A program made the position numbers and the translations under genes. Of a DNA stretch of 64,000 bases, positions 1-64,000 are shown piece by piece (the stretch's first letter is position 1; each line of letters opens with the position of its first letter). The DNA lies in contig AP031352.1 in the NCBI GenBank assembly GCA_037833965.1, positions 27,840,501-27,904,500 on the forward strand, read 5' to 3'. The notes below the pieces were generated by a model that had not been told where the DNA came from, ran no database searches, and saw nothing but the letters and a program-made list of their open reading frames with translations. The DNA comes from Marchantia polymorpha subsp. ruderalis. Taxonomy: Eukaryota; Streptophyta; Marchantiopsida; Marchantiales; Marchantiaceae.

Positions 1-266
1 GAGGTTGCGTCCGCGGCTGTAGGGAAACCCCCGTAATTAGGTAAACCCTCGGGCGCCTTGACCAAGTTAGGATTCCGTTAGAAAGAGCTCGACGCGCTGA
101 TTCTAACGAGCCCAAGAACGCTTGGAACGGACGAGGACTTAGGGAGTTATCGCTACTGGAAGAAACGGAGGCGGTCGCCTATGGCGGAAGGAGTTCGCCA
201 CCGGCGCGAATTCCGCCTACGCGGAAGGGGGATTCAAGTTTTGTCCTATGCACGGACGAAGGCGTT

Positions 267-720
267 CGCCTGTGCACAGGCGAAGTAGGGTTAGGGAAGG
301 CGCGAAGTCCGCCTACGCACAGGCGAACGCCTGTGCACAGGCACTTCGGCGTCGGCGGAAAATCCTCCTTGGGCCCTAGAAATGCGCCTTGTGAGGTAGA
401 AAGTGTACGGCGCCTTCCGCGCCAGCGCAGCGCCGCGTACGTCGGAAGAGCCGCCAGAGTAATCCAAAAGGTACGGACCGTGCGGACGGCACGGGTGGAT
501 GCGCTCTTGGACGGACGGAGTTGCGGCGGCGGAAGCGCCGACGGAGAGACAAGGAACGGACAGACTGGACGGAGACGGCTGACCACGGTCAACGCCTTCC
601 GCGCCAGCGCAGCGCCGCGGACGGAATTCGCCTGCGCACAGGCGAACGCCTGTGCACAGGAGGATGTTCAAGTTCCGCGCCGGCGGAGAATCCGCCGAGG
701 CCCCTGCCTGCGCACAGGCA
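267..720. repeat. Cluster of short GC palindromes (GCCTGTGCACAGGC type)
   Basis: About six near-identical palindromes of 14-16 nt built on GCCTGTGCACAGGC or GCCTGCGCACAGGC occur at about 267-282, 311-324, 328-342, 629-644, 647-660 and 703-720. They are mixed with CGCCTTCGGCG-like palindromes. The inverted copy in element A has the same cluster (about 14245-14700). Spacing is irregular. Confidence 0.8.
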
Positions 721-1006
721 GGAGTTGAATTTTTGTCCTACATGCGGACACACGCGTCAAGGCAGAAGGAGATTGGCCGAGGGGCGGTACGAACAAGTGT
801 ACCGCGCAAGGCGGAAAACTCGCCTTCGGCGCTACGCCCCCATGTTCACAGGGTGACACGCTCGCGGAGTTCAAATCCGCCAATTCGAGCGTGAGAGTTT
901 AATCGACGACGGCGGAGCGTGAAGCCGCGCGTGAGAGCGAAGACCGTTCCAGCGTACAGCCGGCGCGGCCATCAAGTGAGACGTTCTTCACGACCAAGAG
1001 CCGACC

Positions 1007-4000
1007 ATGACCTTCGACCGGGCGGCGGAGAACGTCCCATTCTTGAATTCGCGATTCCAATCTCTTGTGCGCGCTGCGCGCATCCATCTGCTGGCTGCGG
1101 ACCATTCTCGTCGTCGTCGCACAGGAGATTTCTTGTTGATTGAGGGAGAAGTGAGTGCGCGTGATTTGGAATTGAGAGCGATTAGAGTTTGCCGAGAGAG
1201 AAAGAAGCGCGGGCAGTGCGGAAGTAGAATGAGCGGGCGAGCGAACCCCAGGAACGCGATGACGAGACCGAGCAGATTGCGGATGGTGCCACTTCGCCTG
1301 CCGCAGAACGGGCTGCGCGCTTTCGAAGAGCGCTTAATAGCAAGAAAGCTCGATTTCTTGCTATGGGGATGGAATTACATCTGCGCGAATATGGTGCGCG
1401 AGTGGCTAGAGCCACAGGGACCACCCTCGCGCGGATTGCGTCCGCATGTCGACCGGTGGACAGTCCAAGATTGGGCGCAGGCGTTGGGAAGATGTGCTGG
1501 CATGCCAGGGCATCTCCTTTTCGACAGTGAGAGCATCAAGGTGACCAAACAAGAAGAGGCGCAATTTGTGGAGCTGTTCAAGACCGGGAGGTCAACCAAG
1601 AATGGGTACAGGACCCGTGATTACAAAGATCGATTTCGCCGGACTTTGTCCGCGGCGCTGATGCAATTACTGCAGCCGCACCGCGCCTGCTACATCACAT
1701 TGTGGCAGGTCTCTTTTGTGGAGTGCGTCATCGAGGGAACTCCCATTCACTGGGCGAGCATCCTGCACAGGGTGATGCGGCAGCACGCGTTTGAGGAGAA
1801 GGGGGGAACTCTAAACCATCTTTCTCCTTTCCTCATCAATTTTTATCGACAGCGGAATTGTTTGACAGCGGCGGAGCTTGAACATTTTCCGCCATTGTCC
1901 ATCGACCATCCCGGGAAGTATGTGCGGGAGAACGAGGTCGATACTGACGCAGAGGAGTCCCCGACTTCTACCCCATCGAGACGGAGGGACGAAGGGAGAC
2001 ACACCCCTGCAGCGCGAGTGCCGCGGAAGCGGCGATGGAGGGAAGAGTCCGAAGAGGAGCAGCATCAAGAACCCTCTGCTCCCATTCGACCGCGGCCGCT
2101 GTGCGAGCCATACAGCCGGCCGAAGCAGAAGGCACGCAGACTGGTGTTACCAGCTGACAGTGCAGACACGGCGACGATTGCGACGGAGATAGGAAGTGCG
2201 TCGCCAGAGAGGCGAGAGGAAGCGCGGACGACCGCAGGAGCAGCGGGCCACGCTGCAACCTCGTCGGGAGAGAGGCCGCCTACGGGCCAAGGGCCTCCGG
2301 AGTTACCACGTGCGATGCGGACAGAGGTTCCGTTTGCGCACAGGCGAACCTCCGCGGACGGACGAGCCTCCGCGGACCGGCGAACACAAGTGGACGTGGA
2401 TCTACGCTTACGCGTGGGAAGGAGCAGTCCGCCTGTGCACAGGCGCTCGCCTGTGCACAGGTCGCCTGTACACAGAACACCTCCACACGTGCCGCCTGTG
2501 CACAGGCAAGAATCACCCCCGTTCCAACGCAGGAAGGGGAAGGAGCCGGCGGAAGAACCGCCTACGAGACACCGGCCCTCGGGGCCAGACCCTCCGGCGC
2601 ACCACGCGCCGCAATTTGCGCCTTCGGCGCCAGGGCCTTCGAGCAGGGGAGATACGAGTAGAGAGCGTGCGGAGGCCGCACCATCGGCGGGAAGTCCGCC
2701 GATAGATGCGCCTTCGGCGGTAGGGCCTATAGGCCAAGGAACATCGGGCGTGCGGCCCCCGGCCATGTCGCCTTCGGCGATAGATGTCCGCGGCGCTACG
2801 CCTGCGGCGGACAAGGCGCCGGCAAATGCACCTGCGCACGGGCCGGGCACAGCCCCCACGGACCGATCAAGGGAGCGGCAGACGGAGGAGCGGAGTGACT
2901 GTCCGCGGGACGACATCTCGATGCGCGATGCGCAATCCAACCCTGCGCAGCCACCCTCCGCTCGATCGCCTTCGGCGACGGACGACAGAGACAGAGAGAA
3001 TGCGGTAGGCAATCAACCAGCGAGCGACGGGGATGCCGCTCGGATACATTCGACTTCCGCCTTAGACATTCTGGCGACGAGCAGCGAGGCTGCAGCCGTG
3101 CCTTCGCAGGCAGCACACGTCGAGGACGTGCAGCCCCACTCGGGGCAGTCGCCGACACAATCAATGGCGACTGAAATTCTCCACTCGGATGATGACGACG
3201 GAGGCTCCACGGAAGAAATGTCAGGAGCAGAAGACACCGAGGAGGAGGAGGAGGAAATTGTTGGAGCGCCGGCGGCGGCGCTCTCTGAGCAGGTGATTCC
3301 GTTGCTGCGGTACTTGGATCGCAAGGTCGATAAATACGCCGACCCACTCCAGCCGGGATCTTACATCGAGTTAGTGCGCAGGCGGACTCGCACTAAAGTC
3401 CACACCAGCAAGCTATTGGCTAGAGTGGACCAGGAGTTGAGGGACTTGAAGGAGAAGCATGAGTGCTTGTGGGGACAGTACAAGCTTAATCAGAAGTTCT
3501 ACAAGCACTCCGAGAAGATGAAGGATGAGAAACTGGGCGAGCTCACCAAGGAGCAGGTGAAGGTCAAGGAAGCACTCGATTCTGAGCAGGCCCAGAATCG
3601 GATTTTGTCAGAGGAGCTCGTGCGACAGACGCGGTTGTTGGAACAATGTCAGCTCGCACGGCAGGCGGATGAAGAATTAATCCGCAGTTTGCAGTCAGAG
3701 TGTGGCGAATTGAGAGCGCAACGTGCTGAAGCCGAATCGCAATTAGTGACGATTGAAGAGGATCGCAGGAAGGAGGCGGATCGCACGAAGGTGGAGACGG
3801 CGAGGCGAGTCGCCCACTGTCTCAAGGGCTACGCCCACTGGGAAGTGAAGGCGCAGGAGAAACTCACCCTGCGTGAGTTTGAATTGCGCGCAGCCGGGTT
3901 GTTGTCAGGCGACAGTAGGAGTCGGCGGAAGGTAGCGAAGAAGCTCGAGGCCTTTCTGTCGAAGGCACAGGATACCATGTCCGCCCTCGAGGGGGAGGTG

Positions 4001-4144
4001 TCCGCGGCGTTGCAGCGGTTGAGACTGCGCAGTCGAGCGGAAGAGTGGCAGGGTAGGGAGTTAGTGCGTGGCAGTCGGCCGCGCAGGAGACGTAGTACAG
4101 GTTCCGCGGAGTGTAGTGTAGCGTTGTTCCGTGCAGGCGTGTAG
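1007..4144 (+). CDS. LTR-borne ORF of element B, 1045 codons, unknown function
   Basis: A long uninterrupted ORF inside an LTR, about 96% identical at protein level to the ORF at 10820-13957 and homologous to the one at 53243-55936. Residues about 85-310 look folded and are the best conserved part (motifs LRAF, LLWGWN, MVREW, RPHVDRW, HLSPFLINFYR). Residues about 310-720 are Pro/Ser/Arg-rich and probably disordered, partly built from in-frame GC palindromes. An acidic stretch near 740 precedes a conserved SEQVIPLLRYLDRK segment and a coiled coil (about 800-930). The C-terminus is basic. The first ATG is at 1007, but in three subfamilies the conserved start context is an AM(T/S) motif, here the in-frame ATG at 1259, giving about 961 residues. 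It ends 37 nt before the TATA box, so it lies in U3. It vaguely resembles plant transposon gag-like proteins with a coiled-coil tail, but I do not recognise a domain with certainty. Confidence 0.8.
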   Translation: MTFDRAAENVPFLNSRFQSLVRAARIHLLAADHSRRRRTGDFLLIEGEVSARDLELRAIRVCRERKKRGQCGSRMSGRANPRNAMTRPSRLRMVPLRLPQNGLRAFEERLIARKLDFLLWGWNYICANMVREWLEPQGPPSRGLRPHVDRWTVQDWAQALGRCAGMPGHLLFDSESIKVTKQEEAQFVELFKTGRSTKNGYRTRDYKDRFRRTLSAALMQLLQPHRACYITLWQVSFVECVIEGTPIHWASILHRVMRQHAFEEKGGTLNHLSPFLINFYRQRNCLTAAELEHFPPLSIDHPGKYVRENEVDTDAEESPTSTPSRRRDEGRHTPAARVPRKRRWREESEEEQHQEPSAPIRPRPLCEPYSRPKQKARRLVLPADSADTATIATEIGSASPERREEARTTAGAAGHAATSSGERPPTGQGPPELPRAMRTEVPFAHRRTSADGRASADRRTQVDVDLRLRVGRSSPPVHRRSPVHRSPVHRTPPHVPPVHRQESPPFQRRKGKEPAEEPPTRHRPSGPDPPAHHAPQFAPSAPGPSSRGDTSRERAEAAPSAGSPPIDAPSAVGPIGQGTSGVRPPAMSPSAIDVRGATPAADKAPANAPAHGPGTAPTDRSRERQTEERSDCPRDDISMRDAQSNPAQPPSARSPSATDDRDRENAVGNQPASDGDAARIHSTSALDILATSSEAAAVPSQAAHVEDVQPHSGQSPTQSMATEILHSDDDDGGSTEEMSGAEDTEEEEEEIVGAPAAALSEQVIPLLRYLDRKVDKYADPLQPGSYIELVRRRTRTKVHTSKLLARVDQELRDLKEKHECLWGQYKLNQKFYKHSEKMKDEKLGELTKEQVKVKEALDSEQAQNRILSEELVRQTRLLEQCQLARQADEELIRSLQSECGELRAQRAEAESQLVTIEEDRRKEADRTKVETARRVAHCLKGYAHWEVKAQEKLTLREFELRAAGLLSGDSRSRRKVAKKLEAFLSKAQDTMSALEGEVSAALQRLRLRSRAEEWQGRELVRGSRPRRRRSTGSAECSVALFRAGV
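2338..2515. repeat. Palindrome cluster inside the LTR ORF
   Basis: At least five further copies or variants of the GCCTGTGCACAGGC palindrome lie in the coding part of the LTR ORF. They read in frame as repeated VHR(R/S/T)P-like tripeptides to hexapeptides. The reading frame is kept, so the insertions have occurred in multiples of three in the disordered middle of the protein. The minus-strand copy has the equivalent cluster at about 12455-12630. Confidence 0.75.
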
Positions 4145-4180
4145 CGTAGTACAGTGTAGTGCTAGGTAGGACTTAGAAGG

Positions 4181-4209
4181 TATAAAATAGTTCCAGGCGT
4201 TTTGCCTGG
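4181..4209 (+). promoter_or_regulatory. LTR core promoter of element B: TATA box plus hairpin
   Basis: TATAAAATAG at 4181-4190 is followed by a perfect hairpin, CCAGGC-GTTTT-GCCTGG, at 4193-4209. The same arrangement is found in A (10755-10784, minus) and, with a compensated base pair, in C (53182-53211, minus). The expected transcription start is about 25-30 nt after the TATA box, just after the hairpin. That places the 1045-codon ORF in U3 and about 0.95 kb in R/U5. Confidence 0.65.
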
Positions 4210-4489
4210 GGTTCTTTCCCATCAGAAGTGCAGATCAGGAACCCATTTCCTTTGCGTGTTTGTGTCCTTGAGTTCTGTCACCACGCACGAGGAGTTACAA
4301 CTTAGCGTTCCGCATTTTGTAGCTGAAGGCCTTCGGCCGAATGTTCAGAGCTAGTACATTGGTTAGAGACTTGAGTAGTTCGGATCTGCACCTGCGGGTG
4401 ACTGCCGATGCTCAGAGCCAGTGACTAGTTAGATACTTGAACAGTTTCGCCCCTACACCTTCGAGTGTTTCTTTCTGATTGTACTCCTT

Positions 4490-5060
4490 GGGATTTTTCC
4501 CCTGAATGCCAAAGTGAAGTTTTGCTACTTCGTGTAAGCCTTGGTTGTAAATTCAGGTTACGCTGCAGCAGGTGCCTTGAGGGTAACCCCTGTAGTATTT
4601 CTGGGAATGACAAGTGCCCGAGAATTCAAACTCTTCAATAGACTGTTGTTGTGTTACTGGAATGTTTCACAGTGAGTCCTTCAGTGTGGACCTGTGTTCT
4701 CTGCGCGTTTTGTGAGTTGAGAGTGTTGTTCACCGCGTCTGAGTGACTTCGATCCGAAGTAGGTAGTCCAAACCGGGTTTCCTACACTAGCAGCAAGCTA
4801 GTGGAAGCGTTGTAAAAGCCGGAGTTGGAAGTCACTACCCGCAGCTTCGCAGAGTGTACTCTTGAGAGACTTTCCCCCTGAAATCTTGAAGTAGAGGTCC
4901 TAACGGATCTCTGGGTTGTGTTTCTGTAGTTTCAGGTGTGTGTGTGTGTGTGTTTTACGCTGCACTGTGCGACCTCCGAGTGCGCTCCGAGTGGACACTT
5001 GCAGTATTTCTGGGAGTGACAGTTGCCTGAGAATTCAAACTCCTCAATAGTCTGTTAAAA
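4490..5060 (+). repeat. Diverged internal duplication in R/U5 of the LTR
   Basis: A block with a pyrimidine-rich CCCCTGAA motif, a TTCAGGT motif and then a conserved GTATTTCTGGGA...GAGAATTCAAACTC segment occurs twice. The last segment is at 4592-4647 and again at 5001-5056. The copies are diverged and the spacing is uneven (about 375-410 nt). A (GT)n tract lies at about 4935-4951 in the second copy. The same structure is present in LTR A (about 9905-10500) and less clearly in LTR C. It could be duplicated leader, packaging or polyadenylation signals; the role is not evident. Confidence 0.6.
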
Positions 5061-5153
5061 GGTGACACTTTGTACCCTGTGTGTTCCTCTGTCCTTGTGG
5101 GTTCGACCTTTCTACCACTATATTGCAGTTTTAGCCTTTAGTGGGTTATTACA

Positions 5154-6891
5154 ATAAGCGCTCATCTGCCATCTTCTTGAACAAAACCCCCTGCTGGAGT
5201 TGGTACGGGCCTGCCTTATGAATAAAGACAGTTCGCTGTTCCAAATCCATGCCTACAGGACACTGGAGGGTTAGCAGGTATCGATACAGGTCGGCATAGC
5301 GGGACTCATGTCCTGCAGACAACTGAAATAACTCTTCATCTGGAAAATCGTCCACCAATTCCTCCTCTGTTGGCTGGGTCCATAATCGGGACAAGTAATC
5401 CGCATTTTCGTGGTGCACCCCTTTCCTGGTCTGGACTGTGTAGGTGAACTCTTGTAGTAACAACACCCACCTGGCGATCCGACCGGATAGGTCGGCTTTC
5501 TTGACTAGGTGTTGCAATGCGTAGTGGTCCACATGGAACACAAACTCGTAGCAGATTAGGTAGTGACGGAACTTTTTACAGGAGTACACCATCCCCAACG
5601 CTTCTCTCTCCGTCGTGGTGTACTTCCGCTCTGCTAGAGACAGCTGTCGGCTCGCGAAGTAGATCGGGTAGTCCTTTTTGTTGTCATCCTTTTGACTCAG
5701 TACTACACCGATGGCGAATTCCGATGTGTCAACGTAAACGTGGAATGGTCGATTCCAGTCTGGACTCCTTAGTACGGGAGCAGTCGTGAGTTTCGCTTTA
5801 AGAGTCTCAAATGCTGACTGCTGGTTCGCACCCCAAGCATAAGGCTCGTCCTTCTTCAACAACTTGGTCAGGTCCGCCGCCAGTATTGCATACAGGTGTA
5901 TGAATCTTCGGTAGTAGCCCACATGACCCAGGAATGCTCGCAGCTCTCTTAGATTCGTGGGTGGCTCAAGCTCGAGTATAACCTTGACCTTCTCGACGTC
6001 CACCGCAATGCCGTCTGCCGAGACCCGATGACCCAACAAGATCCCACTAGTCATAAAGAAAAAGCACTTCTCGGGATGTAGTGATAAACTGCTCTCTCTA
6101 CATTTATCGAAGGTCTGCTTCAAGTGACTTAGGTGTTCAGACCGCTTCCCAAAGACACAGAAGTCATCTATGAATATTTCCAGGAACTTCCTCAGTTGTT
6201 CCTGAAAGATATTGGTCATCATCCGTTGAAAGGTGGCAGGCGCGTTGCACAGACCGAAGGGCATCTTGTGGTATGCGTAAGTTCCCCAGTCGGTTGTGAA
6301 CGTAGTTTTATCCTTGTCCTGTTCACGGATAGACACCTGATTGTAACCTGAGAACCCATCCAGGAAGCTATAACATTCATGTCCTGCGACATGGTCTAGA
6401 ATGGCATCCGTGAATGGTAACGGGTGATGATCCTTGCGTGTTGCTGCATTCAACTTCCGGAAATCCTGACACACTCGTATCTTACCCGTCAACTTCTTGG
6501 GTACGATAACAATCGGCGACACCCACTCACTGCTGAGCACAGGGTAAATAATACCAGCGCTCAAGTACTTATCTATCTCCTCTTTAACTAGCAAGGAGTA
6601 TTTTGGGTTGAGGCGATACTGGCACTGTCGTATGGGTACTGAGTCGTCCAGTAAATCGATACGGTGTTCCCCATACCGTGCAGGTATCCCCTTCATGTCT
6701 TCGATCCTCCAGGCGAAGACGTCGACATAATGGCTAAGGAATGCCTGTACTTTCCTTAGCTCGTCTCCTCTCACTGCGCTTGATACCTTCAAGCACTTGT
6801 CGGGACTGAGTTGTACTTCGTGACAGTCACTAGGGTCAACAATGCCCTCGGTGTGACTCGTCTCACTCCTTCCCAGTCCCACAGTTAATTG
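5154..6891 (-). CDS. pol: pol of element A: reverse transcriptase and RNase H, truncated
   Basis: This continues in the same frame as gag after the TAG at 6892-6894. It holds the linker ending in DVFAW, then the RT fingers/palm (motifs DFRKLNAATRKDHHPLP, GYNQ, FGLCNAPATFQ) with catalytic FIDDF, then RNase H (YVDTSEFAIGVVLSQ, TTTEREALG, HVDHYALQHL), ending near the tether before integrase. FxDDF in place of YVDD is typical of the plant Athila/Tat lineage. There is no stop or frameshift up to residue MADERL, where the LTR of element B (ending at 5153) interrupts it. The integrase and 3' LTR must lie left of the window if they survive. In C the frame continues into integrase at the same point, confirming truncation by insertion. 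Confidence 0.9.
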
Positions 6892-6894
6892 CTA
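6886..6894 (-). promoter_or_regulatory. gag-pol readthrough stop, UAG CAA UUA (element A)
   Basis: On the minus strand gag ends with TAG and the next six bases are CAATTA; pol continues in the same frame. UAG-CAA-UUA is identical to the tobacco mosaic virus readthrough context and fits the general CARYYA rule. Neither a frameshift nor a separate start is needed. The nearest pol-frame start-like codon is a GTG, which also argues for readthrough. Confidence 0.75.
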
Positions 6895-9723
6895 TTCGTC
6901 TTCCGGCTGAATAGCTTCCGGCTCTTCTTCTTCTCCCACCGAACAGCAGGCAACGAATCCCACGAAATAATCGGATTCGGTACCACTGGAATCCGATCGC
7001 GCGGTCGACTCACTATCCTCACCCGATGTGTAACCTGCACTTGTCGATGGGGTCTCTCCTTCGTGTCTGACCCTATTCCAGGGCACCGTAATGGTTTTGG
7101 TCGGTTCCGAAGGATGGGGAAACTTAAGGTGATGCCTTCGCCAATCACATCTGACTTGTGCGCCATATAGCCATGGTCGCCCGAGCAGAACGTCATAGCC
7201 CTGCTTCATCATCGGTTGAAGGATGATATACGTCAACCGAAAGTCCGCACCCCCGATGATTGTCTTGACATTGCGCAGCATACCTGCAGGCATTCTCCGC
7301 GTCTGATCCGCTAATCTCAACACACGCTTCGAGGGTTCGTATTGACTGAACCCCAAGGCTCTCGCTGTATCCTCCGTCATTATGTTGACTCCTGATCCAG
7401 AGTCGATTGGCACCCTGCGTACACAACACCCTGCTATTTCCACATCGATCTCGGGTGGCCCTTGGTCTTCGCTCTCCACTTGATATACTTGAGAGGATGT
7501 GGATGCGCGCGGCTTCCGCGGATGCCGTAGCGAAAGCATCAACATTCTCCGATACGTCTTATTGTCCTCCAAGAGCTGCTTGAACGTGATGTTCACTTTT
7601 CGACTCCCGAGATCTTCGACCAAGTCATAGTGGGCGCGTTGGGTCGCCTGGGCCGGCGACGCTCTGCGAGGTTCCACGGTGGCTGCCAACTTCGCCCCAA
7701 GGGAGGATGTCAAGTCTGGCCGCGGTGGGTTCTTTTGAGTGCGGATCGCTTCCTTCAACAGGCTGGTTACCTCGTTGCGGATATCCGGAGCATAGTCCCT
7801 TTTCAGTAGGCGCACTGGCTCGTCCTCGACTGCTGCCTGGGGGCGCACTGCTGGTGCCTCTCTCGTAGCCGAAGCCTTCCGAGCAGGTCGCAAGTCGGAC
7901 TTGCTGGATGTCTTCTCCTTCCCTTTTCCCGTCCGGTCGTCGGTTCTCCGTTCGTGCTTGCGAGTGTCACGCTCTTGCTCCTTCGATTTCTTGGAACTAC
8001 GAGTTTCGACCCGTGCGCACATAACCTCTTCAGCCGGCCATTCTTCATCTTCGTCATCCCCGTCTGAACCTACTTCGACCTGGTTAACTTGGACGTCCTC
8101 CTTGGCAGGAGTGTTCACAAATCGTACCGCTGGCCGAGGGACTGGTGGCTGATCACACTCTGGCGCAGTATGCCCGATCTTCTTGCAATTACTACATGTC
8201 GGAGCATAATCGTTTCGCCTTTTTGGATGGGGACACTGCGGTGAGAAGTGCCCAACTTCCCCGCAATTATAACAAGCTCGCGGTGGCGGTGGGTCAAACG
8301 TCCCTGGAGGTGCCCTCCGCCTCACGGGTACTGTAGTGGCCCGATCCACCGGAATATATCGTGGGACTTGCATTGCTGAAACTGCAGGAGGGGTAGGAAC
8401 CGACTGGACGGCGTAGGCTGTCTCTTCGCTAGCCTCTCCATAGTACTGAGGGTGCTCTCCATAGTACGGTTGTGCCCACTCTACTGCGTTGACTGGATAT
8501 GACGGGCGGGTGGTAAGGCACTCGGTGTTTGCATGTCCCACCGCCCCGCACGTAGTACACCATAAGTTCGCTCGCACTCTCCCGGGTGATTTTCGGCGAT
8601 CATGCCCGCCTACCACTTGAACCTTGAGATCGGCGAAGTCCTTCACAAGGGTCTCCATCTTCGAGGCTATGTCTCCCGGCGCTCTGTCCGTAGTCACTCG
8701 TCGGGTGCCCTTTTTCTTCGCTGACCCATGCTTCTTCCTCTTCTTCTCCTCCTCCGACGATGAGGTTTCCTCTTCTTCGGATGAGGAACGGTTCTCGTCC
8801 GAAGACGATTCCTCCGATGACGGAGTTGTACCTCTACGTCGTCTTCGCCCTCCCTTCGGTTTTCGCTCCTTCGACTCCCGTCTCTCTCTCCCTCTTCGGT
8901 TGAGAGTGGAAGTTTCGAAGGCTTCTGCCGATGCAATCACATCCTCAATAGTGTCGCACTTGCTGCGTCGGCAAAAAGTCTCCATCTCCCGAGTTAAACC
9001 GGTCACGTACCAATCCACAGCTTGTTGTACCGAGAAAGGGGACCCTGGTCCTGTTTTCGGTATTCTGTCAAGGAGGTCCAGAAATCTCTCAGTGTAGTCA
9101 CGCAGACTCTCCTTCTTCTCTCGCTGCAAATTACGTAACTTTGTCAAAACCCGGCTGTCGTAGCCGAGCTCGCGAAAGCGGCGGAGGAACTTCTCCTTCA
9201 GCTGGGCCCATGTTGTCAACCCAGTCGGATCGATGCTCTCGTGATTGTACCAACTCCTCGCTTTCTTCCGCAGAAGGCTTGGAAAGATCCTTAGTCGGTC
9301 GTCGTCTGCGATCTCGCGATTGGCAATAGACACCGACTCGAACAACTTGATGTATGAATCTGCATCGTCGTCATCCCCACTCCCTTTGTACTTCGGGTAG
9401 GAATGTTTAGTAATCGGCTGAGGTAGCCGCACATTGGCTTGTCCGTCCGCCATCGGTGTGTCAGTCGACGGTTCTCGGGCGGTCGGTTCTACTTCACGAG
9501 GCGGGTCCGTGCAAGGAATATCTAGTAGAACTGTAAGCACCAAGTTTGGTTCCGAGTCGCCGGGGGTAGGTTCCCCAAGGATGTCGGCCAAACTAGGCTT
9601 AGGTACTCTTTTTGGTGTTTTCTTGTTTTGACGCCGTGTCTCTTCCACGGCCTTCTCTGAATCTCGTCGGAACTTGCGGACAGCTCTAGCACTTAGGTTG
9701 CTCCCGCTAGCCCCAGTCGACAT
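6892..9723 (-). CDS. gag: gag-protease polyprotein of element A (943 aa)
   Basis: An intact ORF of 943 codons starting 64 nt after the primer-binding site. Residues about 105-270 form the retrotransposon gag capsid-like domain (SYIKLFESV, ARSWYNHES, WAQLKEKFLRRFRELG, ESLRDYTERF). A Ser/Glu-rich plus Lys/Arg-rich linker follows. Three CCHC zinc knuckles can be read: CTTCGAVGHANTEC, CYNCGEVGHFSPQC and CSNCKKIGHTAPEC. The retropepsin domain near the C-terminus has the active site IDSGSGVNIM and the flap/C-terminal motif DVLLGRPWL. The protein ends in an acidic tail before TAG. No internal stop is seen, so this part of the element looks young. Its homologue in C has lost knuckles 2-3 and the protease active site. 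Confidence 0.92.
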   Translation of the reverse strand: MSTGASGSNLSARAVRKFRRDSEKAVEETRRQNKKTPKRVPKPSLADILGEPTPGDSEPNLVLTVLLDIPCTDPPREVEPTAREPSTDTPMADGQANVRLPQPITKHSYPKYKGSGDDDDADSYIKLFESVSIANREIADDDRLRIFPSLLRKKARSWYNHESIDPTGLTTWAQLKEKFLRRFRELGYDSRVLTKLRNLQREKKESLRDYTERFLDLLDRIPKTGPGSPFSVQQAVDWYVTGLTREMETFCRRSKCDTIEDVIASAEAFETSTLNRRGRERRESKERKPKGGRRRRRGTTPSSEESSSDENRSSSEEEETSSSEEEKKRKKHGSAKKKGTRRVTTDRAPGDIASKMETLVKDFADLKVQVVGGHDRRKSPGRVRANLWCTTCGAVGHANTECLTTRPSYPVNAVEWAQPYYGEHPQYYGEASEETAYAVQSVPTPPAVSAMQVPRYIPVDRATTVPVRRRAPPGTFDPPPPRACYNCGEVGHFSPQCPHPKRRNDYAPTCSNCKKIGHTAPECDQPPVPRPAVRFVNTPAKEDVQVNQVEVGSDGDDEDEEWPAEEVMCARVETRSSKKSKEQERDTRKHERRTDDRTGKGKEKTSSKSDLRPARKASATREAPAVRPQAAVEDEPVRLLKRDYAPDIRNEVTSLLKEAIRTQKNPPRPDLTSSLGAKLAATVEPRRASPAQATQRAHYDLVEDLGSRKVNITFKQLLEDNKTYRRMLMLSLRHPRKPRASTSSQVYQVESEDQGPPEIDVEIAGCCVRRVPIDSGSGVNIMTEDTARALGFSQYEPSKRVLRLADQTRRMPAGMLRNVKTIIGGADFRLTYIILQPMMKQGYDVLLGRPWLYGAQVRCDWRRHHLKFPHPSEPTKTITVPWNRVRHEGETPSTSAGYTSGEDSESTARSDSSGTESDYFVGFVACCSVGEEEEPEAIQPEDE

Positions 9724-9769
9724 TCACCGAGCATGGCTGCTCGTAAAAACCCCGGTGTTGACGCAACTG

Positions 9770-9787
9770 TCCCCGGCAGCGGCGCCA
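9770..9787 (-). promoter_or_regulatory. Primer-binding site, tRNA-Asp type
   Basis: The minus strand reads TGGCGCCGCTGCCGGGGA, complementary to the 3' end of plant tRNA-Asp with one mismatch (as I recall the tRNA). It lies 22 nt after the LTR 3' end (9810) and upstream of gag. tRNA-Asp priming is usual for Athila/Tat Ty3/gypsy elements. It fixes the inner boundary of the 5' LTR, and so proves that the long ORF upstream lies within the LTR. Confidence 0.85.
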
Positions 9788-10754
9788 AAAAGAAGTTGTC
9801 GGCTTCTTATGTAATAACCCACTAAAGGCTAAAACTGCAATATAGTGGTAGAAAGGTCGAACCCACAGGGACAGAGGAACACACAGGGTACAAAGTGTCA
9901 CGTTTTAACAGACTATTGAGGAGTTTGAATTCTCAGGCGACTGTCACTCCCAGAAATACTGCAAGTGTCCACTCGGAGCGCACTCGGAGGTCGCACAGTG
10001 CAGCGTAACACACACACACACACACACCTGAAACTACAGAAACACAACCCAGAGATCCGTTAGGACCCCTACTTCAAGATTTCAGGGGGAAAGTCTCTCA
10101 CGAGCACACTCGGCAAAGCTGCGGGCAGTGACTTCCAACTCCGGCTTTTACAACGCTTCCACTAGCTTGCTGCTAGTGTAGGAAACCCGGTTTGGACTAC
10201 CTACTTCGGATCGAAGTCACTCAGACGCGGTGAACAACACTCTCAACTCACAAAACGCGCAGAGAACACAGGTCCGCACTGAAGGACTCACTGAGAAACA
10301 TTCCAGTAACACAACAACAGTCTATTGAAGAGTTTGAATTCTCAGGCACTTGTCATTCCCAGAAATACTACTGGGGTTACCCTCAAAGCACCTGCTGCAG
10401 CGTAACCTGAATTTACAACCAAGGCTTACACGAAGTAACAAAACTTCACTTTGGCATTCAGGGGAAAAATCCCAAAGGAGTACAATCAGAAAGAAACACT
10501 CGAAGGTGTAGGGGCGAAACTGTTCAAGTATCTAACTAGTCACTGGCTCTGAGCATCGGCAGTCACCCGCAGGTGCAGATCCGAACTACTCAAGTCTCTA
10601 ACCAATGTACTAGCTCTGAACATTCGGCCGAAGGCCTTCAGCTACAAAATGCGGAACGCTAAGTTGTAACTCCTCGTGCGTGGTGACAGAACTCAAGGAC
10701 ACAAACACGCAAAGGAAATGGGTTCCTGATCTGCACTTCTGATGGGAAAGAACC

Positions 10755-10784
10755 CCAGGCAAAACGCCTGGAACCATTTTATAC
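10755..10784 (-). promoter_or_regulatory. LTR core promoter of element A: TATA box plus hairpin
   Basis: On the minus strand TATAAAA (10777-10783) is followed by CCAGGC-GTTTT-GCCTGG (plus coordinates 10755-10771). Apart from a G for A after the TATA box it is the same as in element B. It is the presumed start of genomic RNA for the gag-pol of A. Confidence 0.65.
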
Positions 10785-10819
10785 CTTCTAAGTCCTACCT
10801 AGCACTACACTGCACTACG

Positions 10820-13800
10820 CTACACGCCTGCACGGAACCATGCTACACTACACTCCGCGGAACCTGTACTACGTCTCCTGCGCGGCCGACTGCCGCGCAC
10901 TAACTCCCTACCCTGCCAATCTTCCGCTCGACTGCGCAGTCCCAACCTCTGCAACGCCGCGGACACCTCCCCTTCGAGGGCGGACATGGTATCCTGTGCC
11001 TTCGACAGAAAGGCATCGAGCTTCTTCGCTACCTTCCGCCGACTCCTACTGTCGCCTGACAACAACCCGGCTGCGCGCAATTCAAACTCACGCAGTGTGA
11101 GTTTCTCCTGCGCCTTCACTTCCCAGTGGGCGTAGCCCTTGAGACAGTGGGCGACTCGCCTCGCCGTCTCCACCTTCGTGCGATCCGCCTCCTTCCTGCG
11201 ATCCTCTTCAATTATCACTAATTGCGATTCGGCTTCAGCACGTTGCGCTCTCAATTCGCCACACTCTGACTGTAACCTGCGGATTAACTCTTCATCCGCC
11301 TGCCGTGCGAGCTGACATTGTTCCAACAACCGCGTCTGTCGCACGAGCTCCTCTGACAAAATCCGATTCTGGGCCTGCTCAGAAATGAGTGCTTCCTTGA
11401 CCTTCACCTGCTCCTTGGTGAGCTCGCCCAGTTTCTCATCCTTCATCTTCTCGGAGTGCTTGTAGAATTTCTGATTAAGCTTGTACTGACCCCACAAGCA
11501 CGCATGCTTCTCCTTCAATTCCTTCAACTCCTGGTCCACTCTAGCTAATAGCTTGCTGGTGTGGACTTTAGTGCGAGTCCGCCTGCGCACTAACTCGATG
11601 TAAGATCCCGGCTGGAGTGGGTCGGCGTATTTATCGACCTTGCGATCCAAGTACCGCAGCAACGGAATCACCTGCTCAGAGAGCGCCGCCGCCGGCGCTC
11701 CAACAATTTCCTCCTCCTCCTCCTCGGTGTCTTCTGCTCCTGACATTTCTTCCGTGGAGCCTCCGTCGTCATCATCCGAGTGGAGAATTTCAGTCGCCAT
11801 TGATTGCGTCGGCGACTGCCCCGAGTGGGGCTGCACGTCGTCGACGTGTGCTGCCTGCGAAGGCACGGCTGCAGCCTCGCTGCTCGTCGCCAAAATGTCT
11901 AAGGCGGAAGGCGAATGTACCCGTGCGGCATCCCCGTCTCTCGCTTGTTGATTGTCTACCGCATCCTCTCTGCCGCCGTCGTCCGCCGCCGAAGGCGATC
12001 GAGCGGAAGGTGGCTGCGCGGGGTTTGATTGCGCATCGCGCATCGAGATTTCATCCCGCGGACAGTCACTCCGCTCCTCCGTCTGCTGCTCCCTTGATCG
12101 GTCCGTGGGGGCTGTGCCCGGCCCGTGCGCAGGCGCATTTGCCGGCGCCTTGTCCGCCGCAGGCGTAGCGCCGCGGACATCTATCGCTGAAGGCGACATG
12201 GCCGGGGGCCGCACGCCCGATGTTCCTTGGCCTATAGGCCCTACCGCCGAAGGCGCATCTATCGGCGGACTTCCCGCCGATGGTGCGGCCTCCGCACGCT
12301 CTCTGCTCGTATCTCCTCGGCTCGAAGGCCCTGGCGCCGAAGGCGCAAATTGCGGCGCGTGGTGCGCCGGAGGGTCTGGCCCCGAGGGCCGGTGTCTCGT
12401 AGGCGGTTCTTCCGCCGGCTCCTTCCCCTTCCTACGTTGGAACGGGGGTGATTCTTGCCTGTGCACAGGCGGCACGTGTGGAGGTGTCCTGTGCACAGGC
12501 GACCTGTGCACAGGTGAGCGCCTGTGCACAGGCGGACTGCTCCTTCCCACGCGTAAGCGTAGATCCACGTCCACTTGTGTTCGCCGGTCCGCGGAGGCTC
12601 GTCCGTCCGCGGAGGCTCGTCCGTGCGCAAACGGAACATCTGTCCGCATCGCACGTGGTAACTCCGGAGGCTCTTGGCCCGTAGGCGGCCTTTCTCCCGT
12701 CGAGGTTGCAGCGTGGCCCGTCGCTCCTGCGGTCGTCCGCGCTTCCTCATGCCTCTCTGGCGACGCACCTCCTATCTCCGTCGCAATTGTCGCCGTGTCC
12801 GCACTGTCAGCTGGTAACACCAGTCTGCGTGCCTTCTGCTTCGGCCGGCTGTATGGCTCGCACAGCGGCCGCGGTCGAATGGGAGCAGAGGGTTCTTGAT
12901 GCTGCTCCTCTTCAGACTCTTCCCTCCATCGCCGCTTCCGCGGCACTCGTGCTGCAGGAGTGTGTCTCCCTTCGTCCCTCCGTCTTGATGGGGTAGAAGT
13001 CGGTGACTCCTCTGCATCAGTGTCGACCTCGTTCTCCCGCACATACTTCCCGGGATGGTCGATGGACAATGGCAGAAAATGTTCAAGCTCCGCCGCTGTC
13101 AAACAATTCCGCTGTCGATAAAAATTGATGAGGAAAGGAGAAAGATGGTTTAGAGTTCCCCCCTTCTCCTCAAACGCGTGCTGTCGCATCACCCTGTGCA
13201 GGATGCTCGCCCAGTGAATTGGAGTTCCCTCGATGACGCACTCCACAAAAGAGACCTGCCACAATGTGATGTAGCAGGCGCGGTGCGGCTGCAGTAACTG
13301 CATCAGCGCCGCGGACAAAGTCCGGCGAAATCGATCCTTGTAATCACGGGTCCTGTACCCATTCTTGGTAGACCTCCCGGTCTTGAACAGCTCCACAAAT
13401 TGCGCCTCTTCTTGCTTGGTCACCTTGATGCTCTCACTGTCGAAAAGGAGATGCCCTGGCATGCCAGCACATCTTCCCAACGCCTGTGCCCAATCTTGGA
13501 CTGTCCACCGGTCAACATGCGGACGCAATCCGCGCGAGGGTGGTCCCTGTGGCTCTAGCCACTCGCGCACCATATTCGCACAGATGTAATTCCATCCCCA
13601 TAGCAAGAAATCGAGCTTTCTTGCTATTAAGCGCTCCTCAAAAGCGCGCAGCCCGTTCTGCGGTAGGCGAAGTGGCACCATCCGCAATCTGCTCGGTCTC
13701 GTCATTGCGTTCCTGGGGTTCGCTCGCCCGCTCATTCTACTTCCGCACTGCCCGCGCTTCTTTCTCTCTCGGCAAACTCTAATCGCCCTCAATTCCAAAT

Positions 13801-13957
13801 CACGCGCACTCACTTCTCCCTCAATCAACAAGAAATCTCCTGTGCGACGACGTCGAGAATGTTCCGCAGCCAGCAGATGGATGCGCGCAGCGCGCACAAG
13901 AGATTGGAATCGCGAATTCAAGAATGGGACGTTCTCCGCCGCCCGGTCGAAGGTCAT
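10820..13957 (-). CDS. LTR-borne ORF of element A, 1045 codons, unknown function
   Basis: The same protein as at 1007-4144, with roughly 37 scattered substitutions, mostly in the disordered middle; the N-terminal conserved domain and C-terminal coiled coil are almost unchanged. Same length, no stop and no frameshift. The conserved alternative start is the in-frame ATG at 13705. Two copies with intact frames suggest recent spread or selection on the protein. Large antisense ORFs over it (for example 11952-12899, plus) are GC-driven shadows. Confidence 0.8.
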   Translation of the reverse strand: MTFDRAAENVPFLNSRFQSLVRAARIHLLAAEHSRRRRTGDFLLIEGEVSARDLELRAIRVCRERKKRGQCGSRMSGRANPRNAMTRPSRLRMVPLRLPQNGLRAFEERLIARKLDFLLWGWNYICANMVREWLEPQGPPSRGLRPHVDRWTVQDWAQALGRCAGMPGHLLFDSESIKVTKQEEAQFVELFKTGRSTKNGYRTRDYKDRFRRTLSAALMQLLQPHRACYITLWQVSFVECVIEGTPIHWASILHRVMRQHAFEEKGGTLNHLSPFLINFYRQRNCLTAAELEHFLPLSIDHPGKYVRENEVDTDAEESPTSTPSRRRDEGRHTPAARVPRKRRWREESEEEQHQEPSAPIRPRPLCEPYSRPKQKARRLVLPADSADTATIATEIGGASPERHEEARTTAGATGHAATSTGERPPTGQEPPELPRAMRTDVPFAHGRASADGRASADRRTQVDVDLRLRVGRSSPPVHRRSPVHRSPVHRTPPHVPPVHRQESPPFQRRKGKEPAEEPPTRHRPSGPDPPAHHAPQFAPSAPGPSSRGDTSRERAEAAPSAGSPPIDAPSAVGPIGQGTSGVRPPAMSPSAIDVRGATPAADKAPANAPAHGPGTAPTDRSREQQTEERSDCPRDEISMRDAQSNPAQPPSARSPSAADDGGREDAVDNQQARDGDAARVHSPSALDILATSSEAAAVPSQAAHVDDVQPHSGQSPTQSMATEILHSDDDDGGSTEEMSGAEDTEEEEEEIVGAPAAALSEQVIPLLRYLDRKVDKYADPLQPGSYIELVRRRTRTKVHTSKLLARVDQELKELKEKHACLWGQYKLNQKFYKHSEKMKDEKLGELTKEQVKVKEALISEQAQNRILSEELVRQTRLLEQCQLARQADEELIRRLQSECGELRAQRAEAESQLVIIEEDRRKEADRTKVETARRVAHCLKGYAHWEVKAQEKLTLREFELRAAGLLSGDSRSRRKVAKKLDAFLSKAQDTMSALEGEVSAALQRLGLRSRAEDWQGRELVRGSRPRRRRSTGSAECSVAWFRAGV

Positions 13958-15200
13958 GGTCGGCTCTTGGTCGTGAAGAACGTCTCACTTGATGGCCGCG
14001 CCGGCTGTACGCTGGAACGGTCTTCGCTTTCACGCGCGGCTTCACGCTCCGCCGTCGTCGATTAAACTCTCACGCTCGAATTGGCGGATTTGAACTCCGC
14101 GAGCGTGTCACCCTGCGGACATGGGGGCGTAACGCCGAAGGCGAGTTTTCCGCCTTGCGCGGTACACTTGTTCGTACCGCCCCTCGGCCAATCCCCCTCT
14201 GCCTTGACGCGTGTGTCCGCATGTCGGACAAAAGTTCAACTCCCGCCTGTGCGCAGGCAGGAGCCTCGGCGGATTCTCCGCCGGCACGGAACTTCATCCT
14301 CCTGTGCACAGGCGTTCGCCTGTGCGCAGGCGAATTCCGTGCGCTACGTCGCGCTGGCGCGGAAGGCGTTGACCGTGGTCAGCCGTCTCCGTCCAGTCTG
14401 TCCGTTCCTTGTCTCTTCGTCGGCGCTTCCGCCGCCGCAACTCCGTCCGTCCAAGAGCGCATCCACCCTTCCCGTCCGCATGGTCCGTACCGATTTGATT
14501 ACTCTGGCGGCTCTTCCGTCGTACGCGGCGCCGCGCTGGCGCGGAAGGCGCCGTACACTTCTACCTCACAAGGCGCATTTCTAGGGCCCAAGGCGGATTT
14601 TCCGCCGACGCCGAAGCGCCTGTGCACAGGCGAGCGCCTGTGCGTAGGCGGACTTCGCGCCTCCCCTAACCCTACTTCGCCTGTGCACAGGCGAACGCCT
14701 TCGTCCGCGCATAGGACAAAACTTGATTCCCCCTTCCGCGTAGGCGGAATTCGCGCCGGTGGCGAACTCTTTCCGCCGTAGGCGACCGCCTCCGTTTCTT
14801 CCAATAGCGATAACTCCCTAAGTCCTCATCCGTTCCAAGCGTTCTTGGGCTCGTTGGAATCAGTGCGTCGAGCTCTTTCCACCGGGACCCTAACTCGGTC
14901 AAGGCGCCCGAGGGTTGACCTAATTACGGGGGGTTTCCCTACAGCCGCGGACGCAACCTCCGAAGGCGGGTTCTGCGCCTTGCGCCGTAGAGATCCTAAC
15001 TGCAGAGCTCGCAGGGAGGGTGGTGCCTGTCCTTACTGCTGCACCCCAAATCCCAGATTCTACAAGATCTCTCGAGAATCCCCGCGATCTTCCGGATTCA
15101 CTCTGTTTTGATGTACCGAAGGCTATTTACAATGCTGCCAGGGTACAGTTTTCCAAAAATGTTTTAATTTCCTCAAAATTGCCAAAAGTGGGGTACCACA

Positions 15201-17852
15201 TTAAGATTCTTTTTATTAATTTTAATCTATTTTTGATTATTGCTATAAGAATCCTTATAATGATGCTTGAGAGTGAATTTTTCACACAAAGAAATAAGAA
15301 TATTGTTGTCTTGAACTTTAGTTGTTTCAATAATGCTAGAGCAATTGTGTTTTATGATAAATTTTAGTTTTTTTTGAAAAATTATTAATCATGTCAAGAA
15401 ATTAAAAATTTATCTTTGAATTTATTTTCAGTGTTCATTAACTCGTGTCTTAGGCTTTTGCAACAAATATTGAAAAAAAACTTACCTCATATAAACTGTC
15501 ATTTGTTGCAAAATTTGGAAAAAAAGTCAGTAATTGTTAAACTTTTAGCCCTTTCCAAATAGCTGAAAAAATTGATGCATATCAAATTGACTTGCAAATC
15601 ACAATCGAATGGAGTTGACTTCATGTTACAAGAAATTTTGTCGTTTCTCATCTTGAAGAATTGTGAGACAAGAAATAAGGATGGAGGTTAGGTTTGCATG
15701 ACTCCTTTTGTTAGTATTAAACACTTTGGTCATCACAACCATGATACCTCAAGCAAGGAAAATGCACAACCATCATTATTTTATTTATGCACTTGGATTA
15801 AGTTCATTTTTCATGTTTGTGAGTCTAGTGGGTATCTACTTTTATTGCAAAAAAATTTACATATTTTTTACTTGGTTTTTGGTTGGCATCTGATTCTTGC
15901 AATGTTGTTCTAGATGTTGTTTATATTCTTCTTTCTTTGAGACTCTAGTATATCGGATTTGGAGGGCTGCTTCACGATCAGAAGTCTTAGTCTTGCATGT
16001 TGCTTCTGGACTAAGTTCTGAGTTACTTTGAATATCTTTTCTTGGTTAGCTACCTTGTTCAACTTTCCTTTTTGAGATTTATATAGATATATCTCTTTAA
16101 GACTCAAATGCTGCTTTATCTTTTGTTAGCTTTTTACATCCTTGATCTACCTCTTGGAACTTCTATATGTAATATTGCACTTGCTTTTCTAACTTTATAA
16201 TGTCTTCATAGCATTACTCCTTAGCTTAGAGCTTTATTCTTTATCTTCAAGTCTTGCATCAAAAACTCATAGGCTTCCACAGTTTCAAAATTACATATTC
16301 TTCCTTTAAACGTAAAGCTCACTTCATTATCTGTCCAATGAGTTCTCTTCACCTCCACGATGCTGCTTAACTTCCACAATCATTTGAATTGTTGTAATTT
16401 TTATCAAGTGGATATGTTACAACATGACTGTGTGTGCCCTACATGTTATTGAGATATTATGTATATGATTTCAAAGAAACAAATCATTATTTTGAACTTG
16501 GTGATTTTCAATTTGAGAGGTAAAAATTTTTGATTTGATAAGTTTTTATATTTGTGTATCTGATGTCAGTGCAATGGCAACTATAAAGTTAACTAAGATT
16601 AAGAGAGAGAGATCAACATGTTTTGTTTTATCAGCATTGATTATATATGACAACTTTGACATTTTTATGAAAGAATGTGCTAGAATTTTCTATCAGAATA
16701 TTTAAATAATCTTAGATTTCTCACACACATATCGCTACTAATTCTATTCAATGCAATGAAATATTCAAAATATGGTTATAGTCCAAGCATGTCTTAATAC
16801 TCAATATAGTACATTAAGCAAGTTATGCAACATTGTAGTATTTGTAGAGCGTTTCACTAAGGTATATTGATTTTGTTACTTAGAAGAAGCTATAATTCTT
16901 AATGTGAAAGTCAGAAGCCTAGCTTATGATAGATCATTTTAGTTTATCCTTGTATTGTATCCTTGATGTGAATTTTTGAGACAATTTTTATCAAATTGGA
17001 CATTAATTTGAGGATTTTAATTTAGTTCATGGTAGGTATCATATGATTGACTTAGAAGTGTTCAATCTTTGTGTGGAATTTTTTTTTCAATTGGACCCAT
17101 GTGAATTTTTAAATTCCAATCATTTTGAAAAAAAATGGAATTAGTGATTGTAAAAAGTTTAAGGTTTTTACTCAATTCTATATTCCAGTAAATTGATAAT
17201 TGTAGATCAAGTAAACTGAGGATCATCAAATTTTTTTGGCATTATGAACTTAATATTTTATTTTTCTTAAGAAATATGAATTCTTGTTATTTTGATATGG
17301 TTGTAGTTTAATTTTCTATATTTTGATATCTGATATAATTAAACATAAGATTTGAGTGAATTTTTGTTTCAATTTCTTTGATTAATTTAAAGTTAAAAAG
17401 ATTATCTTGTAAAAATAGTAAAAGTATGATTTAACTCAAGCTAAAGCCTCTGTACCTTTGGTAGAGTGTTTCATTGCCCCTCAAAATCCAAAAACACTTA
17501 ATTTGAGTTTTTAACTCAAAACTCATAAGTTCAAAATTTCAAAACTTATCTTCTTATGCAATACACAATCTTTTATTGAAAAGTTAAATATTTCAATAGC
17601 AAAAGACAATGTCAATCTGAGTAGATTTTAGCTGTATATAAGTTTTTTCCTATGTTTTATTGATATGAATTATACTCTATTATGAAATTTATCTTATTAT
17701 AAAAAATTTAGTATATTTGGAATCTAAAAGACTTGACAGCTTTACAAAAAACTATCACATTGGAGTGTGAAATTTATCAAAACTTATTTTATCTTGGTAC
17801 AAACCAAGAAGAATGATTTTTACATATGCAAAGGTTCAATTTAATTGTACTA
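15201..17852. other. AT-rich intergenic DNA, no gene recognised
   Basis: About 2.65 kb of strongly AT-rich sequence right of element A. Reading frames are short, below 120 codons, and show no recognisable domain. Some stretches (about 15690-16350) may be remains of old transposons, but I could not place them. No target-site duplication can be checked because the other end of A is outside the window. Confidence 0.5.
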
Positions 17853-18100
17853 AACGTTGAGGTCAATTCCGGTTTAATGGTAAAATCAAGTTCTAGCTAT
17901 CTATAGCTAGGTTTATCGCTGGTATTAGACATATATATACCCCAAGGCTTCTACTCTATATTAGTTGTATTCAGTTGTCAATAAACTCTCACACGTGTTT
18001 CAACCGTGGACGTAACCATTGAGCATGAACCACGTTATACGAGTGTTTCTTGTTTTTGTGATTGGCTTGAATGTTTTCTTGGTTTTATATTTATGATTGG
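17853..18100 (+). repeat. Ty1/copia LTR, first copy (5' side)
   Basis: It shares with 20547-20750 and 21212-21455 the run GTTGAGGT..AATTCCG, the segment CTATAGCTAGGTTT, an ATATATATA TATA-like box, CAAGGCTTCTACTCT and TTGTCAATAAACTCTC. It is followed at about 18095-18115 by a degenerate initiator-Met-type PBS (GGTTCTAGAGCAGG). About 80-85% similar to the other copies by eye. Confidence 0.7.
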
Positions 18101-20546
18101 GTTCTAGAGCAGGCTTACAATTCAGAGTTTGATCCAAGTTTTAGTTAGGTGTTTTTTCACTTACACGTAGAGTGAATTTTTTGTTTTACTTTTTTGAAAG
18201 TTTGTTAACAGTAGTCTTCAATTTTCAACTGAATTTTGTCGACAGTTTGTGTAGTCTCAGAGTCTTGAGTTTTAAGAATTCTTCAGTTTTTCAATTTTCC
18301 AAATTTTTTTGTCAATTTTTTGTAGTTTTTAGAGTCTTGAGTTTTCAGAACTTTGTGGACAGATTTGCAGTATCATAAGAAGTCTTTGGTTTTTTTAACA
18401 AACAGTAAATTTTTCTTAAGATTGCTCGATTGACAGTTCTTAGTTTGTGCTTGATTAACCAAGAAATTTGACATTGTTGTGGCTGATAAACTGACTGAAT
18501 TGACAGAGTGCTCTAAGGTTCAGTACTGCAGTAGTAGGGGTGGATAGAGGAGGAGTTGTTTGGACTGGTGCTGGGCGATTGGACTGGGAGGGGCGGACGA
18601 GAAACAGAATCCGAGAGCAGAAGGCCACCTTGCAATTTCCGGGCTAACTCTCATTATGTTTACCTCATATGACTTTACAGTAGCTCATCATGGTTCTACA
18701 TGACAAGGATTGCTTATCATGCTCATAGCCCAAACACCATCTCACATAATCACTCAATGTATCACTCCAGTTCACACACACATATTTCAAAGCTAGGTGG
18801 GCGGCTAAAGATTTTGCACAAGAAAATGATGTGGACTACAACAAAGTTTTTTCACTTGTAACAAAGTATGCTACAATTTGTCTTTATGTGCACTGACCAC
18901 AATATTTGATCTTGTTATGGATCAGATGGATGTGGTTATAACCTTTTCCTATGAATATTTAGAGTAGGAGATCTACATGAGACAACCCATTGGTTTTGTG
19001 GTCAAAGGCAAAAAAAGATTAGTTTGTAGATTGTTGAAATTATTGTATGGAGTGAAGCAAACTCATATGCAATGAAACACGCAATTATATGAGCAAGACA
19101 CAAGGTTTTTTTACCGTGCGTGTATGATCCTTGCGTCTACATGAAGAAGACAAATGATGTTCAATTTCATCAGTCTAGTACTCTACGATGACAACATGCT
19201 CTTCTTACCAAAAACCAATCTTATGTTGATGAGTGCAAGAATTCATTGAAGTTTGCATTTAAGATGAACAATATGAGAGAGTCGAAGAAAATATTAGACA
19301 TAGAGATTCATGGGGATCTTGAACAGAAAAGACTATGGTTGAGTCACTGCAAGAATGTTTGTCTTATAATTGTCAAGTTAAACATGGTAGATTTCAAAGG
19401 ATTATGAACACCTTTGGCAGCATATTTCAAACTCTTTGCACCTCGGTAGTATATCGAGGTAGTACATCAATATACTACCGATGTTGTGAAAAAAGAAAGA
19501 ATATCATGTGTTTCCTATGAACAAGCTGTATGCATCTCCATGTATTTGATGATGAACACTAGGCTAGATTTTGGCTTTTCAATGGACAAGATGAGCATAT
19601 ACATGTCAAAGCCAAGGAAAGTTCACTAGCAAATAGTAAAAAGCATTATGAGATATTTAAAGGGTACTTTGGATTATGGTTCACTGTTTAGTGATTTATT
19701 AGACAATGCCAAATTCTTGTTTGGTTAATACAAAGATTTGTTTATTTATGTTGATGTTAACTACAGACACAATTTAGATGAGAGAAGATCTACAACTAGG
19801 TTTGTGTTTACACTTGGTAGTGGAAGCATTAGTTGGATTTCTACCTTGTAGAAATGTGTACAACAGAAGCTGAGTAGGTGGCAGCTGCAGAAGCGGCAAA
19901 GGAAGCTATTTGATTGGATAGACTTATCATGGAAATGGAATTGAAGTAGGGTGTGAATAATCTTCATTGTGATAGTGAGAGTGTTTTACATTTGGTTGCA
20001 AATGAGGTTATGGATAGTAGAGTAAAGCACATTGACATCACTTTATCAGACAAGCAATGTCTGATAAAATGATTGACCTAGTCAAGATCAAAAATAAACT
20101 CAATCCTGTTGATGTTTTGACCAAAGTTATTCCTTTGAAGAGTTTCACGCGACACTGTGCTACCATGCAATTTGTGCATGGAGAGTGGATATAGAATTTC
20201 ATAGCATAGTAACTTTAATTATTTTTTATATATTTACTCTATCCTATGATGGCTACGGTTTAGTTCAGCTAACTCTTGTGTAAAGAGTTAGCTTGTATTA
20301 AGTTTCTTTCTAAAACTTCCCGCGGAGTAATTATATAAATTATGAGATCTTTGATAACTTCATGCTAGCAGGTTTACTAGTTATCTCTTTATGTTATTAC
20401 TTTATCTTGTTATGGTTACGATTTAGTTCCAATTAACTCTTGTGTAAAGAGTGGTCTTCTGTTAGATTTCTGTCTAGAATTTTCCGCTAAGTAATAAAAT
20501 AAGATCAAAGATTATTGTTTACTTAACACGAGTTAAATGGAGATTG
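18101..20546 (+). pseudogene. Decayed Ty1/copia pol (RT, RNase H remnants)
   Basis: No long frame remains, but copia motifs appear across frames: an RT segment like KDFAQENDVDYNKVFS near 18800-18860, KRLVCRLLKLLYGVKQ near 19012-19060, and the RNase H end DSRVKHIDI with the typical VDVLTK tail near 20010-20130. gag and integrase are missing or unreadable, so 18101-18780 may be a leader plus a deletion. The order LTR-RT-RNase H-LTR gives plus orientation. Many stops and indels show an old insertion. Confidence 0.75.
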
Positions 20547-21455
20547 TTGAGGTTAACTCCGATTAAGGAGTAAATTTAGGTTAAATTATCTATAGCTAGG
20601 TTTGTCCTTGATGTTGGGCATATATATATATAACTCCAAGGCTTCTACTCTGTATAAGTTGTATTCAGTTGTCAATAAACTCTCTCACTTGTTGGAGCCG
20701 TGGACTTGGTCCTTGAGGGTGAACCATTTTATAAAAGTGTCTCTTGTGTTCCGCACAAAGAATTCCGCACAAAAACAAAAAGTGGGTTACCACATACCAC
20801 ACCTTTAAAGAGTTTCAGGCGACACTGTGCTACCATGCAAGTTGTGCATGGGGAGTGGATATAGAATTTGAAAGCATAGTAACTTCAATTATCTTTTTAT
20901 ATGTTTACTCTATCCTGTGATGGCTACGGTTTAGTTCAGTTATCTCTTGTGTAAAGAGTTAGCTAGTATTAAGTTTCTTTCTAAAACTTCCCGCGGAGTA
21001 ATTATATAGAGTACAAGATCTCTGATACCTCTATACTCGCAGGTTTCCTAGTTATCTCTTTATGTTATTACTTTATCTTGTTATGGCTACGGTTTAGTTC
21101 TAGTTAATTCTTTTGTAAAGAAGTATCTTGTGTTAGATTTCTGTCTAGAACTTTCCGCTCAATGATAATATTATATTAAAGATTATTGTTTCCTTAACAC
21201 AAGTTAAGGGGAGATTGTTGAAGTTAATTCCGATTAAGGAGTAATTTCAGGTTAAATTATCTATAGCTAGGTTTGTCGTTGATGTTGGGCATATATATAC
21301 CCCAAAGGCTTCTACTCTGTATAAGTTGTATTCAGTTGTCAATAAACTCTTTAACTTGTTTCAGCCGTGGACTTGGTCCTTGAGGGTGAACCATTTTATA
21401 AGAGTGTCTCTTGTGTTTGTGCTTGGCTTGAATGTTTTCTTGGTTTTACGTTTAT
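20136..21455 (+). repeat. Tandem duplication of copia pol end, 3' non-coding and LTR
   Basis: The segment from AAGAGTTTCACGCGACACTGTG (20137) to the LTR at 20547-20750 is repeated from AAGAGTTTCAGGCGACACTGTG (about 20806) to the LTR at 21212-21455. The second LTR is preceded by a purine tract (AAGGGGAGA) like a polypurine tract. A short gypsy LTR end separates the two copies. Confidence 0.75.
20751..20794 (-). mobile_element. 44-bp stub of the giant gypsy LTR
   Basis: On the minus strand from 20794 the sequence begins TGTGGTAACCCACTTTTTG and runs to TGTGCGGAATT, identical to the first 34 bp of the LTR at 49768. It sits inside a copia LTR that is thereby truncated, just at the joint of the tandem duplication. 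It is a footprint of a gypsy insertion that was almost wholly deleted. Confidence 0.7.
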
Positions 21456-21859
21456 GATTTTAATCAAAATTGGTCATTTGATAAGCTCTAGATTTTTTTT
21501 AAATTCTTTATTAAATGACATAGGAACTCACAGAACATATTTATTTCTGCTTATGCTAGTCAACTAATAAAAAATTAAGGTATTTTGCATTCCATATATA
21601 AAGTTAGCAAAATGAAAGCAAAATCTTCTGCATGGCAACATCAATAATTTGAATTATGATGATTATTGTGACTAAAAAAAGTTTTGTAGTAGCAATTTTC
21701 TTTTCTTAATAAGGGCATGTTCGCGTTAATCTAGAATCATGAACACATAACAATGATCAAGCAACAGTTGACACCAAGATAAAACTTGGTTCACCACAAA
21801 GGGTTATGTTTTAGGGGAAATTGCGTGAGTGTACTACATATTCTATTTGGTAGTACACA

Positions 21860-21957
21860 AACTGTGAATATATATAACCAACACCGGTTACGAACCTGGC
21901 TATAAATAGCTAAAACTTGATATTTTTCTTCGACCGGAATTAACATCAACAAGTCAA
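21860..21957 (-). repeat. Inverted copia LTR fragment
   Basis: On the minus strand, TGTTGATGTTAATTCCGG followed by ATCAAGTTTTAGCTATTTATAG and a TATATATA run matches the start of the copia LTR family seen at 17853, 20547 and 21212. Only the first 100 bp or so is evident. The surrounding 21456-22260 is otherwise featureless AT-rich DNA. Confidence 0.55.
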
Positions 21958-22272
21958 TCAACTATTGTCATATCATCTTAAGTTCTAGTTGGAGTGAACT
22001 TGAAAGTATAATATTCTATAATTCTTTACTTTTTACTTTCCTTATGAGTTCTTGTACATTTCATTACTACTCCAACCTGTTCAATATTCAAAAATTAGCG
22101 ATCCGTTTTAAATATCTTCAAATAACCTGAACAGAAGTTACGATTCTCCTGGAAACTGAAATGTAAGCGTTCACAAATCAAGTGCATAAGAAGAATTACT
22201 GTAATTAGTTTTTGTTCGTAGTTCTGGAATCCTTTCACAGGCTTAATATATTACCCGCCTGATATAGGCATG

Positions 22273-22512
22273 CTATGCCAAACGGCTGAAGTTGCTGAGA
22301 AACTTATTATTCTGCTCCTGATCTTGATCTAAGTCTCCTCTCTTTTTGAGGGCCACAAATTTCGGCAGCGCCAAGGTCTTCGTATCCGCTAGAGCTATTT
22401 GTTCGGCTGCCCACAAACGATATAATTCAGTACTCCAGGTTTTCGGTCCGAGCAACGAGATTTGTAGACGGCGTCTTGTCTTCGGGCCACAAATGATTGC
22501 CGAAGACGCCAA
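22273..22512 (-). other. Unassigned 79-codon ORF downstream of the channel gene
   Basis: A short ORF with no recognised domain and somewhat higher GC than its surroundings. It could be an exon of an unseen gene, part of the channel 3' region, or chance. A nearby 64-codon frame (22613-22807, minus) is equally uncertain and may be 3' UTR. Confidence 0.15.
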
Positions 22513-22885
22513 ATCCTAAAGTTGTGGGTGGCCGCAGCTCAATGCTACTACGTTACACTCCATTAAAATGTGTATTCATTGGTCTATATCTACCTGTGCA
22601 AATCTATGTACATTATGTGGGTGAGAAGTACCTCCGGATATCGTGGACAACTACGAGAAGCCCTGAATGCTTGCAAAACTGCTCAAGACGCAAAATACCT
22701 GTGGATAACTTTGACGTCCTAATTTTGGCAGAGATGGAGATCCCATCTACTGCAGTCTTCCAGTCCGCATTAGCAGACTCTGCTCTCACAAAGGGGATGC
22801 TTGTCAAGATGATAAACCACTGCTAAGTTGACCGATCGTTGACAATTCACGCCCACAAATGCTGAGAGTGTCAGTGACTAAGAAT

Positions 22886-24107
22886 CTATGTTTCTCCATT
22901 CGGATCGTGTGCTGGAGCTGCTGGCGGTGCTGGCGGTGCTGGTGGACGAGATGTTCGACCATGTACTGGAGCTGCTGGCGGTGCTGGTGGACGAGATGTC
23001 CGACCATGTACTGGAGCCGATGGAGCTGCTGGCGGTGCTGGTGGACGAGATGTCCGACCATGTACTGGAGCCGATGGAGCTGCTGGCGGTGCTGGTGGAC
23101 GAGAACTCCGACCATGTGCTGTGAGAGGACCCACAGGAGGTTTTGCTATGCCCAGTCTAGCCAGGGTGGGATCTTCAGCGAATGCTATGTCAGGGGGCTC
23201 TTCAACTTGTTCACTTGGTCGTTTCTCGTGTTCCGCTTCCTTTTGGTGTTTGTTTCTCCTTCTTTGGAGGAATCCACGAACCGCAGCCTGGATTCTAACA
23301 GTAGCTCCGGTCTGAAAGATTCCATGAATGTACTTGGCTCTTTCGATGCGTAAGGGTAGCTCCAGTCCCTGCGTTGGATCGTGAAAAGAAGACGAGGTCG
23401 TCAGCTCCTCATGCATCAAATAACAGCTAAAGCTGCCGTAGAGCGTTCAAGTATGTGACAGATCTACGACGAGTTTAGTGAGGTTGTACTGAACGTTACC
23501 CTCGCTCCAATCTTGTAGAGGCAAAGCGTTTCCAGTAGAGGTCGAAAACCGATCCCTTTTTCGTTACGAAAGTGGAAGATCTCGTAATCGATGCGAGCGT
23601 ACCTGGAATGAAAGCAAAGCCCCGAATCAAGTCCAAGATATGCAACTAACTAGGGCAACTGAACACCGCACAAGTCGACGAAAAATTTCAGCACAGCTGC
23701 ATTGAATGATGCATGATGATTCGAATATTAGCACCCGAATCCTGAGGGGTTACTGAACGGTGTCGGGACTCCGAATAGAAAAATAAGAACAATTGAAGGT
23801 TTCATAGAAGGTCCCTCACCATCTGACGAAACCATATCTTCTTCCTCCCAAGGGATGACCAAGTGCAATCAGAAAATCTTTGACTTTATGTTGTCCTATG
23901 TAGCCCGTGCACCTGTAGGCAGGACGCAGTAGGATCAATTGAGGATACACTCTGAATAAGTTGCCCAACTACCCGCTTGCATTCCTTGATTGTTTCATAA
24001 ATCAAAGGTAATTTGAGTCTTCTCATAGACACCCATAAAATCCTAGTAAATCTTGGTGGGTTCATCATGTTCCCTTGAATAGTATTACCAATTTCAGACT
24101 CAAACAT
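22886..24107 (-). CDS. Channel C-terminal tail exons with IQ motif
   Basis: Pieces: about 23940-24107 (RFTRILWVSMRRLKLP, like the segment after the EF-hand in CaV tails); 23500-23602 (IDYEIFHFRNEKGIGFRPLL, donor GTAACG); and the last exon 22886-23368 (161 codons with stop TAG). The last exon carries an IQ motif, IQAAVRGFLQRRR, then a Glu-rich segment, then Pro/Ala repeats with PVHGRTSRPP to the end. The last two exons join in phase. The join between 24303 and the first piece is not resolved. Confidence 0.78.
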
Positions 24108-27100
24108 ATAGTACTGTCAGGGTTACATGAGAAGATTCCTCCCCATCCAAAGTGGTCAAATCGCACTACAAGGTCGATCGTAATGAAAGAAGGCAGGACT
24201 CTGACTTACTACTGTTATCTGTTAGTAGTATTATATACTGTTGTCTGTTTTCCTTAGGAAGCCGTAAGAAACAAAGGAATGAGGCTTAAGAAAAGTACTT
24301 ACTTTGGATCAAAATCATCTTCAGCCCAAAGTTTTTTGAAAGAAACCAAGTTAGTCGGAGTCAACACCGCATCCTCACTCAGTAACCCAAACGTGATTGT
24401 GTCCAAAATTTGGGCAATGAAGAGGTTCGCAAAGATATACGTGGTAAGACAGACAGAAATCAGCATGTATACAAGGCCGACGACAGGAAAGCCACAGTCA
24501 CTGGCGAATACCGAAACACTGGATAGACAGGCTGGCTCCGTGATTGTAAGGTCGATTATGAGACAGGACCAGTTGTCCAAAGTCGTGACCTGCTCACTCA
24601 CACAGCATGGCAGTTCTGATTGAGCTTCTTGAACATTTAACAGACCGAGAACGCTAAGCAGACGAAACTGTTCGTCGACAATACAGGTTGTGTAGTGCCA
24701 TCGCTGATTGACAATGCGAGTCGGTTCGCACTGAGTATACAGCACAGTCAGCACAGTTCAGTTTCTAGAATAGCTGTACTTCAGTAGTTCTATTGTGCTC
24801 CGAACTGGTTCGATTCATACCAAGTTAGGGCAGCATTTCGCACCAGATGAAATGCACGCCTAGAGCCGAGTTTTTGGCAATGGATCTCCAGTTATTATCG
24901 TGGAACAAGTATTAAAAAAGGAAGACCATGGAAATGAATCAGCAATGTTGGCACGATGAATTAATTTCGAGGAGCCACTTAGGTCTTGTGCAACCTGACC
25001 TGCTGATTGAATAGACGACATACCTGTATTAGGATGATAAAAGAATTTATCCAGGTCGAGAAGTTATTCTCAGCACCGTTTCTTATGCAAACACCGTCTT
25101 TAAGTCTGTAAAATATTTGCACTCCAAGTTGGGCCAAAGCAATAAGAACAATACCCATCAGCATTATGATGTCGATCATGGATGGTAAACTCACAAAAAC
25201 CGTCGTGAGGATGGTTTTAAGAGAGTGGAAGTAGCGGATTGGACGAAGTATTCTTAAACAGACAAAAATCTTGCCGAGGGCTTCTGGAATGTGAGACCTG
25301 CTCCTAGCAGCAGCTAAACATGCTACGCTTCCCACCACCAGTACCAACTCATAGAGATTCCACTTATCTTCCCACCAATCTTGGAGCTGCAGGCGCATCC
25401 ATGTCACACGTACAGAAGAAGGTCAGAGATGACGTATATACCTAACAAGAATTTTTTGCAGAAAAAGTGTCACGTCGAGATGTTCAGAAACCTAAATACA
25501 GTACCGTCTTCGCTATGGTCATAGTCTTGCTGAACAATTATATTCGAGGGAAAATATTCTAATTCAAATATTTATCATCTTTGCGAAGATGCTTGAAGAT
25601 TTTTAGATCTTCAAGAAAATAGAATGATCATAGAATTTTGGACCGTTTCAAGAATTACCAAGACCACAAGAACATACTAGCTTCACGTCTATCAACAAAA
25701 TCAACGATCTGAATAGTCACTGGTGGTGACAGTTTGAGGGGGCATGGACAACGACATTCATCAACATTCCAAAACTGCTAGAGATCATCTTCATCAAGTA
25801 ATCCATCTTGCTTGTTACCGACGTCTGTTCACAAGACTTAGAGATGATTACTTCTTAGGTACTGATCATATTGTGATAAATGGTATTACAAAAATAAAAA
25901 AACTCCTGCAAACGATCAAGATCTGAACATTGTTAGCGGACGAATGTCTCGTAAGTTCTGATCATAAAGAGTTAACTGTAACAATATGAAGAAGGCCCGA
26001 TATTTCGCTCTCGAGTCTCAGTGATCTTATGTTCCGGATAACAGATCCAGAGATTCTTAGAAGGCCTTTTAACTACTGATGCTGGTACCGAAGGGATGAC
26101 GGCAGAGTCTGTCAATTTGACTCTACAATATTTACTCCACTACTTCAGATTTTAGTAGACCCAATTGTCCACCGAGCATATCCCAGTTTGGGCAAGTAGG
26201 TACGCCCAAGTGAATCGTCTTTGCGATGAAGCTCTGTGAAATATTCACACCCTATAATCGCGGGGCTTTCTCGAAACAATTCGATAAATGGTTTTATATT
26301 TTAGAAACAGATGAGAGCGTCAGGATTTCAGCCCTGCGTGTGGAGCAATCACGAAGGGTTTTGAAGTCAGTCAAGAGTTTTGGAACGCACCTCGGCTCCC
26401 AGCAATTTCATAATGGCCTCCAGAGCGAAGAGAATGACGAACATGATGAAAACGGGATCGGAAAAAACCGGGATCGGAAAAACTCTCACGAGAACGAGCA
26501 AGTGGTCCTGGGGCTCGAGTTCATTTGACTGTGCTGCGAGGTAGACGCAATTGCAGAAGATGACGAAGACGACGGAGAGCTCGAAGGCGCGATGTTGCAC
26601 GATCTTGAAGCAGTAGCGACGAATGGCCCAGCCCCGAGGGATGACCGGCCGGCGCATGGGCACCATGCTCTGAATCAGCCGGTTCGTGTCGCGCCACAGC
26701 TTCTGGCGCTCCGTGAGCAATTTTGTCCCCGACATGATGCCGAACTGGTCGATGAACACGCCCACGAACATGCGCAGGATGAAGAACCCCCCGATGCACA
26801 CGAAGACCACGAAGAAGATCGCCTGCGAGGCGTTCAAATTCTGCTGCGGCGACAGCCCGGCCCTGTTGGGCATGTCCATGGCCGGGTAGAGGAAATAATT
26901 GAGCCAATTGTCGAAGGTGGAGGCCACGAAGAGCGCCAGCATCGCCTCCCCGAAGGCATCGAAGTGGTAGGGCGGGTTGACCCATGTGCGAGGCGCGAGG
27001 AGTCCGATGTCGTTGTAGAACAGGCCGACGCACTCGGCGTGCCCCGGCACCGTTCTGTCGGTGCATGAGCGGAACCGATCGGCGTACAGCTGCATCCCGA

Positions 27101-27798
27101 TGAGCGCGAAGATGGCGTACATGACGGCTGTGAACACGAGGACCTGAAACACGGCCGGCAGCGTTCGGCCCAGGGACGTCGTCAGGCTCCTCAAGCCCTT
27201 GAAGCGATTGATGTATCGAAATGGTCGACATGCCATCATGATCAGAGTGGTTTTCCCGTAGTACTCCACCTCGTGTAAAAAATTGTGTGTTTTCAGGTAC
27301 ATCATGTGGAATGTCAAGTTGACCAGGTCCACAATGTTGTAGGGATCCTCCATGTACGCTTCACGGGTCAGTAGAAATCCGTAAGCTATACTCTTCATAA
27401 TCAGATCCAAGCAGAAAACCTGTCACCACCATCCATCCATCCATCCCGTTCACTCCTATGCCGTCAAATTGAATGCCACATAAAGCCCGACATAGTGCCC
27501 CAGGGCCGAGGCTATACAAATTTTTTTAAGTACAGTGTTTTGTTCGTCGTGAGCTAACTGCACGCAAGCGCAGGCTAATGTGTGCATTACCGAGTGCGGG
27601 AGGGGGGCCATGATGAAAGCTAGAAGGCATGCTCAGACGATGAACTGACCGATAGCTGCGCAGGGCCAACGATTGCTAGTGAAATTGCGCAGAGTGGGAA
27701 ACAGCCGAGCAACAGCCTGAGCAGCGCTCAACAGGAGCAGTCGACGGCTTTGTTGGTATTTGCTAACATAGAATGAGAGGATCGCGCCAGGACTGCGC

Positions 27799-27841
<43 letters not shown>

Positions 27842-30800
27842 ATCATCTGATCGATCTCACAGCTGGCGACATGTATGTGGATGCAAGTACGCCTGGGAAG
27901 AAAACATTCAACGTGCGGTCCGTGAGAAATCAGACGAGGGGAGAAGAAAACCTGCGGGGATTATGATGATGGCAACAAACGGGGCACAGAGACTGCGGAG
28001 ATGAATGGTGGAGATGATTACAAATCACCCACAGAAGAATGAGGATGTTGGGGGTTGAGCCTGATGGCTTACCGCGAATACTGCATAATCGATTGTTTGA
28101 AGTACTATAGCTGTTGTAGTCGGCTTCTCCGAATCTACAGTTGGGTTCAACTTATCTTTTTTTACGATGAAATATCCAAGAGGGTCAGTTTCAATGAGTA
28201 TCACCAAACTGCAAGAGACCCACAGGACCTGCCACCATCGATACAGTTCAGTTTCGATGACCTTGGTGATGAACACTCTGATCTCGTCGCCGGGATTGAA
28301 AAGGAAAAGGGATCTCTCATTCATCCACCATGGTGCAGCATGGTCTTCAACCAGGGGCACGCCTTCAAAGTCGGACAGCACGAAGGAAACTCGACCACTA
28401 GAACCTGACCTTTTCAACGTGGAAGTGGCGCTGCTCGTTTGTGGGGCAACTTTGGGCTTCACCTCTTCTACCTGCTTGACAGCAGCGATACCAGCTTCCA
28501 CCTTTTGTTGGTCATCTACGACAGCTAGTAGTGCAGACTGCAGGAAAGTTCTGTTACCACCGTCCCCGGCCTCAGCCAAACCAGCTCCGGTGAATCCACT
28601 TCTGATGTAGATTTTGTCAGACGCATGGCTGAATCTGCGACGGGAGGTTGGCTGAGCGGCAGTTCCTGAACTGAATTGCAAAGCACTGGCGCTGCTTCTT
28701 CGTCGACGAATTCTATCTTGCAAGTCTGCTGCTGTTTCCGAATCTCCTGTCTTCGCAGGTCCTGGCGGAAACTGTAACCCTTCAGAGACATCTCGTGTCC
28801 TTTGGTAATCCGCAGACACAGAGCCTGGTATGTCTAAAGCTGAATGTGAAGCGTCGGTTGAAGTTCTTGGGCCTTCGGAGCTGCTGGCTGCTTGCGCAGT
28901 AATGTCTGACAGTGTGCGCACTTCGTCTTCTTCGTGAGGTCGTGAGATTGATGACGGGAACTTCAGGGACAGACTCCGGACTTTGATGGAGGTCATTCGG
29001 CGCTTTGCTGACTTCATGTTTTCTATAGCCCCAACGATCCAGTCCGCACCTCTCGTAGAAGAGGTACGATGAAGATGCCTCACTTGTAAATATTTGAGGT
29101 GATCTCTCTGTTCATAAAAAGCACGCATGACCAACAGTTCCGATGTGTTTTACTCAAGGTGACTAATAGTCAAATTTTTGCAACTTAGTTGATTTGCAAT
29201 TTATGATAGTTGTGAGTAGTAGTGGGTTATCTGATATCAGACAAATTCCATTGTCTAGATTTATCCTTAGTTATGCTGTGTCAGTAAGGTTGGCAAGTAT
29301 GCTAGCCACCACAAGTAAACTCCTGCTAGATCTTATAACCTCATTTCTCTGATTATATCGAGATATACTTATTCTACAAAACACTTGCTATGCTGTCTGT
29401 ATTAATTTCTTCTTAAGCTCTTGCATTGACGTGTATGATCTCATAATAAGTTGAAATATTAATTATTCTGATTTCATCTAGAGATATGATCTGAAATCAG
29501 AATAATTAATATTTCATCTCTAGATGATTTTTCACACCGATCATAAGCTTGAAATATTATAAATTGCCACTATCTTTTGTGTGATTTTGTCCACATTAAG
29601 GATGCTAGTTGATACTGTCCATGCATGTACGAACTGATATACTGTATACTAGTGCAATAATCTCATGAGTGTAGAAAACGCTCAGACCATGGATCTACCT
29701 GTTATAATGTGGGAAGTCAAAGTAGCGCTTCACCTTACCTTTTGGATAAGTTTCTTTTGGTAGTCCGTTAGCTCCGTTTCTTCAAGAATAGTCGCAATAA
29801 TCAGATTGAGGATGACAATCGCAGTTAACAGGTAATAAAATACAAATAATGGCGCAGCGACCCAGCTGATAAAACGACCGCACTTAGTTAGTGATTGCCA
29901 AAATAGCACATGTACTATTTCCACAATCCTGAAATATCGTACAACCGAAATTATGAGAAAATTTCTAATTTGAAAATAGACTTAATTATATGATCCATAA
30001 AGATGCTACAACCGAAAATATGAGAAAATCCAGCCGTGTCTGATGACAATAATGCTTCTTAGCTAACAATCTTGTCTTAGGTAGAGATTGTTGGAACCTC
30101 TGTACTTGATATGAGTATAAACTTGTAGCCATGCAAGATCTTAGAATACATATCACCCTCAGTCACTACAGAATTACGCATGTCACTTTGTCTTGCAAGC
30201 TTATTCAAACTTGCACCTCAGCCTAAGGTCGGAGAGCGTCGCCATATTAGAAGCAGCGCAGCTATCGAGGAAGGTTTCAGAGATACCAAACCGGGAGAAA
30301 ATGCCATCTCTCATTAAAAAACTCTTGTGAGATGAAAAAGGCGTGTCAATCCCCTTCCAAAGACATTCCCCAGTTTACATCTTCCCATACTATTGTTACT
30401 GTACGTTTTTCTGCCTGTCGGTTTAGGTCTTAGCTTATCATTTGCTTAATATCTTCAATCCTTATATATGGGTAGTACGAGCAACCGAGAATAGTGACAG
30501 CGTCCGTTATACACCTGGTCCTATTCTTCCATGAATTCAACAGCCAGCGGCTGGACCTATTCTACTTAAGTATGGTGTCTCCGGACAGGTCTCATGTCTA
30601 AACTCTATCTTCAGAAAATATTGGACTAAACTGGCCAAATGGCTGGCGCAGGGTACCTGTTTCTGACTTCGGGGCGCATCACATTCCACATCTGATTCAC
30701 CCAGCTTTCACCCGTAGAGACTGAGAACCAGAGGAGAGCTGCTCCCAAAAATGTATCATGATTAGTGCGGGGCTTCTCGAAGGTATCAGTGGTTTCCAAC

Positions 30801-33800
30801 TCACCACCCCATAGCTCCATGCTGAAGACCGAGAAGATGATAATTATCATGAGAAGAAAGAAATAAACGCTCGCCAAATTCCCCACGCTTCTGAGAATGC
30901 ATGCCTGTTGCATCCACAGAACGAGCTCAGCCAATAAAATACAATAAAATACTGCTGCCCAGAGCTAGTGAATCAGATATATATGAGAACTCGATCTTAT
31001 GGAGGGATTCTTTCTTCCTTTAAACACCCCACCGGAAGCCCTGACTAAAACTCGACCTTAAATGGAGCATTGAGCTTGTACGCAGAAGTAGAATTTGGAA
31101 CGAAAGAAAAATGTTTGTTTGTCTTGAAAATTCAGTATGGACGTGCCAGTATTGGGGCGCTTTCGCCGTCTCTCTTTGTTTTCTTGGTACGTTTGACGTA
31201 AAACCACCGCAGCATTCGGACCGGCAAGAGGTTGGGAACTTTGATCTCGTTAGCTGGATCACGACTGAGGATGTGTCTTAAAGTGATTAGAATGACCACA
31301 AGGTCAACAAGGTTCATCCCTGCACATTTAGCCGATTGGTATCAGCAGACCACCTTGAAAGACAAGAAAAGAGAATCATCTGGACGGGCGAGTAAAGATG
31401 ACAATTGTGGAGCGTGTGTTTTACACAATTCGACGTACTGTAGAAGTGGAATAGTGGGATGAGAAAAAAGCCTTCAAAGTATTCTCTTCGTACAAACACA
31501 AATGATCTTAACTAAACCGTCATAGGACAGACAAATATTCAGGTATTTATTGCAGATGCAAGTCAGAACATCCTACGTTCATCGGCAAACCCATATATGC
31601 CGCCTGCACAGAAACGCACGGCCATCTCCACAATAAAAACAGTCGTCAGGGCTCTCTGCATTATAGCTAACACCAGTTAAGGTCTGCTCTCTTGTCCTTG
31701 ACCTCTGATTACTTCAGAAAGTGTGGGTCTCAAAACTAGCACAAAAAACCATTTAAATTATAAATACACTCCTGAAGTGTCCGTCGGGAAGAAGCATTCA
31801 TAAACAGCCGGTTGTGAGTTTAATTATGAGACTCTCTTCCCTCTTTATCTAAATTCCAGGTCTACAAATTGTTCGGAGTGCCTTCAGCTTTTGACCAGTA
31901 CATCGATAACCCTTGAAAGCATGTCCCGACTGCATGGTAATGAAACGCTTAAGGGAGTTATAAGTAGTCCTGTTGTGGTTAAAGGCATAATCTAGATTGT
32001 AAGACAGTTTCTCTCGTCGCTCAGGACACTTCTATAAGTAATGTGTTTCATAGATTGTGCTAAAATCCGGAATGTGGAAATCACATTAGATAGCATATCC
32101 AACATCGTAACTGCAGAGCGTGGTGCCTGCAACACCTCCCCGGATCGCTCCACCGAATGCAGGAGCTGGGTCAGTTTGGAAAGCATCAGAATTCAAAGTA
32201 CTATTTTTTTAGTACTTCAGGATTTCAGAACTCTGGACAAAGTTTTAGTACATCCTTATGCAAGAGTCACCATGCATCTGTCCAGTTAAGTGCAAACGAA
32301 ATTTTCGAGAATCAGAAAGCTATTTAGGGACATCGTCATTCCATTGGGTGCTGACATTGCAGTGTCAGCCAATGCCGCACAGGAGTTGATACACTGCTCT
32401 CAGACTCTCTGCTTAAAACCCATAAATGAAAAGTGAGAACATTTCGCGCTTTATGCATTTCGCGCTCCATTCAATCCATGCAGTGTCTACTAACTTACAC
32501 CCGTGAAGCCTAAAGAGCTTAATAAACTCTTCTTAACCCACTACATTACCCCGACAGACAATAATAGCAACCACATTTCTTACAAAGTACTGCATACATG
32601 AAATGCATGCGAGGCATAAGTGTGAACTTTTCATTGTTTCTGTGTTGTCGCAAGGTTGACAGACATGGAAAGGATACTTATGGCGTTGAAGTGTTTCAGG
32701 GACATTTTCACACTGCAGCTAGCCAGCGCTGCCGTGTTGATCGAAATGAGAATTAAAACGGCGTATACAAAAATCTTGCTGTGCACAAGTATCCAGCATT
32801 TTTCGGATACTTTCTGCTGCCAGAGTAGTGTTGTCACGGACACTTTTCGAGAAATAGAACGACCAAAGCTCCTCCCACGGGAAATGCTGAGGCTGAAAGT
32901 AAACCGGCGTGATCCCGATGCATCGTCGGGAAGGACATCTGAAAAGTCGTCAATCCCTGTAAGCGCAAAGCTGCTGATGCGTCTCATGAAAGAGCCTGGA
33001 TCTCGCCAGTCCACAGCTTTTCTCAACCTTGAGCTTTCGCGGCTTAACGATTTTGAGAATTTGTTGGTCAGCAATGAAGTCCTTAGCCTGAAGCGTTGCG
33101 TCCAGCTTAGTTTTTCATCATCCTTCTTGATAACATCCTTCAGCAAAGTAGCCATTTCGATTGCATTGGAGAAAGAATATGCCTTTTCTCGTCGGTACTT
33201 TCGTAGGAGCATCTAAAAATGAAGCACCACGGAGGGAAAGTAAGGAAGTATGTACATATTCAACGGTCCGTCTGTAAGCATAAAATCATCTCGGAATGCA
33301 TTGTGTAAAGCAATGATGGACCCAAGGTTGATCTCACTGTAAACCTACGGTGATGATATTATTTACAGTGAAGTATATCATCCTCTGTGAGCTAAACCGA
33401 TAGAAGTAAGATATGAAAGAGAAACATTGAGTGACTAAAGCGTGCATACAACTCGAAATCAAACCACGTTGTAAGAACCCAGTAGGAGGTGAAAGCCGAA
33501 CGATTCGTGCTCATCTCATCAATCACCATGTCCATAAACGAGTACTGAAACAACTACTCAGATCGACGATAGAATGCTATGACAAGACACCACAACTTCA
33601 TCGGCGCTCATAATGACGTCAAAGTAGTTGGGCAAGAGAAAGTGTGCGTCTTCCCAAGTTTTAAAGATGTGAACAGTTTCTTGTGTTTGGTATATGCATA
33701 AATTAGCAAACTGATTGCTATAACTCTACAAGTATTCCAAATGAGTGGCAAACACTTTTGACAGAAGATGGAAGCAATGCCATGCAGTATGTATATTTAT

Positions 33801-36800
33801 ATATATTTCCAAGAATGTCCAAAGACCGAAATATCTATGTGATGTAAATAAAGATAGAAATATGATCAGTGCTCACTAAATTGCAAAGTTTGACGATCCT
33901 CCAGAATATGCTCTTGTCTTCTCCACTATCAAAATTAGTCGTTGAGTATCATGCACTAATAGTTATACAGTATACAATGGCGGAACATGATCACGAAGGC
34001 AGATCTAGGATAATGCTAGCGTCAACAGACCTTCAACTTCTCATACTAGTACGGAAAGACATACCTGATGCTCTTGCCTCACTCTGAGAAAGACACCACT
34101 GAAGGCTGTAATGTATATGTTGACCAGAAAGTAGCCCCCTAGGATAATTATGCAAATGAAATATGCGTCCGTAGCTGTCACAAATACGCGAAGAAAGTAA
34201 TATCCGAGTTACTAAAGCAAGCATGTAAAAATGCCATTAGCAGAGCGGTTAGAAGAAACTCTTACTTTTCGGATGAAAATAATATTAATCCACACCTACC
34301 CTTTGAATCAACACCTACCCTTTGAATCAGCAGCCTTTCTGACTCCGTTCATAATCAAAGACCATCCTTCGAAAGAAAGAATCTGTGAAACGATTGAGGA
34401 AACGCATTTCAGCTGACATATTGAAAGACGAAATGCCCTTTAGCTGACCTGACTTCTGCTGCAAAGCCAAAGTTACTCCAAGCGTTATAAGTAGAAAAGC
34501 TGAGAGCACACTATATATATACATTCCAAAAACATTTGTGTTCTGTTGGCGATATGTGTGAGTGGCTAGTTAGAGCCGTATGTGAAATCGGCATATAGCC
34601 AGATTCCCTGCTACCAATGTCGGACCAAGTTCTAGACCTGCCTGGCAGAAAGGCGGGCAAAATCCGGCACTGATTTCAAGAATACTGAGCTGTTGAGCGA
34701 GAGATTTCTCTAGTGTTAACATGGAGCATCCCATCATAGGCGCAAACCCCGCTTATGCTCTCACGTTGTTTAAGTCGGGGGGATTGCAAACGGTGAGCAC
34801 AGTAATATTTCTACATATGCGCGAAGAATGAATGTGATCTTCGCGAGCGGTGGAGAAAGAAAAATACAATAACATTTTGCCATGTGGGGAGAAAGTAGCG
34901 TCCGTGATAACTAAGGTCACGATAAGGTAGTCACGGCAACCCCTTTTACGAGAATGTCGTGCATTCTTGCAGCTCCATGTACTTTATGCGTCTCACTTTT
35001 TTACTCATCGCCTATACCATGACATGAATGTGAGCCAAGATTCTGGTCTGACATTGAAGGGTGAAAACCAGTTGAAAGCACAGGTCGACATAAATTCGAG
35101 TATAAAGAGCAGAAAGTGGAGCTAGAGCAGCGGTCTTGGTACTGAATATCGATGGCTAGTGATTCTCCTAACTAGAACATTTTTGGAATGAGCAATAGGT
35201 AATCTACCAAATCCTCTTCCCCTATTATCTGGAACAAATCGACCTTCAAAGATATCAACCACAATGTCAATTGCAGCTGTCAATGGGCGTCGGCTAAACC
35301 TAAATATTGGTACATGACAATGTGAGACCGAGGTTATGCTCCTGTTATTCAGAATAGACTTGTGAACTAGATGGCTTTCTCCTACCATAGCATATCAATT
35401 GTGCTCTCTTGCACTTTCCATAGGTTGGTCAGTTATTATCGAACCCATCGTAAACTTATGAGAATAATGCCCATGAGTTCATAATCCTCAGTGTAACACA
35501 ACCCACCTTGAACCCGTGTGTAACTCGAATACAGTCTATCTTGATGCGACATATCAATCATCATCAACAACTCCTAGATGAACACTAACCCAATGAATGA
35601 TCATCACAGTCTTGCATTGCGCTTCAAAACTTTACCCATGAGTGGGTCAACTGTACCCACCTATGGAAACCTTTCCATAACCGATACCCATCCATACCCA
35701 TGAGTCCATCATTGGTATTTGGTTACACTTAATCCGAGAGCTCCTAATTATACTTAATTCAAGAGCTCAGGCTAACTCATACCCATACATTCCTTGTATC
35801 CATCCATTTACCAATGGGCATGGGTATTCATTGCAGGACTCTGATGATCATTGGCAAATTGCAAATCTGAAATTATTATTTTTTTGATTGGGCATTATTG
35901 TGTACAACTTGCAGCCTAGGTTTCAATTTGGAAACCCTAAACTAAACCAAAGTGGCATGTGAAGCGAAAAAGCAAATTAATATTGAACTTTCAGACCACG
36001 ACGATTGAATAATGGAAAGAAAGAATATATATAACAAATTCGAACAGTTCGTGTAAAATTCTCGTCAACTTACTTTTGAATTCCATAGCCATTACATTAC
36101 ATACGGCGGAAATTTCGTGTGATTTGATTAATCTAGTTATAACACTGTTATAGCTTAAAAAATTAGTAGTTGATGGCTAAACAAAGAGATCAATTTTTAT
36201 CCTTCAGGATATCCCTCGCCTCATTGTAAACAAATCCATCTATATCTGATGTATTTTTTTTCCAACTATCAGTTCATAAGCCAGTTCTCCGGTAACTATG
36301 ATTGCAATAGATGCGAAGAAAGTAAAGCCGACTCGACTGAAAAGAATGTAAAGCGAATTAGGAGAAGGTCCAAGGTCCTGCCCATTCTATGAGCAGGCCA
36401 GAGGAGAGAAACAGCACCCACAGTTGAACTCTGAACGTTTCACTATTAGCTCATTCACACTTCCCTCCTTCCAGGGTTGCGAGATGTGAACGGCAAACGA
36501 GAATATCAGGAGAAGAAAAAAAATTGCGTCGTGTACCACAATTGGGTACGAATGTCCCTCGCTAAGGTAGCAAGGAGGTAGAACATAGAAATATGAGCAG
36601 TGGAAGCGACAAGGAACAACAGGCTAGAGAAGAAGTAATTTTGGCTGTACTATTGTTGCTTGTGATGCAAGTTTCTGTGAAAATCAAGAGGGTGCATAGC
36701 AGAAAATATAATCTACTTAAAGGAATGATCGATTTAAAATTGCAGTTGGGGTCTCACAGCCACAATTAAGACCAATGGGTACGAATGTCCCTCGCTAAGG

Positions 36801-39800
36801 TAGCAAGTAGGTAGAACATAGAAATATGAGCAGTGGAAGCGACAAGGAACAACAGGCTAGAGAAGAAGTAATTTTGGCTGTACTATTGTTGCTTGTGATG
36901 CAAGTTTCTGTGAAAATCAAGAGGGTGCATAGCAGAAAATATAATCTACTTAAAGGAATGATCGATTTAAAATTGCAGTTGGGGTCTCATAGCCACAATT
37001 AAGACCAGAGCAGGCAGTAAAGGGTCCTAACACAATCTACCAGATGGTCGGATTTGACCATGAGATAAATAAAAATGGATTCAATGAAGAGAATACACTG
37101 TTGGTCCACAGCCAAAATTGCATCTGGACCTTCAACCACAACGTGAGAGGAGTTAGCCCAGTGGCCTGTGAAAGTAATCTGATCCTTAATGGTGAAGGAA
37201 TCAACATGGAAGTATCCAAGGTCGAAGCAATGGAGCGGCTTGAACCTGGCAAGGATAGGATGCTACAAGTGAACGCCACACCACAATTCTATCACTCCCT
37301 ATCATAAACTGAGGTTCTGGCTTGGGATCAAGGACCTCTCGTTCCTTACAATAGAATAGTTCCCAATTAGTTTTGCAGTAGCTTCCGTACAATCGCCGTT
37401 GCTTGTGAGATGTCCTGTACCGCTGAGGAGTAGCATATGCAAACTTGAGCAATCCACTTTGGAAGTTCTGTTAATATTCTACCACTTACTCTATCTACCT
37501 CCGGGCCACTAGACGGGCACAAACTGTGTGAGGAAGTAGGCAAACCTGAAGGAGAGGAAAGATCATTGGTTACAACTCCATTGTTTCACTTGTCTCATAA
37601 GCCTCTCCCCACAACGAGCACCATGCAGTAGTTTGAAACCACACCTGAGCTTAGACACGGACGCTACCAGCACACGGGCGCTAACATGAATTGCAGAAGT
37701 GCAGAGTAGCTGCTTTCCGAGGAAAGGAGTAGGCGATTTGGAGGAACGTGAAACAAAATTTCATCGCAGTATAAACTTACTCCATGAGATGTATGGGCAG
37801 TAGCGACAGTCAAGCAGCAGGATTACAAAGAATCAGAGGTCTATTGATCGTGGACCTAAACACACAGACGCCGCACCCAGACTGAGCGGTACTGAGCGCT
37901 ATATACAACGAAGAACTAGAGAGATCGGGCTGAAGGAGATGGATGGCAAAGAGAGAATTCGAGAGTGAAGAGATCTCTCGAGCATTAGATATTGTCCCCT
38001 GAGTTTCAAAACAAATCTCTATGACAGGTCATTCACGTTTTCTGAATCAAAGCCCGAGATTAATTGCCAAAAGGAAATGGGTGGCTTAAATTCTAGGATA
38101 AGGTAAGAGGAGAACACCTTGAACCCACTCTCAGTGTATTCTTTGTCTCTTATGGGTCACATTGTATCAGATTATGTAGAGAGGTTACCTATAATCTACC
38201 AACGTCTATCACAACATCATCACGGGCGACCAAGAAATATAAACTCATCTCACCGATGTAGGCAAAAATCAATAGTCAGCGACTATTGATTTGTCCTATA
38301 TATTCTGCGAACTGAAAATGAGTCGATTATAATATGGTTGGTGATTGAGTTGGACCTGAATTAAAATAAGGAATGATGTCCCAACGTTGTCAAAGCCAGT
38401 CTTTCCATAATTTGGAGGGGGCTTGACCTGCGAAGCATCAAATTTTCTCAAACTTTGGACATATCTTTGCTGACTGCCGTAACAACGTGAGAATGAGATG
38501 CAAGCGCATATACGTTGACTCTTTCGATAAATACTCTACATCTTCTTATAGGTGAGGGAATATTCTGCATGAATGGCTTACGGAAAGAAACCTGCACAAA
38601 AACATACAAATTGAAGTGGAGAGGATAGAACGTGCTATGAGAACTTGTGATGTAGTAAATCGTACATTAGTTATGCTGAAGGACAGAAACTCAGGATGCA
38701 ATTCATACTGAGCTCATTGTTCATTTCGTAGTACAGGAAGACAGACTGGATGCACAGAAGTGTCCCTAAAACATAATCACCTTCACTAAGGATCCTAATG
38801 TGTCCATCGAGTGCTTGCTGAATTGAATGGGTAACACTCCATTTGAAACTGCCATCTCCTATCTCACAAGAGTAATAATGTCTTCATGGAGAGGGGCTTC
38901 CGGATGCTGTACTTACACGACATCTAAGGCCTTGGTCGATTGGACAAGAATCGCCGTCATATTTATCTGTAGTGTAATTCCGAGCAATATTATTACAAAA
39001 AAACTCTGGATATGATGGCTCGTCATCGACTGTCCTCGTACACCTGTTATAACAGAATGTCAGAAATGATATATAAAAGACTTGCGGACGGCATGAGCTT
39101 CTTGACAGCCAAACTTGGTACTCAAGCCAGTTTATAAGTGATAAAAATGACTATATTCCTTGGACATCAAGAATCATAAATCTGAGGCCGTGAAGATGTA
39201 GCTATTTTCCACCTTTTCTCTATTCAGGATAAGAAATAGAATCTTAGAACACAATAAACTCGTTACACTTTAAGTGGCAGAAGGCTAGTGAAGACAGGCG
39301 AAGAAACTAGTAGTGACATTCGCCAATAGCGTCGACAAAATTTTTTTAGCAACATCACGAAGACTCCCCTGGATTTTAACAGAATCCCTAATCCCGATAT
39401 TCAACCCATTTCTTTCTGACAGATTCAAGATTTGGTTACTATACCTTTGATCTAATAGGCCAGCAAAATACAATGTTCCCACTTCAGCGTAGAAGAAAAG
39501 AAAAATGCCCGAAAAAAGGAGCACCAACTCCAGAGTGCCAATGCTTTTGATTATGGCGTCTAAAATTGCCTGTACGTTAAAGGACAGGACATAATCTGAG
39601 CCACGGCGTTCATATACCACGAACGTAAGTCAAGGATGCGAAAGGAGGTATAACGGGTGCTAGTCAGTGAGGGTAATATGCTCAACTCTAATACCTAGTT
39701 GAAATTTCATATTTCAATATTGGATTTAAAGTCTCATCATAGACGTGCCTCTGCTGCTACAGCTGTTGTAACAACACTCAAACTGTCAATCCATGATATA

Positions 39801-42800
39801 CTTATGGCATTTCGATGAATTCAGAAGTCCTCACTGAATTGGAATCCTGAAGGCTTTCGTAATTTACGCTTGGTGGTCACAATCTCATGGTGTATGATTT
39901 GGAAAAAGAAGTTCCTCTAACAAGTTTAGCCAACAAAGAGCAACTTCATGAGAAAGGAAAAAAAAGAATTAGTGAACTCACAATAAGATTACCAACAAAT
40001 GCGAATTGACGAAGGATAAGCAGAGCTCGGAACAGGCGCAATACTGCGAGACGGAGGAAGGTGTCTCGTTTCATAATATATATCCTCCCAATATGAACCC
40101 TGTTTTTTTTTCGCCAATTTTTTGATCAAATGAACATTAAGTTCAGTTCTTTCAGAATATTTTCTTCGTAAAATCTTGTGCAGGGTAAACATATTTCTTT
40201 CAGGAATGAAGTTACAATACTTGTGGAACTTTCCTGCTCTTGATAGAAGCTGTAAACGTACCAGGAATCAACAATAATGATGAAATCCATTCTGTTGTAG
40301 TTGTTTCGAAGGAAAGCGTGAGGACTCTTATAAAAGCCTAGGCATATGATCCGGGCAATGCATTCCAATCTGAAATAAGTAAACAACAACTTATGATTAA
40401 TAGTGGGAGATTCCATCAGAAGGGAATCAGCCTCCTTTTAAAGAGTCATATTCCAGGAGTCGATGTGGATAGTTAGTTCATACTCTACACTTGAAATATA
40501 TTATCTATTACTCCAAATAATCTCTACTCTGAATGGAACCAAGCATTATCATTGGAAAACTGAGAACAAAAGATCTCTTTGGATGTCAATTTGGAAGGGT
40601 ATGTTCCAAAGTAACTGAAGATACCTAACCGTAAGAGGCTTTTTTGGTAGATGTGTCAAGATGAACACAATCAATCATATACGTCACCAAAAGATTGAAG
40701 ACTAATCATGTTTTGAAATGGCGTTTGAGCGGATAACCTTTGCATATACTTTATTCAACATTCAAGTTTTCATCCACAAACTAGATTATCAAACCTTTCT
40801 TGTTTTGTCGGATATCTAGTAACCTAACAAAGTTTTGACATAGACTCATGATCGTGATCTGACTAAGCTTGTTCTCATGCACATCATTCCATATATGCTC
40901 CAACTTTCTATCTCACTTTAAAAAAATTAAAATCAAATCACAGATTGATTCCATTGTAATCCCTGAAGTCTACTCAAGAACAATAGAGCTTATAATACAA
41001 CTCTAAGTGAATAATTATATCATCTTCTATATAGCAATAAGTAAAACACAGGATACTTTGCTAACTAAACAAGACATAACGAAATCTGCTAATTTGCTGC
41101 AAAAAATTTGAAGTTAATTTCACATCAAAATCACATACGCTTCAAATTTGCTAGCTTGTCAATTTGATATTTACATTACTTCATTCATAGTTTGTTATGA
41201 ATATATAGCCTTCCAATCATAAAAGAACTAACGTAAATCAATTTCTTTATAAAAAACAGAATTATGGAATTAAAATATACAGGCCATTTTATATTTGATT
41301 AACAATAAGTCTTGAATCTAAGTTCTTAAATACTTGCATGTTCCTCTGAAATTTCTCATATCCAGACCTTGTTACTATATGTATATTATAATAATCGTCA
41401 CATGTTTTCCAAGATACAGATATCACTATCTTCTTCTAATTATACCACAAAAATAAATCTTCTTCAAAAAATTTGGTCTGCATACGCAAATATGAAATTT
41501 TAAGAGATCTATTTCGAATTTTCAAGCTCTTCTTTGCATTCTCTTTTAGCAATTAAGATATGTATATATATACATGGTTATCATGACATCTCAAAATATT
41601 TCTAGCAAAATATGAGAATAAATTGATAATTAGCCAGCCATATACAGAAAAAAATTTCACTGCTAGATGACTAACTTCAAAAAAGACTGATTTCTCTTTT
41701 ATAAAATTAATTTCTTGTGTTGTTTTTTTAAATACCACTTATTAAATATTTAAGGATTCTAAAAAAATTTTACTTTGAAAAAACAAGAACAGTGATGTTT
41801 CAAGTTGCACTTAGAAACAAAATCAAAACAGTAAGGTCAGTCAGGTTTATCAGATCCAACAAAAAGTCATCGTAAAAAATTAAACTAAGCTTGTTTTCAT
41901 TTTCAAATTGAGATTATTTTATTTTAGTCATTACAATATAAACTTTATTTTTATCAACAGAAATATAAAATATTCTATACATATCCAACACTTTTTTTAG
42001 CTGATTGATCAAAACAGACTTCAATTCCTTATACGGTATCATTTGAGAACTAAAATTTTTTCTCTCTTATTTATAAAATTTGTCCCAAAAAAATTATCCA
42101 TATTATTCTTTCACTCTTCTTTTGATCGCCATTTGTAGGATGGCTTATATATCTATAAGAAGGCGAAAAGATGAATATAATCATCGTTAAATAAATTTTA
42201 TCTATTAATTTATTTAATACAGAAGCTAAGACTAAATTCAACGATTTCTTTGCAAAGTATTAGTTCAGAACTGCTATTACAATGCAAGCAAAGATGATTG
42301 AATATATTTAAAAAAATCAGATGTAGAAGTTAAAATGCAAGTTTCTTATTCTAGTTGAACTTTGAAATTATTAGGCAGCAAATTTGGCCTTATATAAATA
42401 TTTAGATCTCATTCACTATGATTGACTAATAGTACGGGTGCTGTGACTCTCATATGCAAAAAACACATCTCAACCAAAGATGGCTTGAAAGTTCTACGAG
42501 AGCGATACAAAACTGAAATGATCAGTTTTGTTGTTAGTAGATTAGAAATTTGCAAGCTATTGCCTCACGAGAATGATACAAAAGTGAGATGATTAGGTAT
42601 ATTGTTAACATATTAGAAATCTGCAAGCAGTGGTGAAACTGTGTAGGTTCCTCATAAGTATTTAAGATATTCCCAAATCAGGAAAAAAAATCAGTTTGGA
42701 AGTTTTCTACATTAAACATAAATTTTGATATAGGAAGTTAGAGAATACAAGATAAGTTTCTCATAATTAAAAGATAAATCTGCATTGAGAAAATCTAATT

Positions 42801-45800
42801 TGTTTCATATAATAATAGTGATGATTCCACTTATTGATAAATAAACATTATTTTAGAAGTATACAGCTGGCAGTTAGAAGGAGTCGATAGTAAGATCGTA
42901 CCGCGTTGTGGATATTGTGAATATCTTACATCATAGCAAGGGCGTGGCAACAATATATTGGAACGACTGACCCCAAATTGCTCTTACAATGTACCCCATA
43001 TCGTTGTAGACGTGGCAATGGCATAAAAATTGAATCTCAATAACACAATCTATATGAGATAATATATAGTGTCCAGAAATGAGTGGATTGGCACATAGAG
43101 TCCTTCAGAGGTAAATGATGTTGAGAGACTCATAGATCGAAAGCTTCTACACATGAGACGAAGAGACAACTATCATAAGGAGGCTTGATCTTAGATCAAC
43201 TGAATGCACTACATAATATGACTGATTTGTGTGGATCGTAACGAGGGTGGAACCAAAATATGATACGCCAACACTTTAGAGTGAGATAAAACTACGGTAA
43301 GTACAAGATCGAAAGCTATCTTCTCTTCAAAGAAAAGGTGAATGGACTATTAAAAGATGACCAAAAAAATATAACAAATGAAACTCATCCCAGAAGTAGA
43401 AAGTACAAAAGAATAATATAAGAAAAGAAGCACTATTTTCAACAGTACACCCAATATAAACTCACTTGTTGTTTTCTTTAATATGGATGCGATGGATATT
43501 AAAGAGGTGACTGATACAGAAAATGTCACTATACGACTTTTTTTTTCGGAAACAACAAAATGCTTAAATAAAAGGTGCTCTTGTCTCCGTTCTTCTGCAT
43601 AGAGAAGATAAACTCATAAACTTCCTCCTTTTCATAGAGTTTTGTATGCATAATTGGGCACTTGCGTTGTAGAAAATCCACAAATTATTTATTATCCCAA
43701 CCCTACTAAGTTGTTAGAGAAATGATGTATAAGAATGAGTTCACATTAAAGAGGAAAGAAAACTCTTCTAGAATCGATTCTTACCAAGAAGAGCGGATAT
43801 GTGGGCAGAAAATTGTAAGACAGCTTGTTAAGACTTTCTAATTGAGCACATGAAAAGCGACGACCAGAAACTGAGAATGTAGGCAATAATTCCCAGCTTT
43901 GAAGAAAAACCCAGATGTTAAGGATGTGACTCCCCTGAAAGTTTGACTACACACATCAAGCTCTGAGCCACGTACGTGTATATTGTAGTAAGAGCAATGT
44001 CTGCATTGATGAGGGCCTGTTGGGAGGCACGAAAATTTCCCCAATTATGCTCAGCTTTCATGGCAAGAACGGTGACGTGGCTGAATATGACACCAAGAAG
44101 CAGGTATTCCGTTTTTCTTCAAGAAAATTAAGGAAATTGCCTAGAACATTCGGATACGAAAGAACTCCGCTCTCCTTTCAACAGATTAAGGAAACCAGCC
44201 GTGACCTATGGGTGCAAGGGGACTGGAATGATCGCCTATCATGCCAGGACCAACTGTGTTTAATTTTGACCGGAAAATTGAAACAAATTGCATATTTTGG
44301 CTGATCATGAATGATCCTGTTCATGATCATTCGTCAAGTGGTGGATACTCATTATAGATCATCCCAAAAAGGGCAAGCCGCGTTTCGTTTTGTATGCTCA
44401 GAAAGCCCAACGAATAGCCGTCCAATGTTGCCCCTGTGCCTATAGGGCTAGTCAAGGACTTCTTCAGTATTATCTGAATTGATCAAGAGAGAACGGGCAC
44501 GATATTAATATCTGATCAGAATTTCTGACAAAGACAACCGAACTCAGCACAAGCTTGCGAAGTAGTTTTAGGAACTTCTGTTAGCATCTTCTTTAACACC
44601 ATTATCGGACATCGAGGGAGTTGAACCCTAACACATTCATTTGCACAAGTGCATGTTAATTTCATCACGCGCTGGCAGGGACTCAGCAACCACGAAGAAA
44701 AACAGTGTTGCGTAATGAAGAGTTCAGAGCTAGGACACATATACATTGCGCTTTTTCACAAATTCATAAGCCTTCCTCCACCTATGAGCTGCCAAGGTCT
44801 GTGGTTTCTTTGTCTGCCCAAGATGCGTAAAATCCATAGACATTATTTCTTCAATTCTCGTTTTAACATGCTGGGCGTCTTTCTTGCTCTCTGAAGAATC
44901 TTTCCTGTAACACGAAGATATCGGCTGGTTAGTTTGGATCTTTTGCATTAATCTGGCATCAGCACGGGACTCCGACGCATTCCGGTTCTTATATTGTTAA
45001 AATGAGTCCGCATAGCAAGGAAGCATGTATATTCGAAACGCAAAGGTTGCGTAGGTTTCTGGTGTCGACAATGTATACTAAAAATCGGAAGCCCACTGCA
45101 TGTGTTCCGAAGGAGGCAGAAATCTGAATCATAAAACACAACGAAGTTCTACGTTCTCGCGTATTTCATATGTTTTTCATTGGAGTAATCAAATATTATT
45201 TCGCACAATAGAGTACCGAAAGGAACACATTCCCAGTTCAGAACAGCAGCCATATGCGAATAGAAGGAACCGAAAATCACACTCAGAATATTCACTTATA
45301 ACTTTTCAATTTACTCTTTCCTCTGTATCCGCACAAGTCCTTGTACACCTGTTCGCAGCGCAGCAATACTGGAAGTGTGACAATAAAGGAAGATATCCAA
45401 AGCCATTTATTTGTCAAGAACTGAATACTGGGCGTAATTTTAGCACAGTACCCCATTTGGGGCAGTTGCAAAGCAGTCCAACTACACTCTAGACATTTCT
45501 GTGTGTAGGATTATGCATGACACATACATGAATTGAATCAACCTACAGAGAATACGGATCCAATTTTGTTGATCAGTCAAAAAATATGGAGAGTGTATGG
45601 ATCTGTACTCGTCCGCCTTCGATCATACAATTGTCTTATTCTTATTTTACTATATACGTTTAGTTAAGTTGGTCAAGACGATGTGATTTTTCCAACACAC
45701 TGAAATTTATCCTTTAATAGAAATGGCAGCTGAGCGCGTATTGTAAGGCATTTGTCGGAGCTACGAGTGCTGAGAATTGCCACATATTTGGTCGTGATAA

Positions 45801-46330
45801 TAACTACGATAGTGATAGCTTGACTTCCGTATGGACGTCGGCACCTTCGATAATATTTTTAGCGGAAGGATATGATTACCTGCTGAATGAGTAATGCAGA
45901 AGCAGACAGTTTGAGGAGGTTCGTACCCAGTGGCAACGTATCCAGGACTCGCCGTACTCTCAAGTCCAGCTTTTATTCCAGCTCTGTATCCAGATCCTGT
46001 GCCATCCTCAACCCCGATGATTCGCTCACCTGTATGTTCAGATGCGCCCTCCGAGTGCCCGGCACTTCCCTCAATTCCGAAAACGTTTTCAGACCTGAAT
46101 TCCGCACTGCCCTCGTCACTGATTCCAGTCGAGGTCTGGGCCCCAGGTTCTGATTGTATTGGAGACTTCGACGCAGAGCCTGTCTCCATCAACTCGGTAG
46201 CGACCAAAGATTCGGTTATAACGTCAACCGTGTTCGCTGCGTGTTCAGCGAGCGCATCCGCTGAAATTCTGACGACGTCTTCGGGGGATCTCCGGATCTC
46301 ATCCCCCGATGACTCACCGGCCTCCGACAT
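22886..46330 (-). CDS. Four-domain voltage-gated cation (calcium-type) channel gene
   Basis: A spliced gene of about 20 exons encoding roughly 2,000 residues. Four repeats of S1-S6 with pore loops can be followed in order on the minus strand. Each pore loop has an acidic residue at the selectivity position: E in SFEGW (I), E in TGESW (II), D in TFDNW (III) and D in TLDNW (IV). EEDD is the pattern of T-type calcium channels, so calcium permeation is likely (inference). The tail after IV-S6 resembles the EF-hand-like region of CaV channels and later holds an IQ motif. Splice phases agree at most joints I tested from N- to C-terminus, which supports a functional gene. Unresolved points are the first exons before S1, part of the domain I extracellular loop, and the exon between 24303 and 23602. 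It would act at a membrane; the four-domain architecture excludes CNGC, GLR and TPC families. Confidence 0.88.
22941..23105. repeat. Coding minisatellite in the channel C-terminus
   Basis: Units start at 22941, 22986, 23040 and 23094 (plus strand), with periods of 45, 54 and 54 nt. They encode repeats of the form PVHGRTSRPPAPPAAPSA or a form shorter by three residues. All periods are multiples of three, so length change keeps the frame. Confidence 0.85.
24303..25386 (-). CDS. Channel domain IV S3-S6, two exons
   Basis: Exon 25024-25386: S3 (YELVLVVGSVACLAAA), S4 (KIFVCLRILRPIRYFHSLK), S5 (IIMLMGIVLIALAQLGVQIF) and the pore helix. Exon 24303-24589: filter VTTLDNWSCLIID (D), a loop with two cysteines, S6 (VYMLISVCLTTYIFANLFIA) and the proximal C-terminus ending in an EF-hand-like WAEDDFDPK. 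The donor is GTAAGT. The exon joint falls exactly at FIILIQ|VTTLDNW and is in frame. Confidence 0.88.
26391..27419 (-). CDS. Channel domain III S2 to domain IV S2, single GC-rich exon
   Basis: A 1029-nt exon (343 codons, phase 0) covering domain III S2-S6, the III-IV linker and domain IV S1-S2. Landmarks: S4 RPFRYINRFKGLRSL; S5 AVMYAIFALIGMQLYADRF; extracellular CTDRT...ECVG; pore LALFVASTFDNWLNYF with D at the filter; S6 FFVVFVCIGGFFILRMFVGV; linker LLTERQKLWRDTNRLI; IV-S1 LSVVFVIFCNCVYLAA; IV-S2 FIMFVILFALEAIMKLLG. GC content is clearly higher than in the other exons, and no intron interrupts a span that takes seven exons in domain I. Confidence 0.92.
27803..27839. repeat. (GA)n microsatellite in an intron
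   Basis: A nearly pure AG run of about 18 dinucleotides in the intron between the domain III S1 and S2 parts. Confidence 0.95.
28073..29107 (-). CDS. Channel II-III linker and domain III S1 exon
   Basis: One exon of 1035 nt (345 codons, phase 0). A long Ser/Thr/Arg-rich cytoplasmic linker (about 225 codons) is followed by the pre-S1 motif SLFLFNPGDEIRVF, S1 (WWQVLWVSCSLVILIETDPL) and the first part of S2 (TIDYAVFA). The donor GTAAGC is followed by an intron of about 650 nt holding a (GA)n microsatellite. Basic RRRRSS-like sites in the linker are candidate kinase targets (inference). Confidence 0.85.
29453..29515. repeat. Perfect 24-bp inverted repeat in an intron
   Basis: Arms 29453-29476 and 29492-29515 are perfect reverse complements (AT-rich, GAAATATTAATTATTCTG...), with a 15-nt spacer. 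The TCTAGAGAT of the spacer is partly echoed as ATCTCTAGA just after the right arm. It lies in the intron between the domain II S6 exon and the II-III linker exon. Confidence 0.85.
29739..31655 (-). CDS. Channel domain II S2-S6, four exons
   Basis: Exons: S2 31577-31655 (TTVFIVEMAVRFCAGGIYG); S3 and start of S4 31198-31319 (NLVDLVVILITLRH, LLPVRMLRWFY); S4-S5 linker, S5 and pore 30657-30925 (LRSVGNLASVYFFLL, SMELWGG, FSVSTGESWVNQMW); S6 29739-29928 (LFVFYYLLTAIVILNLIIAT). The selectivity residue is E in TGESW. S4 of this domain shows only two or three arginines, fewer than domains I, III and IV. The S6 exon ends KLIQK with donor GTAAGG. Confidence 0.85.
32661..33212 (-). CDS. Channel I-II linker and domain II S1 exon
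   Basis: One exon of 552 nt (184 codons, phase 0 on both sides) after acceptor TTTTTAG. The first about 130 codons are a basic Ser/Arg-rich cytoplasmic linker with candidate phosphorylation sites. Domain II S1 follows (HSKIFVYAVLILISINTAAL). The donor after 32661 is GTCAAC, weaker than the others, but the join to the next exon (RALTTVFIVEM) keeps frame and makes sense as S1-S2. Confidence 0.8.
34065..44119 (-). CDS. Channel domain I (S1-S6), seven exons
   Basis: Exons on the minus strand: S1 43976-about 44119 (LLLGVIFSHVTVLAMKAE); S2-S3 40262-40369 (ECIARIICLGF, NRMDFIIIVDSW); S4 39982-40099 (TFLRLAVLRLFRALLILR); S5 39445-39569 (LVLLFSGIFLFFYAEVG); Cys-rich extracellular loop 38917-39034 (PEFFC, GDSCP); pore 34319-34412 (SQILSFEGWSLIMNG); S6 34065-34174 (IIILGGYFLVNIYITAFSG). 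Donors are GTACGT, GTGAGT, GTATAG, GTAAGT, GTAGGT and GTATGT, and the phases agree. Between the loop and pore exons a 4.5-kb intron is inferred. The loop is about ten residues shorter than usual, so a small exon may be missed there. S4 carries four arginines at about every third position. Confidence 0.82.
34282..34330 (-). repeat. Duplicated splice-donor segment after the domain I pore exon
   Basis: On the minus strand the 18-19-nt unit GATTCAAAGGGTAGGTGT occurs twice in direct tandem, so two GTAGGT donors lie 19 nt apart. Only the first gives an in-frame join to the S6 exon (SKG/ATDAYF with phase 1). Confidence 0.7.
36544..37009. repeat. 233-bp tandem duplication in an intron
   Basis: 36544-36776 and 36777-37009 are near-identical, starting GGGTACGAATGTCCCTCG; I see only two or three differences. 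It is a recent local duplication within the 4.5-kb intron. Confidence 0.9.
38266..38292. repeat. Short perfect hairpin
   Basis: AAATCAATAGTC-AGC-GACTATTGATTT: 12-bp arms with a 3-nt loop, inside the 4.5-kb intron. Confidence 0.7.
40370..43975. other. 3.6-kb intron of domain I
   Basis: Extremely AT-rich DNA between the S1 exon (ending IYT|) and the S2 exon, whose split codons join to give TIYTLECIAR. No reading frame of interest, no transposon ends and no RNA gene recognised. Confidence 0.7.
44745..46330 (-). CDS. Channel N-terminal exons (tentative)
   Basis: Exon 1 candidate: ATG at 46330, about 135 codons of acidic Ser/Gly/Glu-rich, probably disordered sequence, donor GTACGA after 45927 (a second donor GTAATC follows 45880). 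Exon 2 candidate: 44745-44904, after acceptor TTACAG, encoding a charged pre-S1 segment (motifs TRIEEIMSMDF, HRWRKAYEFVKK). With the 45927 donor the two join in frame. An exon may be missing between here and S1, because the phase to the S1 exon does not fit. Exon 1 could belong to another gene; its GC-rich setting looks like a gene 5' end. Confidence 0.5.
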
Positions 46331-46980
46331 CGTTCCTCACAAGAGCAGCGCGTCAAGAAAGCGAAATCGACGTGCACGTGAAGGAACTCGTCCTCGACTC
46401 CAACTCGGGATGCGCAAGATTACTGTCCTCTTCGCCGGAAGATTCTTCCATGTTCGAAAATCGAGGACGAGGTTGGAACCAGAGCGCGGAGGAGAGCAGC
46501 GATCGGTGCAACTCCACCGCCACGCGCACAGGTTCGATCTCTGAACGGCTTTCTTTCAAAAGGGACCCGCGCCCCGATCGTCGACGAAACAAGAACGCCA
46601 CTCACTCAAGCAAAGAACGTTGCAGGAGTGGCAGTGGTTGCTCGTTCGCTCGGTAACTCGGTATTCGGCGAGTTCACACTCGAACAGACTTGGCTACGGT
46701 GCCTTTTCGCAAGCCAGCAGCGCCGCGCTGCAACTAGTACCGCGAGTTCGCAACAACTTCGGTCCGAGAAATCACGTGACCTGTACCGGAAGCTGAAACG
46801 ACTCCGCTGTTCTTCACATCCGCGGCAATGCGGCATCAGCTACGCCGTCCGCCAGTCCACAGACTGCACATCCATCCGTCACATCGTCACAGTCGATCTC
46901 GGCTCTTTCCTCTCCGTCGCGATTTCATCCCATGCGTCCCATGCATGTTCGGCCAGACAAGGATCGCTGTAAGGAATCGG
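46331..46980 (-). promoter_or_regulatory. CpG-rich 5' region of the channel gene (presumed)
   Basis: About 650 bp with much higher GC and CpG than the AT-rich DNA on both sides, directly upstream of the candidate first ATG. This is the usual place of promoter and 5' UTR. Several overlapping ORFs on both strands (for example 46628-46972 plus, 46353-46601 minus) are probably due to the GC content. No TATA box was identified. Confidence 0.4.
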
Positions 46981-48845
46981 GACCCGACGATTTTTGCTAT
47001 TTAATTCTTGATTTGGTCCTTATTCCCAGATTTCATCTTGCATAATTGTGGCGGAAGAAAAATGTGATCCGGATTCAGTCATAAGGGGACTGCATGCTAG
47101 AACAACCCCAAACGTATATCCACAGTCATACGGTCACTGTCGTGAGGGTATCTCCTTTGTCACAGTCGTGTGTGAACAGTTCAGCCTTGAGCGTGCACCC
47201 TCTAATATTCAAATTCGACACATGGTTAGTCAATATGAGACTCGTGTCAGCGAACACATTACCGGCCCGTTAGTCCGCGATATCATCCACCCAAAATCTA
47301 CGCAACGAGCTCAGGCACACAAAGAATCCATGGCAGAGTGAAATTGCCCGTTGCTGCGCTCACCTTGCCTCGCGCTCACCCCACCTCGCCTAATATCCGT
47401 TCAACTTTGCATCAAGCAACAACCACTGAAACGATGCTGCTGTAGCTGCTATTGCATCCTTCTGCTGGACAGGTAGTACAGATCGAGGTGATGAATCAAC
47501 TCCAGTAATCAACTTCAATAGGATGAATCAACTCCAAAAATCAACTTCAATAGGATGAACCAACTCCATTGTAACTTGTTTGCGCAGTCCTTCCTTATCA
47601 AAGTTACAAGCCGATTTTTGGGATATCAGTACTTTCTTTAGTTGATCGGGACAAATTGTTTCTTATTAGTAAACCAGTGCATGAAAATTGGAGAAGTCAA
47701 AGACCAGTTAGTTATGGCTTCAAATGATAGGTTGTTGAAGGGAGTGTAATTTTGAGCAGGATGGGATGAGGTAGCCAGTAGATCCTGATCTTGGCAAACA
47801 ATTGTGCAACTCTTGTCCTAGCAGGAACTAAGAAGAGTCATTTATAACGCAGCTCTATTTGAAGGATTGTGTTGCTGTGTCTCTTCTCCTGCAAAGTTTT
47901 GTATTCGAAAGTCTTGTCAAATCAGTTCAATTCATGCATTTGATTACAGAGACATGTCTTCTCTCCAAAGCTCTGCATGCGCAAGATGTGGCTTCAAGAA
48001 ATATGGATGACTAGACATAATAATCAGATAGTCGAATTGACGTACTCTTGATCTATGTTTTATGGTCCGATTCCTTAAGGTTTCGCGATCTGATGGGGAA
48101 GGGTGTTTGACATTATACTAATCAATCGATTCGTCTTACTCGATTGATTGAGACGCTTATAGCTTTTAAAGTCTCTGTCGTTAAGCGAGCATGAGATCTA
48201 CATTCTGTAAAAGCTTAAACATAATAGTAATTGATTTGTTATCACGTGCGCATGAATTTGTTGCACTAGCAAAAAAATAGCTTCGATCTATTGACTCTAG
48301 GGAAGTTGATGTCTGCAAACAACCGGACTATGAAAATATTCAAAGTGAAAATTCCAACAAATCGATGAGAAAGATTGCACAAACATGTTGAAATTGTTCA
48401 ATATGTGCGGTACATTCATATCCGAAGACGATATTAAGCGCATATCAGAATTAATCTCTACATTTGAAGGCATTTGAATAATACAACACAATCTCTACAA
48501 CTATATTCACTAATTTGAATATTAAGTTTTTCACATGAAACGTCAAGACTGGTCACAAATAATAAACAAATGTTTGAATTATTCTATGATAAACTATTTC
48601 AACAAGAAGCAGACTCAATATCAACTTGGCCATTGGTGAATAATCCATGTCTGACCACACGAACAGATAAAGACCTACAAGAGCTAACGCAAAGCTGCCC
48701 TTCGAATCAAACATCTCTAAACCACGTATATAAATCACAATGATCTCAGCAGGCTCTAATTGCATACATCTTGAATCAAATGACAAATTCTACTGCCAGA
48801 TATTAGCTCATTTTCACCTTGAGCTTCAACTTACAAAGCATTCTC
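46981..48845. other. Intergenic DNA
   Basis: About 1.9 kb without a recognisable gene. It has one 97-codon frame of no clear identity (47048-47341, plus) and a small tandem repeat at 47490-47567. Confidence 0.5.
47490..47567. repeat. 32-bp tandem repeat, 2.4 copies
   Basis: The unit GATGAATCAACTCC...AATCAACTTCAATAG starts at 47490, 47522 and 47554 (partial). Confidence 0.85.
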
Positions 48846-49322
48846 TCATTTGAAGTACCTAGCCATCAGATCCATCATAAAAATGGCCGTCAAACTTGCT
48901 GATAGCTCCTCCGCACGTCGGAATTCCGCCTCGCACTTACCCTCAATTTCTGAAATCTTGTTACGAAATTCTTCTTCAGCCATCTTTGCCTCTGCGATTT
49001 TGCCCCGAAGTTCTTCGGCGATACGAACTTCTTCGGCTCTTCGGGCTTCCAACTTAGCAACTTCTTCAACATGATTCCTTTATCGTTTCTCTGCAGTTAT
49101 GATCAATCGCTCCGATCGTTTGACTGCCTCATTGTCCGATTTCTTAGATTTCTCCAACCTCGCGAGCAAATCCACTGTCACCTTCTGTCCATTCTCGTTG
49201 GAGATGCGAAGTCCTCCACAGGTTACTTCTAATTCTGCACATTGTCCGGATTCCTTTGCCAAGTTCAACTGCAATACTTCGCTCTCAATCTCCTTCTCCC
49301 GAAGTTGGGCTCCTGTAATGTC
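48846..49322 (-). pseudogene. Coiled-coil protein fragment (transposon-type), broken
   Basis: One frame runs from about 49316 to 48846 with a single in-frame TAA (after AEKR). It encodes a Glu/Lys/Arg-rich heptad-like sequence (LLARLEKSKKSDNEAVKR, ARRAEEVRIAEELRGKIAEA). It resembles the coiled-coil tails of retroelement ORFs but is not closely similar to the LTR ORF here. Its upstream end is cut at 49323 by an LTR starting TGTGGTAACCCAG. Confidence 0.5.
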
Positions 49323-49755
49323 TGTGGTAACCCAGTTTTTGTTTTTTTTCCGGAATTAAAACATTTTTGAATAGTAAGTTCCGCGGTAGCAGTTGTAAAT
49401 AATAATCAATACGTGAAAACAGAGTAAAAAGGGAATCTCGGGGTCTAGGGGAATCGAGGGCAGTCTAGGGATTTTGGGCTTAGGCCACGGTCGGGCGTCT
49501 TGGACAGAACGGACGGTTCATGCTGCAGGATACTCTTTAGACGCCTTTTGCAATAGCTTCTTGGGCTGAGGAGGATTCGGCTGAAAAGCCTTCGGCTCAA
49601 GCTCCTCGACGGAGGCGCTATCGCTGAAGAGGTACGAAGTATATATCACGGAACTCCTTTGTCGGTGGGCTCGACCTCGTCACTAGACTTTGCCTTCGGC
49701 TGTAGACTCCTTCAACCAAAGCACCTTCGGCATTAGCGTCTTTGTTGCTAGCGCT
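49323..49755 (+). mobile_element. Gypsy LTR fragment D (5' end)
   Basis: Begins TGTGGTAACCCAGTTTTTG and continues AAACATTTTTGAATAG, as the other LTRs do. The downstream part is GC-rich with CTTCGGCT motifs. It is cut after about 430 bp. At 49756 a 12-bp inverted LTR 3' end (TGTAATAACCCA) directly abuts the start of fragment E. Confidence 0.7.
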
Positions 49756-49767
49756 TGTAATAACCCA

Positions 49768-51313
49768 TGTGGTAACCCACTTTTTGTTTTTGTGCGGAAT
49801 TTAAAACATTTTTGGAAAACAGTACCGCAACAGCCGTGTAAATGGTAATCAGTACATTTAAATAGAGTGAAGATGGATAATCGCGGGTCTCGTATGATCT
49901 CGTAGAATCCAGAAGTTGGGCGCAATGTCCGGAACAGGCGCCCCGACCTGAACGATCAATTCTGAAGGAGATCTCCTTCGGCGCAAGGCGCATAATCCGC
50001 CTTCGGCGATCCGCCTTTGGCGCTAGGAAAATCCCTCACAACTTATTCACTTCACAACGCCTTGACTTGGTTAGGGTTTTGTGGAAGAGGGCTCGACACG
50101 CTCGTTCTAACGAGCCAAAGAACGCTTGGAACGGATGAGGACTCAAGGAGTTCTGATTAGCGGAAGATACGTAGACGGACGCCTTCGGCGGAAGGGCTAG
50201 GTCGACGGACGAGCCGCCTTCGGCCCTAGATGTTCGCCTTCGGGGGTGAAAATCTTCGTACAGCGCCTTCGGCGCCAGCGCATCAAGATTAGGTAAGTGA
50301 CTTCGGGGGTAGCAATTCCGTACGGTCCGCCTTCGGCCCAACGCCCTCGGCGGTACGGACATGTGCGCCTGCGGCGGAACAGAGCTCCGGCGGCAAAAGC
50401 GCCTTCGGAGGGACAAGAGGGATCGACAGACACGACAAGACCTGTTGACTACGGTCAACACCTTTGGCACAACCGCCTTCGGCGCTGCGCCTTAGGCGAT
50501 GGACGTCTTCAAGAAGTCCGCCTTCGGCACTGGGAGTCATTGCCTTCGGCGGTAGATGTTCGCCTTCGGCGCTGCGGGTTGACGCCTTCGGCAAAAAGAG
50601 TTCGCCTTCGGTGGTGCGGGATAGATACGAAAGCCTTCGCCGCCGCGGCGATGTACTATGGCGGAAATCAAATTGAATTTTTGAGCGTGTGAGTCCGCGC
50701 GACGGCGGAGCGTGAAGCCGCGCGCGCGAGAGGAGGGCCGTTACGCCTCCAAGCCGGCACAGCCATCAAGCGAGTCGACACTCACGACCAAGTGTCAACA
50801 ATGAAATCTTGTGAGCCAAGGGCGGACGACTCATTCTTGAATTTGCAATTTCGATTTCTTGTGAGAGTTGCGCGCGCACACATTCTGGCAGAGAGAAATT
50901 CGAGAAGGCGACGCGCAGAGACTTGCATAGCTGGGGGAGAATTGAGTGCGCGACCGCAGGAATTGAGAGAGGAATCGCAGCCGCGGGCAAGAAGCTTGGG
51001 CTTAGCGGAGGAGAGTTTGCGAAATCCGATCTCAAGAACGCAATGTCGAAGGCCACATAGCTGCGGATGATCCCATTGAAGATTCCGCAGATTGGGCTAC
51101 GCGCTTTTCAGACCCAGCTGTCTGCGGTGAAGCTCAATTTCGTCCTGTGGGGATGGAATTACGTGTACCAGGACATGGTGCGCGAATGGCAGAAGGAGAG
51201 ACACCAACCTACGCGCGGCTTTCGACCGCACGTAGAGCGTTGGACCATCCAAGATTGGGCACGAGTACTGGGAATATGTGCGGGAGAGGACGGATATCTC
51301 ATATTCGTCCTGT
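49768..51313 (+). mobile_element. Gypsy LTR fragment E with broken LTR ORF
   Basis: Starts TGTGGTAACCCACTTTTTG; U3 is rich in CGCCTTCGGCG motifs. Conserved LTR-ORF sequence is seen at 50792-51313: FLNLQFRFLVR, then MIPLKIPQIGLRAF, LWGWNY, MVREWQ, RPHVERWTIQDWA. The ORF has a frameshift and a CAG-to-TAG stop near 51049, next to the conserved start ATG, and is cut at 51313 where inverted fragment F begins. It is nearer to the element C subfamily than to A/B. Confidence 0.75.
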
Positions 51314-51830
51314 GCGTAGGCGCTCGCCTATGCGTAGGTGGCATCCGTCCGCACACAAGACGCTCGTCCGCGCAGTTCCCCTCGCCGTAGGCGCAGCGCC
51401 GAAGGCGGCTGTGCCGAAGGCGTTGACCGCGGTCAACGGACTCCCTCAAGTCTGTCCATCTCTCTCGCCTCTCCGTCGACGCTCTTGTCTCCGAAATCCC
51501 GACCGGCCAAAGGCGCACTCGTCTGTTCCGTCCGTACAGTCCGTACGGTCCGTACGGATTTCGCTACTCCGTTGGGTACTCACCTAACCGTGATGCGCTG
51601 GCGCCGAAGGCACCGTACTAGTTCCAACCCCGAAGGCGGATTTCTAGGGCCGAAGGCGGACTTCCCGTTGCGCCGAAGCGCCTATGCGTAGGCGATTTCC
51701 GTCCGCCTATGCGTAGGTGCAAGTTCTCCTCGCCTATGCGTAGGCAGCATTCTCGGAGGACTCTCCGCCGACGTCAAACCCATTTCGCCTATGCCTAGGT
51801 GAACTTCCCTCTGCCTATGCGTAGGCGATA
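51310..51830. repeat. Palindrome cluster, CCTATGCGTAGG subtype
   Basis: At least seven copies of GCCTATGCGTAGGC or near variants, at the positions where A/B LTRs have the GCCTGTGCACAGGC form. The E/F inversion joint falls within this cluster. Confidence 0.75.
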
Positions 51831-52286
51831 GTCTTCGTATCTTTCGACCGTCACAACTCCCTAAGTCCTGATCCGTTCCGGGCGTTCTTGGGCTCGTTAG
51901 AATCAACGCGTCAAGTTCTTTCCAACGAGACCCTAACCAAGTCAAGGCGTTTGGGAATTGCATAGATTCTGAGGGATTTCTCTAGCGCCGAAGGCGTAGT
52001 GCCAAAGGCGGATTATGCGCCTTGTGTCGAAGGGGTACTCCTTCAGAGCCCGTCGTTCAGCGCGGCGCCTGTTCCAGACATTGCGCCCAACTCTTGGATT
52101 CTACGAGATTCTACGAGATTCTCCGAGATCATCCAGTTTCACTCTATTTTAATGTACCGATGGCTATTTACATTGCTGCCGCGGTACAATTTTCCAATTC
52201 TCGCACTCAATTCTCTCTCTGCCACCAGGTAAATCTCTGCTCGGTGGTGTCTAGAACGTCTCTCAGCTAGAAGGTAGACGCGCGCA
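51314..52286 (-). mobile_element. Inverted gypsy LTR fragment F
   Basis: The minus strand from about 52200 down is the 5' U3 part of an LTR (AATAGAGTGAA, TAGAATCC, GGGCGCAATGTC, GGAACAGGCGCC), facing fragment E head to head. About 52205-52286 is a piece of the LTR-ORF N-terminal region joined ahead of it in scrambled order. It carries a palindrome variant (GCCTATGCGTAGGC) in many copies between 51310 and 51830. Confidence 0.7.
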
Positions 52287-53181
52287 TGTAATAACCCACC
52301 AAAGGCTAAAACTGCAGTATGGTGGTAAAAAGATCGAACCCACAGGAACAGAGGCAACACACAGAGTAAAAAATGTCACGTTTAACAGACTTTTGTAGAG
52401 TTTGAATTCTCAGGCGACTGTCACTCCCAGAAATACTGCAGTGCTCGACTCGGAGGCTCGACTCGGAGGAGGATCTCGACTCGGAGGATGCTCGGAGGAT
52501 GCACAGTACAGCGTAGTCACTCAACACACACACACACACCTGAAACTAGCAAAAGCACAACTCGGAGGTCGGTCAGGACCTCCGCTTCGGATTTCAGGGG
52601 GAAAGTGTCTCAAAAGTTCACTAAGAGGTTCCGCAGGTAGTGACTCCCACTCCGGCTTTTACTGCCCTTCCGCCAGGAACTAGCGTAGGGTACCCGGACT
52701 GGACTTCCCACTTCGGAACGAAGCCTCTTCATACGCCGTGGACGTCACTCTCGACTCACACCAAACGCAGGGAGTGCAGGCCCGACTGAGAACTTAACTG
52801 AGACACAATCCAGTAACACACACACACAACCTGAATTGCAAACCAAGGCTTACACGAAGTAATAAAACTTCACTTTGGCATTCAGGGGAAACTTCCCGTA
52901 GGAGTACAATCAGGATATGTCACTCGAAGGAGTAAGGGGGAACTGTTCAAGTCTCTAACTCGCAGCCGGCTCTGAGCATCAGAAATCACCCGCAGGTGCA
53001 GATCCGCACTACTCAAGTCTCTAACCGGGTGCTAGCTCTGAACATTCAGCCGAAGGCCTTCAACTACAACATACGGTAACTTCGCTATGCTGCAGCTTCT
53101 CTACGTGGTGCCAGGACCAAAATGCACAAACACGTCAAGAAAGTGAGTTCCTGATCTGCACTTCCGAAACTGGAAGAGTCC

Positions 53182-53211
53182 CAAGGCAAAATGCCTTGAT
53201 CTACTTTATAC
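53182..53211 (-). promoter_or_regulatory. LTR core promoter of element C: TATA box plus hairpin
   Basis: On the minus strand TATAAAGTAG is followed by CAAGGC-ATTTT-GCCTTG. Compared with A/B one base pair of the stem is changed on both sides (C-G to A-T), so the pairing is kept. Confidence 0.65.
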
Positions 53212-53242
53212 CCTCAAAGGTCCTAACTAACACTACGCTATC

Positions 53243-55936
53243 CTATCTACTACTCGCAACACTTGCACGAAACCAAACTATGCTACTGCACTCTGCAGAT
53301 CCGGTGTTGCGCCTCCTGCGCGCCGGACTGCCTCGCTCTCTATCTCTACCTTGCCAGTCTTCCGACCGGCTGCGCAACCCCAGGCGTCGGAGGGCTGCAG
53401 TCACTTCCGACTCTAAGTGCGCCATAGTGTCGCGCGCACCCGACAAGAAGGATTCTAATTTCCTCACTACTCGCCGTCGACTCCGACTGTCACCCTCCGT
53501 CAATGCCGCCGCCCGAAGCTCGAACTCCCTGAGTGTGACCTTCTCTTGAGCTGCCACCTCCCAATGGGCGTATCCTTTTAGACAGTGAGTCACCCGCGTC
53601 GCCAACTCTTCTCGCGCCCTGCAGCTGCCTTCCACCTCTGCTAGCTGCATTTCCGCTTCTTCACGCTGCGCCCGCAAATCCGAGCACTCGGATTGCAAGT
53701 TGCGCAACAACTCCTCATCCTCCTTGCGTATTCTTTGACTTTCTTCTAAGGCGCGCGTCTGGCGCGCAAGCTCTGCTGCTAGGATGCGGTTTTGTCTCCG
53801 CTCTTCCTGCAATTCCGACTCGATCTTTGCCCGCATTAGCTCGGCATCCGCCTGGCTTTTCGTCGCCGCATCCTCCCTCTGCTGCTGCAAGGTTTGGTAT
53901 AGCTTCTGTGTGACCGCCAGGTGTTTTCGGAGGGTAGTGTTCCTATCCTGCAATACTTGGCACCTAGAGGCCCAAGTGGCCACCTTGCTCCTCGTCCTGC
54001 GCTTGACAGTCTCCACATAAGACTGCGGTTTTCCGGTACCCGAGTACTTGGATGTCTTGCGATCCAGATATCGCAGGAGTGGGACTATCTGCTCGCACAA
54101 CACCCCTGTTGGCGTTTTCTGCACAGAATCCGCTTCCTGCTCTTCCGAGCTCGTCTCATCCTCCGTTTCGAGGATTTTAGTCGCCACCGAATCCCTTGGC
54201 GACTCCCTGGAACTGTGGCGCGCTGCAGCTTCCGCCGCGCCTGCCGCTCCACTACCTGCTAAAATATCCAAGGCAGTGGGGGATCCCACTGCTTGAGCCC
54301 CTGTTCCGGCTCGATCTTCGGTTTCCGAAGGGGTCGACGCCGCAGTGACTTTTGTCACCTTTGCACCGCCCGCTTCCGCTGCCTGCCCTTCCGGCGCGAT
54401 CTGCGTGGAAGGTGTCTTCGCTGAAGGTGCGTCCGCCGAAGGCGTCCGCACACTGGTCGCCGGCCCTGTCCGTCTCGCAGTCGGCGAATCCGGCCGACTC
54501 TCTGTTGACCGACTCGTAGTCGGCCGACTAGCAGTTGTCCGACTAGCAGTCGGATACACCCTGCGCGTCTTCACTCCACCTGGCCTGCTTGCTGGCGGCG
54601 TTTTCCCAGAAGTGCCTTCCGCCGAAGACAACCCTCTGAGGGTTGTTGGCTCGTCAGCCAAACTCTCTTCTGCTTCCGGCCTGCTGTTCGGTTCAACGCG
54701 CCGCTCAATCGGCCTTTCTTCCGTTTGTCGACCTTCAGTCGCCCGACTCGTAGTCGGCCGACTGTCAGTCCGTCCATCTTCTTCCGAAGGCATTGGTGCC
54801 TTCTGCGCAGAGGTATTTGTCGACTTCCCCAGATTCTGCGCGATTATCTCCTCCTGCGTGGGATTCCGCCGGACCGGAGTACGCCCGGTCTCCTCAATAC
54901 TAGTTGGCATTTTGCGTGCCCTCTGCTTTGGTCGACTGTGAGGCTCGTTGGTTGGCCGACTACGAGTCGGCGCAGTTGGCACTTCCGGCTGCCTGTCCTC
55001 AGGTCTCTCATCCCACTTCCGCTTTCGCGGAATGCGCTCACTTCGACGTTCTTCTGCTGCTCTTGCTGGGGGCGGAGCCGGAGGCGGACTGGCAGGTTCC
55101 TCGTCCGGATCCGTGTCTACTTCGGCCTCCCGTGAGTATCTACCTGGATAGCTCCGTGTCAGCAGCGGAAACCGTGTCCGCTCTGAATTTGTCAAACATC
55201 CCATCGCCCGATAAAACACAATCAGGTAAGGCGAAAGATGATTGAGGGTTCCTCCTCTCTCTTCTTGCGCATGTTGGCGCGTCACCTTCCATAGGAGCCG
55301 TGCCCAATGCACTGGAGCTCCTGACAACACTAGCTCCACAAATCCTACCTGCCAACCATGCATGTAAGTGGTCTTGGTCGGCTGCAATATCTGCAACAAT
55401 GCAGTCGCGACATTTCTCTGCAATCGATCTTTGTAATCCCGTGTCCGGAAACCGTTCTTGGGATGCCTGGCAACTTTGAAAAGCTCATTGTAGGAGATTT
55501 CTTCCTCCTGGGACACCTTCACGCTATCGGCCTCGAAGAGGAGATACCCTTCCTCGCCGGCACACCTGCCCAACACCTGCGCCCAATCACAAATGTCCCA
55601 TCTTTCTGGATGTGGACGGAATCCGCGTGAGGGCTTGTGTCTCTCCTGCAGATACTCGCGCACCATCTCCGGACATGTCCAGTTCCATCCCCACAGGAGG
55701 AAATCGAGCTTCAGCCCCATCAGCACATCTTGAAATGCGCGTAGACCGATCTGCGGCACCCTGAGTGGAGACACTCGCAGCTGGGGGACCTTCGACATTG
55801 CGTTTCCTGCACACACAGACGCTCTCCCCTCTACTCGCTCTCTCACAATCGCCACTGCGCTTCGGCCGCTCAAGCACTGACTGCTGTCACTCGCTCTTCT
55901 CTCGCGCTCAAGTTTGCTACTCGCAATTCTCTCCAA
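53243..55936 (-). CDS. LTR-borne ORF of element C, 897 codons, unknown function
   Basis: Homologue of the 1045-codon ORFs, and intact. Conserved: IGLRAF, LLWGWNW, MVREY, RGFRPHPERW, DWAQVLGRCAG, RTRDYKDRLQR, GGTLNHLSPYLI at residues about 45-270; CEQIVPLLRYLDRKTSKYSG near 620; a coiled coil about 660-770; and the C-terminal CLKGYAHWEVAAQEK, TLREFELRAA and RNTGSAECS. The disordered middle is different in sequence, with repeated SRPTTSR-like units in place of the VHRR units. The likely start is the conserved AM(S) Met, ATG at 55798 (about 850 residues), as the region before it does not match A/B in frame. Conservation of both ends while the middle diverges suggests purifying selection on a real protein. 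Confidence 0.8.
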   Translation of the reverse strand: MERIASSKLERERRASDSSQCLSGRSAVAIVRERVEGRASVCAGNAMSKVPQLRVSPLRVPQIGLRAFQDVLMGLKLDFLLWGWNWTCPEMVREYLQERHKPSRGFRPHPERWDICDWAQVLGRCAGEEGYLLFEADSVKVSQEEEISYNELFKVARHPKNGFRTRDYKDRLQRNVATALLQILQPTKTTYMHGWQVGFVELVLSGAPVHWARLLWKVTRQHAQEERGGTLNHLSPYLIVFYRAMGCLTNSERTRFPLLTRSYPGRYSREAEVDTDPDEEPASPPPAPPPARAAEERRSERIPRKRKWDERPEDRQPEVPTAPTRSRPTNEPHSRPKQRARKMPTSIEETGRTPVRRNPTQEEIIAQNLGKSTNTSAQKAPMPSEEDGRTDSRPTTSRATEGRQTEERPIERRVEPNSRPEAEESLADEPTTLRGLSSAEGTSGKTPPASRPGGVKTRRVYPTASRTTASRPTTSRSTESRPDSPTARRTGPATSVRTPSADAPSAKTPSTQIAPEGQAAEAGGAKVTKVTAASTPSETEDRAGTGAQAVGSPTALDILAGSGAAGAAEAAARHSSRESPRDSVATKILETEDETSSEEQEADSVQKTPTGVLCEQIVPLLRYLDRKTSKYSGTGKPQSYVETVKRRTRSKVATWASRCQVLQDRNTTLRKHLAVTQKLYQTLQQQREDAATKSQADAELMRAKIESELQEERRQNRILAAELARQTRALEESQRIRKEDEELLRNLQSECSDLRAQREEAEMQLAEVEGSCRAREELATRVTHCLKGYAHWEVAAQEKVTLREFELRAAALTEGDSRSRRRVVRKLESFLSGARDTMAHLESEVTAALRRLGLRSRSEDWQGRDRERGSPARRRRNTGSAECSSIVWFRASVASSR

Positions 55937-57159
55937 GGTCTGTCAAAATCCTTGCGCAACTCGCCTCCGCACTCTCTCCTCTCACTGCAGGTCTCTCCGC
56001 CCTTGCGCGTAATCTTGGAAGCTGGAAATCGCAAAATCAAGAATGAGAGAATGAGACTGGAGAGCAGTCTTTTCTTCTCCGAATTCAAGAACATCCAACG
56101 TTCTTACTGGTTACAATTTACACAGCCAGCTATACGGCCTAACGGTTCGCCCTTGCATGCTCGAATTCACGTCTCCGCACTGCGCGCATTCGCATGCGTG
56201 AATGTTGAATTCTCCCGCCGCCACCGTCTTCCGGACTCGAGTTCGGCGCAGTGTATACGTCGGCTATGTTGTCTTTTCCTAACCCGACCATCACCAGAGG
56301 CGTGTCGCCGCTGGCGTGTTCCTTATCCGTCGGCGCCTAGCTGGAGGCGCACATCCAGTCGGCGCGAATTACGCCGGCGCGTATTTGTACCGCTTATTTT
56401 GTCCGTTCTGCCTCGTCCATTGCTGATGGCGCATATCCCGCCGGCGCAAGTCATGCCAGCGCATCCGCCTATCAGCGCCACGTCGGAGGCGTACATCCGG
56501 CCGGCGCTTTTCTTCCGTGAGCAGCCGCCAAAGGCGCTTCCGACTCTAAGTTGCTTTCCTTCCATGAGCGCGCGATTCCGCCGAAGGCGCATCGCCGTAG
56601 GCGTACGGGAGTCCTTTCCGACTGTGAACCCTAGCGCGAACAGCGCATGTCCGGCTACAAGTTTTCCGATGCTCATAACTTCTTCGTCCCTGATCCATCT
56701 CCGACGCTCTTGGGCTCGTTAGAACGAGCGTCCCGAGCTCTTTCTAATGCAACTTCAACCAACTGGAACTACCGTGTATTCCGATCGTTATGAAGGTTTT
56801 CCTTTCCGCGCTAGCGGCGCATCGCCGAAGGCGCACTCATGGTCGGAAGCCTTCAGAGGTCCGTGCCGTTCTTCTGACGTCTTTAGCAAAATCTCCTCCG
56901 GAGGTGTCTGCGCCGGAAGCGTAGCTTCCTTAAACGCTGGAAGCGCGTGAGTAGAGACACCTCAGAAAAGGAGCTTTTGCCGAAGGCGCCGAAGACATTG
57001 GCGTTGGTACATCCGACTACGCGATTCTTCGTGACCTCGTGACGATCTCCTTAATCCACTCTGTTTAACGTACCCTTTTCTAACTACAAACACTGCTTCG
57101 GTACTAGTTTTCTAAAATTGTTTAAATTCTGCAAAAAAAACAAAAAGTGTGTTACCACA

Positions 57160-57172
57160 TCCCCCCCTCCTC
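57160..57172 (-). promoter_or_regulatory. Polypurine tract of element C
   Basis: The minus strand reads GAGGAGGGGGGGA immediately before the LTR start TGTGGTAAC at 57159. It is the plus-strand priming site and follows the integrase end by about 25 nt. Confidence 0.85.
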
Positions 57173-57196
57173 AATTGTGAGCGCCCACGCGAACAT

Positions 57197-60037
57197 TTAC
57201 ACGTGGTATTTCTTCAGACGCCACCCGTTCACGCGGGTGCCTAGCCATTCTCCTGTCAATTCTGCGAGTTGGATTGAGCCATTGGGGAAAACTTCGATCA
57301 CCTTGTAAGGTCCCATCCATCTCAAGTGTAGCTTGCCTGGAAATCTAGCATGTCTGCTATCGTAGAGCAGAGCCAAGTCGCCCTTCTCAAGTAGTACTGG
57401 TTTGAGTCTTCGATCGTACTTCTCCTTCCGTCTGAGCTGTAGTTGCTTTGTTCGATCTTCGGCCTCTTGACGTCTTTCCTCCAGTGCCATTACTTCTTGC
57501 AGTCGATAGGCCTGACTTTCTTCCGCATCCAGCCTTCTCTGATCTAAGGTCCTCTTGGTGGGTATCTCGAATTCGATGGGTTAGATCGGATGCTGCCCAT
57601 AAACCAGAAAGTAAGGTGTTTGCCTGGTGGTGACTTTTTCTGCCGTTCTGTATGCCCATAAGGCGGCCGGTAGCTTGGTGTCCCAGTCGTGAGCATGATT
57701 CACAGTCACCTTGAGGAGTATCTTACAGAGCAATCCATTGGACTTCTCTGTCAGACCATTCGCCTTGGGGTTGTATGGAGTAGTCTTCCGATGCTTAATC
57801 TGGAAGTGCCGCGTCAAACTTTCTATCACCTGATTCAGAAAGTGCGTTCCCCTGTCACTGACTATTTCTAGTAGGCACCCGTAGCGTGTGATGATTGATT
57901 CGAATAGGAACCGTGCTACTGCTGCTGCGTCGTCGTGCCTTGTGGCCTCTGCCTCCACCATCTTGGTCGCATAGTCTGTTGCTACCAATATGTAGCGCCT
58001 GCGCGTGCCTTTAGTGACAGGTTGTATTGGTCCCACGAAGTCGATCCCCCATTTTTCAAATGGTTCCAAGGGCATGATCGGTGTCAGAGGCCATCTCGTG
58101 GTCGGAGTCGGCCTTCCCGTCCTCTGGCAGCTATTGCATTTGCGAACGTAGTCGTGTACATCTTTGAACATCGTCGGCCACCAGTATCCTGCATTCACAA
58201 TTTTGGTCACTATATTCCTGGTGGCGTAATGACCACCAGCGTCCTCTGTGTGCATGGCTTTAACGACTCGCGGAACTTCGGACTCCTCTAAGCATCTGCA
58301 CAACCTCTCATCTGCCATTTTCTTGAATAAGACCCCCTGTTGGAGCTGGTAAGGTCCCGCTTTATGAACAAAGACTGTGCGCTGCTCCGCATCCAATCCT
58401 TCCGGACATTGGAGTGTGAGCAGAAACCTGTACAAGTCCGCATAACTGGACTCATGGCTGGCGGACAACTGAAAAAGTTGTTCGTCGGGAAAATCATCCA
58501 CTACTTCCTCTTCTATGGGTTCGGTCCATAGTCTGGAGAGGTAGTCCGCGTTCTCATGGTGAACGCCCTTCCTAGTCTGCACAGTGTAGGTGAATTCCTG
58601 CAGCAGTAGTACCCATCTGGCAATTCGTCCGGACAGATCCGCCTTCTTCACCAGGTGCTGTAAGGCGTAATGATCCACATGAAACACGAACTCATAGCAG
58701 ATCAAATAATGTCTGAACTTCTTACAGGAGTACACCATTTCCAACGCCTCCCTCTCAGTTGTCGTGTACTTCTTCTCTGCTGCTCACAACTGACGGCTCA
58801 CGAAGTAAATCGGGTAGTCCTTCTTGTTGTCGTCCTTCTGACTGAGAATCACTCCGATTGCAAATGCCGACGTGTCTACATAGACATGGAAAGGTCTGTT
58901 CCAATCCGGACTTCTCAGAACCGGAGCAGTCGTTAGTTTTGCCTTGAGTGTTTCAAAGGCTAGCTGTTGCTCCTTGCCCCACTCATAGGGTTCTTCCTTC
59001 TTAAGCAGCTTGGTCAGATCGGCTGCCAAGATGGCGTACATATTTATGAACCTTCTGTAATAGCCTACATGGCCAAGGAAGGCCCTCAACTCACGCAGGT
59101 TCGTCGGCGGTTGAAGTTCGAGAATAATCTTCACCTTCTCTACATCCACTGCAATGCCATCGGACGAAACTCTGTGCCCCAGCAGGATGCCGCTGGTCAT
59201 AAAGAAAAAACACTTCTCAGGGTGCAAGGACAAGCTGCTCTCCCGACATCTGTCAAACGTCTGCCGAAGATGGTTAAGGTGCTCCGACCTCTTACCGAAG
59301 ACACAAAAGTCATCGATGAAAATTTCCAGGAACTTCCTCAGGTGCTCTTGGAAGATGTTTGTCATCATCCGCTGGAACATCGCTGGCGCGTTGCACAGCC
59401 CGAAAGGCATCTTGTGATAAGCGTAGGTTCCCCAGTCGGTCGTGAAGGTTGTTTTGTCCTTGTCCTGTTCTCTGATGGACACCTGGTTGTAGCCGGAGAA
59501 TCCGTCTAGGAAACTGTAGCATTCATGCCCTGCGACATGATCCAAAATAGAGTCCGTAAAAGGGAGAGGGTGATGGTCCTTCCTCGTTGCTGCGTTCAGC
59601 TTCCGGAAGTCCTGGCACACCCGGATCTTACCCGTCAGTTTCTTGGGCACGATTAAGATAGGCGACACCCACTCGCTACTGAGTACCGGGTAGATGATCC
59701 CTGCGATCAGGTACTTATCGATTTCGTCCTTCACCAATAATGAATATTTTGGGTTGAGCCTGTATTGGCGTTGGCGAACCGGAACTGCCTCGTCCAACAA
59801 GTCGATCCTGTGCTCCCCATACCTTGCAGGTATGCCTTTCATGTCTTCAATCTTCCATGCGAAGACATCCTCATACTGGCGAAGAAACGCCTGTACCCTG
59901 TTCAATTCTTCTCCTTGTACCTGGCTTGACACCTTCAAGCCTTTATCTGGACTGAGCTGCAGTTCGCTGCAGTCACTTGGGTCGACAATCCCCTCTGTGT
60001 GACTGATCTCGCTTCTGGCCTGTCCGGCTGCTAGTTG
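57197..60037 (-). pseudogene. pol: pol of element C: RT, RNase H and integrase, two stops
   Basis: In frame with gag after TAG at 60038-60040. RT with FIDDF; RNase H; integrase with the HHCC zinc finger (H in AMHTED and GGHYA, then CNSC), DDE core (GIDFVGPI, VSDRGTHF, E in NGLTEKSNG) and a C-terminal segment ending WRLKKYHV. Two nonsense codons: TGA at 58784-58786 inside RNase H (after SRQL) and TAA at 57581-57583 late in integrase (after YGQHPI). The frame is otherwise kept. It provides the integrase that A lacks in this window. No extra ORF lies between integrase and PPT. Confidence 0.9.
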
Positions 60038-60040
60038 CTA
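60032..60040 (-). promoter_or_regulatory. gag-pol readthrough stop, UAG CAA CUA (element C)
   Basis: On the minus strand gag ends DDE-TAG, followed by CAACTA, with pol in the same frame. This fits CARYYA although the third-codon base differs from A, so the motif is kept across subfamilies. Confidence 0.75.
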
Positions 60041-61503
60041 TTCGTCATCCGGATGCACATCGTCCCCTTCCTCCTCTATGGAGCAGCAAGTGACGTAACC
60101 CACAAACTCATCCGACATTTCTGTCTCTGAAGTGCATGACGAGCTGGTCTCCCCTCCAGTCGTGTAACCGGAGGTGGTCGAAGGTGTTTCGCCCTCGTGT
60201 GGTACCTTGGTCCATGGTACGGTAATGACAGTCGGAGGGTCCGCAGGGTTCCGGAACTGCAATCTCTTCCTCTTCCAGTCACACCTTGCTTTGGCATCGT
60301 ATAGCCACGGTCTGCCAAGCAGCACATCATTGCCTGGAGGTGCCATGCGTCTCGGTGGGAGCGTACCCGCCATTTCCCTCGGAACAAAGCGCGGTATATG
60401 CACAGGTGGGTTCGGAGTTGTAGCTGGAGCTGTCTGTACCGCGTAGGCGGTGTCCTCAACCGGCTCAGCATAATAAATGGGGTTCTCCCACTGTGGTGCC
60501 CATTCGACCGCATTCACTAGGTAAGTCGGGCGAGCGGACATGCACTCCGTGTTGGCATGTCCCACCTGTCCGCACGTAGTACACCAGAGATTCGCTCGCT
60601 GTCTCGCAGGTGATTTACGTCGGTCTTGGCCTCCCACTACATGAACTTTCAGGTCCGCAAAATTCTTCACCAGGTTGTCCACCTTGGCTGCGATGTCCCC
60701 TTGACTCTTCACTGGGATTCCCCTACCTCGATCCTTCTTCTTGATCGTATTGCGTTTCTTCTTCCGTCTTTCTTCCTCTGAAGATGACGAGTCCTCTTCC
60801 TCTTCCGAGGAAGAACTCGATTCGGAGGAGCTTGATTCTTCTGTCGAGGAAGGCGAGTTCCTTCTCTTCCGACGTCCGCCTTGCGATTTCTTCTTCGTCG
60901 ACCGTCGGTCGCGTCTTCGAGTGTCAAGGGTTGACGTTTCAAAGATCTCTGCCGAAGCTATCACATCTTGGATTGTGTCAGTCTTGCCTCTCCTGCAGAA
61001 GGTCTCCATTTCTCTTGAGAGCCTTGTCACATACCAATCCACTGCTTGTTGCACCGAAAATGGTTCTCCTGGGCCTGTCTTCGGAATTCAATCTAGGAGG
61101 TCTTGGAATCTCTCAGTATAGTCTCAAAGATTCTCCTTCCGCTCGCGTCGAAGATTTCGAAGCCGGGTCAGTACTCGACTGTCATATCCGAGTTCGCGAA
61201 ACCGCCTCAGAAACTTTTCCTTGAGCTGAGCCCAGGTCCGGATGCCAGTGGGGTCGGTGCTCTCATGGTTGTACCAGCTACGAGCTCTCTTGCGTAGCAG
61301 GCTAGGAAAGATTCGCAGTCTGTCTTCATCACTGGTCTCACGATTGGCGATGGAGACAGACTCGAAGAGCTTTATGTATGAATCTGCATCATCGTCGTCG
61401 CCCATTCCCGTGTATCTTGGATACGAATGTTTTGTGATAGGTTGGGAAAACACCTGCCGGAGATTGGCTTGATGGTCTGCCATTGGTGATCCTGTCAACG
61501 GAC
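60038..61503 (-). pseudogene. gag: gag of element C, deleted and with stops
   Basis: Capsid-like region (SYIKLFESVS, ARSWYNHES, WAQLKEKFLRRFRELG) with TGA at 61124-61126 (ENL-stop-DYTERF) and TGA at 61088-61090 (LLD-stop-IPKT). Element A has arginine at both places. Zinc knuckle 1 is present (CTTCGQVGHANTEC). At about 60340 an in-frame deletion joins MAPPG to NDVLLGRPWL, removing knuckles 2-3 and the protease active site. The N-terminal about 90 codons are lost at the joint with LTR sequence near 61503. Confidence 0.85.
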
Positions 61504-62649
61504 TGATCCTAGGGTGCGGCCTCCGCACGCTCTCTGCTCGCATCTTCTCGGCCCGAAGGCCCTGGCGCCGAAGGCGCAAATCGCGGCGCGTTGTGCGCCG
61601 GAGGGTCTGGCTCCGAAGGCCGGTGTCTCGTAGGCGGATCTTCCGCCGGCTCCTTCCCCTTCCTACGTTGGAACGGGGATGATTCCTGCCTGTGCATAGG
61701 CGGCACGTGTGGAGGTGACTTGTGCACAGGCGAACTGCTTCTTCCCACGCGTAGGCGCAGGTCCACGTCCGCTTGTGGTTGTCTGTCCGCGGAGGCTCGT
61801 CCGTCCGCGGAGGCTCGCCTGTGCGCAGACGGAACACCTGTCCGCAACGCACGTGGTAACTCCGGAGGCCCTTGGCCCGTAGGCGGCCTCCCGTCCGTCG
61901 AGGCTGCAGCGTGGTCCGTTGCTCCTGCGGACGTCCGCTCTCCCTCGTTCTTCTCTGGCGACGCACTTCCTTTCTCTATGGCAATCGTCGCCGTGTCCGC
62001 GTTGTTGGCTGGTAACACCAGCCTGCGCGCCTTCTGCTTCGGCCGGCTGTACGATTCGTACAACGGCCGCGGTCGAATGGGAGCAAAGGGTTCTTGATGC
62101 TGCTCTTCTTCGGACTCCTCTCTCCATCGCCGCTTCCGCGGCGCTCGTGCTGTAGGAGTATTCCTCCCTTCGTCCCTACTCCTTGACGGAATAGAAGTCG
62201 GTGACTCCTCTGCATCAGTGTCGACCTCATTCTCCCGCACATACCTCCCGGGATGGTCGACGGACAACGGCGGAAAACGCGCAAGCTCCGCCGCTGTCAA
62301 ACAATTTTGCTGTCGATAAAAATTGATGAGGAAAGGAGAGAGATGGTTTAGAGTTCCCCCCTTCTCCTCAAAAGCGTGCTATCGCATCACCCTGTGCAGG
62401 ATGCTCGCCCAGTGAATTGGAGTTCCCTCGATGATGCACTCCACAAAAGAGACCTGCCACAATGTGATGTAGCAGGCGTGGTGTGGCTGTAGTAATTGCA
62501 GCAGCGCCGCGGACAAAGTCCGGCGGAATCGATCCTTGTAATCGCGGGTCTTGTACCCATTCTTGGTAGACTTCCCCTTCTTGAACAGCTCCACGAATTG
62601 TGCCTCTTCCTGCTTGGTCACCTTGACGCTCTCACTATCGAAGAGGAGG
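61504..62649 (-). pseudogene. Partial A/B-type LTR ORF fused to gag of element C
   Basis: Contains the middle of the LTR ORF (residues about 165-560 of the 1045 form): LLFDSES, TRDYKDRFRRTL, GTPIHWASILHRVMR, then a CAG-to-TAG stop at 62379-62381, then the Pro/Ser-rich part with GCCTGTGCACAGG palindromes. It is cut at 62649 (upstream) and at about 61503, where it joins gag directly. The rest of the LTR, R/U5, PBS and gag start are deleted. It is of the A/B subfamily, unlike the 3' LTR of C. Confidence 0.8.
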
Positions 62650-63005
62650 TTGTCGTGCGAATACATATCGCCATACACTCTACATCGCTGACATGCTACT
62701 CACATACACATACGCACACACATACACACATATAAGGCGCGAGAAAGTACACACTCAAACGTCACAACTGAAATAGACGGGAGATTCCCCACTGGAATTC
62801 CCGTCGGTCAATTACCCTACTGGCAACAAACCGTCACCGTCACAAACATGAGTCAAGCCCAACCCACTCCACACTCGGAGAATCCAGGTCGACGCAAAAG
62901 GGAAAGTCACTCTACGCTCCCAACGCTTCCAGGCTCGACTCGAAGAACTAACGTTCTTCGAGCCGTCCCCGACTCTATACACCTCGTGACCCGAACCCTC
63001 CGAGT
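62650..63005. other. Junction DNA with (AC)-rich tract
   Basis: No gene recognised. It contains an ACAC/ATAC-rich tract (about 62698-62735), a GGGAGATTCCCC...GGAATTCCCG palindromic stretch near 62780-62810, and an inverted repeat CTCGAAGAAC/GTTCTTCGAG near 62937-62962. It may be the flank, or the leader or LTR, of the element at 63006. Confidence 0.4.
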
Positions 63006-63851
63006 TTGATGCCAGTGTTACGTCATCTCCAAGTGCAGCAGACACGTTCTCCAGCATACATTCTGGAGAACGTACCATTGTTGGGTGACACTCGAGCCCA
63101 GTTGATGGCGAGTGTCCATCAAGTCCGAGCATGGATTGGATCAGCAGTACTGTTGGATGCTGCGAGGGTTGGATCACGGGCGCATCGTGCACGTTTGTGG
63201 TGGACCAACCTTTTGCCGCGTGAGATATTGCGTCATGCCTATGATTCGGTGAAGCGTGATACTACACTCACCGTTGACAGTATCTTGGATGTTTCCCGGC
63301 ACTCTCAAGTAGTGAGAGTTGCTAACAGGTCACCTATGGCGTTGGTGAACCGCGTAGGTCAGCCTCGGATGGCTTTACCTACATTTGTCAGTTATCCGGC
63401 ATCACATGCATATCGTGATGGTGGACCTGGACTACTATGGGACAGGACCCTACATCAATTGGTGGAGCCCAACGCTGATGAGAGAGAGTGTGCGATGGGG
63501 TTTCTTACTGGTGTGACCGCGGCTTCTTCAATTTCAGAGGCGTCGCGTCGTCAGGTTTTGGGTCAGGCTATGGACCTTAACTGCTTGACGTGGATTGTGA
63601 GCTTGGGTTTGGCCGAGCAACGCCGTTTGCGCGCAGATTTGGTGGTTGTAACACCACTTATTAGCTCATTGCCTACCGGGGCGGTAGTAGCAATGGCTGG
63701 AGGCGACAGGCGAGATATTCGTTATCCTTGGAGTTTATGGGACGTGACGAAAGGACTTGCCAGAGTTGCAGCCCATGCAGTTGGAGAGGATTCTCACGTG
63801 GAGGTGGCTACGAAGGAGGGTACAGAGAACCCTTCTTTGCAGTGTGTAGCG
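63006..63851 (+). CDS. DNA cytosine-5 methyltransferase domain (DNMT3-like) of a Ty3/gypsy polyprotein, 5' truncated
   Basis: An open frame of 282 codons beginning without a proper start (TTG first). It shows the C-terminal half of a C5 methyltransferase in the usual order: motif VI LENVPLL; then LLDAARVGSRAHRARLWWTNL, matching the DNMT3 SAAHRAR-FW-NL block (motif VIII); and an end block ERECAMGFLTGVT...SRRQVLGQAMD (motifs IX-X). Motifs I and IV, with the catalytic PC cysteine, are not seen upstream to 62650, so this copy is truncated. After about 200 residues the frame runs through a short tail to TAG at 63852 and continues in frame into a gypsy pol start. Methyltransferase fusion in retrotransposons has been reported from charophytes and dinoflagellates. 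Whether a complete copy is active is not shown here. Confidence 0.82.
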
Positions 63852-63860
63852 TAGCAACCA
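63852..63860 (+). promoter_or_regulatory. Readthrough stop UAG CAA CCA (DNMT element)
   Basis: TAG at the end of the DNMT frame is followed by CAACCA and the same frame stays open to the window end. This fits CARYYA, as in A and C, at the equivalent place just before the RT linker. Confidence 0.7.
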
Positions 63861-64000
63861 TTGACAGTGTCGCCTCCCTCTAGTGTGCCTATGGAGGAGG
63901 AATGGGAGCCATTGATTGGTTCCCAGATCACAGGAGGAGAGAGGCGACGATTGACACAATTCCTACGAGACTATAGGAGTTGTTTTGCTTTCAGTATGAA
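63855..64000 (+). CDS. pol: Start of pol of the DNMT-bearing gypsy element (runs off window)
   Basis: In frame after TAG: a Pro/Glu linker (EEEWEPLIG), then RRRLTQFLRDYRSCFAFSM. This is the conserved entry to Ty3/gypsy RT (compare FLSHYVDVFAW in A). The distance from stop to FA(F/W) is about 45-60 residues in both. RT itself lies beyond 64000. Confidence 0.75.

Follow-up and report, generated by a model that had tools for sequence, protein, structure and literature searches.

What would a plant retrotransposon do with a cytosine methyltransferase of its own? Plants silence transposons by cytosine methylation, so a transposon that brings the enzyme with it presents a paradox. The question is raised by the end of a window of 64,000 nt (AP031352.1, 27,840,501–27,904,500 of the forward strand, assembly GCA_037833965.1) from Marchantia polymorpha subsp. 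ruderalis; Marchantia is a liverwort and a genetic model. There, an initial annotation had described DNA methyltransferase (DNMT) motifs VI, VIII and IX–X in one frame with the entry of a gypsy pol, with a UAG codon between them. Retroelement DNMTs have been reported from an alga and from dinoflagellates, their role being left open in the main text of that report (PMC5890265).

Reading the window bore out this arrangement: all three motif groups are present, in the correct order and in a single frame (Table 1). The open frame spans 62952–63854 on the forward strand and ends with TAG at 63852–63854, gypsy pol continuing in frame from 63855; 81 aa lie between the motif X anchor and the stop. The left edge of the enzyme, originally set at 63006, was corrected to 63007, as 39 of 39 other scored copies align from query base 2; bases 62952–63006 lie outside the enzyme, and the left terminus of the rearranged copy, reading TGTCGTGC..., falls at 62650/62651. 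These other copies came from a search of the 241 Mb, nine-contig genome with the window end, in which 40 places (the window itself included) were scored of 425 first-look candidates; the 39 further places are 97–98% identical from 63007, so the match is not one of chance. Window 63007–64000 is a 5′-truncated, rearranged copy of a high-copy gypsy-type element carrying a DNMT. The earlier doubt about the activity of this copy was justified, since it is without Gag, protease and motifs I and IV and, beyond the window, has a premature stop in the reverse transcriptase (RT) region and a nested insertion farther downstream. The fragment alone gave no Pfam family at E up to 10 and a weak match to DNMT3A (E 0.86) among PDB sequences; it is of little use in such searches because most of what the PF00145 profile recognises falls in the N-terminal half that this copy has lost. 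Elsewhere in the window, a 5.2-kb inverted repeat (1–5158 and 9806–14960, 97% identical) flanks the Gag-pol of a second gypsy element, A, each arm holding an open frame of 1054 aa (one was scanned, with no Pfam match at E 0.01), and an ion channel gene exon lies at 26370–27422 on the reverse strand (PF00520 Ion_trans, 129 bits).

Table 1 Coordinates of the features discussed, in window positions
Feature	Position	Strand	Basis
Retro-DNMT C-terminal part (motifs VI, VIII, IX, X, tail to stop)	63007..63851	+	98% to L012 4914 onward
Motif VI ENV (catalytic Glu; ILENVP)	63066..63074	+	Sequence; in 29/29 intact copies
Motif VIII HRARLWWTN	63183..63209	+	Sequence; aligns with DNMT3A HRARYFWGN
Motifs IX–X ADERECAMGF...GQAMD	about 63474..63575	+	Sequence; PDB-sequence alignment
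In-frame UAG + CAACCA (readthrough-type context UAG-CARYYA), boundary of ORF1 (Gag-PR-DNMT) and ORF2 (pol)	63852..63860	+	
ORF2 start (pol, QPLTVSPPSS...)	63855..64000	+	RT just past window end
Inverted copy of the element's 3′ terminal region (A2 end + B2)	62650..62999	-	Sequence comparison
Element A Gag-protease ORF without DNMT, ends TAG CAATTA	6892..9723	-	Comparison; Pfam
Element A pol (RT, RNase H), directly after stop	5149..6891	-	Comparison; Pfam
Element C Gag/protease remnant, ends TAG CAACTA	60038..61087	-	Comparison

Full copies are present elsewhere in the genome, exemplified by L012 (98% identical in DNA), and encode Gag, protease and a C5-cytosine methyltransferase in ORF1, followed by UAG and by RT, RNase H, integrase and a PHD finger in ORF2. 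Two of them, L012 (C8) and L014 (C7), were read across the coding part. The features anticipated around the fragment, namely Gag, motif I and the PC of motif IV upstream and RT and integrase downstream, all lie in one frame in full copies. ORF1 is a single frame of 1361 aa in L012 and is split by a stop within Gag in L014; it holds two CCHC-like knuckles and the protease motif LLDSGAQPLMLG (both by eye), then the DNMT motifs VCLLDLFGG (I), GWPCQG (IV), ILENVP (VI), HRARLWWTN (VIII), ERERAMGF (IX) and GQAMD (X). In L012, the Gag (PF03732, 15.9 bits) and protease (PF08284, 11.9 bits) profiles fall below their cut-offs of 24.1 and 20.3, so that both assignments are from motifs by eye; in a relative, P0033, the zinc knuckle and protease profiles exceed theirs. 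ORF2 of L012 passes the Pfam cut-offs for RVT_1, RNase H, H2C2 and rve in gypsy order and for the PHD finger (40.1 bits, cut-off 24). The lack of a profile hit had been named as evidence against a methyltransferase, and literally the fragment has none, but ORF1 of L012 overrules it with a PF00145 score of 38.2 bits (cut-off 22).

Among solved structures, ORF1 of L012 lies nearest to DNMT3A (E 8.7e-10), then to DNMT3B (6e-8) and DNMT3C, with unrearranged motif order; much weaker matches are the plant DRM 4onj (2.6e-4), HaeIII (3.2e-4), DNMT2 (4.2e-3) and HhaI, and no DNMT1- or CMT-named chain lies below E 1. These values bear on the possibility that the protein is not chiefly a DNA methylase but methylates RNA (the genomic RNA or tRNA primer) or serves in the particle mostly to bind nucleic acid. 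DNMT2-type relatives do act on tRNA, and ORF1 is the RNA-packaging frame, but DNMT3A/B stand far ahead of DNMT2 and the catalytic residues are retained in 29 of 29 intact copies, so that we consider either role quite unlikely, even with a Klebsormidium relative whose DNMT domain gave no methylation in yeast, a result that its authors call inconclusive in the main text (PMC5890265).

The ends of the element are unusual for a gypsy retrotransposon in their repeat order, A-coding-B-A-B (split repeats). The L012 copy, of ~11.3 kb, consists of A1 (the 5′ terminus), a ~2.7 kb leader, ORF1, UAG, ORF2 and B1-A2-B2. In three copies examined, the 5′ end carries only segment A (about 292 nt) whereas B-A-B makes up the 3′ end; none of the three is flanked by a pair of identical full-length LTRs, and we therefore speak of a gypsy-type element, not of a canonical LTR element. 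Its termini read TGTC...GACA, and the 4-bp target duplications AAGA, CGCT and GGTT, found in all three copies for which both ends were fetched, are in keeping with an rve integrase. A1 was found by a genome search with a 300-nt segment lying between two B repeats; an element start at L012 1257 without terminal repeats was considered and rejected, a second A copy lying ~11 kb upstream in the same orientation. Between the two ends of a copy, the A repeats show 99.7% identity in one case, 100% in another and, over 109 nt, 98.2% in a third, so that the element looks recently active.

Several copies vary around this plan. The leaders between A1 and Gag measure about 2.7–3 kb and differ among copies L065, L066 and L067: the first two have a common stretch past A1 of only about 140 nt, and L067 shares about 10 nt with them, while having its leader in common with L011 (89%), a pattern suggestive of an exchange of leaders or upstream exons. 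L059 resembles a leader minus an inner stretch, and in L048 (C2:20746214-20746714) the 3′ end of a copy, without B2, passes into a second 5′ leader, head to tail. In L033, L034 and L041 the DNMT is intact and the upstream protease match covers only the last 71 of 315 residues. At C3:16763002-16794704, DNMT-element copies and end repeats are clustered in both orientations, two of them abutting oppositely in L010.

The position of the DNMT relative to the stop would govern how much enzyme is made, and the stop itself is strongly conserved. At all 33 places in the fetched loci where the protein anchor EEEWEPLIG occurs (some of these loci overlap on one copy), the sequence reads TAG CAACCA, and no occurrence is without the stop. 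A second subfamily, in which the codon before the stop is TCA and not GCG, has TAG in 8/8 loci and CARYYA in 7/8 (a ninth locus, L075, was missed by the motif). Twenty unique stop contexts were collected with CAACCA as part of the search pattern, so that the hexamer was tested freely only by the protein anchor and the second subfamily. UAG-CAR-YYA is the consensus for efficient readthrough in the text of PMC3542737 that treats it, and the element thus has the UAG + CARYYA signature of type I stop-codon readthrough. The RNA just 3′ of the stop in L012 folds with a z of -2.81 (1 of 200 shuffles equally good), a value from one copy that we offer as a suggestion of a stop-associated feature.

The same stop signal follows the Gag-protease frames of two gypsy elements of the window that lack a DNMT, A and C, which places the DNMT at Gag level. 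As first described, both have their Gag-protease end at the matching position, A by Pfam and C by eye. Before its stop, element A encodes Gag, a zinc knuckle and a region that matches aspartyl protease at 23.0 bits, a little under the cut-off of 24.3; the Gag frame of element C is degraded, with no gag or protease Pfam match and an end that resembles the protease end of A by eye, and its RT lies after the stop at 58784–60037. Furthermore, 15 of 15 environmental protein relatives P0018–P0032 (1228–1451 aa) end with the DNMT and a short tail, with no RT motif. In two others, P0033 and P0034, the frame runs from DNMT into RT uninterrupted by a stop. Were the stop a product of random decay without recoding, the living element would make one Gag-DNMT-Pol protein, as the single long frames of P0033 and P0034 might suggest; but all examined occurrences, from two subfamilies, share this UAG, nearly always with CARYYA after it, and two further gypsy elements have it at the corresponding position, which makes such decay very improbable. 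The early proposal that the enzyme is made at Gag level is instead well supported by sequence, given the order Gag-PR-DNMT/UAG/RT-RH-IN, the conserved UAG-CARYYA and a DNMT that lies intronless inside the element.

The DNMT region is abundant in the genome. A PF00145 profile search gave at least 123 scored matches (290 candidates seen), 119 of which start at profile positions 45–61, like the element copies that were read; 25 of those 119 lie in stop-to-stop frames of 1324–1365 aa. The DNMT region is thus present some 119 times or more, and PF00145 gene counts here are dominated by a transposon. The four rows with another profile range are L015, L016, C3:19066770 and C2:6442483. Annotated Marchantia polymorpha proteins include relatives of the family at 78–96% identity; one of these, P0008, agrees with the present genome at 100% over residues 275–961 (687 residues), and exons of a DNMT3 paralogue do so at 84–97%.

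The DNMT is under purifying selection. Across 44 loci, with gapped, stop-bearing and partial rows removed and identical sequences merged, pooled pN/pS, which is thereby conditioned on open frames, was 0.186 for the DNMT (95% 0.132–0.250; 29 sequences), 0.105 for RT (0.067–0.164; 22 sequences) and 0.285 for the protease region (0.183–0.447; 17 sequences). Motifs I, IV, VI, VIII and IX are present in 29/29 intact copies and motif X in 28/29. That the enzyme is a passive relic of its capture might be read from the many broken copies, several loci (the window copy among them) having stops or frameshifts, but this is hard to reconcile with the low pN/pS across copies, the intact motifs and the relatives at 36–65% identity that keep the enzyme with most motifs, and we give such a relic scant credence. 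Among singletons in the copies, C>T/G>A changes outnumber T>C/A>G changes by 60 to 9 in the DNMT (transversions 41) and by 44 to 9 in RT (transversions 20), mostly outside CpG and polarised by majority only; the excess fits what would be expected if the copies were methylated, by the element's or the host's enzyme alike.

Protein searches, which scored only the candidates sharing most words (7991 and 7985), found the same enzyme in proteins labelled Sphagnum fallax (P0017) and Closterium (P0214) and on many environmental contigs. The relatives fall into two layouts: in the P-type (Marchantia, Sphagnum, Closterium, P0033, P0034) the DNMT lies ahead of RT, and in the R-type after RNase H and ahead of integrase, often with a PHD finger. 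With P0033 and P0034 lacking the stop and the R-type carrying its DNMT between RNase H and integrase, a Gag-level dose is not universal. Trees of the two types comprised the Marchantia row and 22 of 38 proteins that passed a coverage filter. By RT, the R-type is one group (100/99) and the unity of the P-type is weak (56/22 and 67/22); by DNMT, one branch (99/98) parts P from R in a tree that is unrooted, so that it makes neither side a clade. Since both trees part R-type from P-type, the enzyme seems long joined to its polymerase. Among the relatives, P0033, P0034 and P0035 read WECQ, not WPCQ, in motif IV, the catalytic Cys being retained and Pro replaced by Glu. TSPW near the C-terminus occurs in four of 214 scanned proteins (P0035, P0189, P0195 and P0205, environmental R-type), in three of which (E/D)PF(N/S)GTG precedes it, like a second methyltransferase by eye; P0035 additionally has a G-patch.

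In a wider DNMT tree, unrooted and with long branches, 15 retro-DNMT rows lie on one side of a 100/100 branch, with six plant DNMT3s, mouse DNMT3, DRM, an unplaced algal-type protein and 11 prokaryotic-type enzymes on the other. The label 'DNMT3-like' holds as a likeness to the nearest solved structures; in the tree the retro-DNMTs stand apart from plant DNMT3, and they may be either true DNMT3s or a sister line. The methyltransferase is not a separate host gene: it is intronless and inside the element, and the host genes lie elsewhere, a DNMT3 at L015 (C6:12459429; named from motif order and protein-search matches, unrearranged, with PCQ and a frame split by an intron) and a DRM at L016 (C2:342518; named from its rearranged motif order). 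These too are C5 methyltransferases at separate loci, and the tree does not make them sisters of the retro-DNMTs. The Marchantia host DNMT3 was rejected as a recent source of the element's enzyme, as this gene lies elsewhere and groups with Riccia, apart from the retro-DNMTs. The retro-DNMTs form one group, their tree concurs with that of RT in parting P from R, and the enzyme takes two places in the polyprotein; this may point to one old capture followed by a move, rather than an acquisition in Klebsormidium alone. The 2018 Marchantia methylome paper gives the host methyltransferases, in the text that lists them, as five: MET, two CMT and two DRM (PMC5784723).

The Gypsy-Dnmt3 kind of element is already known from the charophyte-grade alga Klebsormidium nitens. 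As its main text describes KnitGypsy-Dnmt3, it has in common with the Marchantia element the Gypsy domain set, an intronless, unrearranged Dnmt3-related C5 methyltransferase in the coding region, DIRS-like A-coding-B-A-B repeats, in an order 'the same as that of a DIRS retrotransposon', and purifying selection (Ka/Ks < 0.2, against a pooled pN/pS of 0.19 here) (PMC5890265). There, however, the reported place of the DNMT is an algal Pol polyprotein ORF, whereas in a land plant we find it in the Gag-protease ORF, a conserved UAG-CARYYA setting it off from RT and pol bearing a PHD finger; the main text of PMC5890265 makes no mention of gag, PHD, protease or readthrough. As the two are set apart by that description, some of the differences may be smaller than they appear. 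Among the matches listed from three protein searches (mostly nameless; one gave the best 120 of 875), no entry named K. nitens appeared. SymbioDIRS-Dnmt3 and SymbioLINE-Dnmt of Symbiodinium are likewise retroelements with C5 methyltransferases, and the SymbioDIRS enzymes are reported to methylate CG in yeast, but by the same main text these are a DIRS element with tyrosine recombinase or a LINE (PMC5890265), unlike the Marchantia element with its DDE-type integrase (rve, H2C2) and 4-bp target duplications. The R-type relatives (P0035, P0038, P0039, P0161 and others) are related in RT and DNMT and in many cases have a PHD after the integrase, but differ in the place of the DNMT, and in a few the C-terminus resembles a second methyltransferase. 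In orchids, Ty3/gypsy elements likewise took up an enzyme that modifies nucleic acid, but, in the passages describing them, a different one: an m6A demethylase, in a separate ORF and with an RNA substrate (PMC9289625). A 2025 survey refers broadly, in the text concerned, to DNMT3s carried by retrotransposons of streptophytes and dinoflagellates (PMC12344493). Titles and abstract openings yielded no literature describing such elements in Marchantia; figures and supplements may show parts. As far as these listings show, the abundance in a liverwort, the presence in Sphagnum and Closterium, the Gag-side place before UAG-CARYYA, the PHD and the two layouts are new.

What the enzyme may be for follows most readily from its place before the stop. 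With moderate confidence, we read the window locus as a truncated copy of a gypsy-type element whose complete DNMT is the last part of the Gag-protease frame, would be produced at Gag level and would methylate cDNA inside the particle, a role that de Mendoza et al. 2018 suggested for the elements they described, in the main text of PMC5890265. By established readthrough rules most ribosomes would stop at the UAG, so that the enzyme would be made and packaged in Gag-like amounts, presumably many molecules per particle, and a minority would read on into the polymerase. The protease would release the enzyme within the particle, where it would methylate the new double-stranded cDNA; copies would then integrate pre-methylated and so resemble host DNA, be shielded or be quietened at once, and the PHD finger on the integrase may select chromatin. 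Action in trans would require Gag-PR-DNMT, or the cleaved DNMT, to enter the nucleus and methylate host genes or rival elements for an indirect benefit. The DNMT3A-like sequence with conserved SAM and catalytic motifs and the purifying selection would suit it, but fusion with Gag and protease predicts confinement to the particle, Pfam found none of the targeting domains PWWP, ADD and UBA in ORF1, and the PHD is on the integrase side; we regard action in trans as unlikely. Methylation of cDNA inside the particle is the likely role predicted for the element. The window also contains gypsy elements that lack a DNMT, which shows that a gypsy life cycle does not depend on the enzyme, and host de novo-type methyltransferase genes could methylate the copies after insertion.

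More broadly, and tentatively, an old gypsy-type lineage spanning charophyte algae, mosses and liverworts may package a C5 methyltransferase at Gag level, have its DNA methylated before integration and let the PHD finger pick the target. What had appeared an algal oddity is extended to land plants, and its purpose becomes testable in a tractable model plant: a DNMT ahead of a readthrough stop gives a concrete hypothesis of a particle-borne enzyme, in Gag-level dose, with cDNA as its substrate. If true, such a retroelement would supply its own epigenetic mark to each copy from birth.
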